The notes beneath the pieces are model-generated. The model searched no databases. It worked only from the letters and a program-made list of their open reading frames with translations, and was not told the DNA's origin. 48,698 nucleotides of DNA from a virus. Positions within the stretch are counted from its first letter, which is position 1, and the number at the start of each line of letters is the position of its first letter. The translations under genes were made by a program, and so were the position numbers. Below, in pieces: positions 1 through 48,698 of this stretch. The stretch spans positions 1-48,698 of the IMG/VR virus record IMGVR_UViG_3300037071_000430; one strand, given 5' to 3'.

Positions 1-126
1 ACCCGATAGCGGACGACCACGCCGAAGCCGACCGTCTCCTCGCCGCCCTGTCCGAGCGGGGCATGACCGTCGCCCCGACCTCGCAGGCCGAGGCGGGCGC
101 GGCGCTGGAGCGGCTGCCGGGGGACC
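1..126. repeat. Terminal direct repeat, left copy
   Basis: Bases 1-126 are identical to 48572-48697; the next base differs (A at 127, C at 48698). The length is typical of the k-mer overlap left when an assembler closes a circle, and the same reading frame runs through both copies. I infer a circular or circularly permuted molecule of 48571 bp rather than a biological terminal repeat. Confidence 0.9.
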
Positions 127-275
127 AGTGGTGGCACATCGACCGTCGTCCGCACTCTGGGGATGTGACGTTCATGGTCACGATTACGACACCTCCCAGT
201 ACGTCGGCCACCGGCCCGACCATCGCCTCCGCCATCGCCGCCGCCCTCGCCGCCCATGACGAGGCCGCCCGGTGA
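1..275 (+). CDS. Hypothetical protein, 3' part of a gene that crosses the assembly junction
   Basis: This is the C-terminal part of a 111-aa protein whose start is the ATG at 48511; joining 48571 to base 1 keeps the frame open. An internal ATG at 63 would give only 70 aa, but the frame is open from the left edge. The joined protein is Ala-rich at the N terminus and ends in a Thr/Ser/Ala-rich stretch; I recognise no domain. Its TGA overlaps the GTG of the helicase gene (GTGA), so it is probably translationally coupled to DnaB. Its first six residues, MTAEAR, match the start of the gene before it (48287). Confidence 0.8.
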   Translation, partial: PIADDHAEADRLLAALSERGMTVAPTSQAEAGAALERLPGDQWWHIDRRPHSGDVTFMVTITTPPSTSATGPTIASAIAAALAAHDEAAR

Positions 276-1498
276 GCGAGTTCCAGCAGGCCGAGGAAGC
301 CGTGATCTCGGCCCTCCTCGTGGACCCCTCCCTGGCCCCCGTGCTGGCGGCGTCCCTGGAGGCCGACGACTTCGGTTCCGAGGCGTACCGCGTGGCGTTC
401 GAGGGCATCCTGGGGCTGCTCGCCGAGGGCAAGCGCGTGGACGCCGTGACCCTGCGGTCCCGTGGCGTGGACGTGTCCGACATCGCCCTGCAAGGTGCCG
501 GCGTCGCGCTGTCCGAGTACGCCGACATCATCAAGGACGGCCGGTTCCGGCGCGAACTCGGCAACGCGCTGGACGACATGCACGCCATGCTTCGTCGCGG
601 TATGTCGAGGACGGACATCCTGGGCAAGCTTGCCAGCCTGCGCCAGGGTCTGGTCTCGAACGACAGGACGACGTTCGACCCCGACCGGGCGGTCGAGGAG
701 TACGCCAGGATACGCGTCGAGCGCAGGCTTCACGGGGTGGGGCAGGCGTATGGCATCACGGCCCTGGACAGGCACCTCCAGCCGGCGCATGGCGGTGACA
801 TGATCGTCGTGGCGGCACGACCCAGCATCGGCAAGAGCGTGCTGGCCGAGCACATCGCCGACGCCTGGGCGTTCGAGAGCGACTTCCCGGTGCTGTTCGT
901 CAGCATCGAGATGAGCCTGGCCCAGTTGATGGACCGTGCCGTCAGCCGTGACGGCAACCTGCCCAGCGCCAGCGTGGTGCGAGGCACCCTGGGCGACGAG
1001 GACGAGCGCAGGATCGACACGACCCTGGCGGCCAGGCAGGCCGTCAACCTGTGGTACGTGGACAACCCCTACGCCACGACCGAGACCATACGTGCCGCTG
1101 CCGCCGAGGTCAAGCTCCGCGCTGGCGGGCTGCGTGGCATCATCGTGGACTACCTGCAACTGCTGAACGACAAGGGTGACAATGACAACCAACGCATCGG
1201 ACGCATCAGCCGGTCACTCAAGGCCCTGGCGAGGGAGCACGACGTGCCGATCCTGGTACTGTCCCAACTCAACCGTCAGTCGGAGTACCGTTCGGACCCA
1301 CACCCACGACTGTCGGACATCCGGGACAGCGGGGCCGTCGAGCAGGATGCTGATGTGGTGCTTGGCCTGCATCGCGATCGCGGCGGCGAGTTCGATAGCC
1401 TGCTGGAGATCGACATCCTCAAGAACCGCCAGGGCCCGTTGGCGCGTATAAACGTGGTGTTCGACGGCACGCACGTCAGGCTGGATACGGAGGCATGA
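272..1498 (+). CDS. DnaB-like replicative DNA helicase
   Basis: This is a 408-aa RecA-fold helicase of the DnaB family, expected to form the hexameric fork helicase. The N-terminal DnaB domain spans about residues 5-110. The Walker A motif is ARPSIGKS (182-189), the catalytic Glu lies in SIEMS (213), and Walker B is GIIVDYLQLL (Asp293). A sensor-like LSQLNR follows at 330-335, then the RDSGAVEQDADVVL signature near 351-364. It is somewhat shorter than bacterial DnaB (about 470 aa). The GTG start at 272 overlaps the preceding stop. SSB-like and primase genes follow within 3 kb, so this is the phage replication module. Confidence 0.95.
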   Translation: MSEFQQAEEAVISALLVDPSLAPVLAASLEADDFGSEAYRVAFEGILGLLAEGKRVDAVTLRSRGVDVSDIALQGAGVALSEYADIIKDGRFRRELGNALDDMHAMLRRGMSRTDILGKLASLRQGLVSNDRTTFDPDRAVEEYARIRVERRLHGVGQAYGITALDRHLQPAHGGDMIVVAARPSIGKSVLAEHIADAWAFESDFPVLFVSIEMSLAQLMDRAVSRDGNLPSASVVRGTLGDEDERRIDTTLAARQAVNLWYVDNPYATTETIRAAAAEVKLRAGGLRGIIVDYLQLLNDKGDNDNQRIGRISRSLKALAREHDVPILVLSQLNRQSEYRSDPHPRLSDIRDSGAVEQDADVVLGLHRDRGGEFDSLLEIDILKNRQGPLARINVVFDGTHVRLDTEA

Positions 1499-1884
1499 TG
1501 GACCCGAACATAAACAGGCCAGAGGTGGCCATGGTGATCCAGTCGCTCCAGGGACAGCTATCCCTGGAAGCCTGGGAGATCGATCTGGCCGACGACTTCG
1601 ACTTCGACCACGGCGAGGACGCATACATCGTGCGCCAGGAGGACGAACTCGTGGCGACCCTGTACATCAACCCTCACGCCGACAAGGACCAACAAGACCG
1701 CCTGATCTGCCATGAACTCCTGCACCTGGTCCTGGCCGACATGCAGTTCGTCGCCTGCAACGGCAGGGACGTGGACTCCATGGACCTGTATTCCAGGTTC
1801 CAAGAGCGGGCCATCAACCAACTGGCCACCGCCATAACCGGCCTGGATTACATCCCGATCGACCATGGCCACGGCTGCTGCTAA
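1495..1884 (+). CDS. Putative HExxH zinc metallopeptidase (ImmA/IrrE-like)
   Basis: This 129-aa protein has a zincin motif CHELLHLVL with His73, Glu74 and His77, followed by Glu104 in RFQERAINQLA. That spacing fits ImmA/IrrE-type or related small metallopeptidases, in which a downstream Glu is the third zinc ligand. Members often cleave repressors or DNA-bound proteins; here the target is unknown. An acidic stretch (DDFDFDHGED) lies around 33-42. The ATG overlaps the helicase stop by 4 bases (ATGA). The fold is inferred from motif spacing only. Confidence 0.65.
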   Translation: MMDPNINRPEVAMVIQSLQGQLSLEAWEIDLADDFDFDHGEDAYIVRQEDELVATLYINPHADKDQQDRLICHELLHLVLADMQFVACNGRDVDSMDLYSRFQERAINQLATAITGLDYIPIDHGHGCC

Positions 1885-2179
1885 GACCCGTGCTCGTGAC
1901 CGGTACCTCCAGCGGACCTACAACATCACGCTGGAGGACTACGACAACCTCCTGGCGGCCCATGGAGGGGCTTGCTGGATATGCCATCGCCCGCCGAAGC
2001 GTCGTCGGTTGCATGTCGAACATGATCACAAGACCGGGCGCGTCAGGGGCTTGACGTGCTTTCGCGACAACACCTTGCTCGCACACGCTTATGACAACCC
2101 TGGTATACTGCGAGCCGCAGCGGACTACATCGAAAGCCATGAGGCTGACATCATCCTAGGGAGGGGCACGAATGCCTGA
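1865..2179 (+). CDS. HNH / endonuclease VII-like protein with degenerate zinc site
   Basis: This 104-aa protein has the plan of recombination endonuclease VII-like HNH proteins. A CWIC pair (Cys37, Cys40) is followed by HVEHDHKTGRVRGLTC, with active-site-type His/Asp residues at 50-55. The usual second CxxC is altered: Cys65 is present, but the partner position is Asp68. Zinc binding may be weakened, or the protein may be degenerating. It overlaps the preceding gene by 20 bases and the SSB-like gene by 8. A second, intact relative lies at 43623-43994. Family assignment is good; activity is uncertain. Confidence 0.75.
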   Translation: MATAAAKTRARDRYLQRTYNITLEDYDNLLAAHGGACWICHRPPKRRRLHVEHDHKTGRVRGLTCFRDNTLLAHAYDNPGILRAAADYIESHEADIILGRGTNA

Positions 2180-2549
2180 GTACGAGAAGACCGACCTGAT
2201 CCAGATCGCCGGCAACGTGGCCGCCGATCCCGCCGAGCGCGAGTCCAGCAAGGGCGCGTTCGTGAGCTTCCGGGTCGGCGTGAACCGCGAGTACGGGTCC
2301 GACCGTCCCGATGCCACCCGGTGGTATGGCGTCACGGTGAACGACCAGCAACTCCAGGACTTCGTGATGAAGACCGTCCGCAAGGGCACGCCAGTCGTGC
2401 TGGAGGGCTGGCCCTACACCACTGAGTTCCAGGGCATCATCCAGGACAACCTGAACGCCCGCCGAGTCGGGATCGTGGACTGGTTCGTCAAGTCACCCCA
2501 GGGCGGCACCACCGCCCGCCGTCACCCCCAGGAGGATGAAGACCTGTGA
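2172..2549 (+). CDS. Single-stranded DNA-binding protein (SSB-like)
   Basis: This 125-aa protein reads as an OB-fold SSB. The N-terminal IQIAGNVAADPAERES and FVSFRVGVNREYG segments match the first strands of bacterial SSB, followed by TRWYGVTV and a KGTPVVLEGW strand. It ends in the acidic tail HPQEDEDL, which resembles SSB tails that bind partner proteins. SSB normally coats single strands at the fork and during recombination. It sits between the helicase and primase genes and overlaps both neighbours. The sequence is divergent, so paralogy to classical SSB is inferred from pattern and context. Confidence 0.75.
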   Translation: MPEYEKTDLIQIAGNVAADPAERESSKGAFVSFRVGVNREYGSDRPDATRWYGVTVNDQQLQDFVMKTVRKGTPVVLEGWPYTTEFQGIIQDNLNARRVGIVDWFVKSPQGGTTARRHPQEDEDL

Positions 2550-2944
2550 AAGCGTACCGCATGGAAGGATACGAGGACGCGCCGTATGAGGTCAAGGCCC
2601 ATGCCTGGCCGATCAGGAGGTGGACCGACGACGAGACCGCCGTCAACGGCATCAGCGTCCTGGTGGAGGACGACGATCGCGAGATCGGGTACGAGATCAT
2701 CCTGGACACCGCCGACATGCGCAAGCTCGTCAACGAGTACCTGCGTGTCCTGAGCCAGGTGGCCAACGGCGAGGCATGGTCGCCCAACCTCAACCCTGAC
2801 GACATCATCAAGACCCGGCCGCCTTATGGCCAGCCCGAACCAATCATCGAGGACCCAGTCGAAGACCACGCCTGCAAGTGCTCGCACCTGCCCCCCTTGG
2901 GACCTTACGGCGTGTCGCCACGGGCCGGCCGAAGCTGTGCGTGA
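2546..2944 (+). CDS. Hypothetical acidic protein in the replication module
   Basis: This 132-aa acidic protein starts at a GTG that overlaps the SSB-like stop (GTGA). It is Asp/Glu-rich and includes a DDDREIGYEIILDTADMRKLVNEYL stretch that predicts a strand followed by a helix. A CKCSHLPP segment lies near the C terminus. I do not recognise a family. Its position between SSB and primase suggests a replication accessory role, but this is context only. It overlaps the proposed primase start by 8 bases. Confidence 0.6.
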   Translation: MKAYRMEGYEDAPYEVKAHAWPIRRWTDDETAVNGISVLVEDDDREIGYEIILDTADMRKLVNEYLRVLSQVANGEAWSPNLNPDDIIKTRPPYGQPEPIIEDPVEDHACKCSHLPPLGPYGVSPRAGRSCA

Positions 2945-3779
2945 CTTCCTGGACTTCGTGATGCCGCCTGGCGGGTACGTCGAGGTACGCTCGATCCGCC
3001 AGGGCAAGGTCCACCAGTGGTGGGAGTCCGACCGTCAGGCCGCCGTCGATCTTGCGCTGGGCGAGTCCGACAAGGGTTGGGAAGCGTACTTCGGAGTGCT
3101 GCCCAGGATCGAGAGGGCTGGTGGGTCCGAGGCCATCAGTGCCGAGACCACCGTGCTCTGGGCCGACCTGGATGCCAAGCTCGTGGGGTCGAAGCAGCTT
3201 GCGTTGCAGCGTCTGACCAGGGCCTACGTGTCACCGTCCGTGGTGGTGGACTCCGGGCATGGGTACCATGCGTACTGGAAGCTCGACGCACCCGTGCCGT
3301 GGCACATGGCCTACCTTGCCATGCGTGGCATCGCGCAAGACCTCCGAGGCGACCATGTGTATGACATGGCGCGCATCCTGCGCATACCAGGCACCATGAA
3401 CTGGAAGGACCCGGACTACCCGATGCCGGTGCGGGCCATCGTGTTCGACACGACCAACGTCCGCAGGTTCCGGGACTTCCACTGCTGGTCCGAGGAGGGG
3501 TTCGAGTCGATCGAGCCGCCACCGTCCAGGCTGGTTGGGTATCGGGTAGTCAGGAGCGAGGCCGGCTGGTTGGAAGACCTCATCCGGGATGGCGCACCCC
3601 AGGGGCAGCGCAGCGAGCAGGCGTTCAAGGTCATGTGCGAATTGGCACGGCGGGGGTTCAACGACGGGGAGATCCTTGCGACGTTCGAGTCCGGTGGCAT
3701 CGGCGAGAAGATGCGGGAGATGCGGGACGGCCAACGCTGGTTCGAGCGCAGCCTGGCCAGGGCGAGGGCCCAGCTATGA
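2937..3779 (+). CDS. Archaeo-eukaryotic-type primase / RepB-like primase-polymerase
   Basis: From the GTG at 2937 this is a 280-aa protein with AEP primase motifs. These are VLWADLDAK with Asp76 and Asp78 (metal-binding DxD), SGHGYHAYW with His108 and His111 (the sxH-type motif), and DMARILRIPGTMNWK with Asp143. This combination is typical of phage and plasmid RepB-type primases. It should synthesise primers for the DnaB-like helicase. The C-terminal third is helical (QAFKVMCELARRGFNDGEIL), like a primase C-terminal helical module. The frame is open further upstream to 2826, but that part overlaps the preceding gene and does not look coding. An ATG at 2961 is an alternative start. Confidence 0.8.
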   Translation: MRDFLDFVMPPGGYVEVRSIRQGKVHQWWESDRQAAVDLALGESDKGWEAYFGVLPRIERAGGSEAISAETTVLWADLDAKLVGSKQLALQRLTRAYVSPSVVVDSGHGYHAYWKLDAPVPWHMAYLAMRGIAQDLRGDHVYDMARILRIPGTMNWKDPDYPMPVRAIVFDTTNVRRFRDFHCWSEEGFESIEPPPSRLVGYRVVRSEAGWLEDLIRDGAPQGQRSEQAFKVMCELARRGFNDGEILATFESGGIGEKMREMRDGQRWFERSLARARAQL

Positions 3780-4006
3780 TCGATCCGGGACCGTACGTGT
3801 CCGAGGACTTGGGCGAGTGGTACTACCCGATCGACTGCTGGCGCTTCAACGACGCCAGGCGTGACGTGGCTCAGACCGCACGTGACGACGGCAACAAGTC
3901 CATGTACATCGAGAAGAACGACTTCGGCCTGCATGACCATGACGATTGGGAGGGCTGCACCGGCTGCCGGCGCCCTGCCTATAAGTTCGTGGTGCTTCAA
4001 GCATGA
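3776..4006 (+). CDS. Hypothetical protein, 76 aa
   Basis: The ATG overlaps the primase stop by 4 bases, which fixes the start. The protein is rich in Tyr, Trp and Asp and has two Cys close together (GCTGCRRP) plus His residues (LHDHDDW), so a metal site is possible. I recognise no family. Its stop overlaps the next start (ATGA), so it belongs to the same polycistronic unit. Confidence 0.6.
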   Translation: MIDPGPYVSEDLGEWYYPIDCWRFNDARRDVAQTARDDGNKSMYIEKNDFGLHDHDDWEGCTGCRRPAYKFVVLQA

Positions 4007-4275
4007 CGCTCCTGGAGGCTGCTGACGCCCTGCGCAGGGCACGTCGCGCCCACAGCGAGGCGTTCCTTAGATACAAGGCGCTTGATGACAAGCGCACGGA
4101 CGGCATGGCTCGCGCCATGGCCGACATGGACGTGGACCTGGTCGGTGCCGAGACCGACTGGGTCATCGCCCAGCAAGACCTGGCCAACAAGCGCCTCGAA
4201 CTCATCGTGGAGTTGGTGCTCACGGCCGTGGGGGGAACCTCCGATGCCACTGAACCCGCCAAGAGAACCAACTAG
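4003..4275 (+). CDS. Hypothetical helical protein, 90 aa
   Basis: This 90-aa protein is almost entirely predicted helix with heptad-like spacing (LLEAADALRRARRAHSEAFL and later AQQDLANKRLELIVELVL), so a coiled-coil or helical bundle is likely. No catalytic motif is visible. It is coupled to the gene before it by ATGA and overlaps the small membrane-protein gene that follows by 32 bases. Confidence 0.6.
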   Translation: MTLLEAADALRRARRAHSEAFLRYKALDDKRTDGMARAMADMDVDLVGAETDWVIAQQDLANKRLELIVELVLTAVGGTSDATEPAKRTN

Positions 4276-4405
4276 GACCGAGACAACCAGGCTATGGGCA
4301 GCCGTTGCCCATACCAGGGTCGAAGGGTACCTGCATCGCCACGCCCCGGTCATCTCCGGGTTCCTGGCAGGGGCCATCGTCGGTTACGCGTTCGGTGTCT
4401 GGTGA
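4244..4405 (+). CDS. Small membrane protein, 53 aa
   Basis: The ATG at 4244 follows a purine-rich GGGGGAA site. The C-terminal part has a single transmembrane-like stretch, APVISGFLAGAIVGYAFGVW, after a basic, Arg-rich N terminus, so an N-in orientation is expected. No family is recognised. Its TGA overlaps the next ATG (TGATG), which supports it as a real gene despite its size. Confidence 0.5.
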   Translation: MPLNPPREPTRTETTRLWAAVAHTRVEGYLHRHAPVISGFLAGAIVGYAFGVW

Positions 4406-4686
4406 TGCGGTGCCCGACGTGCGACTCGGACCAGATACACCGCCCGACGATCGGGCCTCGAACCTGGAGGATGCAGATCGACCGGTTCGGGAAGACGTAC
4501 CGGGTACACAAGTGCCGGATGTGCGGGCAGGTGTTCCTGAGCGCACAATGGGCCGTAAGCGCACGAGAGGCCGCCAAGCTGGCCGATATCCTGGAACCGA
4601 TGATCCCGCCGACGAATGGTTCGAGCAGTGGTGCCGAGACCACGATGTCGGACTCGCCGAGTTCCAGCGAGCCTCGGGCATCCTGA
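4405..4686 (+). CDS. Zinc-ribbon protein with NrdR-like N terminus
   Basis: This 93-aa frame begins MRCPTC and later has HKCRMCGQVF, giving a CxxC-x30-CxxC zinc ribbon. The spacing and the basic residues between the pairs resemble the NrdR zinc-finger domain, but there is no ATP-cone. The helix AREAAKLADILEPM follows. The last about 25 residues are Ser/Thr-rich and look less like native protein, and another frame (4548-4742) is open over this stretch. Either the genes overlap by 139 bases or the true end of one of them differs. It may bind nucleic acid. Confidence 0.6.
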   Translation: MRCPTCDSDQIHRPTIGPRTWRMQIDRFGKTYRVHKCRMCGQVFLSAQWAVSAREAAKLADILEPMIPPTNGSSSGAETTMSDSPSSSEPRAS

Positions 4687-4742
4687 CCCGGCACCAGGAG
4701 GCCGAGATACGCAGGTGGGAGGTACCGCTCGATGACGAATGA
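4548..4742 (+). CDS. Hypothetical protein, 64 aa, overlapping the zinc-ribbon gene
   Basis: This frame starts at an ATG inside the zinc-ribbon gene and ends 11 bases into the next gene. Its protein has a basic N terminus (MGRKRTRGRQAGR) and then a Trp-containing segment (ADEWFEQWCRDHDVGLAEFQ) that looks more like real protein than the other frame does in the same DNA. It fills what would otherwise be a 45-base gap, which is unusual in this compact operon. No function is recognised. Confidence 0.5.
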   Translation: MGRKRTRGRQAGRYPGTDDPADEWFEQWCRDHDVGLAEFQRASGILTRHQEAEIRRWEVPLDDE

Positions 4743-5112
4743 CCTGTACCGGCCCCAAGCCAGGGTCATACCCCCTGGTGGGGACCACGCCGACCCGCTG
4801 AGCCAGACGTACAAGGCGTACCTGTTTCGCAGGATGGGCGATGGCCTGACCAGCGTGTTCAGCCATCCCCAGCCCTACGTCGAGACCACGGCGACGTTCA
4901 GCGAGGGTACCAGCCTGGAGGACGAGACCTTCGCCCGGATACCCGTGGACTTCGCCCGCCCGTTGTACGACGCGCTCGGCGAGGCCCTTGGCATCAAGCC
5001 CGTCGTCGTGGAGTCGGACACCCTGGAGCGGTGGCTGGCAGTCGAGCGGCAGCGAGTCGATGACCTACTGTACAGGACGGCTACCCTGCGCCTCGCTGAC
5101 GATGGCACATGA
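4732..5112 (+). CDS. Hypothetical protein, 126 aa
   Basis: This is an intact 126-aa frame with good coding character. It has a mixed alpha/beta pattern and a C-terminal helix (DTLERWLAVERQRVDDLLYR). There are no Cys residues, no transmembrane segment and no motif I can name. The stop overlaps the next ATG (ATGA). Confidence 0.6.
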   Translation: MTNDLYRPQARVIPPGGDHADPLSQTYKAYLFRRMGDGLTSVFSHPQPYVETTATFSEGTSLEDETFARIPVDFARPLYDALGEALGIKPVVVESDTLERWLAVERQRVDDLLYRTATLRLADDGT

Positions 5113-5315
5113 CCGCGCTAGTTCAGGCCCATGCTCATGCGTGGTACCCGATATCCCACGACACGTCTGGCCGTGGGCTCGTGTTTGCCTGCGGTGTGTA
5201 CTATCGCTGCATACAAACGGCCACGCCTACGATGAAGGGCCAAGGAACGTCCCGTGGCCTGGTCTATCCCGAGCCGCAGATGCCACGCCCCACGGGAGGG
5301 TTGTGGGGTGACTGA
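5109..5315 (+). CDS. Hypothetical protein, 68 aa
   Basis: This 68-aa protein is coupled by ATGA to the preceding gene. It contains His-rich ALVQAHAHAWYPISHD and a CGVYYRC segment, and ends in a Pro/Gly-rich tail. A metal site is possible but not diagnostic. No family is recognised. It overlaps the following gene by 8 bases. Confidence 0.5.
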   Translation: MTALVQAHAHAWYPISHDTSGRGLVFACGVYYRCIQTATPTMKGQGTSRGLVYPEPQMPRPTGGLWGD

Positions 5316-5535
5316 CTTCGGTGCCTGGGCACGAGGGCAACTCGACTCCAGGTGCCTGGACTGTGGTGCCGGTTCGGCAGCAGCGTCATGGTGCTTCTCA
5401 TGCGGCTCGACACGTTTGGAGTACATCCCGCACAACAAGGGCGGGCCATCGGGCTGCTTGGCGTACCTGGGATCGCCACCACGGAGGTCACAGCGCCGGG
5501 TAGCAGCCCCGAAGGGGGCAAGAAAGGGTGTTTAG
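5308..5535 (+). CDS. Small zinc-ribbon protein, 75 aa
   Basis: The GTG start at 5308 overlaps the previous stop. Cys pairs CLDCG and CFSCG, about 12 residues apart, form a compact rubredoxin-like knuckle, and the C terminus is strongly basic (RRSQRRVAAPKGARKG). This suggests nucleic-acid binding. Several such small Cys-pair proteins occur in this genome. It directly precedes the MazG-type gene. Confidence 0.5.
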   Translation: MTDFGAWARGQLDSRCLDCGAGSAAASWCFSCGSTRLEYIPHNKGGPSGCLAYLGSPPRRSQRRVAAPKGARKGV

Positions 5536-5539
5536 CGTC

Positions 5540-6034
5540 ATGAACGGTGCGGCATTGCTACAAGAGGACGTGAACAGGTTCATGCGTGCCATGGGCCAGA
5601 CGGTGCGAGGGTACCCCCAGACACCGCCCGACGAGGAACGCAAGCTGCGCATCCGACTCGTCACCGAGGAGTTCGATGAGACCATCGATGCCCTCATCGA
5701 ACTGGGCAACCCGAGCCTGTCGAGGGGCAGGGAGCTTGACCTCCTGGCCGAGCTTGCCGATGGCATCGCCGACCTGGTGTACGTCCTGGTGGGCACGGCG
5801 AGCACGTTCGGCATCACGTTGAACGACGTGTGGGAGGCCGTGCAGAACGCCAACCTCGCCAAGACCAAGGGCGCCGTTCGCGAGGACGGCAAGCGGTTGA
5901 AGCCACCAGGTTGGGCGGCTCCGAACATCCAGGGCATCATCGCCGAGCAGGTGGCCGAGCACAAGTTCGCCGACAACCGCATCAGCGGGCCGTCCGGCCT
6001 GGAACCCGAGTCGTGGGACGACAGCGGGACATGA
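5540..6034 (+). CDS. MazG-like nucleotide pyrophosphohydrolase
   Basis: This 164-aa protein matches the all-alpha NTP pyrophosphohydrolase fold (MazG / PRA-PH). RLVTEEFDETIDAL carries the ExxE metal-binding pair, and LADGIADLVYVLVG supplies the downstream Asp residues. The closing segment VWEAVQNANLAKTKGAVREDGKRLKPPGW is characteristic of phage MazG-like proteins. These hydrolyse NTPs or dNTPs to monophosphates, and in phages they are proposed to tune nucleotide or alarmone pools. The frame is open to a GTG at 5528, but the ATG at 5540 has the better upstream AAAGGG. Confidence 0.85.
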   Translation: MNGAALLQEDVNRFMRAMGQTVRGYPQTPPDEERKLRIRLVTEEFDETIDALIELGNPSLSRGRELDLLAELADGIADLVYVLVGTASTFGITLNDVWEAVQNANLAKTKGAVREDGKRLKPPGWAAPNIQGIIAEQVAEHKFADNRISGPSGLEPESWDDSGT

Positions 6035-6234
6035 GGCACCATGCGGTGGGCGCCCATGATGCGGCGCAGCAGGCCCTCAGGTCCATGTTCCCGTCGCTGT
6101 CTGCTGACGGGCTCATACTGGAGCTTCTGGGGCAGGTGTTCTGCGAACTGCTGCCGCCTGGTTGGGAGCTAGTCAGGTACGGGTGGACCCCCGAGGTTGA
6201 GGACAAAGGGCACGGCGTCGCCGGCCCTACGTAG
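6031..6234 (+). CDS. Hypothetical protein, last gene of the rightward unit
   Basis: This 67-aa protein overlaps the MazG stop by ATGA. It has a helical core (AAQQALRSMFPSLSADGLIL) and a Trp-containing C terminus. No family is recognised. It is the last gene before transcription reverses, and its final 66 bases overlap the end of the convergent gene 6169-6483, so there is no spacer for a terminator here. Confidence 0.55.
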   Translation: MRHHAVGAHDAAQQALRSMFPSLSADGLILELLGQVFCELLPPGWELVRYGWTPEVEDKGHGVAGPT

Positions 6235-6483
6235 CTCGTCCATCAGCAGCCGGTTCTGTTCATTTAAACAGTCGAGCCAGCCCATGTGGTAGTTGCCTTC
6301 GAGTTTCGAGAACCGGTCCTTGGCCTGCCTCAGAAGCTCGATGTGCTCCAGTTGCCTCGGCGTCATGGCCACGGCCACCCGAAGGTACCCGTCGTGGTGC
6401 TTCTCCTTGGCGAGAAGCTCTAGCAGCCGCACCTTGCCGATGACGACCTGGCCGCTGGTCAGGTATTCCTTACGCAGTCCCAC
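6169..6483 (-). CDS. Hypothetical protein, last gene of the leftward unit
   Basis: From a GTG at 6483 this is 104 aa. The start overlaps the preceding stop by 14 bases; the frame stays open to 6570, but the extra part lies inside the upstream gene. The protein is mainly helical, with two amphipathic stretches (TPRQLEHIELLRQAKDRFSK and CLNEQNRLLMDELRRAG), so a helical bundle is likely. No domain is named. Its 3' end overlaps the convergent gene. Confidence 0.55.
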   Translation of the reverse strand: MGLRKEYLTSGQVVIGKVRLLELLAKEKHHDGYLRVAVAMTPRQLEHIELLRQAKDRFSKLEGNYHMGWLDCLNEQNRLLMDELRRAGDAVPFVLNLGGPPVPD

Positions 6484-7042
6484 GGCGCCTTGCCTTTCTT
6501 CGGTAGTTCGTGTCGTCGGCCCAGTTCCATGCGTGGTCATCCGTGACGGGGCTGCGTTCCAGGGGTTCATCCTCGGGCTTGGTCGTGCCCCAGTCGAAAT
6601 CCATCTCGCTGCGCCTCGGCGCCCTCACAGGGGGGTGGCCGGGGCATACCACGTCATAGGCCCTGCCGTAGTACGGCATGGGGGTGACGCCATCGGAGTC
6701 GAACTCGTTCGGGTCGCCCACCAGGAACCCTTCGCACGCCACGCAGTACGCTATGTACTGCCCGCGCTCCCCGTCCGGGGACTCTGGCGTCAGGTCATGG
6801 CCCAGGGCGATGGTAGCTTCGTACACCCGAAGGTACTGCTCGTACCATGTCTGTAGATCGGCGTCCTTTGGCTTCGCATGGTAGATGGCCAATCGGATGT
6901 CCCTGCGCTTCCGTAGCACGGCCTGCCGTCCGGCCAATGTCGAGCCCTTCTTGCACCACGCGCAGTTCCCCGGCGTGCTGGCGAGTTTCCTGCCGCCACA
7001 CTTGGGGCAGGCCGCCATGGGTCTCGATTGTGGCGTGCTCAT
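6470..7042 (-). CDS. Zinc-ribbon protein, 190 aa
   Basis: The ATG at 7042 overlaps the upstream stop (ATGA); the open frame further upstream is the shadow of the previous gene. The N terminus carries CPKCGGRKL and CAWCKKG, a classic CxxC/CxxC ribbon. A second set, CVACEG with CPGHPP, lies mid-protein. A helical region RKRRDIRLAIYHAKPKDADLQ follows the first ribbon, and the C terminus is acidic and then basic. It probably binds nucleic acid or protein through zinc. The family is unknown. Confidence 0.6.
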   Translation of the reverse strand: MSTPQSRPMAACPKCGGRKLASTPGNCAWCKKGSTLAGRQAVLRKRRDIRLAIYHAKPKDADLQTWYEQYLRVYEATIALGHDLTPESPDGERGQYIAYCVACEGFLVGDPNEFDSDGVTPMPYYGRAYDVVCPGHPPVRAPRRSEMDFDWGTTKPEDEPLERSPVTDDHAWNWADDTNYRRKARRRGTA

Positions 7043-7266
7043 GGCTTCTCGGTCCTGATGCGTAGCGCCTCCCTGGCCTGTCGGCCTCGCTTGACTATGG
7101 CCTTCTGGACCTCGAACACGCTGCGCTTGCCACGCATCGCGTCCTGGTGCCTGGATTTGTCCCGCTTGCGGTCCCTGGCATTGGCGTGCCTGTCCGTGCT
7201 CACTAGCCTCGTCCTTTCCCTGTCCATGGCCCTGAGTCTGATGGCCCAATGCTCGGGGTCCGTCAT
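7039..7266 (-). CDS. Hypothetical basic protein, 75 aa
   Basis: The start at 7266 overlaps the glycosyltransferase stop (ATGA). The protein is extremely rich in Arg and Lys (RDRKRDKSRHQDAMRGKRS) and lacks Cys and hydrophobic segments. It may bind nucleic acid or an acidic partner. No family is recognised. Confidence 0.5.
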   Translation of the reverse strand: MTDPEHWAIRLRAMDRERTRLVSTDRHANARDRKRDKSRHQDAMRGKRSVFEVQKAIVKRGRQAREALRIRTEKP

Positions 7267-7820
7267 GGCTCGTGCCGTTTGCTGCTGGTGTGCCAAAGAT
7301 GGACGGCCTCTGGCATCGTCGTCAGCGGACGCCCTGCGCTGTCGTGGCTGAACACGTTGTGCCTGCGAGCCACGCCCAGGTCGGGCAGCGAGTCCAGGTA
7401 GTGCGCTCCCGAGACATCCACGGACCTAGCTGTGTCGGACTGGGGCTGCGCCATGATGCCGTCGATGGCGGCATCCAGCCATGGGTGCTCGGGTTCGGGG
7501 AACCACATGACGGCGCCCTCCCGCCTGCCGTCGTCCAGGGCTGCCGTGTACGGGCCGCCGACCATCAGCGTCTTTGACAGCGGGACCACATCGCAGTCCA
7601 GCCACAACCCGCCGAACCTGTACAGCGTCATGAGGCGGAAGATGTTGGAGTCGTGGCGCACGATGTCCTCGGCGCGCACCTGTTCGTAATCGATGGTGCC
7701 ATGGGCAAGCACGTCCAGCGTGGTGATGACATCCGCCCCCAGGGTCGAGCGCACGGTGGCCTCTATCCAGTCGTACCCCTCGAACTTGGGTCCGGCCCAG
7801 AACCTATGTACTGCCAACAT
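7263..7820 (-). CDS. Glycosyltransferase with DXD motif
   Basis: This 185-aa protein has the signature FRLMTLYRFGGLWLDCDVVP, with the metal and nucleotide-sugar-binding Asp75-Cys-Asp77. This is the core of the DXD-containing sugar transferases (Gly_transf_sug, OCH1-like). It is shorter than cellular relatives but retains the core up to HLWHTSSK near the end. It should transfer a sugar from a nucleotide sugar to an unknown acceptor, such as host surface glycan, phage DNA or phage protein. A strong AGGAGG site precedes the ATG. It sits among small early-type genes. Confidence 0.85.
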   Translation of the reverse strand: MLAVHRFWAGPKFEGYDWIEATVRSTLGADVITTLDVLAHGTIDYEQVRAEDIVRHDSNIFRLMTLYRFGGLWLDCDVVPLSKTLMVGGPYTAALDDGRREGAVMWFPEPEHPWLDAAIDGIMAQPQSDTARSVDVSGAHYLDSLPDLGVARRHNVFSHDSAGRPLTTMPEAVHLWHTSSKRHEP

Positions 7821-8031
7821 CGGTGCCTCCTATCCTTTCCACCGTGTAAACGGTCATGTCCAGGTCGTCCGTCATGGCCTGCGCTCGGACCCAGTGACGT
7901 TCGCACAACGGGTGCGCGAGCCGCGTCCAGACGTACTGCCGCCACAACCTCACGACGGCCGGGGCCTTGCAATACTTCGGTGCCCCATCGGGGTCCGTCT
8001 GCGCGTCGTACTGGCACTCGTCGTTAGTCAT
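7804..8031 (-). CDS. Hypothetical Cys/His-containing protein, 75 aa
   Basis: The protein contains ECQYDAQTDPDGAPKYCKAP and then PLCERHWVRA, so two or three Cys plus His could bind zinc (C-x16-C then CxxxH). It overlaps the glycosyltransferase start by 17 bases, and its own ATG overlaps the upstream stop (ATGA). I recognise no specific family. Confidence 0.55.
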   Translation of the reverse strand: MTNDECQYDAQTDPDGAPKYCKAPAVVRLWRQYVWTRLAHPLCERHWVRAQAMTDDLDMTVYTVERIGGTDVGST

Positions 8032-8315
8032 CGTCCGTCTTCATCATCCAGGTCGGCTCCGACCACGCCGTTGTCAAAGTCATCCTCGGTGTAATCGGCA
8101 TCGAGGATGTCGTTAGCATAGTCCAAGCTGCCTAGCGAACCGGGCTCAACCTCGTGCCGTGACGGGATGTAGTTTCCCCAGTAGTCCCGGTGCCCCTCGG
8201 GGCCCAGGATTGCCCGCCCGGACTCGATGTCGTCCATGCAGCCACGTCCTACGCTGCCTTCGAGCCGCCATGCCATGCCGCTGTTGATAAGCCCTTGTAC
8301 GCTAAAGTCCATCAT
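8028..8315 (-). CDS. Conserved-looking phage protein, 95 aa
   Basis: The start is the ATG at 8315, which overlaps the stop of the Cys-rich gene before it (ATGA). The N-terminal two thirds, with MAWRLEGSVGR, CMDDIESGRAILGPEG and YWGNYIPSRHEVEPGS, resembles a small protein I associate with many actinobacteriophage early regions. That association is from memory and unverified. The C terminus is very acidic (DADYTEDDFDNGVVGADLDD). The function is unknown. Confidence 0.65.
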   Translation of the reverse strand: MMDFSVQGLINSGMAWRLEGSVGRGCMDDIESGRAILGPEGHRDYWGNYIPSRHEVEPGSLGSLDYANDILDADYTEDDFDNGVVGADLDDEDGR

Positions 8316-8467
8316 CCTACCCTGCCTTCCCTGATGCACGTCCTACAAACCGGGGGCGCGGAGCATTTGCAGCTACACGCTACCTGGGCCGGTCGGCCGC
8401 ACGGACAGCGCGAGCCGATGGGCGGGACGATGCCGCCTCGGGTCTTGTCTCCGGGCTTGGCTATCAT
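8312..8467 (-). CDS. Small cysteine-rich protein, 51 aa
   Basis: This short frame has ATG at 8467 overlapping the upstream stop and TGA at 8312-8314 overlapping the downstream ATG, so both ends show the 4-base coupling seen across this operon. The protein has seven Cys in about 25 residues (RCPCGRPA, ACSCKCS, VCRTC), consistent with one or two zinc knuckles. It fills an otherwise 150-base hole in a gapless operon. No family is named. Confidence 0.6.
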   Translation of the reverse strand: MIAKPGDKTRGGIVPPIGSRCPCGRPAQVACSCKCSAPPVCRTCIREGRVG

Positions 8468-8853
8468 GTGCACACCACCCTTCCGTTGTTGTCTACCGTG
8501 ATGCCGTCATGGAACGGCTGGATGAGCATGCCGCGTGCCATGAGCCAGCGATGCCCGCGGTGCGACACAACCGCGACCGGCGAGTACGCGTTGACCCGGC
8601 TCCATGTCGTCCGGGTCCACCAGCCACCGGTCCTGAGCGTCGTGGTGCCGTCGCGATGGTACGTCACCACCGGAGTGTAATGCAGGATGACCTGGATGTC
8701 ATCGTCGTGGTACGCGTCGCGCATCAGGTACGTGTTGTTGCCTACCTTGCGCGAAGTACGGTTGCGTTCGGTGCGACCGGCCGACAGGTATCGGTCGGCG
8801 GTGGCCCAGTCGATGATATGGGCCGGTGGGAAGTACCCTGCCGAGAATGCCAT
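8464..8853 (-). CDS. Hypothetical protein, 129 aa
   Basis: An AAAGGAG site precedes the ATG at 8853. The protein is beta-rich, with segments such as DDIQVILHYTPVVTYHRDGT and TLRTGGWWTRTTWSRVNAY that suggest antiparallel strands. It has a basic Arg-rich linker (GRTERNRTSRK). It looks like a small globular early protein. I recall similar sequences in phages but cannot name a function. Confidence 0.6.
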   Translation of the reverse strand: MAFSAGYFPPAHIIDWATADRYLSAGRTERNRTSRKVGNNTYLMRDAYHDDDIQVILHYTPVVTYHRDGTTTLRTGGWWTRTTWSRVNAYSPVAVVSHRGHRWLMARGMLIQPFHDGITVDNNGRVVCT

Positions 8854-8870
8854 CGTTTATACGCTCCTTT

Positions 8871-9467
8871 CTAGAACCCTAGGGTTAGCTGGCGCGAGCG
8901 GATGGCTAGCCATACCGTCGCTTGGACATGATGTACTGGCGCGTCGAGCGCCATGGCGGCCGATGCATATGCATAGGCTACGTCAGGGTAGGCTCGCGGC
9001 GACACTTGGGAATATGTCAGAAGCGTAGCGGCGCGCACGGCCCATGTGTCAATGACTGCCGTGCCTTCGGTGCCAGCGGTCAGGATGGCGGTGTAGAACG
9101 CGCGCGTCTTCGGCCCGCGGAGCACGTCGAGCACGTTCGACCCTGCTAGCACGGCATCGGCCTTCCGGCAGCTACCGCCGAGCGCGCCGCTGGCGCGACC
9201 ATCCGATAGCGCACGTCGTGCCAGTTCGAGGTTGCGCGACCATTCGACTTGCGGCGACAGCGCCGCGACCACGCCGGCAGCCACGCTCAGCGGTCGGCGC
9301 GAGTCGCGCGCCATGCTGGCGCATAGCTCATGCGCTGTCGCGTACCATGCCCGACCTTCGGCGCGTACCGTGTCGTCGGCGGTGCCGTACCATGCAGTGA
9401 CGTTAGCGGTCATGGCAGCCACGGACACGCCGGCTCGGCGCGTCAGCGCGCGCCCGCTCGTGCTCAC
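8871..9467 (-). CDS. Conserved phage protein, tentatively HhH-glycosylase-like
   Basis: From the GTG at 9467, overlapping the upstream stop (GTGA), this is 198 aa. ATGs at 9470 and 9413 are alternatives. The core has AAGVVAALSPQVEWSRNLEL, then GPKTRAFYTAILTAGTEG and VIDTWAVRAA, a pattern that recalls helix-hairpin-helix DNA glycosylases (a helical bundle, a GPKTRAF turn, and an acidic Asp after a hydrophobic strand). That fold is my inference and could be wrong. The codon choice is rich in CGCG-type words and less GC3-biased than the virion genes. Confidence 0.55.
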   Translation of the reverse strand: MSTSGRALTRRAGVSVAAMTANVTAWYGTADDTVRAEGRAWYATAHELCASMARDSRRPLSVAAGVVAALSPQVEWSRNLELARRALSDGRASGALGGSCRKADAVLAGSNVLDVLRGPKTRAFYTAILTAGTEGTAVIDTWAVRAATLLTYSQVSPRAYPDVAYAYASAAMALDAPVHHVQATVWLAIRSRQLTLGF

Positions 9468-9775
9468 CATCCGCTTACCGTGCCAAACTCTAACTCCAGT
9501 GCGGCGAGGATGTCTCGCGCGGCGCTGTAGCGCGTGGTGTTGTCGGCAGGTGCGTAGCGTAGGGCGTCCTCGATAATCTCCAGCGCGATGCCTTCGGGAT
9601 ACGGCTCGAATATCCATCCGCCGCACGTATCGCAGGACAGTCCTCGGTTATCCTCGTCCATGTGGGAGAACAACGCGGTAAGGTCAGACTCGTCCGTGAT
9701 GCGGCCGTTTAAGCAATCCGCATGGACGGCGAACCCGTCGCCGATGTAACCGTAAACCCGAGTGTCTACCATCAT
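9464..9775 (-). CDS. Hypothetical Cys-containing protein, 103 aa
   Basis: The ATG at 9775 overlaps the upstream stop (ATGA). The protein contains HADCLNGR and then LSCDTCGGWIFEP, giving H/C-x-C and CxxC elements that could bind one zinc. A helical C terminus (GIALEIIEDALRYAP, YSAARDILAALELEF) follows. No family is recognised. Confidence 0.55.
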   Translation of the reverse strand: MMVDTRVYGYIGDGFAVHADCLNGRITDESDLTALFSHMDEDNRGLSCDTCGGWIFEPYPEGIALEIIEDALRYAPADNTTRYSAARDILAALELEFGTVSGW

Positions 9776-9981
9776 GGGAGTCGGTCTCCTGACTGTAGCG
9801 TTTCGACGTGGACGGTATCTTCCCAAGTATAGCTCGCGCGCAATGGCGGCCCATCCGTGATGTAGCGCGCGATTAGGGCATCCTCGAACGTTCGCGCGTC
9901 ACGTGCGGTCAGGAACGGCCCGAAGTATTCGGGGAGGTCGTCGCCAGAGTCGGAAACGACTATGTAAGCGTAGTCGTCCAT
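9772..9981 (-). CDS. Hypothetical protein, 69 aa
   Basis: This small acidic protein begins MDDYAYIVVSDSGDDLPEYFG and has a central helix (DARTFEDALIARYI). A leader motif AGAAAGCGAGTA lies just upstream of its ATG and is shared with the gene at 9985-10350. The function is unknown. Confidence 0.5.
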   Translation of the reverse strand: MDDYAYIVVSDSGDDLPEYFGPFLTARDARTFEDALIARYITDGPPLRASYTWEDTVHVETLQSGDRLP

Positions 9982-9984
9982 GGG

Positions 9985-10350
9985 TTACTCGCTTTCTCGC
10001 ACGGTTAGCGTGCGCTTGTCCGTGATGTGATACACCGCAAGCTCGCCACGTTCGGCAGCGAGCCTCAGCGCATCGTCCGTGGACTCGATCAGTTCGATAG
10101 CGTCGATGTACAGCCTCCCATCGTCTATCCATGTCCCGATGATGCGGGCGCCGCTAGTCAGTAGGTCCAAGTAGGCATTGCCGAACGCTAGCCTCCGATG
10201 GTATCCGTCGCCGGACGCGTCCAGCACGATGCCGGGGAGGCTACCGCCCACGGCCCACGGTCCCGATGTGACGGGCTCCAACGTCAACGCGTCGAACGTC
10301 CCGCCACCATTCCGGAGGGTATCGTCTAGTGCGTCTGATATGGTGCGCAT
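9985..10350 (-). CDS. Hypothetical protein, 121 aa
   Basis: The ATG at 10350 is preceded by the AGAAAGCGAGTA motif that also precedes the next gene, which supports this start over upstream in-frame ones. The protein is mixed alpha/beta, with GSLPGIVLDASGDGYHRRLA and ARIIGTWIDDGRLYIDAIEL forming likely strands. No Cys or membrane segment is seen. The family is unrecognised. Confidence 0.55.
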   Translation of the reverse strand: MRTISDALDDTLRNGGGTFDALTLEPVTSGPWAVGGSLPGIVLDASGDGYHRRLAFGNAYLDLLTSGARIIGTWIDDGRLYIDAIELIESTDDALRLAAERGELAVYHITDKRTLTVRESE

Positions 10351-10375
10351 CGTAGGGTACTCGCTTTCTGTCCGT

Positions 10376-10936
10376 TTAAACAGACGGATACAGGAAATGC
10401 CCGAATGGGCAGGATGGCAAGCCGTAGTCAATCCATGTCCGGGTCGTCCGGACGGTGTAACCGCATTCGCATTGCAGCTTGAGCATGCGCGTCGTCTGGC
10501 GAGGGATGCTGGCGTCGGCGATGCCGGCATGGTCCAGCGGCCCTAGACGTTCGGACAGCGCACGTAACGTAGTCGCCAGCTCGGGCGATGCGCTAGTGGC
10601 GGTCCACGGCTTGATTAGTCCACACTTAGCTGCCAGTGAGCTAAACGGCTTGCGATGTCCGGACCCTACGGGCACGGACGCATGGACTAGCTCGTGTAGC
10701 AGCACGTCCAGCATCCTAACCGGGTCGGTGAGCACTGGCGAGATGAACACCGCGTGCCTGCCGTCAGCGACCGCCGAAGGGCTCCAGCATTGGCCTATCG
10801 CACGCGCGCGGCCATGGGAACCGCGAGGGAACCCGATTGACACGCGCACGCCGGCCGGAACGGTCGCGCCATTCGGCGCGAGGATGTCCGTTGACAGCGC
10901 ATCGGCGGCCGACAGCAGCCAGTCCTCGCGTGTCAT
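10376..10936 (-). CDS. SprT-like zinc metalloprotease
   Basis: This 186-aa protein has LLHELVHASVPVGSGHRKPF, with HExxH at His81-Glu82-His85 and a third ligand candidate His94. That matches the SprT/Spartan-type site. The C terminus carries a zinc ribbon, with LQCECGYTVRTTR and LPSCPFGHFL. Cellular relatives cleave DNA-protein crosslinks. Phage relatives are common in actinobacteriophages, but their substrate is not established as far as I know. It overlaps the upstream gene by ATGA. After the stop there is a 25-base gap containing a GTTTAAAC site. Confidence 0.85.
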   Translation of the reverse strand: MTREDWLLSAADALSTDILAPNGATVPAGVRVSIGFPRGSHGRARAIGQCWSPSAVADGRHAVFISPVLTDPVRMLDVLLHELVHASVPVGSGHRKPFSSLAAKCGLIKPWTATSASPELATTLRALSERLGPLDHAGIADASIPRQTTRMLKLQCECGYTVRTTRTWIDYGLPSCPFGHFLYPSV

Positions 10937-11154
10937 GGCCGGCCACCGTACGTTGTCCGGTGACTTCCCATGGCACGTAGCAGTCCGCTGCGGGATGCCG
11001 CGGTACCGCGCACGCGCTCGGCATCTAGGTCCAGCCTAGACATGTCGATGTACGGTGACTTGCGGCCGCGCGTAGGCTTTCCTGAGACTGGAGGCCGGAA
11101 CCCTGCGGCCTGTTCGCGCGCCATGGCGCGCTGTCGAACGTAGTCGTCCATCAT
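10933..11154 (-). CDS. Hypothetical protein, 73 aa
   Basis: Two adjacent ATGs (11154, 11151) follow a GCACGGGAGTACAG leader also found before the gene at 11717. The protein is basic, with Arg/Pro-rich GFRPPVSGKPTRGRKSPY, and lacks Cys. It may be nucleic-acid binding. A perfect 12-bp hairpin (11205-11234) separates it from the gene upstream, so it may have its own promoter or be partly insulated. Confidence 0.5.
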   Translation of the reverse strand: MMDDYVRQRAMAREQAAGFRPPVSGKPTRGRKSPYIDMSRLDLDAERVRGTAASRSGLLRAMGSHRTTYGGRP

Positions 11155-11204
11155 CGTGCTGTACTCCCGTGCTGTCCAGCTAGGCTAGTCTGGCCTAGTC
11201 ACTC

Positions 11205-11234
11205 TGGCGCCTGATCGGCGAGGATCAGGCGCCA
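11205..11234 (-). terminator. Perfect 12-bp hairpin, probable terminator
   Basis: The arm at 11205-11216 (TGGCGCCTGATC) pairs exactly with 11223-11234 across a 6-base loop GGCGAG. It lies 12 bases past the stop of the leftward gene 11246-11572. No U-tract follows on either strand, as is common for terminators in high-GC hosts. It may also be a partial terminator that sets the level of downstream genes. Confidence 0.5.
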
Positions 11235-11245
11235 TGATGACAAGT

Positions 11246-11572
11246 CTAGACGTTCCGGATAATGGCGATGGCACGCTCCGCGGCGGACTCGAACGCATCG
11301 GCCGATGCCGGCGACACGGCTTGCACGAGCGCGCGAGACTCCCAAAGCACGTTTCCTAGGTATTGGCACACGTCATCCCGAGTGTAGTCTGTCGGAGGGT
11401 AGTGCACCGATGCCATGCCTGCGTTGCTGGCGATGTTGAGCATGGTCCGGACTAGCCTACGCTCGCGCGGAGTCAAGTCGGTGTCAGCGTAGCCTTTGTC
11501 CACGTTGTCGGAGTAGGTCCGGACGATGTCGCGATAGGTCATCCGGATTGACGGTCGTTCGGTCGTTCCCAT
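11246..11572 (-). CDS. Hypothetical protein, 108 aa
   Basis: The ATG at 11572 is chosen because GGAAGG lies 9 bases upstream; an ATG at 11581 touches that site and is less likely. The protein is helical, with TPRERRLVRTMLNIASNAGM and a C-terminal ADAFESAAERAIAIIRNV. No motif is recognised. Synonymous codon use is less GC3-rich than in the virion genes. Confidence 0.55.
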   Translation of the reverse strand: MGTTERPSIRMTYRDIVRTYSDNVDKGYADTDLTPRERRLVRTMLNIASNAGMASVHYPPTDYTRDDVCQYLGNVLWESRALVQAVSPASADAFESAAERAIAIIRNV

Positions 11573-11573
11573 G

Positions 11574-11717
11574 TCAGGCATCCTTCCGTGTCTGTGCAAG
11601 TCGCTCTGTTCGGAACGCGGACCATTCGGAACGGTACGCCTCCGTCCATTCCTCGCGAGTGATGAGGCCGCGTCGGCGGTAATCGTCTAGGCGCGCGAGC
11701 CGTTCGGTGCGTGTCAT
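11574..11717 (-). CDS. SHOCT-like small protein, 47 aa; first gene of the leftward unit
   Basis: From the ATG at 11717 the protein is only 47 aa, nearly all two short helices: RLARLDDYRRRGLITREEW and EAYRSEWSAFRTERLAQTRK. The pattern L-x2-L-x3-G-x-I/L-T-x-E-E resembles SHOCT-type modules, which are usually protein-interaction tails. The frame upstream to 11879 looks non-coding. A GCACGGGAGTACAG leader precedes it. It is the first gene transcribed from the divergent region. Confidence 0.5.
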   Translation of the reverse strand: MTRTERLARLDDYRRRGLITREEWTEAYRSEWSAFRTERLAQTRKDA

Positions 11718-11756
11718 GGGTGCCTGTACTCCCGTGCGTTGAGTGGAACAGTCACC

Positions 11757-11785
11757 ACAATGAGACTTGCGCCAGAAGTTGTCAA
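11757..11785 (-). promoter_or_regulatory. Leftward promoter candidate
   Basis: On the minus strand a perfect -35 TTGACA (11785-11780) is followed after 17 bases by CATTGT (11762-11757), a weak -10 with 3 of 6 consensus bases. Transcription would begin about 33 bases before the ATG at 11717, with GGGAG in the leader. It is placed correctly to drive the leftward operon. Confidence 0.45.
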
Positions 11786-11926
11786 GCATATCCCCATAGG
11801 GAACTAGGGAATAGGCAAGGGTAGGCGACGAGGCAGGGTGAGGGAAGAGGCACAGGCATTCTCTCGACCATTGTCTCACCAGTGAGCCTCAGACACCCCT
11901 ACCCTGTAAGACTAACCTACGTTAGT

Positions 11927-11959
11927 AGTACACATGGTGTGAATAGTACGCATGGTGTG
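11927..11959. repeat. Two-copy direct repeat, 18-bp period
   Basis: AGTACACATGGTGTG (11927-11941) is repeated as AGTACGCATGGTGTG (11945-11959), one mismatch in 15, with an 18-bp period. The near two-helical-turn spacing suits a dimeric DNA-binding protein or an iteron. No copy was noticed elsewhere in the window. Confidence 0.7.
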
Positions 11960-12005
11960 GAGTGATGACACGCTGCGAACCTTCCGATGACGGCTGGAGG
12001 CGGGT

Positions 12006-12041
12006 GGGGTAGCAGGGGTTTGGGGGGTACGTCTGGGGGGG
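12006..12041 (+). other. Canonical G-quadruplex motif
   Basis: Four runs of at least four G occur on the plus strand, at 12006-12009, 12015-12018, 12022-12027 and 12035-12041, separated by loops of 5, 3 and 7 bases. This satisfies the standard G4 rule with four tetrads. It lies within the divergent control region, just before a C-rich segment. Confidence 0.7.
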
Positions 12042-12214
12042 AAGAGATACCCTCAAACCACAAGCACAACCCAGGTCCAGACCCTCCCTTGGCACCTCGT
12101 GCCGCTAGCTCTGAAAGCCCTTCTGGAGGCTCAAACTACCCCTAAGTACCCCTTTTCGACCTATTTTCGGGATTTCCCGTGCATTTTTTGTCACGGATCG
12201 CGTTTTGACCTGCA

Positions 12215-12226
12215 CTCTATATAGAG
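12215..12226. promoter_or_regulatory. AT-rich 12-bp palindrome upstream of the rightward virion genes
   Basis: CTCTATATAGAG is a perfect palindrome. TTGACC lies just upstream (12205-12210), but at 7 bases it is too close to TATATA to be a normal -35 partner. The site could be a -10 region or an operator for the rightward transcript. Confidence 0.4.
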
Positions 12227-12248
12227 GAGTCGTATTGCTGTCTGATGA

Positions 12249-12289
12249 AGACCGTCCTTCGAGCCCTGGGGGGCTCAAGGACTGGGTCT
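12249..12289 (+). other. Long leader hairpin before the rightward genes
   Basis: Three helices stack. AGACC (12249-12253) pairs with GGTCT (12285-12289), GTCCTT (12254-12259) with AAGGAC (12277-12282), and GAGCCC (12261-12266) with GGGCTC (12271-12276). They are broken only by a bulged C and a 2-base bulge, with loop TGGG. No U-tract follows, so it may be an attenuator, an mRNA 5' stabiliser or a processing site. Confidence 0.6.
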
Positions 12290-12360
12290 GATGGCGGCAC
12301 GGAACGGGGAGAGATGGGGACAAAGGGCTCGCTTAAGGCTAGGTGTGCCCTGGAGGGAAG

Positions 12361-12678
12361 ATGCACGAGGACGGGCTGACGGAGCACTCCTGGAAGACGA
12401 TCAGCGTGATGGAACAGGGCGCCCTGATGCCGGCGTGGACGTACTGCCCGGACTGTGGGCTGTCGGCTTACGCGCTCCTGATGGACCAGATGGTCACGGG
12501 GCTCGCGAAGGCGTCGATGGAGCGTCCGCCGGACGTGCCGGACGCGCCCGAGGGGGCCTCGGAACCCCGCCCCAGGACCCACGCCCAGGTCACGCGGAGC
12601 TTCCGGGCCGCCAACGACATGAACCTGCTGTTCAGCGGCGTGGGGTTCGACCTCGGCCGCGCGAGCACCCTTGAGTAG
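12361..12678 (+). CDS. Hypothetical protein, first gene of the rightward virion unit
   Basis: The ATG at 12361 follows a strong GGAGGG site. The 105-aa protein has one CPDCG pair and a His near the N terminus, then a Pro-rich acidic linker (PPDVPDAPEGASEPRPR) and a short basic helix. No domain is recognised. Another frame is open in the same DNA but its composition is that of a shadow. Confidence 0.55.
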   Translation: MHEDGLTEHSWKTISVMEQGALMPAWTYCPDCGLSAYALLMDQMVTGLAKASMERPPDVPDAPEGASEPRPRTHAQVTRSFRAANDMNLLFSGVGFDLGRASTLE

Positions 12679-12692
12679 CGCACAGGAGAGAG

Positions 12693-12956
12693 ATGACCAT
12701 CCCCGAATGGCTTGACGAGAGCGGGACCCCGATCTCCGGCGATGTGGCAAGCCTCTACGAGTGGGCCGCCAACGCCGTGGCCGAGATCGACGCCACCGTA
12801 ACCGCCCTGGAGGCCCGCGTGGCCGCCATCGAACAGGTGTTCGAGCCAGATGACGACTTCGACTTCGGGTTCGCGAGCGACGCGCCCGAGATCGACCCTG
12901 CTGGCGGCGTGGACGGCGAGGACCCGGACCCCTACGAGGGCGACATCGATGGCTAA
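12693..12956 (+). CDS. Hypothetical acidic protein with coiled coil, 87 aa
   Basis: AGGAGAG precedes the ATG. The middle of the protein (VAEIDATVTALEARVAAIEQVF) is a short coiled coil, and the C terminus is very acidic (EPDDDFDFGF, then DGEDPDPYEGDIDG). This looks like an interaction or scaffolding-type accessory protein. The function is unknown. Confidence 0.55.
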   Translation: MTIPEWLDESGTPISGDVASLYEWAANAVAEIDATVTALEARVAAIEQVFEPDDDFDFGFASDAPEIDPAGGVDGEDPDPYEGDIDG

Positions 12957-13218
12957 GGCGCAGCCGCAGACCCCGATCAGGGGTCCGGCCAAGGCCGGCT
13001 CCGGGAAGGCCGCGATCATGGCCGCAGGTGGCGGCAGGAAGGCCCTCCGGACGTTCCGCAGCCTGCCCGAGGCGTCCCGCAAGGCCTTGAAGGCCAACCC
13101 CGGCATCCTGGGGCAGCTCACGAGCATCCGCGAGACCCGTGCCGCCAGTGGCCGGGGACGCATCAGCGGGACCACACCCGCACAATCCAAGCTACTCAAG
13201 AAGGGCGCGAGGAACTGA
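12949..13218 (+). CDS. Small basic Ala/Lys/Arg-rich protein, 89 aa
   Basis: The ATG at 12949 overlaps the acidic gene upstream by 8 bases. The protein is highly basic, with GPAKAGSGKAAIMAAGGGRKA and RTFRSLPEASRKALKANPG, and lacks Cys. It may bind DNA or an acidic partner such as the preceding protein. The stop overlaps the next ATG (TGATG). Confidence 0.5.
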   Translation: MAKAQPQTPIRGPAKAGSGKAAIMAAGGGRKALRTFRSLPEASRKALKANPGILGQLTSIRETRAASGRGRISGTTPAQSKLLKKGARN

Positions 13219-13538
13219 TGGCATCCAAGTACAAGGGCCCCGTCCACGAGGCCGTCAGGTCCGGGTTGAAGTCCCTGGGGGTCAACATCGGCGGCTCCAA
13301 AACCGTGAGCGTGCGGAAGCAGCCCACCGTGCCGAAGACCGACAAGACCTACCGGACCAACCCGTTCTTCGAGCAGATGAAGCGCAGGAACGCCGGGGCC
13401 ACGGCCGAGGGCGCCGAGGAGACCGTCAGGAACTCGCGGCTGGTGAGCACGCTGCCGAAGGCCCCCAAGCCGAAGGCGAAGGCCCCGGCCAAGGCCCGCA
13501 CCACCAAGGTGTCGGCCAAGTCCCGGAAGCGGTACTAG
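13218..13538 (+). CDS. Lys-rich basic protein, 106 aa
   Basis: The N-terminal half looks globular (GPVHEAVRSGLKSLGVNIGG), and the C terminus is a histone-tail-like run of Lys, Pro and Ala (PKAPKPKAKAPAKARTTK). Such tails bind nucleic acid. Together with the preceding gene it gives two consecutive basic proteins at the start of the virion unit, perhaps DNA-condensing or packaged proteins. This role is inferred. Confidence 0.55.
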   Translation: MASKYKGPVHEAVRSGLKSLGVNIGGSKTVSVRKQPTVPKTDKTYRTNPFFEQMKRRNAGATAEGAEETVRNSRLVSTLPKAPKPKAKAPAKARTTKVSAKSRKRY

Positions 13539-13621
13539 ACATCAGGCTCCAGCGGGCGACCGCTCGGGCCCTCGCCCAGGCATCGGGCAATCGGCCGGCC
13601 CCGTCCCCGAACCGGGGAGCG

Positions 13622-13768
13622 TTGAAGCAAGGGCCACGGCGACCGGTGCCTGGGCCCCAGCCTGCCTGGGTCATGGACGACGGCACGGTGGTGCAGATCG
13701 CCGACGCCATCGTTTACACGCCCGCGCGAAGCACCGTGCCCGTGCAGTACCGCGACCCGCAGTTCTGA
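13622..13768 (+). CDS. Possible small protein, uncertain start
   Basis: An open frame ends at 13768 with a plausible C terminus (MDDGTVVQIADAIVYTPARS). No good ATG precedes it except 13673, which would leave only 31 aa. A TTG at 13622 next to GGGGAG gives 48 aa, and a GTG at 13646 gives 40 aa. It fills the gap between the Lys-rich protein and the first adsorption gene. Support is weak. Confidence 0.3.
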   Translation: MKQGPRRPVPGPQPAWVMDDGTVVQIADAIVYTPARSTVPVQYRDPQF

Positions 13769-13771
13769 CCC

Positions 13772-14044
13772 ATGAGCATTCGCCACGACACCACCGTCAC
13801 CAGGTCCAGCCTGTGGAACAACGACCATGTGGGGAACCTCGATGACCTCGATGACGTGGACGCTCCCACCCCAGCCGATGGCGACGTTCTCACGTACGTG
13901 GACTCCAGCGGCAACTGGGAGGCCGTCGCGGCATCGGGTGGCAGCGGCAGCGGTGGCGGGCAGATCATCATGTCGGAATACTTCTCCGACCCGCCAGAGC
14001 CAGTCTGGACCGAGGACGGCTTCGACTATGTGTACGCGGAATGA
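13772..14044 (+). CDS. Short tail-fibre-type protein, 90 aa
   Basis: The stretch [21 protein letters not shown] followed by [11 protein letters not shown] is the D-x-V-x-x-x-x-P-x-D-G-D-V-L-x-Y repeat commonly found at trimerising junctions of phage tail fibres. A Gly/Ser linker (GGSGSGGG) and an acidic C terminus follow. It overlaps the collagen-fibre gene by ATGA and probably makes an adsorption-complex subunit. Confidence 0.6.
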
Positions 14045-14751
14045 CGATGAACATCGACGGCATGGCCGTGGGGTCGCTCCTGGCATCGATGTCGGGGTCC
14101 ATCACGACCCTTGAGTCGGCGCCCCAGGGCGGCGTGGGCGAGATCGGGGCAGAAGGCCCCCCAGGGCCAGAGGGCCCTCCGGGGCCCCAGGGCATCCAGG
14201 GGCCACCCGGCCTGGCCGGGAGTGCAGGCTCGCAGGGCATCCAGGGACCGCCAGGGATACAGGGCATCCAGGGCGTCCAGGGGCCGGCCGGCACGGGCAT
14301 CGCGGCAGGCATCATCGTCATGTGGTCCGGCTTGCTCGCCAACGTCCCGGCAGGCTGGCGGCTGTGCGACGGCACCAACGGCACGCCAGACCTTCGCAGC
14401 AGGTTCGTCAAGGGTGCGGCTGCCGGCGCCAACCCCGGCGTCACGGGCGGGGCATCGACGCACACCCATGCGCCCCACACCGGGATCATCAACCACACGC
14501 ATCCCATCACGGACCCCGGCCACGCGCACCAGTTCCTCCCGCGGTCGGCCACCACCGGGTCCGTGTCCTCCATAGTCACCGGGACGCTGGACACCTCATC
14601 GACCATCTCGGGCGCCAACCAGCCTCACGTCCAGTCGGCCACGACCGGCATCACGACCCAGAACCCGGCCGGTGGCGTGGCGTCCTACACGCATGACGCG
14701 CCCAACCATGAGCCCCCGTTCTACTCCCTGGCCTACCTGATGAAGACGTGA
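14041..14751 (+). CDS. Tail fibre with collagen-like stalk and tail-collar domain
   Basis: This 236-aa protein has a short N-terminal domain, then about 18 uninterrupted Gly-X-Y triplets (residues about 33-86, e.g. [15 protein letters not shown]). A phage tail-collar-type domain follows, beginning [20 protein letters not shown] and [11 protein letters not shown]. The His-rich [20 protein letters not shown] and the C-terminal [15 protein letters not shown] are hallmarks of that family, whose His residues often bind metal in the fibre core. It is expected to form a trimer in the adsorption apparatus. Confidence 0.85.
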
Positions 14752-14767
14752 GGAGACACTTGCCGGC

Positions 14768-15913
14768 ATGACCAGGATCGACCTCCACGAGTCCAGCAAG
14801 CTCACGTTCGCGGAGTCCGCGGCGGCCAGCACCCCGGCCTCGGGCCTGGTGGTGGTGTACGCCAAGACTGATGGGCTCCTGTACTCCAAGGACGACGCAG
14901 GCGCCGAGACAGCCCTCAGCGGCGCTGCGCTGGCGGCCCACCTCGCGGACACCTCTGACGCCCACGACGCCTCGGCTATCAGCATCGCGGACGCCGGCAA
15001 CGACTTCACGGCGACCGACGTGGAGGGCGCCCTGGCCGAGCTACAGGCCGACAACGAGGCCCACGTCGCCGCAGCGGACCCGCATCCTGGGTACGTCCTG
15101 GAGTCCGCCATCGCCGCCAAGGGCGACCTGTATGTCGGCACTGCCGACAACACCGTGGGCATCCTGACGGTGGGCTCCGATGACGAGATCCTGATAGCGG
15201 ACTCGGGCGAGACCACCGGCCTCAAGTGGGGAGCGGCCCCTGGCGGCTCCGGTGACGTGGCGACCGACGCCATCTGGGACGCTGGTGGGGACCTCGCCGT
15301 GGGGACTGGCGCCGACACCGCCAACAACCTGGCGGTCGGCAGCGACTATCAGGTGCTCCGTGCCCGCGCGGCTGCCACCCTGGACGTGGAATGGGCTGGC
15401 GGGATGACGCTGCACGAGGAAAAGGTCGCGGGCGTGGGTGGGTCCGCCAGCTTCGACTTCACGAGCATCCCTGGCACGGCCCGTCACATCGTCATCGAGT
15501 GCATGATGCGCGGCGAGAAGGCTGCTGCCTTCGACGACCTGTACCTCCGCGTCAACGGCGACACCGGCACCAACTACGACATCCAGAGGTACATCTCGTT
15601 CCAGACGAGCGAGATCACGACCGAGCAGCAGGGCACGGCCCAGTGGCTCATCGCCCAGCCAGGTGGGGCCTCCGCGACTGCGGGGCTGTTCTCGTTCTTG
15701 ACCATCGAGATCCCGTACTACGCGAGCACGCTGTACCGCAAGAGCGGCACCGTCGTCGGCTCCGAAGTCACCGCCGAGAGCAGTGGCGGCGTGAGCACCA
15801 ACCAATGTCACATCCACTGGCGCTCGGCCGCTGCCATCACGCAGGTGACGCTGCTGTTCGCTGGCGGCGACGTGGCCGAGGGCAGCCAAGCGTCGCTGTA
15901 CCTGGTCAGTTGA
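14768..15913 (+). CDS. Tail fibre / receptor-binding protein, 381 aa
   Basis: This protein has low-complexity beta-repeat regions typical of fibres: TATDVEGALAELQADNEAHV, KGDLYVGTADNTVGILTVGS and GGDLAVGTGADTANNLAVGS. The last two form an internal repeat. The C-terminal half (from about residue 215) looks like a globular beta-sandwich with FDFTSIPGTARHIVIECMM. GAGG lies upstream, and the gene ends overlapping the next start (TTGA). Receptor-binding tip function is inferred from architecture and from the neighbouring fibre genes. Confidence 0.75.
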   Translation: MTRIDLHESSKLTFAESAAASTPASGLVVVYAKTDGLLYSKDDAGAETALSGAALAAHLADTSDAHDASAISIADAGNDFTATDVEGALAELQADNEAHVAAADPHPGYVLESAIAAKGDLYVGTADNTVGILTVGSDDEILIADSGETTGLKWGAAPGGSGDVATDAIWDAGGDLAVGTGADTANNLAVGSDYQVLRARAAATLDVEWAGGMTLHEEKVAGVGGSASFDFTSIPGTARHIVIECMMRGEKAAAFDDLYLRVNGDTGTNYDIQRYISFQTSEITTEQQGTAQWLIAQPGGASATAGLFSFLTIEIPYYASTLYRKSGTVVGSEVTAESSGGVSTNQCHIHWRSAAAITQVTLLFAGGDVAEGSQASLYLVS

Positions 15914-16335
15914 TCTGGGGAACCTCGGTCAGACGCACGACGGATTGGCCGACAGGCCCGTTCAACGCGACCGTCCCGTTCGACTCCGTGGAATACGATG
16001 ATGACGGACTGTGGTCGCCATCGTCCCCCACCATCCTGGGCCCCATACCGAAGGGTACGCCTGGGCGCAGGGGCGTCTTTTGGGCTTCCGCGATCTGGAC
16101 CGGGGACACCACCTACGCCGAACTCAAGATCTTTCGCAACGGTGACGCGAACAACCCCATCGCCGTGCAACAGCAGGGCAGCAACCCATCCAACTCCGGA
16201 GTGACGCTCGTGAGCCGACCGATCCCCTTGCAGGCAGGTGATCGCTTCGAGTTATGCGCCAGGTCTGGCGATCCGGCCCTCGTCCTGGGCGTGATGGACT
16301 ACTCGGTTAGGTTCGCAGTGGAGATCAGGGGCTGA
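15910..16335 (+). CDS. Jelly-roll-like adsorption protein, 141 aa
   Basis: A TTG start overlapping the previous stop (TTGA) is chosen; no ATG or GTG lies nearby in frame. The protein is all-beta in character. PFNATVPFDSVEYDDDGLW, GVFWASAIWTG, AELKIFRNGD and AGDRFELCARSGDP follow the strand pattern of C1q/TNF-type jelly rolls used in phage receptor-binding tips. The family is inferred by pattern, not by a conserved active site. Confidence 0.6.
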   Translation: MIWGTSVRRTTDWPTGPFNATVPFDSVEYDDDGLWSPSSPTILGPIPKGTPGRRGVFWASAIWTGDTTYAELKIFRNGDANNPIAVQQQGSNPSNSGVTLVSRPIPLQAGDRFELCARSGDPALVLGVMDYSVRFAVEIRG

Positions 16336-17228
16336 TGCCCAACAACCGCGGCATAGCCGTCCACGTCCAGGACCCTGGAGAGGTCTGGGCGACCGTCACC
16401 GCGTACGTCGAGGGCGACCGCATCCTCGTGACGTGGAACGACCTCCAGCTAGTGGTCACTCCCAGCGAGGCCGGCAACTCCGGTGCCGTGGAGCCTGTCT
16501 GGGAGGACTCGGACGGGTTCATCTTCCCGGATGACGACTTCGACTGGTGGCTGATCGGCGTCCTGGGGGCGGTGGAACTGTCGCAGCACTCGTCCGATAA
16601 CGTCCAGGGCGGGGCCGGCATCATCCAGGACGGCTCCACGATCACGGTCGGGGGCGACAACGTGGGGCTTCGTGCGGTCGAGATGGTGACGATCGCCACC
16701 CCTGACCTCACGGTGACGGTGGACGGCTTCGACGTGACGGCCTCGGACCACTTCGAGTCCAGCATCAAGCTCGACGTGCCGGGGATCGGGTTCCCGGCCA
16801 CCCAGGCCCCAGATGCCGGGGCGAACGTCCTGGACGACTACGAGGAGAACTCGTTCACCCCAGGCATGAGCTTCGGCGGTGGCACCACCGGCATCACCTA
16901 CGGCACGCAGGTGGGCAGATACACCAAGATCGGCAACCTGGTGTCCTGCCAGGGCCAGGTCATCCTGACCAGCAACGGCTCCAGCACGGGCGATGCCCGC
17001 ATCACGGGGTTGCCGTTCGCCTCGCAGAACACCGCGGGCCTGCTCCAGTCGGCCAGTGTCTCCAAGTACGCCAACCTCACCCTGGTGACGCAGCCCCTCG
17101 GGTGGGTCGAGCCCAACACCACGGCGATCGTGCTGCACCAGGAGGGCGTGGCCGCGTCCGTGGCGATCACCGAGGCCAACGTCGCGGACACCGCAGTCAT
17201 CGCGTTCTCAGTAGCTTACATGGTCTAG
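16335..17228 (+). CDS. Tail fibre/spike with FTPxxxFGG C-terminal domain, 297 aa
   Basis: The C-terminal 130 residues contain YEENSFTPGMSFGGGTTGI and GRYTKIGNLVSCQGQVIL, followed by STGDARITGLPF. That combination is a recurrent C-terminal beta-domain of phage tail fibres. The N-terminal part has WVT-type and GGAGIIQDGSTITVGGDNVG beta repeats, which suggest attachment to the virion or a shaft. It overlaps the previous gene by TGATG. Confidence 0.8.
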   Translation: MPNNRGIAVHVQDPGEVWATVTAYVEGDRILVTWNDLQLVVTPSEAGNSGAVEPVWEDSDGFIFPDDDFDWWLIGVLGAVELSQHSSDNVQGGAGIIQDGSTITVGGDNVGLRAVEMVTIATPDLTVTVDGFDVTASDHFESSIKLDVPGIGFPATQAPDAGANVLDDYEENSFTPGMSFGGGTTGITYGTQVGRYTKIGNLVSCQGQVILTSNGSSTGDARITGLPFASQNTAGLLQSASVSKYANLTLVTQPLGWVEPNTTAIVLHQEGVAASVAITEANVADTAVIAFSVAYMV

Positions 17229-17236
17229 GGGGAAGC

Positions 17237-17338
17237 ATGGGCGTCGTACCGGTAGACGTGGACATCGAGATCACGTTCCAGGTCGATGTGGACATCGACA
17301 TCCATTCCGGCGTGACCGTGACCAGCGGGTCTGCCTGA
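17237..17338 (+). CDS. Mini-protein A with alternating Asp/hydrophobic residues, 33 aa
   Basis: A GGGGGA site precedes the ATG. The protein contains VDVDIEITFQ followed by VDVDIDIHSG, a two-fold internal repeat of strictly alternating acidic and hydrophobic residues, which predicts amphipathic beta-strands. It is followed 3 bases later by a near-copy (17342-17449). Both lie inside the adsorption cassette. The conserved paired pattern argues against chance. The function is unknown; a calcium-binding or capping beta-module is a guess. Confidence 0.6.
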   Translation: MGVVPVDVDIEITFQVDVDIDIHSGVTVTSGSA

Positions 17339-17341
17339 CCC

Positions 17342-17449
17342 ATGGCCAGCGTGGTCGTGCCCATGGACATCGACATCGAGATCACATGGTACGCGGAGGT
17401 TGACATCGACATCCACACCGGTACCGAGGAGGAGGAGGAGGGAGGCTAG
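17342..17449 (+). CDS. Mini-protein B, paralogue of the preceding mini-protein, 35 aa
   Basis: The ATG comes 3 bases after the stop of mini-protein A. The core MDIDIEITWYAEVDIDIHTG aligns with VDVDIEITFQ-VDVDIDIHSG of its neighbour, and the tail is an acidic EEEEEGG. The DNA encoding the tail (GGAGGAGGAGG) also acts as the ribosome-binding site of the next gene, whose ATG follows the stop immediately. This dual use is a compact design. Confidence 0.6.
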   Translation: MASVVVPMDIDIEITWYAEVDIDIHTGTEEEEEGG

Positions 17450-17731
17450 ATGGCAGCCAACCAGAGCTTCGTCATCGGCGACTCCGTGGCCATCCGCTGC
17501 ACCATCCGCGTGGCCGACGTGCTGACCAGCCCCGGCTCCACCACGTTCCTCGTGGAGCGCCCGGACGGCACGGAGAGCAACCCATCGACGGTGAGCACCT
17601 CCACCGGCCAGCGGGACTGCGTGTACGTGCCCACCCAGGCCGGGTACCACCGGGTGAAGATCACCGGCACTAGCCCAGCGCCGTTCGTCCGCGAACGGAC
17701 GTTCTACGTGGCATCCTCGGCCATCTCGTGA
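17450..17731 (+). CDS. Ig-like virion-associated protein, 93 aa
   Basis: This small beta-rich protein has strands SFVIGDSVAIRCTIRV, TTFLVERPDGT and CVYVPTQAGYHRVKITG. The Y-x-P-x-x-A-G-x-H/Y-R-V pattern is typical of Ig-like domains that decorate phage tails. It starts directly after mini-protein B with a very strong GGAGG upstream. Its stop overlaps the next GTG. Confidence 0.6.
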   Translation: MAANQSFVIGDSVAIRCTIRVADVLTSPGSTTFLVERPDGTESNPSTVSTSTGQRDCVYVPTQAGYHRVKITGTSPAPFVRERTFYVASSAIS

Positions 17732-18273
17732 CCCTGGACCCGGCCGTCAGGGACAACCGCGTCGGCAGGTTCTCCACGAGCCCAGGCGAACAGCCTGGGA
17801 ACCAGCTATGGAAGAAGCCCTTGACCAAGGACCCGCTGAACCGCGGGTTCGTGATCCGCAACCTCAAGCCGTACAAGTCCCTGCGGAAGTTCGCCAGCCC
17901 CAAGGGCCTGCGCAAGCTCCGGGGCATGGACTTCCAGCGGTTCGAGAACATGGCGGCCCGTGCCGTCCTCCAGGACGCCGGGGTGAAGCGCCGGAAGCTC
18001 GACACCAAGATCAACGGCTTCGGGCAGCCGGCCCTCCAGAGGGCCAGGTCGAAGCTGTCCCAGGGGTACGACCGCAGGTTCCTGGGCCAGGAGGGCCCGG
18101 ATGTCAAGTCCATCCAGAACACCCGCACCCGCCAGGCCGCCAAGGAGATCATCAACGTGCGCAGGAACCGGGCCATCACCCGGACGAACCCGTACAAGGG
18201 CAAGGGCTACGACATCATGCGGGGCCATCGCAAGCTCCCTAGCGCCAAGCCCGTAGGGGTCCAGGCGACCTGA
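17728..18273 (+). CDS. Hypothetical basic protein, 181 aa
   Basis: A GTG start overlaps the Ig-like gene (GTGA). The protein is strongly basic across its length, with PYKSLRKFASPKGLRKLRG and NTRTRQAAKEIINVRRNRAI. It has no Cys, no membrane span and no recognised motif. It lies just before a helix-turn-helix protein that may be the small terminase, so a DNA-binding packaging or virion role is possible. Confidence 0.55.
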   Translation: MTLDPAVRDNRVGRFSTSPGEQPGNQLWKKPLTKDPLNRGFVIRNLKPYKSLRKFASPKGLRKLRGMDFQRFENMAARAVLQDAGVKRRKLDTKINGFGQPALQRARSKLSQGYDRRFLGQEGPDVKSIQNTRTRQAAKEIINVRRNRAITRTNPYKGKGYDIMRGHRKLPSAKPVGVQAT

Positions 18274-18770
18274 TGGTCAAGGTCGTGAACGGCCTCCAGA
18301 CCGCTGGGGCCGGCCATCCTGGGTACTGCAAGCTGTGTAGCTTCGTGGACCCCAAGCTCCAGGACCAGTTCGATCAGCGAGTCTTGGACTACACCGCGGG
18401 GCAACTGAACGACTGGCTGGCCTCCAGGCAGGTGGCCACGGTCAACAAGGAAACCATCTACAAGCACCGCAAGCACGTCCAGAACCCCAAGGACAAGTTC
18501 GTCACGGCGATCGCCAGGCGCGAGCAGGCACATGGCGTGCAGCCCGCCAGGGTCAGCGAGCAGGACTTCCTGGACGCCGTGGTGTCCCAGGGCCTACGGA
18601 GGGTCATCGACAGCCCTGACGAGGTGACGATCAACCACGCGTTGAAGGCCACCCAGATCAAGACCGCGTCGAAGTCCAAGGGGGACGCGCACAACATCCT
18701 CATCCAACTCTTTACCGGCAGGGTGCCGGCCGGCATGGCAGTCCTTGAAGGGGAGTACCAGGAGACATGA
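18273..18770 (+). CDS. Possible small terminase subunit / HTH protein
   Basis: This 165-aa protein begins with a CKLCSF knuckle and then QFDQRVLDYTAGQLNDWLAS. A turn and NKETIYKHRKHVQNPKDKF follow, a helix-turn-helix-like recognition helix seen in small terminase-type proteins. The C-terminal half is helical, with INHALKATQIKTASKSKGDA. It lies 4.1 kb before the large terminase gene with other genes between, so TerS is an inference. Another DNA-binding role is possible. Confidence 0.45.
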   Translation: MVKVVNGLQTAGAGHPGYCKLCSFVDPKLQDQFDQRVLDYTAGQLNDWLASRQVATVNKETIYKHRKHVQNPKDKFVTAIARREQAHGVQPARVSEQDFLDAVVSQGLRRVIDSPDEVTINHALKATQIKTASKSKGDAHNILIQLFTGRVPAGMAVLEGEYQET

Positions 18771-19129
18771 CAGTCGTGAATGGGGTCCAGATCTACCGAG
18801 AGGTCGCGAACCTAGCGCCCTACCCGCTCAAGTGGCTTGAGGCGCGCGACCAGTTGTACGAGATCACGGACCCGAAGGGCGTCCCGCATCTGTTCCTGGA
18901 CAACGACACTCCCAGGGACATCGACGTGACGCCAGGCATCATCGACGCCACGGTCGGGTTCGCGCTGTTCGACGCCGAGGGCGAGTACATCGGGAGCTAC
19001 CGCAGCCTTGACCGGGCCATCGCGGCCCAGGAGGGCGCGAAGATCGTCGTGCAGGCAGAGTTCGAGGGCGCAGCCCCGGACGATGACGTGAGGGTGGCCG
19101 ATGAGCCAGCTAGAGCCGTACCTTCCTGA
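18767..19129 (+). CDS. Hypothetical protein, 120 aa
   Basis: It overlaps the previous gene by ATGA. The protein is mixed alpha/beta, including YPLKWLEARDQLYEITDPKG and DATVGFALFDAEGEYIGSYR, with an acidic disordered-looking C terminus. No family is recognised. It overlaps the next gene by 29 bases. Confidence 0.55.
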   Translation: MTVVNGVQIYREVANLAPYPLKWLEARDQLYEITDPKGVPHLFLDNDTPRDIDVTPGIIDATVGFALFDAEGEYIGSYRSLDRAIAAQEGAKIVVQAEFEGAAPDDDVRVADEPARAVPS

Positions 19130-19517
19130 CAGCCAGGTAGGCGGGGTCGCGACGAGGATCTTGGATGCCGAACCGGTCCTCCAACGGTACAACGCCCAGT
19201 TCGCCACCGCCAGGATCGAGCCTCCTTGGCATGGTCTCCTTCCTGACGGCCGGGTTGGCTGGACTAGGCATCCCGTCATCCAGTTCGTCATCGCCAGCGA
19301 CCACCCCAGATCCAAGTTCTACAAGCTCCTGGGAAGCGGCAAGGACTCCAGGCACGTCACGACCGCAACGGCGTGGCAGCAGGCGTTCGAGCAGTCCGTG
19401 AAGGACGAGAAGCACCTCGTTTCGGGGGGCCAGATGTCCTCGCTTGAGAAGGTGTTCCGCGGGCTGGCGGCGAAGCACGTCAAGGAACTGAACAAGCTAT
19501 CCAACATCATCAACTGA
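19101..19517 (+). CDS. Hypothetical protein, 138 aa
   Basis: The protein has a central PPWHGLLPDGRVGWTRHPVI segment and a helical C terminus (SSLEKVFRGLAAKHVKELNKL). The long overlap with the preceding frame leaves the start slightly uncertain. The function is unknown. It lies between the HTH protein and a series of beta-rich virion proteins. Confidence 0.5.
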   Translation: MSQLEPYLPDSQVGGVATRILDAEPVLQRYNAQFATARIEPPWHGLLPDGRVGWTRHPVIQFVIASDHPRSKFYKLLGSGKDSRHVTTATAWQQAFEQSVKDEKHLVSGGQMSSLEKVFRGLAAKHVKELNKLSNIIN

Positions 19518-19530
19518 CCAGGAGGAACCG

Positions 19531-19947
19531 ATGGCAGGCAGTTCGCACACCCTGACCTCGCATACGAGGCCGGCACTCAGCACGATCGGCGTGATCTTGA
19601 CCGCGTTCGTCGGCGACGACGGCACGGGCGCCGTGCCGAACCTGGCCGTGAGCTTCCCATCGGACTGCGAACTGCTTGAACTCATCACCAACCCAGGCTC
19701 CACGGCGCCTGCGGCCAACTACGACATCACGGCCGTGGACGCGGACAGCATCGACCGCTTCCAGTCGTGCGGCCTGAACCGTCATACCACGGCCTCGGAA
19801 GCCGTGGCAATCATCTTCGCCACGAACTTCCAGAAGCCGGTGGTTCGTGCGGACGAGGCCCTGACCATCACCATCGCCAACCAGACCAACGCTTCGGCGA
19901 CCGGGACGATCGCCATCGTGTACCGCGTCCTGGACCGGAGGGCATAG
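19531..19947 (+). CDS. Virion-associated beta-rich protein, 138 aa
   Basis: AGGAGG precedes the ATG. Composition (Thr, Ala, Val, Ser) and strands such as STIGVILTAFVGDDG, ALTITIANQTNASATGTIAIVYRVL suggest a small beta-sandwich like capsid decoration or fibre-base proteins. The final strand motif is common in structural proteins. The assignment is by pattern only. Confidence 0.55.
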   Translation: MAGSSHTLTSHTRPALSTIGVILTAFVGDDGTGAVPNLAVSFPSDCELLELITNPGSTAPAANYDITAVDADSIDRFQSCGLNRHTTASEAVAIIFATNFQKPVVRADEALTITIANQTNASATGTIAIVYRVLDRRA

Positions 19948-19952
19948 CCACA

Positions 19953-20798
19953 ATGAGCATCAAGCAGGCGACCCAGATCTACACCGGGGGCGCGGCCACC
20001 GGGTCGGACGTGACTCGCGTCCGCGACATCACCCCGGACCAGTGGAACGCCGCCATGGTCGATGAGAACGGCGTGGCGTTCACGGTCACGGCCGACGAAC
20101 TGAACGCCCTGGCTGCGGCCGGCCTCAGCGCAGGCGAGGTGGGCGTGCTGAACGGCGTCACCGCTGGCACCGTCACGGCCTCCAAGGCCGCCGTCGTGGA
20201 CGCCAACAAGGACATCGGGAGCTTCCGCAACGTCGTCGCCGTGAACTTCGACGCCGGGGCCTCGGCCGTGGCGGGCACGGTGGACGTGTTCCCGACCACT
20301 GCCGCCAAGGGCAAGGTCTCGATCTCGAAGACCGACAACGACACGGACTCCACCACTAGCATCGTGGTCGGCGCCCAGGCCGCCGCACGGACCTACACCG
20401 TGCCGGACGCCCTGGGGAACACCCAGTTCCTCCTTGGGGTGCAGGGCACGACCGCACGCACCGCCACGGCTGACGGCCTGACGACCGGCACCATCGCTGA
20501 TGCCGGACGCGAGCAGTTCATCGTGGTCACTTCCGCCAGCGCCGACCACATCATCGTGCTGCCCACGCCCACGCCAGGGACCAGGGTGGCCCTCCTGAAC
20601 GGCGCCACGGGCTACGAGATCCGGTCCAGCGCACCGGGCACCGTCGCCATCAACGGCGGGGCCGAGGCTGATGCCGAGTCCGCCATCGCAGCCAACGTGT
20701 ACGTGGAACTGGTGTGTGTGTCCGCCACGGCATGGATCGGCCGGCAATACTCCACGGCAGGCACCCAGACGGCGGTCCAGGTGGCCGCAGCGGCGTAA
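19953..20798 (+). CDS. Head-fibre / fibre-type structural protein, 281 aa
   Basis: The N-terminal region ADELNALAAAGLSAGEVGVL, then NGVTAGTVTASKAAVVDANK, is a repeat-like segment frequently found near the base of phage head fibres and decoration fibres. The rest is a beta-rich domain with GTRVALLNGATGYEIRSSAP and a C-terminal AWIGRQYSTAGT. It is encoded directly before the spike gene. It may decorate the capsid or serve as part of the adsorption apparatus. Confidence 0.65.
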   Translation: MSIKQATQIYTGGAATGSDVTRVRDITPDQWNAAMVDENGVAFTVTADELNALAAAGLSAGEVGVLNGVTAGTVTASKAAVVDANKDIGSFRNVVAVNFDAGASAVAGTVDVFPTTAAKGKVSISKTDNDTDSTTSIVVGAQAAARTYTVPDALGNTQFLLGVQGTTARTATADGLTTGTIADAGREQFIVVTSASADHIIVLPTPTPGTRVALLNGATGYEIRSSAPGTVAINGGAEADAESAIAANVYVELVCVSATAWIGRQYSTAGTQTAVQVAAAA

Positions 20799-20837
20799 CG
20801 TTTCGGGAGATCCCACGTAGCCCAGAAAGGGCCTAGA

Positions 20838-22640
20838 TTGACCGCAGACTTCTCTCCCATTGGCGAGGCCGTGGAGGTCGCAGTCGATGCTGCGATCTCC
20901 GAGGCCGTCCAACCACTCCAGGCCCAGATCGATGCGATCGATCCGGACATCGCGGCGGCCCAGGCCGCGATCGCCGCGCTCCAGGCCCAAGCCGCAGTCG
21001 CAGCCTCTGATGCCGAACTCTCGGCCGTGAACGCCGCGCTCCTCGTGCAGATCGCTGATCTGGATGCCCGCCTGGATGCCCTGGAGGGCGTGCCGCCCCC
21101 GCCCCCGCCACCTCCGCCCCCACCGCCACCGCCACCTCCCCCGCCAGGCCCGATCATCACGAACCTGACGGTCTTGAACATCACCCAGACCGGTGCGACG
21201 GTGAGCTTCTCCCTGGACGCCCCTGGCCCTGCCAGGAGCTTCTATCGGGTGGCCGGCACCAGCGGCTGGGTCGCAGGGCCGAACGAGACATCTTCCGATT
21301 TTGCGAACCACGTCCAGCAACTGAGCGGCCTGACGGCCGGCGTGACCTACGACGTTCGCGTCACGGCCGGGGAGACCGAGGCTTTCGGGCCAGCGTTCAC
21401 CACGCTCTCGGCCCCACCCCCACCGCCTCCCGGCATGGTGTATGACGACGTGACCCTCCCCACGTCGTGGGTCCATGCAGGAACCACTTACGCGATCGAC
21501 CACACCGGGGTCAACGACTCCACGCCGGGTGTGAACTTCTGGATCGATGACCAGGCGGATGGCGCCGATGCCACCCATCACAAGCGGCTGATCTTCCCAT
21601 CAACGGCCACCTTGAAGACCAACACCGGTCTGTGCATCTCCAACAAGAGCCATACCACGCTGTGGGGGCACTCCCTCACTTCGAGTGCATGGATCAGGGG
21701 CGATGCCACGGCCTACCAGGATGTCGGATGCCGGATCAACCCGGCATGGGCGTCGGTGTCACCACATCATAGCGCGTTCATCGTGGGAGCGAGATACAAC
21801 TCCTTCGAGAACGTGTCGTTCACCGGCAACCCCTGCGACGACATCGTCATCCGCGGCTTCGACATCCGCGGCGCCAACCCGAGCCCTGGCATCTACCCTG
21901 GTGGCGGCCACGAGAACGCCAACGCCCTGGAATACAGCGTCGCGACGAACGTCGAGTTCGCCTACAACCTGGTTCGTGGCATGGGTGGCGACCTCGTCCG
22001 CTTCCGTCAGGGAACGACCGGGCATGTCCACCACAACTACTGCCTGAACACCGGGCGGATGGGCTGCACGGCGGTCATCAACAACAAGTCCAACGTGATG
22101 ATCCGCTCGGACCATGTCTTCGAGGACAACACCATCGACCGCGCAGGATACTGGGGCATCGATGTCGAGCCCGAGGACGAGTCGAACACCAGCCTTCGAC
22201 GGTTCGATGGCCTGGTGGCCCGCAACAACCGATGGGGCACGTTCGCCTCCACTAGCGTCGGTGGTGGCTTCGCCGTCATCGGCGGCACGGCCAATCCCAC
22301 CACTAGGCACATCGCTGATGTCGAGGTGTCCGGCAACGTCATCGACGGTTACGGCTTCGGCTCCTACGCGGGCAACAAGCGCGACCTGTGGGTGCTCGTC
22401 GCGCATGTCACCAACCTGTCGGGGACGCCAGTCGGCTCCGATCCGCGCCCTCAGAACGTCACCATCCGCGACAACGTGGTCACACACGGCGCCGCGTACT
22501 CCGTGAGCGGCTATCCAAGCCCGATCACGGCGCGCTACACCGACACCCTCGTCGTCACCGGTAATGACGCGAACTTCGGGGGTGCCGACTGGACGAACCT
22601 CACTGGTTGCACCAGCGTCATCGAGAACACCAACGTCTAG
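20838..22640 (+). CDS. Tailspike: coiled coil, polyproline hinge, FN3-like domain, beta-helix
   Basis: The TTG start gives 600 aa. Residues about 1-85 form an Ala-rich coiled coil. Residues 86-103 are 18 consecutive prolines. Residues about 106-190 form a fibronectin-III-like domain (ITNLTVLNITQTGATVSFSL, then LTAGVTYDVRVTA). A second six-proline run lies near 193-198. From about 200 to the end is a right-handed beta-helix typical of pectate-lyase-fold spikes (NVEFAYNLVRGMGGDLVRFR, DIVIRGFDIRGAN, DVEVSGNVIDGYG). It probably binds or cleaves a surface polysaccharide. I cannot identify catalytic residues. Confidence 0.8.
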   Translation: MTADFSPIGEAVEVAVDAAISEAVQPLQAQIDAIDPDIAAAQAAIAALQAQAAVAASDAELSAVNAALLVQIADLDARLDALEGVPPPPPPPPPPPPPPPPPPGPIITNLTVLNITQTGATVSFSLDAPGPARSFYRVAGTSGWVAGPNETSSDFANHVQQLSGLTAGVTYDVRVTAGETEAFGPAFTTLSAPPPPPPGMVYDDVTLPTSWVHAGTTYAIDHTGVNDSTPGVNFWIDDQADGADATHHKRLIFPSTATLKTNTGLCISNKSHTTLWGHSLTSSAWIRGDATAYQDVGCRINPAWASVSPHHSAFIVGARYNSFENVSFTGNPCDDIVIRGFDIRGANPSPGIYPGGGHENANALEYSVATNVEFAYNLVRGMGGDLVRFRQGTTGHVHHNYCLNTGRMGCTAVINNKSNVMIRSDHVFEDNTIDRAGYWGIDVEPEDESNTSLRRFDGLVARNNRWGTFASTSVGGGFAVIGGTANPTTRHIADVEVSGNVIDGYGFGSYAGNKRDLWVLVAHVTNLSGTPVGSDPRPQNVTIRDNVVTHGAAYSVSGYPSPITARYTDTLVVTGNDANFGGADWTNLTGCTSVIENTNV

Positions 22641-22649
22641 GCCATAGCA

Positions 22650-22916
22650 ATGAGCAGGATGGGAAACTTCACCGGGCCATCGGAACAGTACGGCGTGCCG
22701 CTGAGCTTCATCCACCCGAAGGACAACGACTTCGCCAAGGCCAAGTTCAATCCCATCCTGCTCGATCCGCGCTGGAAACTCACCGACAAGCAACGCAGGG
22801 AACTGCAACAGAAGGCCGACGATCTAGCCGGCCTGATGGGATACGGGAGAGACAAGTTCAGTGGCAAACCCGAAGCCCCAAAGCGAGGCGGCCGAGCTTC
22901 TCAGGCAAGGCGCTGA
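22650..22916 (+). CDS. Hypothetical protein, 88 aa
   Basis: This is a small basic protein with a PLSFIHPKDNDFAKAKFNPI segment, then a helix (LTDKQRRELQQKADDLAGLM) and a Lys/Arg-rich tail. It overlaps the large terminase start by 56 bases. It could be a terminase accessory or small subunit-like protein, given its position immediately upstream, but no HTH is evident. Confidence 0.5.
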   Translation: MSRMGNFTGPSEQYGVPLSFIHPKDNDFAKAKFNPILLDPRWKLTDKQRRELQQKADDLAGLMGYGRDKFSGKPEAPKRGGRASQARR

Positions 22917-24369
22917 CTTCCGGGTCTTCTGCGAGGACATCCTCGGGGTCAGGCTGAACCTGGCGCAGCAGCGCATCGCCAGGGTGATGCAGGTCAACGA
23001 CCGTCGCGACTGGGGGTTCAAGGAACTCGTGGTCGTGGCGGCCAACCAGATCGGCAAGACGCTGATCCAGGCGTGCGTCATCCTGTGGGCCTGTCTGTAC
23101 AAGATCGGCGTTGACCCCAAGGACATGGCCGCCTGGGGCACCTCGCCGTACCTGTGGCTCCACCTCGGGCCCGTCCAGCAGCAGGCGTACCACGCCTGGA
23201 AGGACGCCTGCCTCCTGATCCGCGGCGAGCACCCCGCCCAGGGCGACCGCTGCAAGCTCCCCCAGGGGCTGGTGCAGCCGATCAAGGTCGAGAACTACTA
23301 CGACGGCCTGGGGTTCTTCAACGGGGCCCAGGCGATGTTCCGGACCAGCGAGCACAAGGCCGAGGCCGTCCTCGGGTACCGCGCAGCCGGCATCAGCGTC
23401 GATGAGGCAGCGTTCGTGGACTACCTCACGAGCGTCAAGAACGAGGTCTTGATGCTCAGGCTCATCGCCTCTGGCGGCCCGCTGATGATGTTCAGCACCC
23501 CTGACGGCATGAACGACTTCTTCGACCAGATGGAGGCCATCAGGGTCGCTGGCGAGGAGATCGAGGACATGGTCTGGCGTGCCGACTCGGCAGTCCTGAC
23601 CTGGGCCGTCATCACCGACAACCTGGGGTACGGGCTCGACCAGGCCGAGATCGAGCGCATGGAGCGCACCCTGGACCCGGCCACCAAGGAGCAGCAACTC
23701 AGGGGCTCGTTCCTCGAACCCCTGGAGGCGTTCTTCGTGCCGCAGGCCCCGATCCTGTCGGTGTTCCGGGACCTCCCCTCCGAAGTCCTGCCGGTCCCCG
23801 GCCACCAATACGCCGAGTTCTGGGACCTGTCGATCAGTTCGGACCCAACGGTCTGCATCGTGCTGGACGTGACCAGGAAGCCCTGGACCGGCGTGTACCT
23901 CGGGTACTGGGCCAAGCCGCTCCCCGTGGAGGCCCTCGTTGGCGAGATGCACCGGGTCCACGGGATGTACAACAACCACTACGACCGCAACGTCCTGAGC
24001 CTGCCCTCCAGGGCAGTCCTCGGGTTCGACGCCACGAGCATGGGCGGGGCCGTGATGCGGCAGCTACTGGGGCCCATCAACCCCAAGCGGCCCATCAACA
24101 TGGCCGGCGCCCCGGCGAAGAAGGTCATGGCCCTGACGAACCTGCGGGACCGCCTGACCAAGGGCGAGATCGCGCTACCGGAGTCATGGCGCGTGGTCCG
24201 GCAGGAACTCCTGAACTACCGATTGAAGGACGACAAGATCCGCCAGGACACGGTGATGGCGCTGATGGGCGCAGAGATGGTGGCCACGTCGATGACGATG
24301 GGCCAGTCACAGGTGCCCGTACATCCGGAGGCCCGGATCACGCAGAGGAGACAGCTTAGATGGCGATGA
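22861..24369 (+). CDS. terL: Large terminase subunit
   Basis: This 502-aa protein has the ATPase plus nuclease plan. The Walker A variant VAANQIGKT is at residues 59-67, and Walker B ISVDEAA has Asp181 and Glu182. The C-terminal RNase H-like nuclease has likely acidic residues Asp322 (EFWDLS), Asp390 (LGFDATS) and Asp463 (RQDTVMALMG). It cuts and pumps phage DNA into proheads through the portal encoded next. A GTG start is used. The P-loop NQIGKT, rather than GxGKT/S, is common in TerL. Confidence 0.92.
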   Translation: MANPKPQSEAAELLRQGADFRVFCEDILGVRLNLAQQRIARVMQVNDRRDWGFKELVVVAANQIGKTLIQACVILWACLYKIGVDPKDMAAWGTSPYLWLHLGPVQQQAYHAWKDACLLIRGEHPAQGDRCKLPQGLVQPIKVENYYDGLGFFNGAQAMFRTSEHKAEAVLGYRAAGISVDEAAFVDYLTSVKNEVLMLRLIASGGPLMMFSTPDGMNDFFDQMEAIRVAGEEIEDMVWRADSAVLTWAVITDNLGYGLDQAEIERMERTLDPATKEQQLRGSFLEPLEAFFVPQAPILSVFRDLPSEVLPVPGHQYAEFWDLSISSDPTVCIVLDVTRKPWTGVYLGYWAKPLPVEALVGEMHRVHGMYNNHYDRNVLSLPSRAVLGFDATSMGGAVMRQLLGPINPKRPINMAGAPAKKVMALTNLRDRLTKGEIALPESWRVVRQELLNYRLKDDKIRQDTVMALMGAEMVATSMTMGQSQVPVHPEARITQRRQLRWR

Positions 24370-26303
24370 CGCAAGACGAAAGGCTCCTGCTGGACGCCGT
24401 CGCCGACTCCGTGCCCGCGGTGCAGGCCCAGGCACGGGCACGATGGTCGAGCGGCGAGAGCTACCAGTCGCGCGTCGTCAGCAAGTACCGCAAGCTCCAT
24501 CACTACTACAACCCGTTCGACGGCGACCACTGGCCAGAGGACAAGTCCCTGCGCCCAGGCAAGATCCACACAACGAGCAACCTGTGCAAGATGGCCGTGG
24601 ACGTGGACGCCAGGCTCCAGAGCATCCCGCCCAGGTTCACGATCCCCGTGGCCACCCTCGGCCCGGAGCAACGCAAGCGCGCCGAGGGCGCCGAGGCCCT
24701 GCTCCTGCAATGGCTGGACCTGTCGGGGTTCGAGGTGTGGGCGCACACGCTGTGCCAGGTCAAGTCGATGTACGGCAAGGGCATCCTCAAGCCGTACTGG
24801 GACGACAGGTTGAAGCGCGGCGACGTGTCCGTCGTGGAGAACCCGGCCAACCTGCGACTGGGCTGGGGGTCCTCGGATTACACCCGCATCGACTGGGCGC
24901 TGTACCAGTACGCGCTTTCCCACATCGAAGTCATGAACCGCTGGCCAGGGGTCCGCATCGAGGGCCAGGGCACGCAAGTCCCGCACCTGTACCTTGACGG
25001 CGGGGATCACAACGACCCGTTGAACCAGCGCGACGACGACTTCCGGGCGTTCTACCGGGAGCACTCGGACTACGAGCGCACCCAGGTCAACGTCTGGGAC
25101 TACTGGTACAAGAAGTCCGACGACAAGGTCTGCAACGCCATCCTCATCAACGGCATCATCATCGACGGGCCGCACGAGCACGACGAGCTTGCCGACATCC
25201 CGTACATCGTGATCGAGCAGGACCACGAGCCAGGCAGCCCGGAGGGCGTGTCCACGATCGAGCCGATCCTGGACCTCCAGGACGAGTTCAACCGGCTCCT
25301 GAGCCACGGCCTCCAGCACATCGCCGACGACGTTGACCCGGCGTGGTACCTGTCCGGCCCCAGCGCCGACACCGTGCCGGTGGGCATCGTGCCCAAGGCA
25401 GGCGAGGTCACGGGCGTGGGCGAGAACGTCCCCGGCGCCTGGCCGAAGTCCGTCAACACCTTCCCGATCAACGAGATGATGCAGGAGCTTTGGAACGAGT
25501 TCCACAGGCTGACCGGGCTTCCGGAGATCCTGTTCGGGCAGACCCCCGGCGCAGACACCTCCGGGCGTGCCATCGCCATCCAGGTCGAGGCCGCCTCGAA
25601 CCGCCTAGACCCCAGAAGGCGTCGGCTGTACAACGGCTTGAAGGAACTCCTGGTGTTCTGGACGATCATGGCCGAGAAGAAGAACCCCCAGATCTCCGTG
25701 GGCACGGACCCGGAGACCGGCGCCGAGCGCACGGCTGGCGTGGGGGACCTCGTCAAGGGGTTTTACTCCTGGAAGATCATCGCCCCCGAGATCACGCCAC
25801 GCGACAGCGCCGAGGTCACGCAGAACGAGATCAACAAGATCAACGCCAAGCTGTCCAGCCTGCGGTCGTCCATGAACCAGATCGGCGTAGAGGCTCCCGA
25901 GGCCGAACTCGCGATCATCGCGCAGGAGCAGTCCAACGTCAGCCTGAACCCAGCGGCCGTGCAAGCCCAGGTCAGCGTGCAGACGATCGTGGCCCAGCTT
26001 GAGCAGCTTCGGATGCAGAACGCCCAGATGGCCCAGCAGCTCGGCCAACTGACCTCCGGGGCCCCCACGCCACCGGGCAGCATCCTGGACTCGAACGCCG
26101 GCCAGGCCGCGCTCGCCCAGCAGCAGGCCCAGGCCCAGCCCACGGCGTTCGAGGACCAGAACCAACCCATGACCCAGGCCGGCACACCGCCGCCACAGGG
26201 CGCCCCAGGCCCTGGCGGGCCGGCCCAGTTGACGGCACTGACGAGACAGGGCGAGGCCCTCCAGCAGATCGGCTTCAACGCCTTCGGAGGCCAGAGTGGC
26301 TAA
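24360..26303 (+). CDS. Portal protein
   Basis: This 647-aa protein follows terL with a 10-base overlap. Portal-type features include the N-terminal YRKLHHYYNPFDGDHWP, RPGKIHTTSNLCKMAVDVDA and a central LDLQDEFNRLLSHGLQHI stem-like helix. The conserved LTGLPEILFGQTPGADTSGRA is also present. The C-terminal 100 residues are Gln/Pro/Ala-rich (QALAQQQAQAQP-type), probably a flexible barrel or tail. It forms the dodecameric DNA channel and head-tail docking point. Position and length agree. Confidence 0.88.
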   Translation: MAMTQDERLLLDAVADSVPAVQAQARARWSSGESYQSRVVSKYRKLHHYYNPFDGDHWPEDKSLRPGKIHTTSNLCKMAVDVDARLQSIPPRFTIPVATLGPEQRKRAEGAEALLLQWLDLSGFEVWAHTLCQVKSMYGKGILKPYWDDRLKRGDVSVVENPANLRLGWGSSDYTRIDWALYQYALSHIEVMNRWPGVRIEGQGTQVPHLYLDGGDHNDPLNQRDDDFRAFYREHSDYERTQVNVWDYWYKKSDDKVCNAILINGIIIDGPHEHDELADIPYIVIEQDHEPGSPEGVSTIEPILDLQDEFNRLLSHGLQHIADDVDPAWYLSGPSADTVPVGIVPKAGEVTGVGENVPGAWPKSVNTFPINEMMQELWNEFHRLTGLPEILFGQTPGADTSGRAIAIQVEAASNRLDPRRRRLYNGLKELLVFWTIMAEKKNPQISVGTDPETGAERTAGVGDLVKGFYSWKIIAPEITPRDSAEVTQNEINKINAKLSSLRSSMNQIGVEAPEAELAIIAQEQSNVSLNPAAVQAQVSVQTIVAQLEQLRMQNAQMAQQLGQLTSGAPTPPGSILDSNAGQAALAQQQAQAQPTAFEDQNQPMTQAGTPPPQGAPGPGGPAQLTALTRQGEALQQIGFNAFGGQSG

Positions 26304-29300
26304 CCGGTTCTCCACGGGGAACGACTACTCCTCCACGTTCCAGAACCTGTGGGAGAGCAACTTCGCCGCCATGCAGGCCAGCGCCCAGCGCATCGACGCG
26401 CAGCGCGAGGCGGACCTGGCGGCGCGCGACAGCCTGGTGTTCGCCAAGTGGCAGGAAGGCAAGCTGTCCGGCAACGAACTGATGGCGTACATCAACTCCA
26501 GGATGCGCCAGACGGGGTATGACAAATCCCAGCAGGCCAAGTGGCGCGAGGCCGCCATCACCTACGGCACGCAGATCGCCGACGACCAGGCCGAGGCCCA
26601 GTACGCCCAGACCGGCAACATCTCCGCGCTGATCGGGCACTACGCCTCGCGGCTGGCGCAGGCCAAGAAGGGCACCCCGGAGTACCTCGAACTCGCGCAG
26701 CGGGTCAAGACCCTGACCGAGCAGCGCGACGCCGACAGCCTGCGCAAGCAGGCCAAGAAGATCTCCCGCGCGATCGAGCGGGGCGACGCCAAGACATCGG
26801 ACCTCATCGCGTTCTACCGGCAGCAACTCGGCAGCCTGCCGAGGAACTCGCCCCTGCGCGAACAGGTCCAGGACACGCTCAGCGAACTGCGCAGCGCGCA
26901 GCACCAGGAGCAGTTCTCGATCGCGATGCAGAAGATCGACACCGCCCTGGCGGCCGGCGCCATCTCCCCGATGGTCGCGTCGGCCCAGAAGTCCGCGGTC
27001 CTCGTGGAGTTCGACATCGCAGCCAGGGACCCCCTGGGGTTCATCCAGTGGCAGGAGCAGGTGCGCCAGCTACGTGCCACCCCCGACCCCACCGAGATCG
27101 CGAAGCTTGAGTTCGACCTGGCGGCCGGCAACATCACCGAGGCCCAGTACGCCGACGCCATCGACGCGTTCGCCAACCGCATCGCGCCGTTCGACCAGGC
27201 TGCCGCATGGCAGCTTCGGATCGAGGCCGAGAAGATCGTGGGGGCGTCCAGGCTGCCGAACCCAGGCGCCCTCGGCCTGCCTGGCGGCCCCAGCGGGTCA
27301 ACCGGGTACTCGGGCACGATCGAGGTCGTCAGGAACCTGGCCGGCAACTCCATCAGGCACATCACCCAGATGGACGGCAGCGGGTACTCCGACAGCAACT
27401 GCACGATGGCGGCCGGGGCGATGCTCGCGCACGCGATGGGCTACAGGGGCCTGACCGGCGCCGACCTCCGCTGGCTGTCCGGCGTGACCTCGAACGCCAC
27501 CAACATCCAGCAACTCCAGGGCGCCCTCGAACAGGTCGGCGTGGAGGGCACGAAACTCCGGTTCGCGCACAGCATCGCGTTCGAGGCGTTCAAGCAGCGC
27601 GTCGCCAACGGCGCCCCCGCCGTGCTGTCCGGCTGGCTGGGGTTCATCCCGGCCTCGCTGAACACCGCTGGCATCGCCGCGGGGCACGGCATGTTCGTGG
27701 CCGGGTACGATCCCAAGCGCAAGGCGTTCCTGATGCTCGACCCCGCGAAGTCCAGCGACCAGGGGACCTGGTGGCCCGAGGACATCGTGGAGAACTTCGG
27801 CTGGAACTCCGAGCGGTTCGGGGACGCGCTGTTCGCGCCGAAGGGCACGATCACCCCAGGCACCCTCCAGCGGTCCAAGGGCAAGGTCGTCCATGTGTCC
27901 GTGAACGCCCCCCCGGTGCGGCCGGGGACGCCGGCTGGCGCTGGCGGGCAGTTCGACCCAGGCCCGGACGTGACCGGCAAGATCCAGAAGGCCGAGCGGC
28001 AGGCGCAGGCCGCCGAGGACCGCAGGCTGCGGCGCAGGCTCGCTGACGCCGGCCTGGAACCAGGGCCCGAACTCGACTCCGTGCAGGAGGTCGAGGCCGA
28101 ACTCGCACGACGCGAGCAGGCGTACATGCAACTCGACGCCCAGATCGAGGAGTGGGCCAGGCTGTACTCCGAGGACGGCGAGCCCGTCCAACGGGTGGCC
28201 ATCGGCGGTTCCAGCGAGACCCTGAGCCGCGACGACATCGGGCAGATGCAGGCCGAACTCCTGCGGATGCTCGACGGCCAGGAACTGCTGTTCGGCGCCA
28301 TGGAAGACACCGATGGCGTGGCCAGGATGCGCAAGACCAAGGCCGAGGTCGTGACGACCGGCGTGGGCCTGAACTCGATCGAGGCCCAGGTGGGCATCGG
28401 CCGGCTGGAGCGCGAGGCCAACGCCATCCTGGGCGACATCCCGAGGATGACCGACCCCAACCAGGTCGCCAAGGCCCTGAACGACCTGGGCGGCGTCATG
28501 GAGCAGCTTGGCGCGGTCGAGGACGCCGGGTTCCTGGGACCCATCCGCGAGGACATCCGGACAAACGACCAGACCGAGGTCGAGGCCCAGCAGGACGAGA
28601 TCAAGACAGGTGTAAACGACGAGATCCAGGCCCAACAGGGGTACTACGCGCAAGTCCTGGCGGTCGTCAGCAACCCCGGCATGACCCGCGAGGAGCGCGT
28701 GGACGCGATCTTCCAGATCAGCGAGGCCGCCAACGTGTCCCTGCCCAGCGGCTGGCCGGACGACAAGATCGACCCCACCAGCGGCAGCCCGCAAGGTCGC
28801 CTGGCGGCCGAGGCCATGCAGCGGTACGACGAGATCAACCTGCTCAAGACCGAGGACGAATACGGCAACCCCATGGGCGAGGCCATGATCGTGAACGGCG
28901 AGATGATCGTCGTGCCCACGAAGTTCGCGCCCAGAACCGACCCCAACACCGGAGAGGAGATCCCCCGCCGAGCCCCGGACCTGAGCTACCTGGACCCGAA
29001 GGTCGTGGCGACCCTACAGGCGCGCGGGTTCCCAGGCGGGCAGGGCCTGCCCATCGTGGTGATGCCTGGCTCCAACGGCGAGACCACGCACATGCGCGTC
29101 CTGCCGGACTTCATCCCGTATGCCGGCGTGGACTACCTCGTGTGGCGGAAGTTCTCTACCGAGAAGGAGAGATCTGACATCCTGGCCGGCCTGCCAGACG
29201 ATCTCAGAAGCCAGTATTCCGAGGGCATCCCACTGAGCGACGAGACCCTCGAACACCCGCACTTCGCCACGGCCGGCGCGATCCAGCAGGCAATCCGGGA

Positions 29301-30405
29301 CGGGGTCCTCGTGCCCCAGACGTTCAACGTCGAGCGCATCCTCGTGCCTGGCCCGAACGGCACCCAGAAAGCCTGGTACCAGGACGCCGACACCAGGATG
29401 TGGCACCCCGACAACCTGCCGTTCATCGGGCGCACCGGGGTCAGCTACGGCGCCAGCCTGACCGGGCACGGGTACGTCGGCATGGAGGTGTCCGAGACCA
29501 CCGGCAAGGCATGGCCACAGGTCGTCACCGACCCCAACGACATGGACAAGACCACCCTCGGCGTGTCCACGCCCTATGCAGCCGGGATGCCCGCCCAACA
29601 GGTCGGGGAGTACGTCCAGCAGTTCGCGGACGCCGGCATCCCCGTGGACCCGATGCTCCGAAGGGACCTGGAAGGCAACGTTTACACGATCACCCCGGAG
29701 TCCCCGGAGTACGCCGAGCAGTGGACCAAGGCCACGATGACGCTCGACCAGGCCATCTCGATGTCCAACCGCGCCCGTGCCGAGGCCATGGACAAGCTCG
29801 CCACCGTCGTGCCCCCGGACGAGTCCGCGGACATGGCGTTCTGGGACGAGGCCGAGAAGCGCGCACGGGCACGAGACATGGGCATCGACTACGACACCGG
29901 GGCCTGGCTGCCCAGCGCACCGGGCGGACGGCCGGCCAAGAACCCGAGCCAGCAGATCCTAGACGACCTGGGCATCGTCAGCCGCATCCAGGGGCCGCCA
30001 GAGCCCCAGGGCGGGCTGTTCAACCCGCTGGCCGAGAGCCTGCGACGGGCACGCGGCGTGGCTGCTGCCAACAAGGCCGAGCAGGACCGCAAGCGGGCCG
30101 AGGCGGCATCCACCGCCAAGACCGGCCTGCAAACCCTGCCCATGGTCACGACGCCGCACATGACGCCACCGGCAGGCGGGTCGTCGTCCAACCCAGGCAG
30201 CACGTCCAGGACGGTCGTGCCGACCCCGGCCGTGCCGGTCGGGCCATCGCCGACCAGGGGCCTCCCGCCCATCACCAGCCAGCCCATGAGGACGGTCTCG
30301 CCGTTCGTCCGCCCGGACGTGCCCTCGCCAGTGACCCAGACCAAGCCTAGCCCGACGCCGTTGCCAGGCGGCGCCACTGGGCCGCAACGCACGGGCAACA
30401 CCTGA
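26296..30405 (+). CDS. Large internal virion protein with C39-like cysteine peptidase domain
   Basis: A GTG start gives 1369 aa. The N-terminal about 330 residues are helical and Gln/Ala-rich. Residues about 352-505 form a papain-fold, C39-like peptidase: Cys369 in DSNCTMAAGAML, His464 in GHGMFVAGYDP and Asp482 in FLMLDPAKS. The remainder contains helical stretches and a Pro/Ser/Thr-rich tail. Placed between portal and scaffold genes, it resembles ejection-type internal proteins that carry cell-wall or processing enzymes. The peptidase could cut peptidoglycan crosslinks on entry or process virion proteins; the target is unknown. Confidence 0.7.
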   Translation: MANRFSTGNDYSSTFQNLWESNFAAMQASAQRIDAQREADLAARDSLVFAKWQEGKLSGNELMAYINSRMRQTGYDKSQQAKWREAAITYGTQIADDQAEAQYAQTGNISALIGHYASRLAQAKKGTPEYLELAQRVKTLTEQRDADSLRKQAKKISRAIERGDAKTSDLIAFYRQQLGSLPRNSPLREQVQDTLSELRSAQHQEQFSIAMQKIDTALAAGAISPMVASAQKSAVLVEFDIAARDPLGFIQWQEQVRQLRATPDPTEIAKLEFDLAAGNITEAQYADAIDAFANRIAPFDQAAAWQLRIEAEKIVGASRLPNPGALGLPGGPSGSTGYSGTIEVVRNLAGNSIRHITQMDGSGYSDSNCTMAAGAMLAHAMGYRGLTGADLRWLSGVTSNATNIQQLQGALEQVGVEGTKLRFAHSIAFEAFKQRVANGAPAVLSGWLGFIPASLNTAGIAAGHGMFVAGYDPKRKAFLMLDPAKSSDQGTWWPEDIVENFGWNSERFGDALFAPKGTITPGTLQRSKGKVVHVSVNAPPVRPGTPAGAGGQFDPGPDVTGKIQKAERQAQAAEDRRLRRRLADAGLEPGPELDSVQEVEAELARREQAYMQLDAQIEEWARLYSEDGEPVQRVAIGGSSETLSRDDIGQMQAELLRMLDGQELLFGAMEDTDGVARMRKTKAEVVTTGVGLNSIEAQVGIGRLEREANAILGDIPRMTDPNQVAKALNDLGGVMEQLGAVEDAGFLGPIREDIRTNDQTEVEAQQDEIKTGVNDEIQAQQGYYAQVLAVVSNPGMTREERVDAIFQISEAANVSLPSGWPDDKIDPTSGSPQGRLAAEAMQRYDEINLLKTEDEYGNPMGEAMIVNGEMIVVPTKFAPRTDPNTGEEIPRRAPDLSYLDPKVVATLQARGFPGGQGLPIVVMPGSNGETTHMRVLPDFIPYAGVDYLVWRKFSTEKERSDILAGLPDDLRSQYSEGIPLSDETLEHPHFATAGAIQQAIRDGVLVPQTFNVERILVPGPNGTQKAWYQDADTRMWHPDNLPFIGRTGVSYGASLTGHGYVGMEVSETTGKAWPQVVTDPNDMDKTTLGVSTPYAAGMPAQQVGEYVQQFADAGIPVDPMLRRDLEGNVYTITPESPEYAEQWTKATMTLDQAISMSNRARAEAMDKLATVVPPDESADMAFWDEAEKRARARDMGIDYDTGAWLPSAPGGRPAKNPSQQILDDLGIVSRIQGPPEPQGGLFNPLAESLRRARGVAAANKAEQDRKRAEAASTAKTGLQTLPMVTTPHMTPPAGGSSSNPGSTSRTVVPTPAVPVGPSPTRGLPPITSQPMRTVSPFVRPDVPSPVTQTKPSPTPLPGGATGPQRTGNT

Positions 30406-33400
30406 TGGGCAGGTTCGGCTACGGCCCAGGCATCGGGGGGGAACAAGCCAGCGTGGCCTCCAGCGGCCCCGTGAACCCGACGTTCGGCAGCGGCAGCAGC
30501 GGATCTACCGGGTTCCAGCCGCGCGGGTTCCCGGAGCGCGTGTCGCCAGACCAGTTGATCCCCGAGAGCATGGCCGGCGATGCCGTGGAGATCTTCGACA
30601 AGTACCTCGCCCGCGGGCCGGCGACCGTGTACGAGCGCCCCCTGGCCCTGGCCGGACAGATCCTCGGGATGCCCGAGGGCGGGACCCCGCTGGACCCGGT
30701 GGCTGACTTCTTCCAGGATCTGCCCGTCGTGGGCGAGCACCTCGGCAACGCTGGCGCGTTGGCCATGGGTGCGTTCAGCGAGTCCAACAAGCTCATCCAC
30801 TCAGTGGCCAACGCAGGCCACGCCAGTTCGCTCCAGAGCCTGGTCAACCGGGACCCCAACGAGACCGTGCGCATGACGGACCTCCCCAACTCGTTCAGCA
30901 CATGGGCCGCCAACGCCGGCTGGGACATCGACCAGGACCCCACGGTGGGGGAAGTCCTGGGCTGGGCCAGGGCCAACAACTGGGCCCAGGGCGACCTGGA
31001 CGACCTGGCCGCCAACCGCAAGGGCTGGTTCGACTACCCCGACAAGCCCCTGCCGATGGCCGCGGACCTCCTCATCACGTTCGGGCTCGACCCGCTGAAC
31101 CTGGCCACGTTCGGCGCCCCCGGCCTCATCGCCAAGGCCGGCACCATGGCCGCCAAGGCCATGGGACTGATCAGGGTCACGCAGGCCAGCACCAGGGCGA
31201 CCAAGGCCCTGACGAGCCTCCCCGCGCTGTCAGCCAAGGCCAGCGCCACCGCCATCGCCTCCGGGCAGGGGGCCCGTGCCACCACCGAGGGCCTGGCCGA
31301 GTACCTGAGCATCGCGGCCCGTGGCGGCTGGAACGACGTGCGGGTCCTGCCGAGCGTCAGGACGCCCCTGGGCTACGCGGCCAAGCACCCGCTGTCGGCG
31401 TACCGCAGGGTGGCCCTGGGCACGACCGCGGCCCAGGTCGGCGTCAACACCGTGGACACGCTGGTGCCCGACGACTGGGTCATCAGCGACGTTCTGGAAC
31501 CGGTGTTCCAGGCAGCACGGCAGATGGGCGAGCGCAAGCCACTGAGCGAGAACGATCTGTTCGCGCTGGTGAGCCTGTTCGGGTTCCCCGTGCGCAGCAT
31601 GGTGTCGTCCGGCAAGGCGGCCGTGTACGAGGGCCGCGTGGTCACGAGCCCCCTGACGGGCACCGCCACGAGGACGGGCGGGATCAACGCCGGCCGCAGG
31701 TTCTCGCACGAGGCGGCCGTCCTCAAGGAGCTACTGCCGGACCTTCCCTACGCCGAGGCCAGGGCCGCCATGGTAGCCAGGCTGGGCGGCGAGGCCAGCT
31801 TCACCGCCGCGATGCAGCAGATCCTCAAGACCGCCATCCACCAGAAGAACGCCCTGGAAGGCGTGGGCGACTACGTCAAGCGGTACTCCCATAACTCGCT
31901 GTCCGAGATCGGGTTCCACGTCGGTGGCATGAACCGGGCCATCAACCGCGCCATCGGCAAGTCCCTCAAGGAGGGCTACCTGACCAACAAGGACGCCGTG
32001 CGCGCCCTGCACAGCTTCACCCAGGGGCGTGGCGGCATCCTGGACGACCTGACCGGTGGCGTCGAGCAGGCGGGGTTCGATGCCGAGATGTTCGTGCGGT
32101 CCTGGCAGCAATGGGAACCCCTGGCCGCCGCAACCAGCCGGATCTTCCCCAACGGCACGCCGATCGTGCCAGGCGTCATGGAGGACGTGCTGGTCGCCGA
32201 GGGCGTGGACTGGATGAAGCTGGAGGCGAAGATCGCCACGGACGCCGATGGCACGATCCTGGGCCGTGACGTGGCCGAGATCATCAACTCCCAGCCGGCG
32301 ATCCTCCACACCGAGGGCGCCGAGTCGCTGTCGCAGTACCTGACCCGCGACGGCCTGCGCCGACGCGCCGACGCCAAAACCGTCCAGGAGGCCCTGTCGG
32401 CAGCCCGTATAAACGCCACCCCGGCCGTGGACGCGTTCGCGTCGCAGGCTTCGCGCGAGGGCTGGGCCACGGGCACCAGGCTCCGGACGCTGCGGGCGAA
32501 CCAGCGGTTCAACGCGGACGACACCCTGGCCGACGATGTGAACCCCGCGCTGTCGCAGGCCGACCTCATCATCCAGACCACCGAACGCCGGCAGTCCCGC
32601 CAGGCCCTGGTGACGCACGGCCTGGGGTTCACCGAGAACATGCGCGGCCAGAGGGCGCACGTCGGGTCGATCGTCAGGGACGAGCAGATCCCAAGGGCGC
32701 TGGAACTCGGCGGGAAGAAAGTCCTGTCCGCGGTCCAGGTGGGCATCATGCACAAGGGCAGCACGAAGTCCCAGACCCTGGTCGTCAACTCCGGGCTGGC
32801 CATCAGGCTGTCGCCGTCGCAGCCTGTCGGGGACATGATCGAGACCGGCGCCCTGGCCGTCCAGGCCGCCAAGGCCGACCGGGGCACCCTGGTGCTCCGC
32901 GGCGACGACCATCTGGCGTCGAAGGGCCTGACGCCCAACGGCGTGGAGCACACCTGGAACGTTGGCCGCCTGACCGCCCAGGAATGGGACGAGACCGCGG
33001 CCCTGCTGGAACGGTTCGGCATCCGTGCCACCCTGAACGACACCACGGGCCTGGTCCGGGTGATCGTGCCGAACGCCGACGCCACGGCCGCGAAGGGCCT
33101 GGAGGCGCTCACGAGCAGGTTCGGCACGTCCGTCAAGGACAACGTCAACTTCCGCGACATCATCGCCAACCAGAAGAAGGTGACTAGGAATGACCCTGCC
33201 GGAAGCGTACTCCTCGCCGATGCGATCAGCATTGCCGAGCGGAACCAGCGGTACCACCGCACCAAATCCTACCTTGACGACGCCCTCGTCGGAGGCACCG
33301 CCAAGGAGCGCGCACGGCGCGCGCGCGGAACTCCTGATCCCGACAGGGCAGCCCCAGGGACCGCTCGAACCCGTTGGGAACTGGGGGCCGGAGGAGGAGT

Positions 33401-36101
33401 ACGCCGCCGCACTGGCGAACACGCAGTGGTGGCTGACGACCTCGACCCAGAGACCTTCCAGGCCATCACCGACCACCTCAACGCAGTCGGCGTCCGAGAC
33501 ACCAACCCCAAGAAGCCCTTCCGGTTCCGGCCAGGCGACACCCTCTACGCCACAGCCGAGCGAAACGCAGGGGCAGTCGTCAGGGCCTCTGACGGAGAGC
33601 TTGTCATCTGGCTACGCCACGACGTTGCCGGACGCCGCCTCCCTGCCCCCGACGACTTCGGCAGCGTCATCAGCCAGGCCAGCGAACATGCCACCTGGAC
33701 CCGGATCATCGACAGGCGGGACTCCCACGGAGTCAGCCCTATCGACCGCCTTGCAGACCATGGATGGGTCCCAGTCGCCAGGTCCACCACCGGCAAGCTA
33801 GCCGACACCGTGGTCTGGCTGGTTCGTGACCCCGACCAGGCCGTGGGGCGCATCCCCCCGCTGAGGACCGGCTCGAAGGGCGGCTGGGCCAGCATGGCCG
33901 ACGAGGTCCCCAAGATGGAGGCGCAGTCGGCGCGCGGCATGGCCGTCCACAACGCCGAGATGCTCCAGCCCGAGCGCACGGCCCGCGCCCGACAGGCGGC
34001 CAAGGACGCCGACCTCCTGGCCAAGCACGAGCAGATCGCCAGGCTGGACCGCGAGATCGCCGACCTCCAGGCCGCCAAGACCCAGCCCAGCAAGTCCTCC
34101 GTGTACCGCGAGAAGGTCGCCGAGCGTCAGAAGCTCCTCCTGGAGACTTCCACGACGGCCGCGAAGACCCGCCACGACGAGATCCTCGCACGCCAGGTCG
34201 CACCCGGCAACATCACGTTCGTGAAGGGCATCGAGGACGACGTGGCGATGTACCACCCGTGGCTTGACGAGTCCCTCGAAGCCGACCTTGCGACGCTGCC
34301 ACCGGGCGAGATCGACAAGCTGATGCGGTTGCAGTTCGACATCCGGCGCGACGGCGGATGGTACGACGACGCAGGGGTGTTCCACAACGGCACGGACTAC
34401 ACGTTGAAGGTCGTGCCCAAGCACGGCACTCCGTATTACGTCGATCAGGGCCAGGCGTACACCTCGGTCATGCAGGGTCACATGGCCATGGCCGACACGA
34501 TCCGGGACAAGGTCACGTCCGGGGTGTCGCAGGCGCAGAGCGTGCTGTTCGACAGGGTGTACTCCCGCGACCTCGCGAGGATGGCACGCCAGGAAGTGTA
34601 CAACGAGCTTCTGGGCATCGGCGCCAGCGCCAAGGAGTCCAACAGGTTCCTGGCCGCCCTGCGGCACGCCTGGGAGACCCAGGACTCGCAGTTCATGGGC
34701 GCCAAGCCCCGCAAGACCATGGACGCCATGGCCCCCGGCAAGATCAACGCCATCGCCAGGGGCCAGTTGACGATCGCCAAGGACGGGAAAGTCCTGTTCG
34801 ACGGGTTCTCGAAGAACGTCAAGGCCGACCAGTTCGACTTCGGGACGATGATGCAGCGCACGGGCAGCCGGACGTTCCGGAACCTGGCCGCGAAGTACCC
34901 GGCCGAACCGGGCCATGGGCACCTCGGGAAGCTGATCGAGCAGTGGTACGGCAAGGAGACCGGTGGGCTGGTCGCGACGGCCGGCGCCGGCACCCGGAAG
35001 GCCGTGTTCCAGCTTGCGTTCGGGTACCACCTGCTGCGGTTCATGCTGGACCCCCGGTGGTACGCCATGAACCTCCTGGAGGCCGACTGGCTGGCCATGG
35101 CCAGGTACGGCTGGAAGGCCCGCAAGAACGCACGCGACGGCAGCCTGATGGACAAGCTGCGCAACCGCCCCGGCAAGCCCGTGGCCAAGGACCCCGCGAT
35201 CGAGGCCCTCGGCGGCGGCAACCGGGACCTGGCCCTGATGTCGCCCGAGGAGACCCTGCAACTGGACGGGTACGCCGCGGGCTGGATGGACCTCCGCAAC
35301 CTGTACGGGTACGTCCGCAACGCCAGCCGGCTCCAGCGATCGCAGTCGTCCAGGAAGATCATCCAGGAGGCCATCGACGGCGGCAGCCCGGTGATCGATG
35401 ACCTCAAGGCCAGATGGGGCGAGAACCCCACGGCATGGGTGGACGAGCTTGAGGACCAGTTGTACTCCATCGACGCCAAGGGCGTCAAGGCCACGGTCCT
35501 GGCCGACCCCACGGCCGTGCAGATGAGGAACTACAAGGGCCCCGAGTCGCACCTGTACGACGAGTTCCTGGAACGCGTGTTCGACGCCCACCGCAAGGGC
35601 TACCAGGACATCGTGCATACGTTCCACGGCAACGTCAACCGCAGCAACCTGGAACGGTTGTTCAACTCCCCGCTGCTGTGGTGGCCGCTAAGCTACCAAC
35701 TCAAGACCGGCAAGTGGCTGATCGACGTGCTGACCAAGCAGTTCGCGGGCCGGCGCGGCCCGGAGATGCTGGGCACGGCCACCCTGGCGGTGCTCCTCGG
35801 CGACCACCAGTACGCCATGGAGAACAACCCCGAGTACGCCAAGCTGTTCGATGAGCACCCCGCGCTGTGGCGCTCCATCAGCATGTTCTTCCCGCTGACC
35901 CCGTTCGACATGGGCGTGTTCATGGCACGCTGGACGAGATACTCCGGGTCCTGGATCGGCGCCCAGCTAGGGCTCTGGGACCAGGACCCGAGCTACCCAC
36001 AAGACCCCTACAACTTCATCCAACGGTCGTTGAACCTCGGCCCGATCTTCTCCGGGCAGATCCTGGAGAGCATCTTCGGCGAGTTCGAGGACCCGACATA
36101 G
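30405..36101 (+). CDS. Giant virion (ejection-type) protein, 1898 aa, with compensated frameshift
   Basis: This is the largest gene, overlapping the previous by TGATG. The protein is mostly helical with possible membrane-active segments (PMAADLLITFGLDPLNLATF near 220) and C-terminal hydrophobic stretches (FQLAFGYHLLRFML). A coiled coil lies at about 1200-1250 (KHEQIARLDREIADLQAAK). I recognise no enzyme domain. Between about 33318 and 33430 (residues about 972-1008) the coding signal moves to the +1 frame, which reads AELLIPTGQPQGPLEP and EEEYAAALANTQWW, then returns. Role as an internal or ejection protein is inferred from size and position. Confidence 0.75.
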   Translation: MGRFGYGPGIGGEQASVASSGPVNPTFGSGSSGSTGFQPRGFPERVSPDQLIPESMAGDAVEIFDKYLARGPATVYERPLALAGQILGMPEGGTPLDPVADFFQDLPVVGEHLGNAGALAMGAFSESNKLIHSVANAGHASSLQSLVNRDPNETVRMTDLPNSFSTWAANAGWDIDQDPTVGEVLGWARANNWAQGDLDDLAANRKGWFDYPDKPLPMAADLLITFGLDPLNLATFGAPGLIAKAGTMAAKAMGLIRVTQASTRATKALTSLPALSAKASATAIASGQGARATTEGLAEYLSIAARGGWNDVRVLPSVRTPLGYAAKHPLSAYRRVALGTTAAQVGVNTVDTLVPDDWVISDVLEPVFQAARQMGERKPLSENDLFALVSLFGFPVRSMVSSGKAAVYEGRVVTSPLTGTATRTGGINAGRRFSHEAAVLKELLPDLPYAEARAAMVARLGGEASFTAAMQQILKTAIHQKNALEGVGDYVKRYSHNSLSEIGFHVGGMNRAINRAIGKSLKEGYLTNKDAVRALHSFTQGRGGILDDLTGGVEQAGFDAEMFVRSWQQWEPLAAATSRIFPNGTPIVPGVMEDVLVAEGVDWMKLEAKIATDADGTILGRDVAEIINSQPAILHTEGAESLSQYLTRDGLRRRADAKTVQEALSAARINATPAVDAFASQASREGWATGTRLRTLRANQRFNADDTLADDVNPALSQADLIIQTTERRQSRQALVTHGLGFTENMRGQRAHVGSIVRDEQIPRALELGGKKVLSAVQVGIMHKGSTKSQTLVVNSGLAIRLSPSQPVGDMIETGALAVQAAKADRGTLVLRGDDHLASKGLTPNGVEHTWNVGRLTAQEWDETAALLERFGIRATLNDTTGLVRVIVPNADATAAKGLEALTSRFGTSVKDNVNFRDIIANQKKVTRNDPAGSVLLADAISIAERNQRYHRTKSYLDDALVGGTAKERARRARGTPDPDRAAPGTARTRWELGAGGGVRRRTGEHAVVADDLDPETFQAITDHLNAVGVRDTNPKKPFRFRPGDTLYATAERNAGAVVRASDGELVIWLRHDVAGRRLPAPDDFGSVISQASEHATWTRIIDRRDSHGVSPIDRLADHGWVPVARSTTGKLADTVVWLVRDPDQAVGRIPPLRTGSKGGWASMADEVPKMEAQSARGMAVHNAEMLQPERTARARQAAKDADLLAKHEQIARLDREIADLQAAKTQPSKSSVYREKVAERQKLLLETSTTAAKTRHDEILARQVAPGNITFVKGIEDDVAMYHPWLDESLEADLATLPPGEIDKLMRLQFDIRRDGGWYDDAGVFHNGTDYTLKVVPKHGTPYYVDQGQAYTSVMQGHMAMADTIRDKVTSGVSQAQSVLFDRVYSRDLARMARQEVYNELLGIGASAKESNRFLAALRHAWETQDSQFMGAKPRKTMDAMAPGKINAIARGQLTIAKDGKVLFDGFSKNVKADQFDFGTMMQRTGSRTFRNLAAKYPAEPGHGHLGKLIEQWYGKETGGLVATAGAGTRKAVFQLAFGYHLLRFMLDPRWYAMNLLEADWLAMARYGWKARKNARDGSLMDKLRNRPGKPVAKDPAIEALGGGNRDLALMSPEETLQLDGYAAGWMDLRNLYGYVRNASRLQRSQSSRKIIQEAIDGGSPVIDDLKARWGENPTAWVDELEDQLYSIDAKGVKATVLADPTAVQMRNYKGPESHLYDEFLERVFDAHRKGYQDIVHTFHGNVNRSNLERLFNSPLLWWPLSYQLKTGKWLIDVLTKQFAGRRGPEMLGTATLAVLLGDHQYAMENNPEYAKLFDEHPALWRSISMFFPLTPFDMGVFMARWTRYSGSWIGAQLGLWDQDPSYPQDPYNFIQRSLNLGPIFSGQILESIFGEFEDPT

Positions 36102-36121
36102 CACGAGGGAGAGACAGAACC

Positions 36122-36673
36122 GTGGCAGAACCGAACGATGGTCCCCCCGTGGACGAGCAGGCGCCAGCGACACAGCCCGCCCTCACGTCCTCGGAGATCC
36201 AGGCGCTGGTGGCAACGGAGGCGCAACGCATAGTGGACTCTCGCATCCCCGGATTGCAGAGTGCCTACGAGCGCCAGATCGCGCAGCTAAAGAAGGAACT
36301 CAAGCAAGCCAAGGCGGACCCTGACGGGTACTCCTCGGGGAGTTCCGAGTTGGAGGCAGAACTCGCGCAGGCGCGGCGCGAGGCAGCATCGCTTCGAGCG
36401 GGCCGTCAGTACCCTGACGCATACCCCGTCTACGAGTCGTTGATGTCGGCCACCGACGTGGAGGAACAACTGGACATCCTGCAAGGGCTGATCCGGGGCA
36501 CGCCCCCGGCCCCCGAGCAGTCGGCCCCACCGGCACCCCCGGCAGCCCCAGCCACTCCCCCCATCGATCCCAACCGACCCCTGGAGGCCCCTGGCGGGGC
36601 CGGGGCCCAGATGACCAAGGAGATCGCGGATGGCATCCTCGCTCGCTTTGGGAACGCCTGGCCCAAGTTCTAG
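36122..36673 (+). CDS. Scaffold-like protein
   Basis: The GTG at 36122 follows GGGAGAG. The 183-aa protein has an acidic Pro-rich start, a coiled coil at about 45-95 (YERQIAQLKKELKQAKADPD, ELEAELAQARREAASLR), a helix (VEEQLDILQGLIRG), and a Pro/Ala-rich tail. This is the usual plan of phage scaffolds, and it lies immediately before the major capsid gene. It would direct prohead assembly and then leave. Confidence 0.7.
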   Translation: MAEPNDGPPVDEQAPATQPALTSSEIQALVATEAQRIVDSRIPGLQSAYERQIAQLKKELKQAKADPDGYSSGSSELEAELAQARREAASLRAGRQYPDAYPVYESLMSATDVEEQLDILQGLIRGTPPAPEQSAPPAPPAAPATPPIDPNRPLEAPGGAGAQMTKEIADGILARFGNAWPKF

Positions 36674-36708
36674 GGGCCGCACCCACCCAAGAAAGGTTGC
36701 TTTGAGCG

Positions 36709-37647
36709 ATGGCTAACACCACCGCGAGTGCCTTCCAGTCCGCGATCACTTTCTCCGTCCAGGAGAAAGTCCTCCAGAACCTCCGGAACGATCTGCTCTG
36801 GGCCAACCCGGCCTGGGCGGAACAGGGTCGCTTCGACCCCGTCAGCGACACGCTGATGTTCCTGAGCTTCCCGGACCTGTCGAGCACGACCCCCCAGACC
36901 CCCCTCACGGAAGGGTCCGCACCCACCGCCCGTGCCATCACGATGAACACCGTCACGGTGTCCACCGCGCAATACGGCGACCTCATCAACATCACGGACC
37001 TGGCCAAGGTCAAGGGCCCGAGCGACGTGGTCGGCATCGCTGCCGAGCGCGCCTCCCGGACGGCCAAGGAAGTGATGGACACCATCTCCAGGGACAACCT
37101 GTTCCTGGGCGGCACGCCGTACTACCAGATCGGCGACACCACCCGTGCTGGCCTGGCCACCACGGACCTCCTTCTGGCCGCGGACCTCATCAAGCTCCGC
37201 GCCCGCATGAAGGCTGCCGACATCCCCGTCCCCTCGGACGGGTACTACCGGCTCATCATCTCGGTCAACCAGGCGTACGACCTGATCTCCGAGACCACGG
37301 CCAACCAGGCGTTCGTGAACATCTCGCAGTACACGAACCGCATCGACCAGGTGTTCAAGGGCGAGATCGGGACGCTTCACGGCTTCCGGGTCATCGAGTC
37401 CGACACGGCACCGACGTTCTCCAGCACCGCGACGGTCTACGGCGGCATCGCCCTCGGCGATGTCAAGGGCTGGGGCGCTGGCGAGCTTCAATCCCTCCAG
37501 ACCTACCACGTCGCTCCGGGCGGGAACCATTCGGACCCCCTGGCGCAGTTGGAGCAGGTGGGCTGGAAGGTCAACTTCGGAGTGGCGACGCTCAACAACG
37601 GATACTACTTCCGTGTCGAGACCGCTGCCACCTCGCTGACCTCGTAG
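36709..37647 (+). CDS. Major capsid protein (N4-gp56 type)
   Basis: This 312-aa protein has segments of the N4-gp56 capsid family (HK97 fold). These include PLTEGSAPTARAITMNTVTV, QYGDLINITDLAKVKGPSDV, then SRTAKEVMDTISRDNLFLGG, and YRLIISVNQAYDLISET. The GEIGTLHGFRVIESDTAP motif is a family hallmark. An AGAAAGG site precedes the ATG. Scaffold upstream and decoration-type protein downstream agree with this role. Confidence 0.88.
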   Translation: MANTTASAFQSAITFSVQEKVLQNLRNDLLWANPAWAEQGRFDPVSDTLMFLSFPDLSSTTPQTPLTEGSAPTARAITMNTVTVSTAQYGDLINITDLAKVKGPSDVVGIAAERASRTAKEVMDTISRDNLFLGGTPYYQIGDTTRAGLATTDLLLAADLIKLRARMKAADIPVPSDGYYRLIISVNQAYDLISETTANQAFVNISQYTNRIDQVFKGEIGTLHGFRVIESDTAPTFSSTATVYGGIALGDVKGWGAGELQSLQTYHVAPGGNHSDPLAQLEQVGWKVNFGVATLNNGYYFRVETAATSLTS

Positions 37648-37665
37648 ACCGAAAGGAGTAGACAC

Positions 37666-38178
37666 ATGGCTGCGATCAATCGTCGCTCTCTGGCCTGCCC
37701 TATCGGCATCACCGCGGTGTTGGCTACCGCAGACGACGTTGACGGCACGGACGATGGGACCCAGTGGTTCGACATCACCGGGCTCCAGCGCGTCGTCATC
37801 ATCCAGGTTGCCAACGGCACCTCTGGCACCCTCGGCATCGACTGCATCGAAGTCTCCAAGGACGGCGGTGTCCAGTGGTATGCCGATGGCACTTCGGCCA
37901 TCCCGGCGACGGGGCTGCTCGCCTCTGCCAATGACGTGACGGGTACGGTCCTCGTGGCCGGCACCCTGAACGCCGCTGGCGTCGAGCCCGCCACGTTCCC
38001 GGCCGGACTGTTCAAGTTCGGGCCGTATGAGGGTCCCACCCTCATCAAGTGCGCACGCGCGACCGCGACCCGCGGTTCGGGCGGCACCGGGACCGACTGG
38101 TCCACGGGCTCGCCCACGGTGTACCTGGTCCCCATCGGTGGCCCCGATGGCGGTGGTGCCCTAGCTACCTACGCTTAG
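37666..38178 (+). CDS. Capsid decoration-type protein, 170 aa
   Basis: AAAGGAG precedes the ATG. The protein is beta-rich and rich in Gly, Thr and Ala. TQWFDITGLQRVVIIQVANG and PTLIKCARATATRGSG look like strands of a small jelly-roll-like decoration or head-stabilising protein. Location directly after the major capsid gene and before a terminator-like hairpin supports a high-expression capsid role. The exact fold is not proven. Confidence 0.6.
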   Translation: MAAINRRSLACPIGITAVLATADDVDGTDDGTQWFDITGLQRVVIIQVANGTSGTLGIDCIEVSKDGGVQWYADGTSAIPATGLLASANDVTGTVLVAGTLNAAGVEPATFPAGLFKFGPYEGPTLIKCARATATRGSGGTGTDWSTGSPTVYLVPIGGPDGGGALATYA

Positions 38179-38204
38179 CGTAGCGTAGTCCCCAAGCTCT
38201 AGCA

Positions 38205-38234
38205 GGGGCGCCGGTTTCTCCCGGCCGGCGCCCC
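38205..38234 (+). terminator. GC-rich hairpin after the capsid genes
   Basis: GGGGCGCCGG (38205-38214) pairs exactly with CCGGCGCCCC (38225-38234) across a 10-base loop. It lies 27 bases after the decoration gene in a 149-bp intergenic gap. There is no U-tract. It may end or reduce capsid-gene transcripts before the connector genes. The rest of the gap (38235-38327) shows only an AGGAGG site for the next gene. Confidence 0.55.
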
Positions 38235-38327
38235 GCCGCATCCACCACGACGGCCCTAGCGCCACCTAGCTCCGAAGCAAACGCCCTAGGGGTCATCTGA
38301 CACCACTCCACGCTCTTAGGAGGCTTG

Positions 38328-38981
38328 ATGGCCAACGACAAGGAAACCATGCGCCAACGCCTCCGTGACGCCTTGTTCGACATCGAGGACGAGACCTGGA
38401 ACGCGGGCGAGAAGGACGACCTCCTCGGCATGGCCGTGCGCCGGTTGTCGCGCAGGCTGTCAAGGCCCATCGACCCGACCGCCTCCTCGTCCGTGAGCGA
38501 TGTAACGCTCGCCACAGGGGACTACCACTACGCGATCGACTCCGCGAACACCCGCATCGACAAAGTCCTGTACATCAACACCAGTTCCGACTACATCGGC
38601 TACCTGGCCAGCGGCTGGGAGGTCTACGGGGACCTGGACGCCGGCACGGGAGTGCTGCACGTCAGCCCCCAGGTCGTGGAGCAGGGCGGCACGCTGCGGC
38701 TCGTGGGCGCGGGGCGGTACACCCTGCCGGCCCTCGGGGCCAGCCAGGCCACGGCCATCCTTGACGACCATGTCCCGCTGGTGCTGGCCTGGGCCCAGGA
38801 GGGCGCCTGGCGCCGGCTCCTGAGCGACCGCGCCAGGTTCCGGCAATGGCAGACATCGAACCAGGTCCAGAACGTCAGCGTCAACGAGATCGTGCAGATG
38901 ATCCAGGACGCGGCACGGCAGGCCGACGAGGAATGGGCGCTCCTGCGCAAGTGGCAGCAGCCGGTCCTCGGCAGGGTCTAG
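38328..38981 (+). CDS. Head-tail connector / adaptor protein
   Basis: The ATG at 38328 follows AGGAGG; a TTG at 38325 is less likely. The 217-aa protein starts with a helical region (MRQRLRDALFDIEDETWNAG), then KDDLLGMAVRRLSRRL. A beta-rich middle (YHYAIDSANTRIDKVLYINT) and a long helical end follow. This resembles gp6-like connector adaptors that dock on the portal. The domain order fits the position after the capsid genes. Confidence 0.6.
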   Translation: MANDKETMRQRLRDALFDIEDETWNAGEKDDLLGMAVRRLSRRLSRPIDPTASSSVSDVTLATGDYHYAIDSANTRIDKVLYINTSSDYIGYLASGWEVYGDLDAGTGVLHVSPQVVEQGGTLRLVGAGRYTLPALGASQATAILDDHVPLVLAWAQEGAWRRLLSDRARFRQWQTSNQVQNVSVNEIVQMIQDAARQADEEWALLRKWQQPVLGRV

Positions 38982-38983
38982 AC

Positions 38984-39976
38984 GTGATCTCCATCTTCGC
39001 CGAGAACGCGCTGTACGACCCGGCCGGCCGGACGCTGGTCCGTGGCCAGCAGACCGCGCAACGGCTGTCCGTGGCTTGGAACGGGATCGAGTTCAACGAC
39101 CCCACGCTGACCCGCGACGAGGCCACCGGCAAGCGCCTGGAGGGCGTCGCGTTCTCGACGCCGGTCAACTTCCACTCGGAACCGCTGGACGACATCGTCA
39201 AGGCCGGTGGCGGTCTGGAGTTGTACAACCCCCGCGTGGGCACGCGCATCCTGCGCCTGACCGGCAGCATCCGCGACGAGACCGAGTCCGGGCTGATGTC
39301 CCAGATCATGGCCATGCAGCGTGCGTTCCACCCGCTGTACCTCCAGTCCGTGCTGGCCCTGAACCATGCCGGCACCCTGACCTGGCCGCCCCCCACGGGC
39401 CTGCCTGACTGGGTGCGCGCCAAGCCCCTGACGTTCACCAGGGTGATGCCCCGGACGGTGGACCCCACGAACCATCCGGACGGGCTGTTCGAGCTACAGT
39501 ACCATGTCATGCCGCTGGCCCTGCCCGACCCCGTGCGCTCCAGCGTGCTCCAGGGCATGGGCGCGGAGTACGAGGCCCAGTTCCTGCTGATGGACGGAGG
39601 CAGGAGCTTCGACCAGACCGCCAGCCAACTGGGCGACACCGGCACCGTCACTTGGGTCTGGGGCGTCGCCCCGGTCTGGCCATCGTTCGAGATCACCATG
39701 TCCGGGGCGGGGTCGGCGACGTTCACGATCACCACCACGCAAGGCCACATGGGCACGGCCCTGGTGCTGAACCTGTCCGGGCTGTCCAACGGCAACGTGG
39801 TGGACGTGAACTGCGCGGATCGCACGATCTGGGTCAACGACGTGCTGACGATGAGCCTGTACGTCAGCGGCGACTACCCGGTCCTGCGGGGCAATGGCGC
39901 CACCACGGTGACGTACACCAACACCACGAACACCTCGGCACGGGTGATGAACTACCGGGAGAGCGATTACGTCTAG
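38984..39976 (+). CDS. Distal-tail-like protein (Dit-type)
   Basis: The GTG at 38984 gives 330 aa. The N-terminal half has GRTLVRGQQTAQRL, then FNDPTLTRDEATGKRLEGV, and ELYNPRVGTRILRLTG. The C-terminal half is a beta-sandwich (FEITMSGAGSATFTI, then VNDVLTMSLYVSGDYPVLRG). This two-domain order is typical of Dit or ring-type tail proteins. It is followed by a hub-like gene. Confidence 0.55.
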   Translation: MISIFAENALYDPAGRTLVRGQQTAQRLSVAWNGIEFNDPTLTRDEATGKRLEGVAFSTPVNFHSEPLDDIVKAGGGLELYNPRVGTRILRLTGSIRDETESGLMSQIMAMQRAFHPLYLQSVLALNHAGTLTWPPPTGLPDWVRAKPLTFTRVMPRTVDPTNHPDGLFELQYHVMPLALPDPVRSSVLQGMGAEYEAQFLLMDGGRSFDQTASQLGDTGTVTWVWGVAPVWPSFEITMSGAGSATFTITTTQGHMGTALVLNLSGLSNGNVVDVNCADRTIWVNDVLTMSLYVSGDYPVLRGNGATTVTYTNTTNTSARVMNYRESDYV

Positions 39977-41139
39977 TGGCTAGCTACAGGGTACTGGTGT
40001 ACTCCACGGACGAGGCCGGCACGCGTGGCTGCTCGGCGCTGCTCCAGGAGTTCGACAACCCGATCAACCTGGGCTTCGCCAGCTACCTGAACGACATCGG
40101 CGAGGCGTTCTTCACGATCAGCCAGCGGCACGCCAAGGTCGATCTCAGGGACCACATCGGGTCGGCGCACGTCGTCATCATCCGGAAGGCCGATGGCAAC
40201 ACCGACGTGGTCTGGCGCGGCATCATCGCCGACATCGACGCCACGCAGGAGGACGTGGTGTACTACGCCTACGGGTACGAGCACCTGCTGTTCAGCCTGC
40301 ACACCGGCTGGAACAAGCTGTGGTCGTCCGTCGCCATCGCTGGCGCCAGCGGGAGGCCCGTGAACGATTTGTGGGCGAGGGCCATCGCGTTCCTGGACAG
40401 CCCCCTGGCCTTCGCCAGCACCGGCACCCTCCAGGCCCCCTGGACGACCAACGCCCAGGACGTGGTGCTGACCCTGAACAAGTACCGGGTCAACCACAAG
40501 CGCATCCTCCAGAGTTTCCGCGAACTCACCGCCATCGCCGTGAGCGACACCGACAACAAGGTGTACATGGAACTGGACTACCCTGTTGCGGTGCCGAGCA
40601 CGGCCGCTGGCTACACGCTGACGTTCAACTACTGGCGGGACCGCAGCACGGACACCACGGTCAGGTTGGAGTTCCCAGGCAACGTGATGAGCTTCACCGA
40701 CCGGTACACGCCCAGCCTGATCCGCAACAAGATCCTGGGTGTCGGCTCCGGGCCCAGGAACCAACTGTACCGTTTCAACGTCGGCGCCGGGAGCGGGTTC
40801 TACGGCCGCAACGGCCATCTCGGGATGCGCCAGGAACCCATGTACCTGACCTGGGTGCGCGACCGCAAGGAACTCAAGCGCGTGGCGCGCAGGCGGTTGA
40901 AGGTGGCGCAGAGGGGCCTCGTTGACGTGTACGTCAGGCTGTTCCCTGATACGCTGGCCCCATGGCGGGCGACGGTGTCCACGCACAACCTCGGAGACCG
41001 CGTGTACGCAGACCTCCAGTTCGGCATCACGGACATCAACTCGTACTGCGACCTCATGGGCGAGCAAGTGGTGTGGGTCGGAGGGCGCGAGTACGTGCAG
41101 CCCATGATCGAAGCAGCCACGAGCTACTCCGAAGGATGA
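39976..41139 (+). CDS. Tail hub-like protein (Gp37-like)
   Basis: A GTG at 39976 overlapping the previous TAG gives 387 aa. FDNPINLGFASYLNDIGEAF, then TISQRHAKVDLRDH, and WRGIIADIDATQEDVVYYAY with GYEHLLFSLHTGWN resemble the hub proteins annotated as siphovirus ReqiPepy6 Gp37-like in actinophages. These form the baseplate hub with the Dit-type protein. An APWRATVSTHNLGDRVYADL segment near the end fits the family. The attribution is moderate. Confidence 0.6.
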   Translation: MASYRVLVYSTDEAGTRGCSALLQEFDNPINLGFASYLNDIGEAFFTISQRHAKVDLRDHIGSAHVVIIRKADGNTDVVWRGIIADIDATQEDVVYYAYGYEHLLFSLHTGWNKLWSSVAIAGASGRPVNDLWARAIAFLDSPLAFASTGTLQAPWTTNAQDVVLTLNKYRVNHKRILQSFRELTAIAVSDTDNKVYMELDYPVAVPSTAAGYTLTFNYWRDRSTDTTVRLEFPGNVMSFTDRYTPSLIRNKILGVGSGPRNQLYRFNVGAGSGFYGRNGHLGMRQEPMYLTWVRDRKELKRVARRRLKVAQRGLVDVYVRLFPDTLAPWRATVSTHNLGDRVYADLQFGITDINSYCDLMGEQVVWVGGREYVQPMIEAATSYSEG

Positions 41140-42251
41140 GCACCACGCTGGAGGACGGCACCCTCGAACTCGACAGGTTGTTCAACCAGGTCGAGCGCAG
41201 GAAGATGTTCGCCGACAAGTCCCGCGACGCCATCACGGGCGAGGTCGGCGACGACATCTCGGACACCATCATCAACGTGTACCAGGATGCCATCGCGGCC
41301 ACGGCTGCCGTGGTCTCCGGTGGCGGCCTCCTGAACGGGACGTTCGTCAACGCCCCTCCCGACGAGGACGGGTCCGCCACCACGATCGACGCCCTGGAGA
41401 ACGAGCTACCGTCGTGGACGCTGGCCGTGGTGGCCGGGTCCTGGACGGTGACGTGGCAGTCCGACGCCAACGGGCCCGACGCGGCCTCGGTGAAGTTCGC
41501 GCAGACCACCGGCAACGCCAGCGACGAGGCGTACCTGGAGCAGACGATCCCGATCGCGTTCTACAGGCGTTTGGTCACGACCATCAAGTCCTCTGCCGGC
41601 AACTCGGGGATGGGGGCCAAGGTCGCCGTCCAGTTCCTGTTGACGGACGGCACCACGGTGGGCAGCGAGTTGTCGGCCACGTTCACCGGCACCAGCCTGG
41701 CCGTGAACCGGTTCTGGCGCGAGCCACCGTTGCTCGCCACGCAGGCCAGGATCAGGTTCGGATGCGTCAACTCCTCTGGCGTGGACAACGAGTCGCGGAC
41801 ATTTGTGTTCATTTCCGCAGAGGAACCGACGACCTATTCTGTACAAATCCCGTTTGTATACAGCTTCCTGTCCCCGGCGATAAACTCTCAATATACCCTT
41901 TCATATCCGAGCGACGTGATCCCCAACGGAGTGTATAAATCAGACACCCAGGGGTTCGTCGTCGGGATATTTATCAAGACCTCGGCGACGGTGGCTGGCG
42001 GTACCGCTACGGCACGAGCGGAGAACAATACCCAGGCGACAAATCCTGGGCCTACCGCCGTATTGAGTACCGGGGTTAGCGCTATTTCCAACACGTATTC
42101 CCTGGATGGCGCCAGCACGTACCACTTCGAGGTCGATGACGAACTCGACCTGGAGATCGCGACCAACGGCAGCTATTCGGCGACTGCCGGATCAGACTAC
42201 TACGGGGGGTTGCGCCTGCTCCTCGTGGTGAACGACGAAGGAGACTGGTGA
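41136..42251 (+). CDS. Tail receptor-binding protein with compositionally distinct C terminus
   Basis: It overlaps the hub gene by ATGA; 371 aa. The N terminus is helical and probably attaches to the hub (LELDRLFNQVERRKMFADKS), followed by a beta-sandwich (WTLAVVAGSWTVTWQSDANG). The last 150 residues are a globular beta-domain with FVVGIFIKTSATVAGGTATA. DNA from about 41800 to 42110 is clearly more AT-rich with A/T third bases (e.g. tat, ata, aat), unlike the flanking gene. This suggests a swapped tip domain. Confidence 0.65.
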   Translation: MSTTLEDGTLELDRLFNQVERRKMFADKSRDAITGEVGDDISDTIINVYQDAIAATAAVVSGGGLLNGTFVNAPPDEDGSATTIDALENELPSWTLAVVAGSWTVTWQSDANGPDAASVKFAQTTGNASDEAYLEQTIPIAFYRRLVTTIKSSAGNSGMGAKVAVQFLLTDGTTVGSELSATFTGTSLAVNRFWREPPLLATQARIRFGCVNSSGVDNESRTFVFISAEEPTTYSVQIPFVYSFLSPAINSQYTLSYPSDVIPNGVYKSDTQGFVVGIFIKTSATVAGGTATARAENNTQATNPGPTAVLSTGVSAISNTYSLDGASTYHFEVDDELDLEIATNGSYSATAGSDYYGGLRLLLVVNDEGDW

Positions 42252-42355
42252 TGGATGCTTTCATCATCGGGTTCGCAGCGGTGCTGTGCATCGAGGGGGC
42301 GGTGCGCTTCGCCGGCCCTTTCGTGCATTACGCCGTGCTTGCCTTGCACAGATAA
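42251..42355 (+). CDS. Small membrane protein, 34 aa
   Basis: The ATG overlaps the previous stop (TGATG). The protein is hydrophobic nearly throughout, with MDAFIIGFAAVLCIEGAVRF and GPFVHYAVLALHR, enough for one membrane span. It lies directly before a holin-like gene, so it could be part of a lysis pair, although its length is minimal. The coupling and hydrophobicity support it. Confidence 0.45.
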   Translation: MDAFIIGFAAVLCIEGAVRFAGPFVHYAVLALHR

Positions 42356-42373
42356 AGAAGGGACGATAACCTT

Positions 42374-42595
42374 GTGGCGGACAACTCGGGAGGTCGTGAC
42401 CCGCTACCCGTCGCGAGGATCGTGGCGAGTTTCGTCCTGCTCGGGCTGATCGTGTTCGTGGTGGTCGCCAACCAGGTCGGGCATCTGCTGGACCCTGCCT
42501 TCCGAGGCAGCGGCGACGCCGTCCTGGGACTTCTCCTGGGGGCCCTGTGCGCCCTGGTGGGCATCCAGGGAGTGGACTTCCTCAAGCGGTCCTAG
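42374..42595 (+). CDS. Holin-like membrane protein, 73 aa
   Basis: The GTG start is preceded by GAAGGGA. The protein has a charged N terminus, two transmembrane segments (VASFVLLGLIVFVVVAN and VLGLLLGALCALVGIQG) and a basic C-terminal end (DFLKRS). This is the plan of class II holins, which make lesions for endolysin access. Another two-span protein lies at 45336, so the true holin is not settled. Confidence 0.5.
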   Translation: MADNSGGRDPLPVARIVASFVLLGLIVFVVVANQVGHLLDPAFRGSGDAVLGLLLGALCALVGIQGVDFLKRS

Positions 42596-42611
42596 CCTCG
42601 CGCGCGCGAGG
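42596..42611 (+). terminator. 16-bp GC palindrome after the virion genes
   Basis: CCTCGCGCGCGCGAGG is a perfect palindrome starting at the base after the holin-like stop. It can fold with a 6-bp stem and a GCGC loop, and is followed by another GC-rich segment (GGCGCGCAC). No U-tract is present. It probably ends the long virion transcript. Confidence 0.45.
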
Positions 42612-42632
42612 GCGCGCACGTAGTGGTAATCA

Positions 42633-42740
42633 AAGAACGGTTCTTAGAGTAGGTAGATGTACAACGTATCCTAGTACCTACTGCGTGGAGTAACAGAGGT
42701 TGTGTTGCCATACAACCTACCAACGTTAGGTAGTCTACAC
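42633..42740. promoter_or_regulatory. Cluster of inverted repeats, probable operators
   Basis: Three perfect inverted repeats occur: AAGAACGGTTCTT (42633-42645), AGTAGGTA with TACCTACT (42648-42655 and 42675-42682), and AGGTTGT with ACAACCT (42697-42703 and 42712-42718). A further imperfect one centres on CAACGTTAGG (42721-42730). The segment is AT-richer and lies just upstream of a promoter. The motif order AACCTAC, CGTTAG, GTAGT, ACAC also occurs at 11914-11933. Confidence 0.55.
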
Positions 42741-42780
42741 CACCCCTCCTTAAATGGTTCCCCACTGGAACCGGGGGCCC

Positions 42781-42809
42781 TTGCGCGGCCAGGCCCTAGC
42801 CGCTATACT
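42781..42809 (+). promoter_or_regulatory. Promoter for the exonuclease/recombination unit
   Basis: TTGCGC (42781-42786) and TATACT (42804-42809) are separated by exactly 17 bases. The -10 is near consensus (5 of 6 bases). Transcription should start near 42816, before the GAGGAGG site and the TTG at 42839. The inverted-repeat cluster sits immediately upstream. Confidence 0.65.
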
Positions 42810-42838
42810 GACCTGACCGAACCGCACGAGGAGGCCGC

Positions 42839-43618
42839 TTGACGCTACCCTGGACCCCGGAACTCGACCGAGCCCTCGTCCGACTGGTGGACGCCACGGA
42901 AGACCTGACCTGGCCCGAACGGGCCGCCAAGCTCAGCGCCGAGACCGGCTTCCCGATCACCGACGACATGGCCCGGAACCGGCATCGCCGGGTGCTCCAG
43001 GACATGGAACTGTCGAAGATCACGCCGCAGCCTGACACGCTCATCGAGGTCCCGGCCCAGCCAGAGGGCCAGTTCGTCGGCCTGAGCATCGCGTACTTCG
43101 ACATCGAGACCACGGACCTCGGCGTGTGGCAGGGGGAGATGACCGTGGCCAGCATCGGCGACGTGTTCGGGAACGTCGTGACCAGGGACAGGTTCGAGTT
43201 CGAGCAGCGCAGCATCCTGGACGACAGGGGGTTGGCGGTATGGGTCCGGGACACCCTGGAGACCTACGATATCCTCTGCGCCTGGTACGGCACCGGGTTC
43301 GACCTCGGGTACGTCAACGGCAAGCTCATCGAGCACGGCGAGCGCCCCCTCCGGGACATGATGTTCATCGACCCGATGTACAAGGCCCGCGGCGGGCGGT
43401 ACGGGGTGAAGGTCGGCAGCGCGAAGCTCAAGAACGTGGCCAAGTGGCTGCACACGCCGAACCAGAAGCCCGAGGTGGAGTTCCGGACGTTCCGCATGGC
43501 GGGCTACGGCGACCCCGAGGCCCTGGCCACGCTCCGTGACCGGTGCGAGGGCGACGTGCGGACCATGCGGGACATCTTCGCGCACCTCAAGCCGCTCGTG
43601 CGGACGATACATAGGTAG
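42839..43618 (+). CDS. DEDD-family 3'-5' exonuclease (RNase H-like)
   Basis: The TTG at 42839 with an upstream GAGGAGG gives 259 aa. The N-terminal 55 residues resemble a Myb/SANT-type helical domain (WTPELDRALVRLVDATEDLT) that may bind DNA. The nuclease core has YFDIETTDL (Asp88, Glu90), CAWYGTGFDLGYVNGKL (Asp155) and CEGDVRTM (Asp239). These fit the four acidic residues of DEDD exonucleases without a polymerase domain. It likely trims DNA during replication or recombination, together with the nucleases downstream. Confidence 0.8.
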   Translation: MTLPWTPELDRALVRLVDATEDLTWPERAAKLSAETGFPITDDMARNRHRRVLQDMELSKITPQPDTLIEVPAQPEGQFVGLSIAYFDIETTDLGVWQGEMTVASIGDVFGNVVTRDRFEFEQRSILDDRGLAVWVRDTLETYDILCAWYGTGFDLGYVNGKLIEHGERPLRDMMFIDPMYKARGGRYGVKVGSAKLKNVAKWLHTPNQKPEVEFRTFRMAGYGDPEALATLRDRCEGDVRTMRDIFAHLKPLVRTIHR

Positions 43619-43622
43619 GCTG

Positions 43623-43994
43623 ATGGGCGGCGCATACAAAGACCTAGATAAAAAGAGGGCTGCCGCCGTTAGGGGCCAAAGGCGCTATATTGAGAAGTAT
43701 CCAGAACGAAAGCGCGATGCTGTACGGAAGTACACGTATGGTATGACACGAGAACAATATGACGCTAAGTTGGTCGAGCAAGATGGCAAGTGTGCATTAT
43801 GCGGACTGGTGTTTGTCATTGGGCCGCTGGATCGAAAGAAATCGCTGGTGCCCCATGTTGATCACGACCATGGGACCGGACAACTCAGGTCATTGCTGTG
43901 TGACAAATGCAATCGCAAAGTGGGTCACTACGAAATGTCTAACGTCGTTGGTATCCAGCGTTATCTGGCGCGCTGGCAGGCCATCCATCGCTAG
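43623..43994 (+). CDS. HNH recombination endonuclease VII-like, compositionally distinct
   Basis: This 123-aa protein has intact motifs: CALC (Cys57, Cys60), HVDHDH (78-83) and CDKCN (Cys93, Cys96). That is the Endonuclease VII-type zinc HNH plan. The N-terminal 50 residues are basic (YIEKYPERKRDAVRKYTYG). The DNA is AT-richer with many A/T-ending codons (aaa, gat, tat, caa), unlike flanking genes, so recent acquisition as a free-standing HNH element is likely. Family members resolve branched DNA or home to intact sites. Confidence 0.85.
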   Translation: MGGAYKDLDKKRAAAVRGQRRYIEKYPERKRDAVRKYTYGMTREQYDAKLVEQDGKCALCGLVFVIGPLDRKKSLVPHVDHDHGTGQLRSLLCDKCNRKVGHYEMSNVVGIQRYLARWQAIHR

Positions 43995-43995
43995 G

Positions 43996-44514
43996 ATGGG
44001 CAACATATGGCAATGGGTATTCGAGCAAACCGACGATCTGCGAGCCAAGAACGTTTGGGACGACTGGCCTCTGACGCCACCGGGGAACCGCTGGTTGCAT
44101 CGGGAGAGCTACAGTACAGGGAGAGCCAACGTGGGACACGATCGAGTCGGCGAGGACGCGCCGTACAAACTGGAACCCAGGGACCTTCAAGGGCCTACGT
44201 TCGAGAGCACCTTTCGCGAGATCTTCGATGAGGCGTTTAAACTCCTGGTGGATCGTCAGCGGAAGTACGGGAGTGCCAACATCCAGAGGCTCGGCCTCTG
44301 GGGCGTGTTCGACCGGCTCTCGGCCGACAAGATCGAGCGTGTCAGGCGGGCGTTCAACGGCACCCTCGCCAAGGGCGTGCTGACCCTGGACGACCAGACG
44401 GACTTCGAGGACGAGAGCTTCGAGGACGCCCTGCTGGACATCGCGAACTACGCGCTCATCATGTTGTCGTTGAAGCGTGGCGTCTGGGGCAGGCCGCTCC
44501 AGGAGGACGCATGA
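43996..44514 (+). CDS. DUF1599 / Nmad1-like protein
   Basis: This 172-aa protein has a Trp-rich N terminus and a C-terminal helical domain. It includes FEEAFKLL-type DEAFKLLVDRQRKYGSANIQ, then LGLWGVFDRLSADKIERVRR, and SFEDALLDIANYALIMLSLK. The KYG...N-I...G..GVF.R...DK..R...L...ES..D.L.DIANYA pattern matches DUF1599 (Nmad1), a family predicted to be associated with nucleotide modification. The biochemical role is not established to my knowledge. It overlaps the next gene by ATGA. Confidence 0.7.
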   Translation: MGNIWQWVFEQTDDLRAKNVWDDWPLTPPGNRWLHRESYSTGRANVGHDRVGEDAPYKLEPRDLQGPTFESTFREIFDEAFKLLVDRQRKYGSANIQRLGLWGVFDRLSADKIERVRRAFNGTLAKGVLTLDDQTDFEDESFEDALLDIANYALIMLSLKRGVWGRPLQEDA

Positions 44515-44702
44515 CGAGCAAGTCCACGCCGTACTTCTGCCCAGCCTGCACCCGCAGCGGGGCCTGCGGTTACAACGGCATCCTGGTGTTCGAGGGCGAC
44601 GACACGCCGTCGTGCCGCCACAACGAGCCGAACCGGCCGCCAGGCCCCCCAGGCCGGCCCTGCCACGACCAGGCCATCCAGATGGTGCCCGTCCATGGCT
44701 GA
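44511..44702 (+). CDS. Small zinc-binding-type protein, 63 aa
   Basis: It is coupled to the previous gene by ATGA. The sequence has FCPACTRSGACGY, then SCRHNE and a Pro-rich linker before CHDQ, giving five Cys and two His for a likely single zinc site. The C terminus is short. It resembles the other small Cys-rich proteins of this genome. No function is assigned. Confidence 0.5.
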   Translation: MTSKSTPYFCPACTRSGACGYNGILVFEGDDTPSCRHNEPNRPPGPPGRPCHDQAIQMVPVHG

Positions 44703-44940
44703 CCGCGGATGCTCCTGGCTGACCTATGCCGAGACAGGGGACAGGTACCCCTACCCCCTGCCGCTCGACAGCCACGAGTGCGGCAGGCCGCCGATCGTGG
44801 TGTACTGGAAACCCAACCCTCGGGCCATCGAGCCCGACCAACCCAACATCCTGGCCTATCCGAGGTGCGAGATCCACGACACCGAGGACTCCAGGCTCAT
44901 CGCCCCGAAGCAGGGGTTCACGGTGGAGGTGCTGGCATGA
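44695..44940 (+). CDS. Hypothetical protein, 81 aa
   Basis: It overlaps the previous frame by 8 bases. It has three Cys and two His (RGCSWLT, HECGRPP, PRCEIHD) and several aromatic residues, suggesting a small metal-stabilised fold. No family is recognised. It is followed by a secreted protein gene with ATGA overlap. Confidence 0.5.
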   Translation: MADRGCSWLTYAETGDRYPYPLPLDSHECGRPPIVVYWKPNPRAIEPDQPNILAYPRCEIHDTEDSRLIAPKQGFTVEVLA

Positions 44941-45326
44941 ACAGGTTTCGTTCCGCCGTCCTGGTGACGGTCCTGATAGCCCTTTCGGTCGTGATCTCGG
45001 GTTCCGTGGCCAAGGCCAGCGAGACCGAGCACACCGTCATCAGCGCGGCGTTCCTGCCGTATGTCGATGGCTGGGTCGCAGCGGCGACGCTCGATCTCGA
45101 AGGGGCCGAGGCGGTGTTCCCTGATGCCACCCCGACGATCACGACGCTGAGCGGGCTGTTCGCGGAGTCCGGCCCAGCCTGCAAGCGGTACGCCGGCATC
45201 ACGCTGGGCATCGTCACCCTGAGCGGGCTGTTCGGCGACACCAGGGACCTGGCGTATCTACAGGGTGCCGGCGAGTTGTTCGAGTTGCTTGAGGTGGCCG
45301 AGTACGACTGCCTGATCTCAGACTAG
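44937..45326 (+). CDS. Exported protein with signal peptide, 129 aa
   Basis: The N terminus MNRFRSAVLVTVLIALSVVI followed by SGSVAKA-SE is a clear Sec signal peptide: a short basic n-region, a hydrophobic core, and AKA before the predicted cut. The mature part carries a repeated TLSGLFAESG / TLSGLFGDTR element and a Cys pair (ACKRY, YDCLI) that could form a disulfide. It may act in the cell envelope, for lysis or superinfection exclusion. It lies just before a two-span membrane protein. Confidence 0.6.
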   Translation: MNRFRSAVLVTVLIALSVVISGSVAKASETEHTVISAAFLPYVDGWVAAATLDLEGAEAVFPDATPTITTLSGLFAESGPACKRYAGITLGIVTLSGLFGDTRDLAYLQGAGELFELLEVAEYDCLISD

Positions 45327-45335
45327 GGAGGTAGC

Positions 45336-45548
45336 ATGGAAAGCGAGATCTTCGGAGTCAGCGTCAGGGCCTGGCTAGCCGGGTTCACCGTGGTGTCCGG
45401 CCTGACGTTCCTGTATGTCATGGCGTTGTTCCTGACGATCAACGACATCCGCATCACGATCATCACGGCGGTCATCGGGTTCATCAACCTGGCGCTGGGG
45501 TACTACCTCGGCCAGAAGACAGCGGAGGTCCCGCCCAATGGCGGTTAG
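45336..45548 (+). CDS. Two-span membrane protein, holin candidate, 70 aa
   Basis: GGAGG precedes the ATG. The two membrane spans are AWLAGFTVVSGLTFLYVMALFL and ITIITAVIGFINLALGYYLG, separated by a short acidic/basic turn (TINDIR). A polar C terminus follows. This fits a holin, and the gene overlaps the peptidase gene downstream, so the pair could be the lysis cassette. A second candidate lies at 42374. Confidence 0.55.
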   Translation: MESEIFGVSVRAWLAGFTVVSGLTFLYVMALFLTINDIRITIITAVIGFINLALGYYLGQKTAEVPPNGG

Positions 45549-46395
45549 CACGTCGCAGTACGAGCCTTTGCTGTTCAGCGAACGGCTGGCGGCCCCGCCC
45601 ATGAACCTGTGTCGTGCCGCCTCCCTGGCCATGGCCTGGGATGCCGCCACCAACGGCGACTGGACGACCAACCCGGACGGCAGCAGGTGGGGTGCCCCGA
45701 AGATCGAGGAGGCCCTCCGCGACATGCGCAAGGCTGCCGGCCCGGACACTGACGGCAATGGCTACAACCAGGGCCACGTACCCGAGTTCCTGCGTGCCAT
45801 CGACGCCCCGGTGGATGCCTACGAGGTCCGCAACGTCGAGTTCTCCAAGCTGATCGATGACCTGGAGGCCGGGTACGTCGTGGAGCTTGCCGGCAACGCG
45901 AAGCACACGCCTCAGGGCAGCCCGCTTCGCAAGTACGTCGGCGACGTGGCCCACGACATCCTGCTGCTCAAGGTCAACGACGGCCGCATCAGCTTCATCG
46001 ATCCCATGACCCCACATGGCACGGCCGGGTACGTCCGGACGGCGCCGATCGGGGACTTCCGGGACTTTGGTTCCGAGTTCAGGACCAACGGAAGCTACGT
46101 CGCAGGCCGGGTCAAGCGCGGGGAACATTCGCTGGTCGCGCGTCGCACGGCCGCCCAGGCTGCGATCATCGTGGACGTGCAGAAGAAGCTCCTTGTCTGC
46201 CAGAAGCTGAACAAGGAGGCGGTCGAGGAGCTTGAAACGGCCGATGCCAAGGTCGAGCACCTTGAGAACCGCGTCGATGAACTCAAGGCCAGGGTCGCTG
46301 AACTGGAGTCCGTGTATGTGGACATCGATGCCGTCCTGACCGAGATCACTGACATCGAGGGCTCTTGCAAGGTCGTGAGGCACCTGCTAGCATAA
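45538..46395 (+). CDS. C39-like cysteine peptidase with coiled-coil tail (lysin candidate)
   Basis: This 285-aa protein overlaps the membrane gene by 11 bases. The N-terminal domain has Cys25 in PMNLCRAASLAMAW, His139 in DVAHDILLLKV and Asp155 in ISFIDPMTPHG, the order of a papain-fold C39-like peptidase. Residues about 195-275 are a coiled coil (LETADAKVEHLENRVDEL). Placement after the holin-like gene suggests lysis, perhaps cutting cell-wall crosslinks, but no standard wall-binding domain is present. It shares its catalytic plan with the 1369-aa virion protein. Confidence 0.6.
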   Translation: MAVSTSQYEPLLFSERLAAPPMNLCRAASLAMAWDAATNGDWTTNPDGSRWGAPKIEEALRDMRKAAGPDTDGNGYNQGHVPEFLRAIDAPVDAYEVRNVEFSKLIDDLEAGYVVELAGNAKHTPQGSPLRKYVGDVAHDILLLKVNDGRISFIDPMTPHGTAGYVRTAPIGDFRDFGSEFRTNGSYVAGRVKRGEHSLVARRTAAQAAIIVDVQKKLLVCQKLNKEAVEELETADAKVEHLENRVDELKARVAELESVYVDIDAVLTEITDIEGSCKVVRHLLA

Positions 46396-46401
46396 TCAAC
46401 A

Positions 46402-46486
46402 GGTCGGGGGCGACCGTGAGGAGCCCCAGCAGGGGGGAAGCCCCCGGCCACCTGAAATGGACCGCAGGTGGAAGCTAAGTCCGACC
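46402..46486 (+). ncRNA. Structured RNA candidate with four-way junction
   Basis: GGTCGG (46402-46407) pairs with CCGACC (46481-46486) as a closing helix. It encloses three hairpins: GGGC/GCCC (46408-46411 with 46423-46426), GGGGG/CCCCC (46433-46437 with 46441-46445), and the perfect 7-bp CCACCTG/CAGGTGG (46448-46454 with 46465-46471). It lies after the peptidase gene in a 170-bp gap and just before a perfect 13-bp terminator-like hairpin. It could be a small RNA, a 3'-UTR element or a riboswitch-like switch. It does not match a family I know. Confidence 0.4.
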
Positions 46487-46488
46487 CA

Positions 46489-46523
46489 GAAGGGCCCCCC
46501 GTTGTGCTGTCGGGGGGCCCTTC
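46489..46523 (+). terminator. Perfect 13-bp hairpin, probable terminator
   Basis: GAAGGGCCCCCCG (46489-46501) pairs exactly with CGGGGGGCCCTTC (46511-46523) over a 9-base loop. It is the strongest hairpin I see in the window. It lies between the peptidase/structured segment and the promoter of the Cas4-like gene, so it most likely ends transcription of the preceding unit. Only a short T-poor tail follows. Confidence 0.75.
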
Positions 46524-46541
46524 GACTTGTACCGGGGGATG

Positions 46542-46570
46542 TTGACAACCTGATCCTCGCACGTCAGAAT
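46542..46570 (+). promoter_or_regulatory. Strong promoter giving a probable leaderless mRNA
   Basis: A perfect TTGACA (46542-46547), 17-base spacer, and CAGAAT (46565-46570; 4 of 6) form the best promoter in the window. The start would be near 46577, at the ATG at 46578, so the Cas4-like mRNA is predicted to be leaderless. The upstream in-frame ATG at 46569 lies inside the -10 and cannot be in the transcript. Confidence 0.7.
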
Positions 46571-46577
46571 GTATGGG

Positions 46578-47306
46578 ATGTACCAAGCCCTCATCGACCG
46601 GATGTTCCTGGAGCGGTACGAGGATCGCCCCCCTGACGGGGCGTTCCACCCCTCCAGCCTGAGTACGTGCCATCGCAAGGCGCTGTACGAGACAAGCGGC
46701 ACGGCACCCTCTGACGAGACAGCCGTGCGGAACATCCGGATCATGGGGGAAGGCACGGACATGCACGCCGACATCCAGGCGCGCATCCACCAGGAGTGGC
46801 CTGGGTTCCTGTCCGAGGTCCCGGTCCAGTGGGGCCCCGTCAAGGGGTCCGTCGATGGTCTGCGGCTGATCGAGGAGCGCCCTGGCTATACCGCTGATGC
46901 GGGCGCCGAGGTCCCGTATTCCATCTACGAGGTCCAGGAGTTCAAGTCCGGTGGCAACTGGAAGATGCGCAGCGTGCGCAAGGCCCCATCGGAAGACCAC
47001 GTCAAGCAGGCCAGGGTGTACCATTGGGCCCTGCGCAACATGGGGTTCCAACTGACCGATAGCGTCAGGATCGTGTACTTCGGGCGCGAGGACTGGGACG
47101 TGGTGGAACACGTCGTGCCAGCGTTCTCGCCCGAGGAGGCCGATGAGTTCGAGCTAGGCTTGGTAGGGTTGTCGGTTCACCTCGTGGAGGGCACCCTCCC
47201 GGATCGCCTGCCCATCGTGGATGGCAAGAAGAACTGGCTGTGTGCCGGGTACTGCGAGTACCGGACCAGGTGCTGGGACCAAGATAGGGAGAACGAACGT
47301 GGATAG
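46578..47306 (+). CDS. Cas4/RecB-like PD-(D/E)XK exonuclease
   Basis: The ATG at 46578 is chosen because the promoter places transcription start there; this gives 242 aa. It has the Cas4-type plan. SSLSTCHRKALYE supplies the first Cys, GSVDGLRL the metal Asp, YEVQEFKSG the E-x-K, and QARVYHWAL the QxxxY. CAGYCEYRTRCW gives three C-terminal Cys, typical of an iron-sulfur cluster. Phage members resect DNA ends 5'-3' to make substrates for the annealing protein encoded next. Confidence 0.85.
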   Translation: MYQALIDRMFLERYEDRPPDGAFHPSSLSTCHRKALYETSGTAPSDETAVRNIRIMGEGTDMHADIQARIHQEWPGFLSEVPVQWGPVKGSVDGLRLIEERPGYTADAGAEVPYSIYEVQEFKSGGNWKMRSVRKAPSEDHVKQARVYHWALRNMGFQLTDSVRIVYFGREDWDVVEHVVPAFSPEEADEFELGLVGLSVHLVEGTLPDRLPIVDGKKNWLCAGYCEYRTRCWDQDRENERG

Positions 47307-48036
47307 GTTCGCAGGAACGCAAGCCCTGGCGGCGCTGGCCGCCCCCACCCCGAAGGACGAGGTCAAGACCAGGCCCGGTCGTGGCGGATCTGGAGCACTG
47401 AGCTACATCGATGCCAGGTTCGTGTTCGACCGGTTCGACGCGGCCATCGGCCCGGACCTCTGGCAACTGGAGGTCGGGTTCAGCCCTGCGCTCCACACTC
47501 CGGAGCAGACCAACCGCAAGGGTGAGGTCATCGTCCCCGAGTGGCTGTCCGCCTATCCCGTGGCACGCATCGGCGTGCTCTGCGAGAACGGCTGGGTCTG
47601 GAAGTCCGACATCGGGGTGTTCTCCGACATCGAAGGCGTCAAGGGCTCAGTCAGCGACAGCATCAAGCGTGCCGCCGTCCAGTGGGGCGTGGGCAGGGAC
47701 CTGTACGACCCTGACTCCGAGGCTCGTGGCGGCAAAGCGGCATCCGAGCCTGCGGGAGAGCGGCAGTCAACCGATACAGGCGTAGAGAAGGTGCCTGATG
47801 GTTGGACGGCGCGTACCGGCCTGACGGATGCCCAGCGAGGCAAGCTGTTCGCGGCCCTGGCCAAGGCCGGCATGACCGGCGACCGCAGGAAGGCGTTCGT
47901 GTTCCTGAGCATCGGCAAGCACTCCGTCAAGGACATGACCAACGCCGACCTGGACGCCGTGCTGGACATCCTGGACTCCCCGCGCGACGCGCGGCCGGAT
48001 GTCTGGGAGAACGCCCTGCTCGTGAGCCCCGACTGA
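47299..48036 (+). CDS. Rad52/22-like single-strand annealing protein
   Basis: A GTG start overlapping the nuclease gene by 8 bases gives 245 aa. The first 145 residues have SYIDARFVFDRFDAAIGPDL, then AYPVARIGVLCENGWVWKSD and KGSVSDSIKRAAVQWGVGRD followed by LYD. This is the core of Rad52/Rad22-type annealing proteins. The C terminus after an acidic linker holds a helical domain (TDAQRGKLFAALAKAGMTGD) of unknown role. It should anneal strands produced by the Cas4-like nuclease. Confidence 0.82.
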   Translation: MDRFAGTQALAALAAPTPKDEVKTRPGRGGSGALSYIDARFVFDRFDAAIGPDLWQLEVGFSPALHTPEQTNRKGEVIVPEWLSAYPVARIGVLCENGWVWKSDIGVFSDIEGVKGSVSDSIKRAAVQWGVGRDLYDPDSEARGGKAASEPAGERQSTDTGVEKVPDGWTARTGLTDAQRGKLFAALAKAGMTGDRRKAFVFLSIGKHSVKDMTNADLDAVLDILDSPRDARPDVWENALLVSPD

Positions 48037-48290
48037 TGAGCGGTCCGGTGACCGAGGCAGGCAAGACGTTTGCCTCGGAGGTTGCCTTTACCGCTGATGA
48101 CATGGGCTTCCGATGGGTGGAGGCCCACGAGCGGGTGGTGGCCATCGAGAACGAGGCCCGCCAGCAGGAGAGGGAGCGGCTGCGGGCCAAGGTGGCACAG
48201 TCACCCGGCTTCGGAACCGCCCAAGGCGAGCGAGTCATTCACCGCGGTTGGGTCGAAGCCCTGCTCGCGGACCCCGAGGTGACGCCATGA
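48036..48290 (+). CDS. Hypothetical protein, 84 aa
   Basis: The ATG overlaps the previous stop (TGATG). The protein has a helix rich in Glu and Arg (EAHERVVAIENEARQQERER), perhaps a short coiled coil. The end is ATGA-coupled to the next gene. No family is recognised. It is part of the chain leading into the replication genes across the junction. Confidence 0.55.
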   Translation: MSGPVTEAGKTFASEVAFTADDMGFRWVEAHERVVAIENEARQQERERLRAKVAQSPGFGTAQGERVIHRGWVEALLADPEVTP

Positions 48291-48514
48291 CCGCCGAGGC
48301 CCGCAAGCTGACCACCCTCGCGTTCGCGCACAAGGTGGCTTGGGAGGGTGGCATCACCGCCACGCTCAACTACGGCATCTCGCCCGACGAACTGGAGGAC
48401 CCCGAGGTCGCCGCCTGCTGGGGCCGCCTCCACGACCACTACGACGCCATGCAGGCGGACATGGAGTGGCTGGACGAGCGACTCCGCGAAGCGAGAAAGA
48501 AGCCCGCGCCATGA
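48287..48514 (+). CDS. Hypothetical protein, 75 aa
   Basis: It starts MTAEARKLTT, and the DNA around its ATG (22 bases from CGCC before the ATG to the sixth codon) is repeated at the next gene start. The protein is helical (YDAMQADMEWLDERLREARK) with Trp residues and an acidic middle. The function is unknown. ATGA overlaps at both ends. Confidence 0.55.
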   Translation: MTAEARKLTTLAFAHKVAWEGGITATLNYGISPDELEDPEVAACWGRLHDHYDAMQADMEWLDERLREARKKPAP

Positions 48515-48698
48515 CCGCCGAGGCCCGCGCCGCGCTTGCGGCGGCGCTAGCGGATTACCGATACCGCAGCGACCCGATAGCGGACGACCACGCCGAAGCC
48601 GACCGTCTCCTCGCCGCCCTGTCCGAGCGGGGCATGACCGTCGCCCCGACCTCGCAGGCCGAGGCGGGCGCGGCGCTGGAGCGGCTGCCGGGGGACCC
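48511..48698 (+). CDS. Hypothetical protein, 5' part of the gene that crosses the junction
   Basis: This is the first part (about 62 codons) of the 111-aa gene that continues at base 1 and ends at 275. The N terminus is Ala-rich (MTAEARAALAAALADYRYRS) and then DPIADDHAEADRLLAALSER. The ATG overlaps the preceding stop. Its completion across the ends shows that the window is a circle cut inside a gene. Confidence 0.8.
   Translation, partial: MTAEARAALAAALADYRYRSDPIADDHAEADRLLAALSERGMTVAPTSQAEAGAALERLPGD
48572..48697. repeat. Terminal direct repeat, right copy
   Basis: This is an exact copy of bases 1-126; only the final base of the window (48698, C against A at 127) differs. Its presence means the unit length is 48571 bp when the overlap is removed. 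Confidence 0.9.

Follow-up and report, generated by a model that had tools for sequence, protein, structure and literature searches.

A tandem pair of orphan mini-genes in a phage tail-fibre block may encode single amphipathic anionic beta-strands

Introduction

Peptides designed to alternate Asp with hydrophobic residues form beta-sheets in a calcium-sensitive manner (PMC9078708). Acidic/hydrophobic stretches also occur in a phage fibre: a 692-aa collagen-type protein (IMGVR_UViG_3300050821_007174, positions 4926-7004, minus strand; hereafter L046) has three strand-like stretches of this kind at its N-terminus, preceding its Gly-X-Y repeats. In addition, the structural operons of phages contain orphan small genes, which encode fewer than 50 aa, lie between structural genes, and have no database family.

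Here, we describe two consecutive mini-genes that share features with each of these systems. Like the designed amphiphilic anionic beta-sheet peptides, the mini-gene products have a strict Asp/hydrophobic alternation that begins with a Pro cap, a net negative charge, and the length of one strand. The designed peptides, however, are synthetic and contain Phe where the mini-gene peptides have Val/Ile, and the two are not homologous. Assembly and a calcium response have been measured for the designed peptides, whereas for the mini-gene peptides we infer them. The N-terminus of the L046 fibre has strands (D-I-D-V-E-I and I-D-V-E-I-T) spaced as in the mini-genes, but its alternation is broken by Pro and Cys and it lies within a chain that continues into Gly-X-Y repeats. 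The mini-genes instead stand alone, each closed by a stop codon ahead of the gene that follows, and the collagen-type gene of the same genome (14041-14751) contains no such alternating segment. The Gly-rich GGxGxDxUx nonapeptide repeats of RTX-type calcium beta-rolls are absent from both peptide sequences. The mini-genes match the orphan small genes of structural operons in size, position, and lack of a family; they differ in having two paralogues, which permit a test of selection, and in a sequence that indicates one simple fold class.

Results

Genomic context of the mini-genes. The window analyzed here is a viral record of 48.7 kb (IMGVR_UViG_3300037071_000430, positions 1 to 48,698) with 66% G+C and no tRNA genes. 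Replication genes (DnaB-like helicase, primase) lie at its left and are followed by a fibre block. Next come the genes for a terminase (22861-24369) and a portal, then two giant genes and the gene for the major capsid protein (36709-37647). The fibre block spans about 12.3-22.6 kb and contains both mini-genes. No gene was called over some 0.8 kb (11543-12360) between the minus-strand calls (6169-11542) and the plus-strand block starting at 12361; this stretch, which has short repeats at 11796-11881, is a possible divergent control region. Elsewhere in the block, 20838-22640 encodes a probable tail spike with a coiled-coil-like N-terminus and a beta-helix-like C-terminal part. This protein also contains an uninterrupted run of 18 prolines, followed by an Fn3-like domain (a weak match, below cut-off) and a second proline run; such a poly-proline linker is unusual. 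Neither of the giant genes between portal and capsid (26296-30405, 1369 aa; 30405-36101, 1898 aa) matches a PHROG family at E ≤ 0.01.

This phage has almost no kin in the searched collections. A tblastn search of 50,697 phage records with its terminase gave no match, nor did IMG/VR contain one, and its capsid relatives are at most 32% identical (80 aligned, among the matches listed). The fibre gene upstream of the mini-genes leads to one relative, which shares a domain only, and no relatives were found through the gene starting at 17728. The capsid relatives at about 30% identity (among the matches listed) contain no credible mini-gene copy, a result that weighs little at such a distance.

The mini-genes are very probably genuine coding genes. 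Mini-gene 1 (17237-17338; 33 aa, MGVVPVDVDIEITFQVDVDIDIHSGVTVTSGSA) and mini-gene 2 (17342-17449; 35 aa, MASVVVPMDIDIEITWYAEVDIDIHTGTEEEEEGG) both lie on the plus strand as intact open reading frames. A codon-score gene caller trained on five long ORFs picked each of them independently (21 and 27 bits, respectively). Their codon log-odds (0.55 and 0.70 per codon) compare with 0.48-0.60 for neighboring and known genes of the window. The remaining two forward frames score below -1, so that codon usage at the locus is compatible with this forward frame only. A degenerate DNA pattern built on the paired halves has two matches in the window, whereas 100 shuffles contained none.

Immediately upstream lies a fibre-type gene (16335-17228, plus strand; 297 aa; phrog_17970, 5e-15, function unknown). 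The C-terminal domain of its product is common to cyanophage fibre and hypothetical proteins, some of which are annotated as tail fibres. Downstream is a gene for an Ig-like protein (17450-17731, plus strand; 93 aa), which matches phrog_17896 (E 0.0014) and, weakly, Filamin (E 0.0036, short of the curated cut-off). This gene is followed by one encoding a very basic protein (17728-18273, plus strand; 181 aa, pI 11.6, charge about +29) that has no PHROG or Pfam match. The original prediction of two consecutive genes of 33 and 35 codons, set between a fibre gene and an Ig-like gene, is thus upheld.

The translation signals of the three small genes differ in strength. The ribosome-binding site of mini-gene 1 (AGGGGG, 17227-17232, plus strand) overlaps the stop of the fibre gene and is strong (-9.0 kcal/mol; the 5th percentile of the background is -7.8 kcal/mol). 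That of mini-gene 2 is weak (-4.3 kcal/mol). A small hairpin (GGGTC-TGCCT-GACCC, 17327-17341, plus strand) contains the stop of mini-gene 1 (17336-17338) and abuts the ATG of mini-gene 2, which starts 3 nt past that stop. Given this weak site and the position of its start, mini-gene 2 is probably translationally coupled to mini-gene 1, depending on it through termination and reinitiation. As had been predicted, the Ig-like gene draws its ribosome-binding site from the tail codons of mini-gene 2: the codons for EEEEEGG (17426-17445, plus strand), with their GAG run, reach -10.6 kcal/mol, well beyond the same background percentile.

The two copies arose by tandem duplication and appear to be under selection. 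Mini-genes 1 and 2 contain a 68-nt direct repeat (17243-17310 and 17354-17421, both plus strand) that is 75% identical, with a start-to-start spacing of 111 nt. Across the 23 aligned codons, third positions account for 12 of the 18 base differences. The NG86 estimates between the copies are dN 0.21 and dS 0.95, corresponding to a dN/dS of about 0.22. Residues are identical at 16 of 23 positions (Monte Carlo P = 0.005 when the same changes are placed at random), and at 22 of 23 both copies have a residue of one class, whether hydrophobic, acidic, or other (Monte Carlo P = 0.001). This third-position bias, low dN/dS, and conservation of class suggest that the protein, and specifically its alternation, has been kept. 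Thus, the alternating pattern appears to have been maintained by purifying selection since the duplication, as judged from one pair of copies, the selection evidence being confined to this pair because homologues were found nowhere. Retention of the pattern also suggests that the mini-genes are real and in use.

Each mini-gene encodes one continuous alternation of acidic and hydrophobic residues. The alternation extends unbroken over 18 residues in both peptides (VDVDIEITFQVDVDIDIH in mini-gene 1, 17252-17305; MDIDIEITWYAEVDIDIH in mini-gene 2, 17363-17416; both plus strand). In each case, it begins directly after a proline and ends at the His that precedes Ser/Thr-Gly. Across the six frames of the window, no acidic/hydrophobic alternation is longer than these two; the next longest covers 13 residues, and shuffling the residues of each gene rarely reaches 18 (P ≤ 5e-5). 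Both peptides therefore show the unbroken hydrophobic/acidic-polar alternation, at strand length, of the amphiphilic anionic beta-sheet class, in agreement with the proposal of an amphipathic strand with an acidic face. The claim of two internal repeats per gene, and hence four modules, was overstated, since the alternation is continuous within each gene. We have dropped it in favor of one strand per gene in two paralogues. The peptides have net charges of about -6 (mini-gene 1) and about -11 (mini-gene 2).

Structure prediction points in the same direction, though with low confidence. In an AlphaFold model of the chain read through both stops (pLDDT 49), residues 7-24 and 43-60 form single 18-residue strands, where pLDDT is about 40. 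A model of mini-gene 2 alone (pLDDT 72, pTM 0.20) has no assigned secondary structure, and a fold search with it returned no match. These models are suggestive at best of a single-strand structure for each peptide.

The peptides belong to no described family, as originally proposed: neither has a match in PHROG (E ≤ 1) or in Pfam, NCBIfam, and PDB sequences (E ≤ 10). Searching 50,697 phage records with each peptide by tblastn (E ≤ 10) returned zero matches, and both mini-genes read through as one query found no relative. In a local control with the low-complexity filter on, each paralogue recovers its twin at 35-38 bits, and the filter masks only the tail of mini-gene 2 and not the peptide core. 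The negative tblastn result is therefore meaningful for copies roughly as similar to the mini-genes as the twins are to one another. A weak profile match (11.9 bits over 13 residues, in the record designated G024) was rejected, as inspection revealed no such peptide. Literature searches on phage small-gene surveys turned up nothing specific to this peptide.

Pattern scans, which overlook copies with altered spacing or residues because they demand an exact pattern, gave a similar picture. The paired-half pattern occurs in 106 IMG/VR stretches, mainly DVDVDV/MDMDMD low complexity or acidic parts of longer proteins. The first-half patterns occur in 1 and 53 IMG/VR stretches, none of which is a comparable mini-gene, and the 15 frames found among 84,980 species genomes are all unrelated. 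L046 is the only fibre look-alike among the 106 stretches. Its DIDVEIFQSPCIDVEITHPDMVIEIG, at the N-terminus of the collagen-type fibre, has the same spacing and is non-repetitive, and may be a chance match.

Discussion

We tentatively favor, at somewhat less than even confidence, the reading that these are real, tandem-duplicated mini-genes in a podovirus-like tail-fibre block, whose products are amphipathic anionic beta-strands that act by edge pairing. Each product would essentially be one Pro-capped, 18-residue amphipathic beta-strand, with Asp/Glu on one face and Val/Ile/Trp/Phe on the other. A lone strand of this type would probably be unstable, and might pair edge to edge with a further copy of itself, with the product of the other mini-gene, or with the beta-rich fibre and Ig-like proteins encoded in the block. 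Pairing could bury the hydrophobic face and leave a ladder of carboxylates to hold divalent cations or a basic partner, so that the peptide would staple the virion or aid its assembly. The net charges of the two peptides count against self-assembly in the absence of counter-ions. Beyond the amphipathic strand itself, we infer the pairing, the binding of cations or a partner, and the staple role from the sequence and its surroundings; the mini-genes would probably function in tail-fibre assembly.

The acidic peptides might alternatively bind and neutralize the basic product of 17728-18273 until its assembly. This protein is a possible charge partner, being strongly positive and encoded two genes downstream of the pair in the same block. 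Charge masking would not require a strict alternation, let alone one retained at nearly every aligned position, and other neighbors in the block are also acidic, so we regard this as unlikely. A different origin is suggested by the DIDVEIFQSPCIDVEITHPDMVIEIG segment, which is the sole non-repetitive, same-spacing match in IMG/VR that we judged to be fibre-related. The strand may once have stood N-terminal to a fibre domain, collagen-like or otherwise, and its separated genes could now act in trans at the base of the fibre or represent a decaying remnant. We consider this quite unlikely: the argument depends on a single short match, possibly due to chance, the upstream fibre gene is in a different frame from the mini-genes, and the purifying selection and good translation signals argue against decay.

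Mini-gene 1, mini-gene 2, and the Ig-like gene are all read in the same frame, with TGA-CCC and TAG as their sole separators, so that at both junctions a same-frame ORF lies behind a single stop. If these stops are leaky, readthrough would add one or both strands N-terminal to the Ig-like protein in a minority long form. The RNA phage Q-beta makes a readthrough coat protein that offers a parallel. Same-frame arrangements are rare among the tight gene pairs of this genome (4 of 32, including both of these junctions), and mini-gene 2 lacks a strong ribosome site. Set against this, a shared frame at two junctions has a chance probability of about 1 in 9, mini-gene 1 and the Ig-like gene each have a strong ribosome site, and the window, having no tRNA gene, supplies no suppressor tRNA. 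That the Ig-like gene has a ribosome site to itself, and that tRNA genes are absent, favors separate starts, and readthrough is improbable. It is highly improbable that the locus is not usefully protein-coding and consists of low-complexity GACATC/GAG repeats that are open by chance. Short runs do occur within it (CATCGA x4.5 and GAG x5.3), and the reverse strand is partly open across it, but the third-position changes, codon scores in a single forward frame, strong ribosome site, and independent gene calls all argue for coding. There is also no sign of a structured RNA; given a fold z of -0.81 and the absence of an Rfam match, we reject the reading as an RNA element.

The mini-genes are thus apparently an orphan, tandem pair of microprotein genes under selection, for which paired amphipathic strands remain our preferred reading. 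It is possible, if rather doubtful, that they represent a new family of virion microproteins, "beta-staples" that each consist of one free, amphipathic anionic strand. Encoded by tandem duplicates, these would complete or cross-link fibre and Ig sheets, or would assemble with divalent cations. Twin copies provide an inbuilt test of selection that most orphan small genes lack. A gene for little more than a single strand would be close to the smallest functional protein that can be read straight from sequence. If the family is real, beta-staple microproteins would be the natural counterpart of designed Asp/hydrophobic peptides, and a peptide located in the virion, or assembled by cations, would provide a natural and genetically tractable example of designed beta-sheet peptides.
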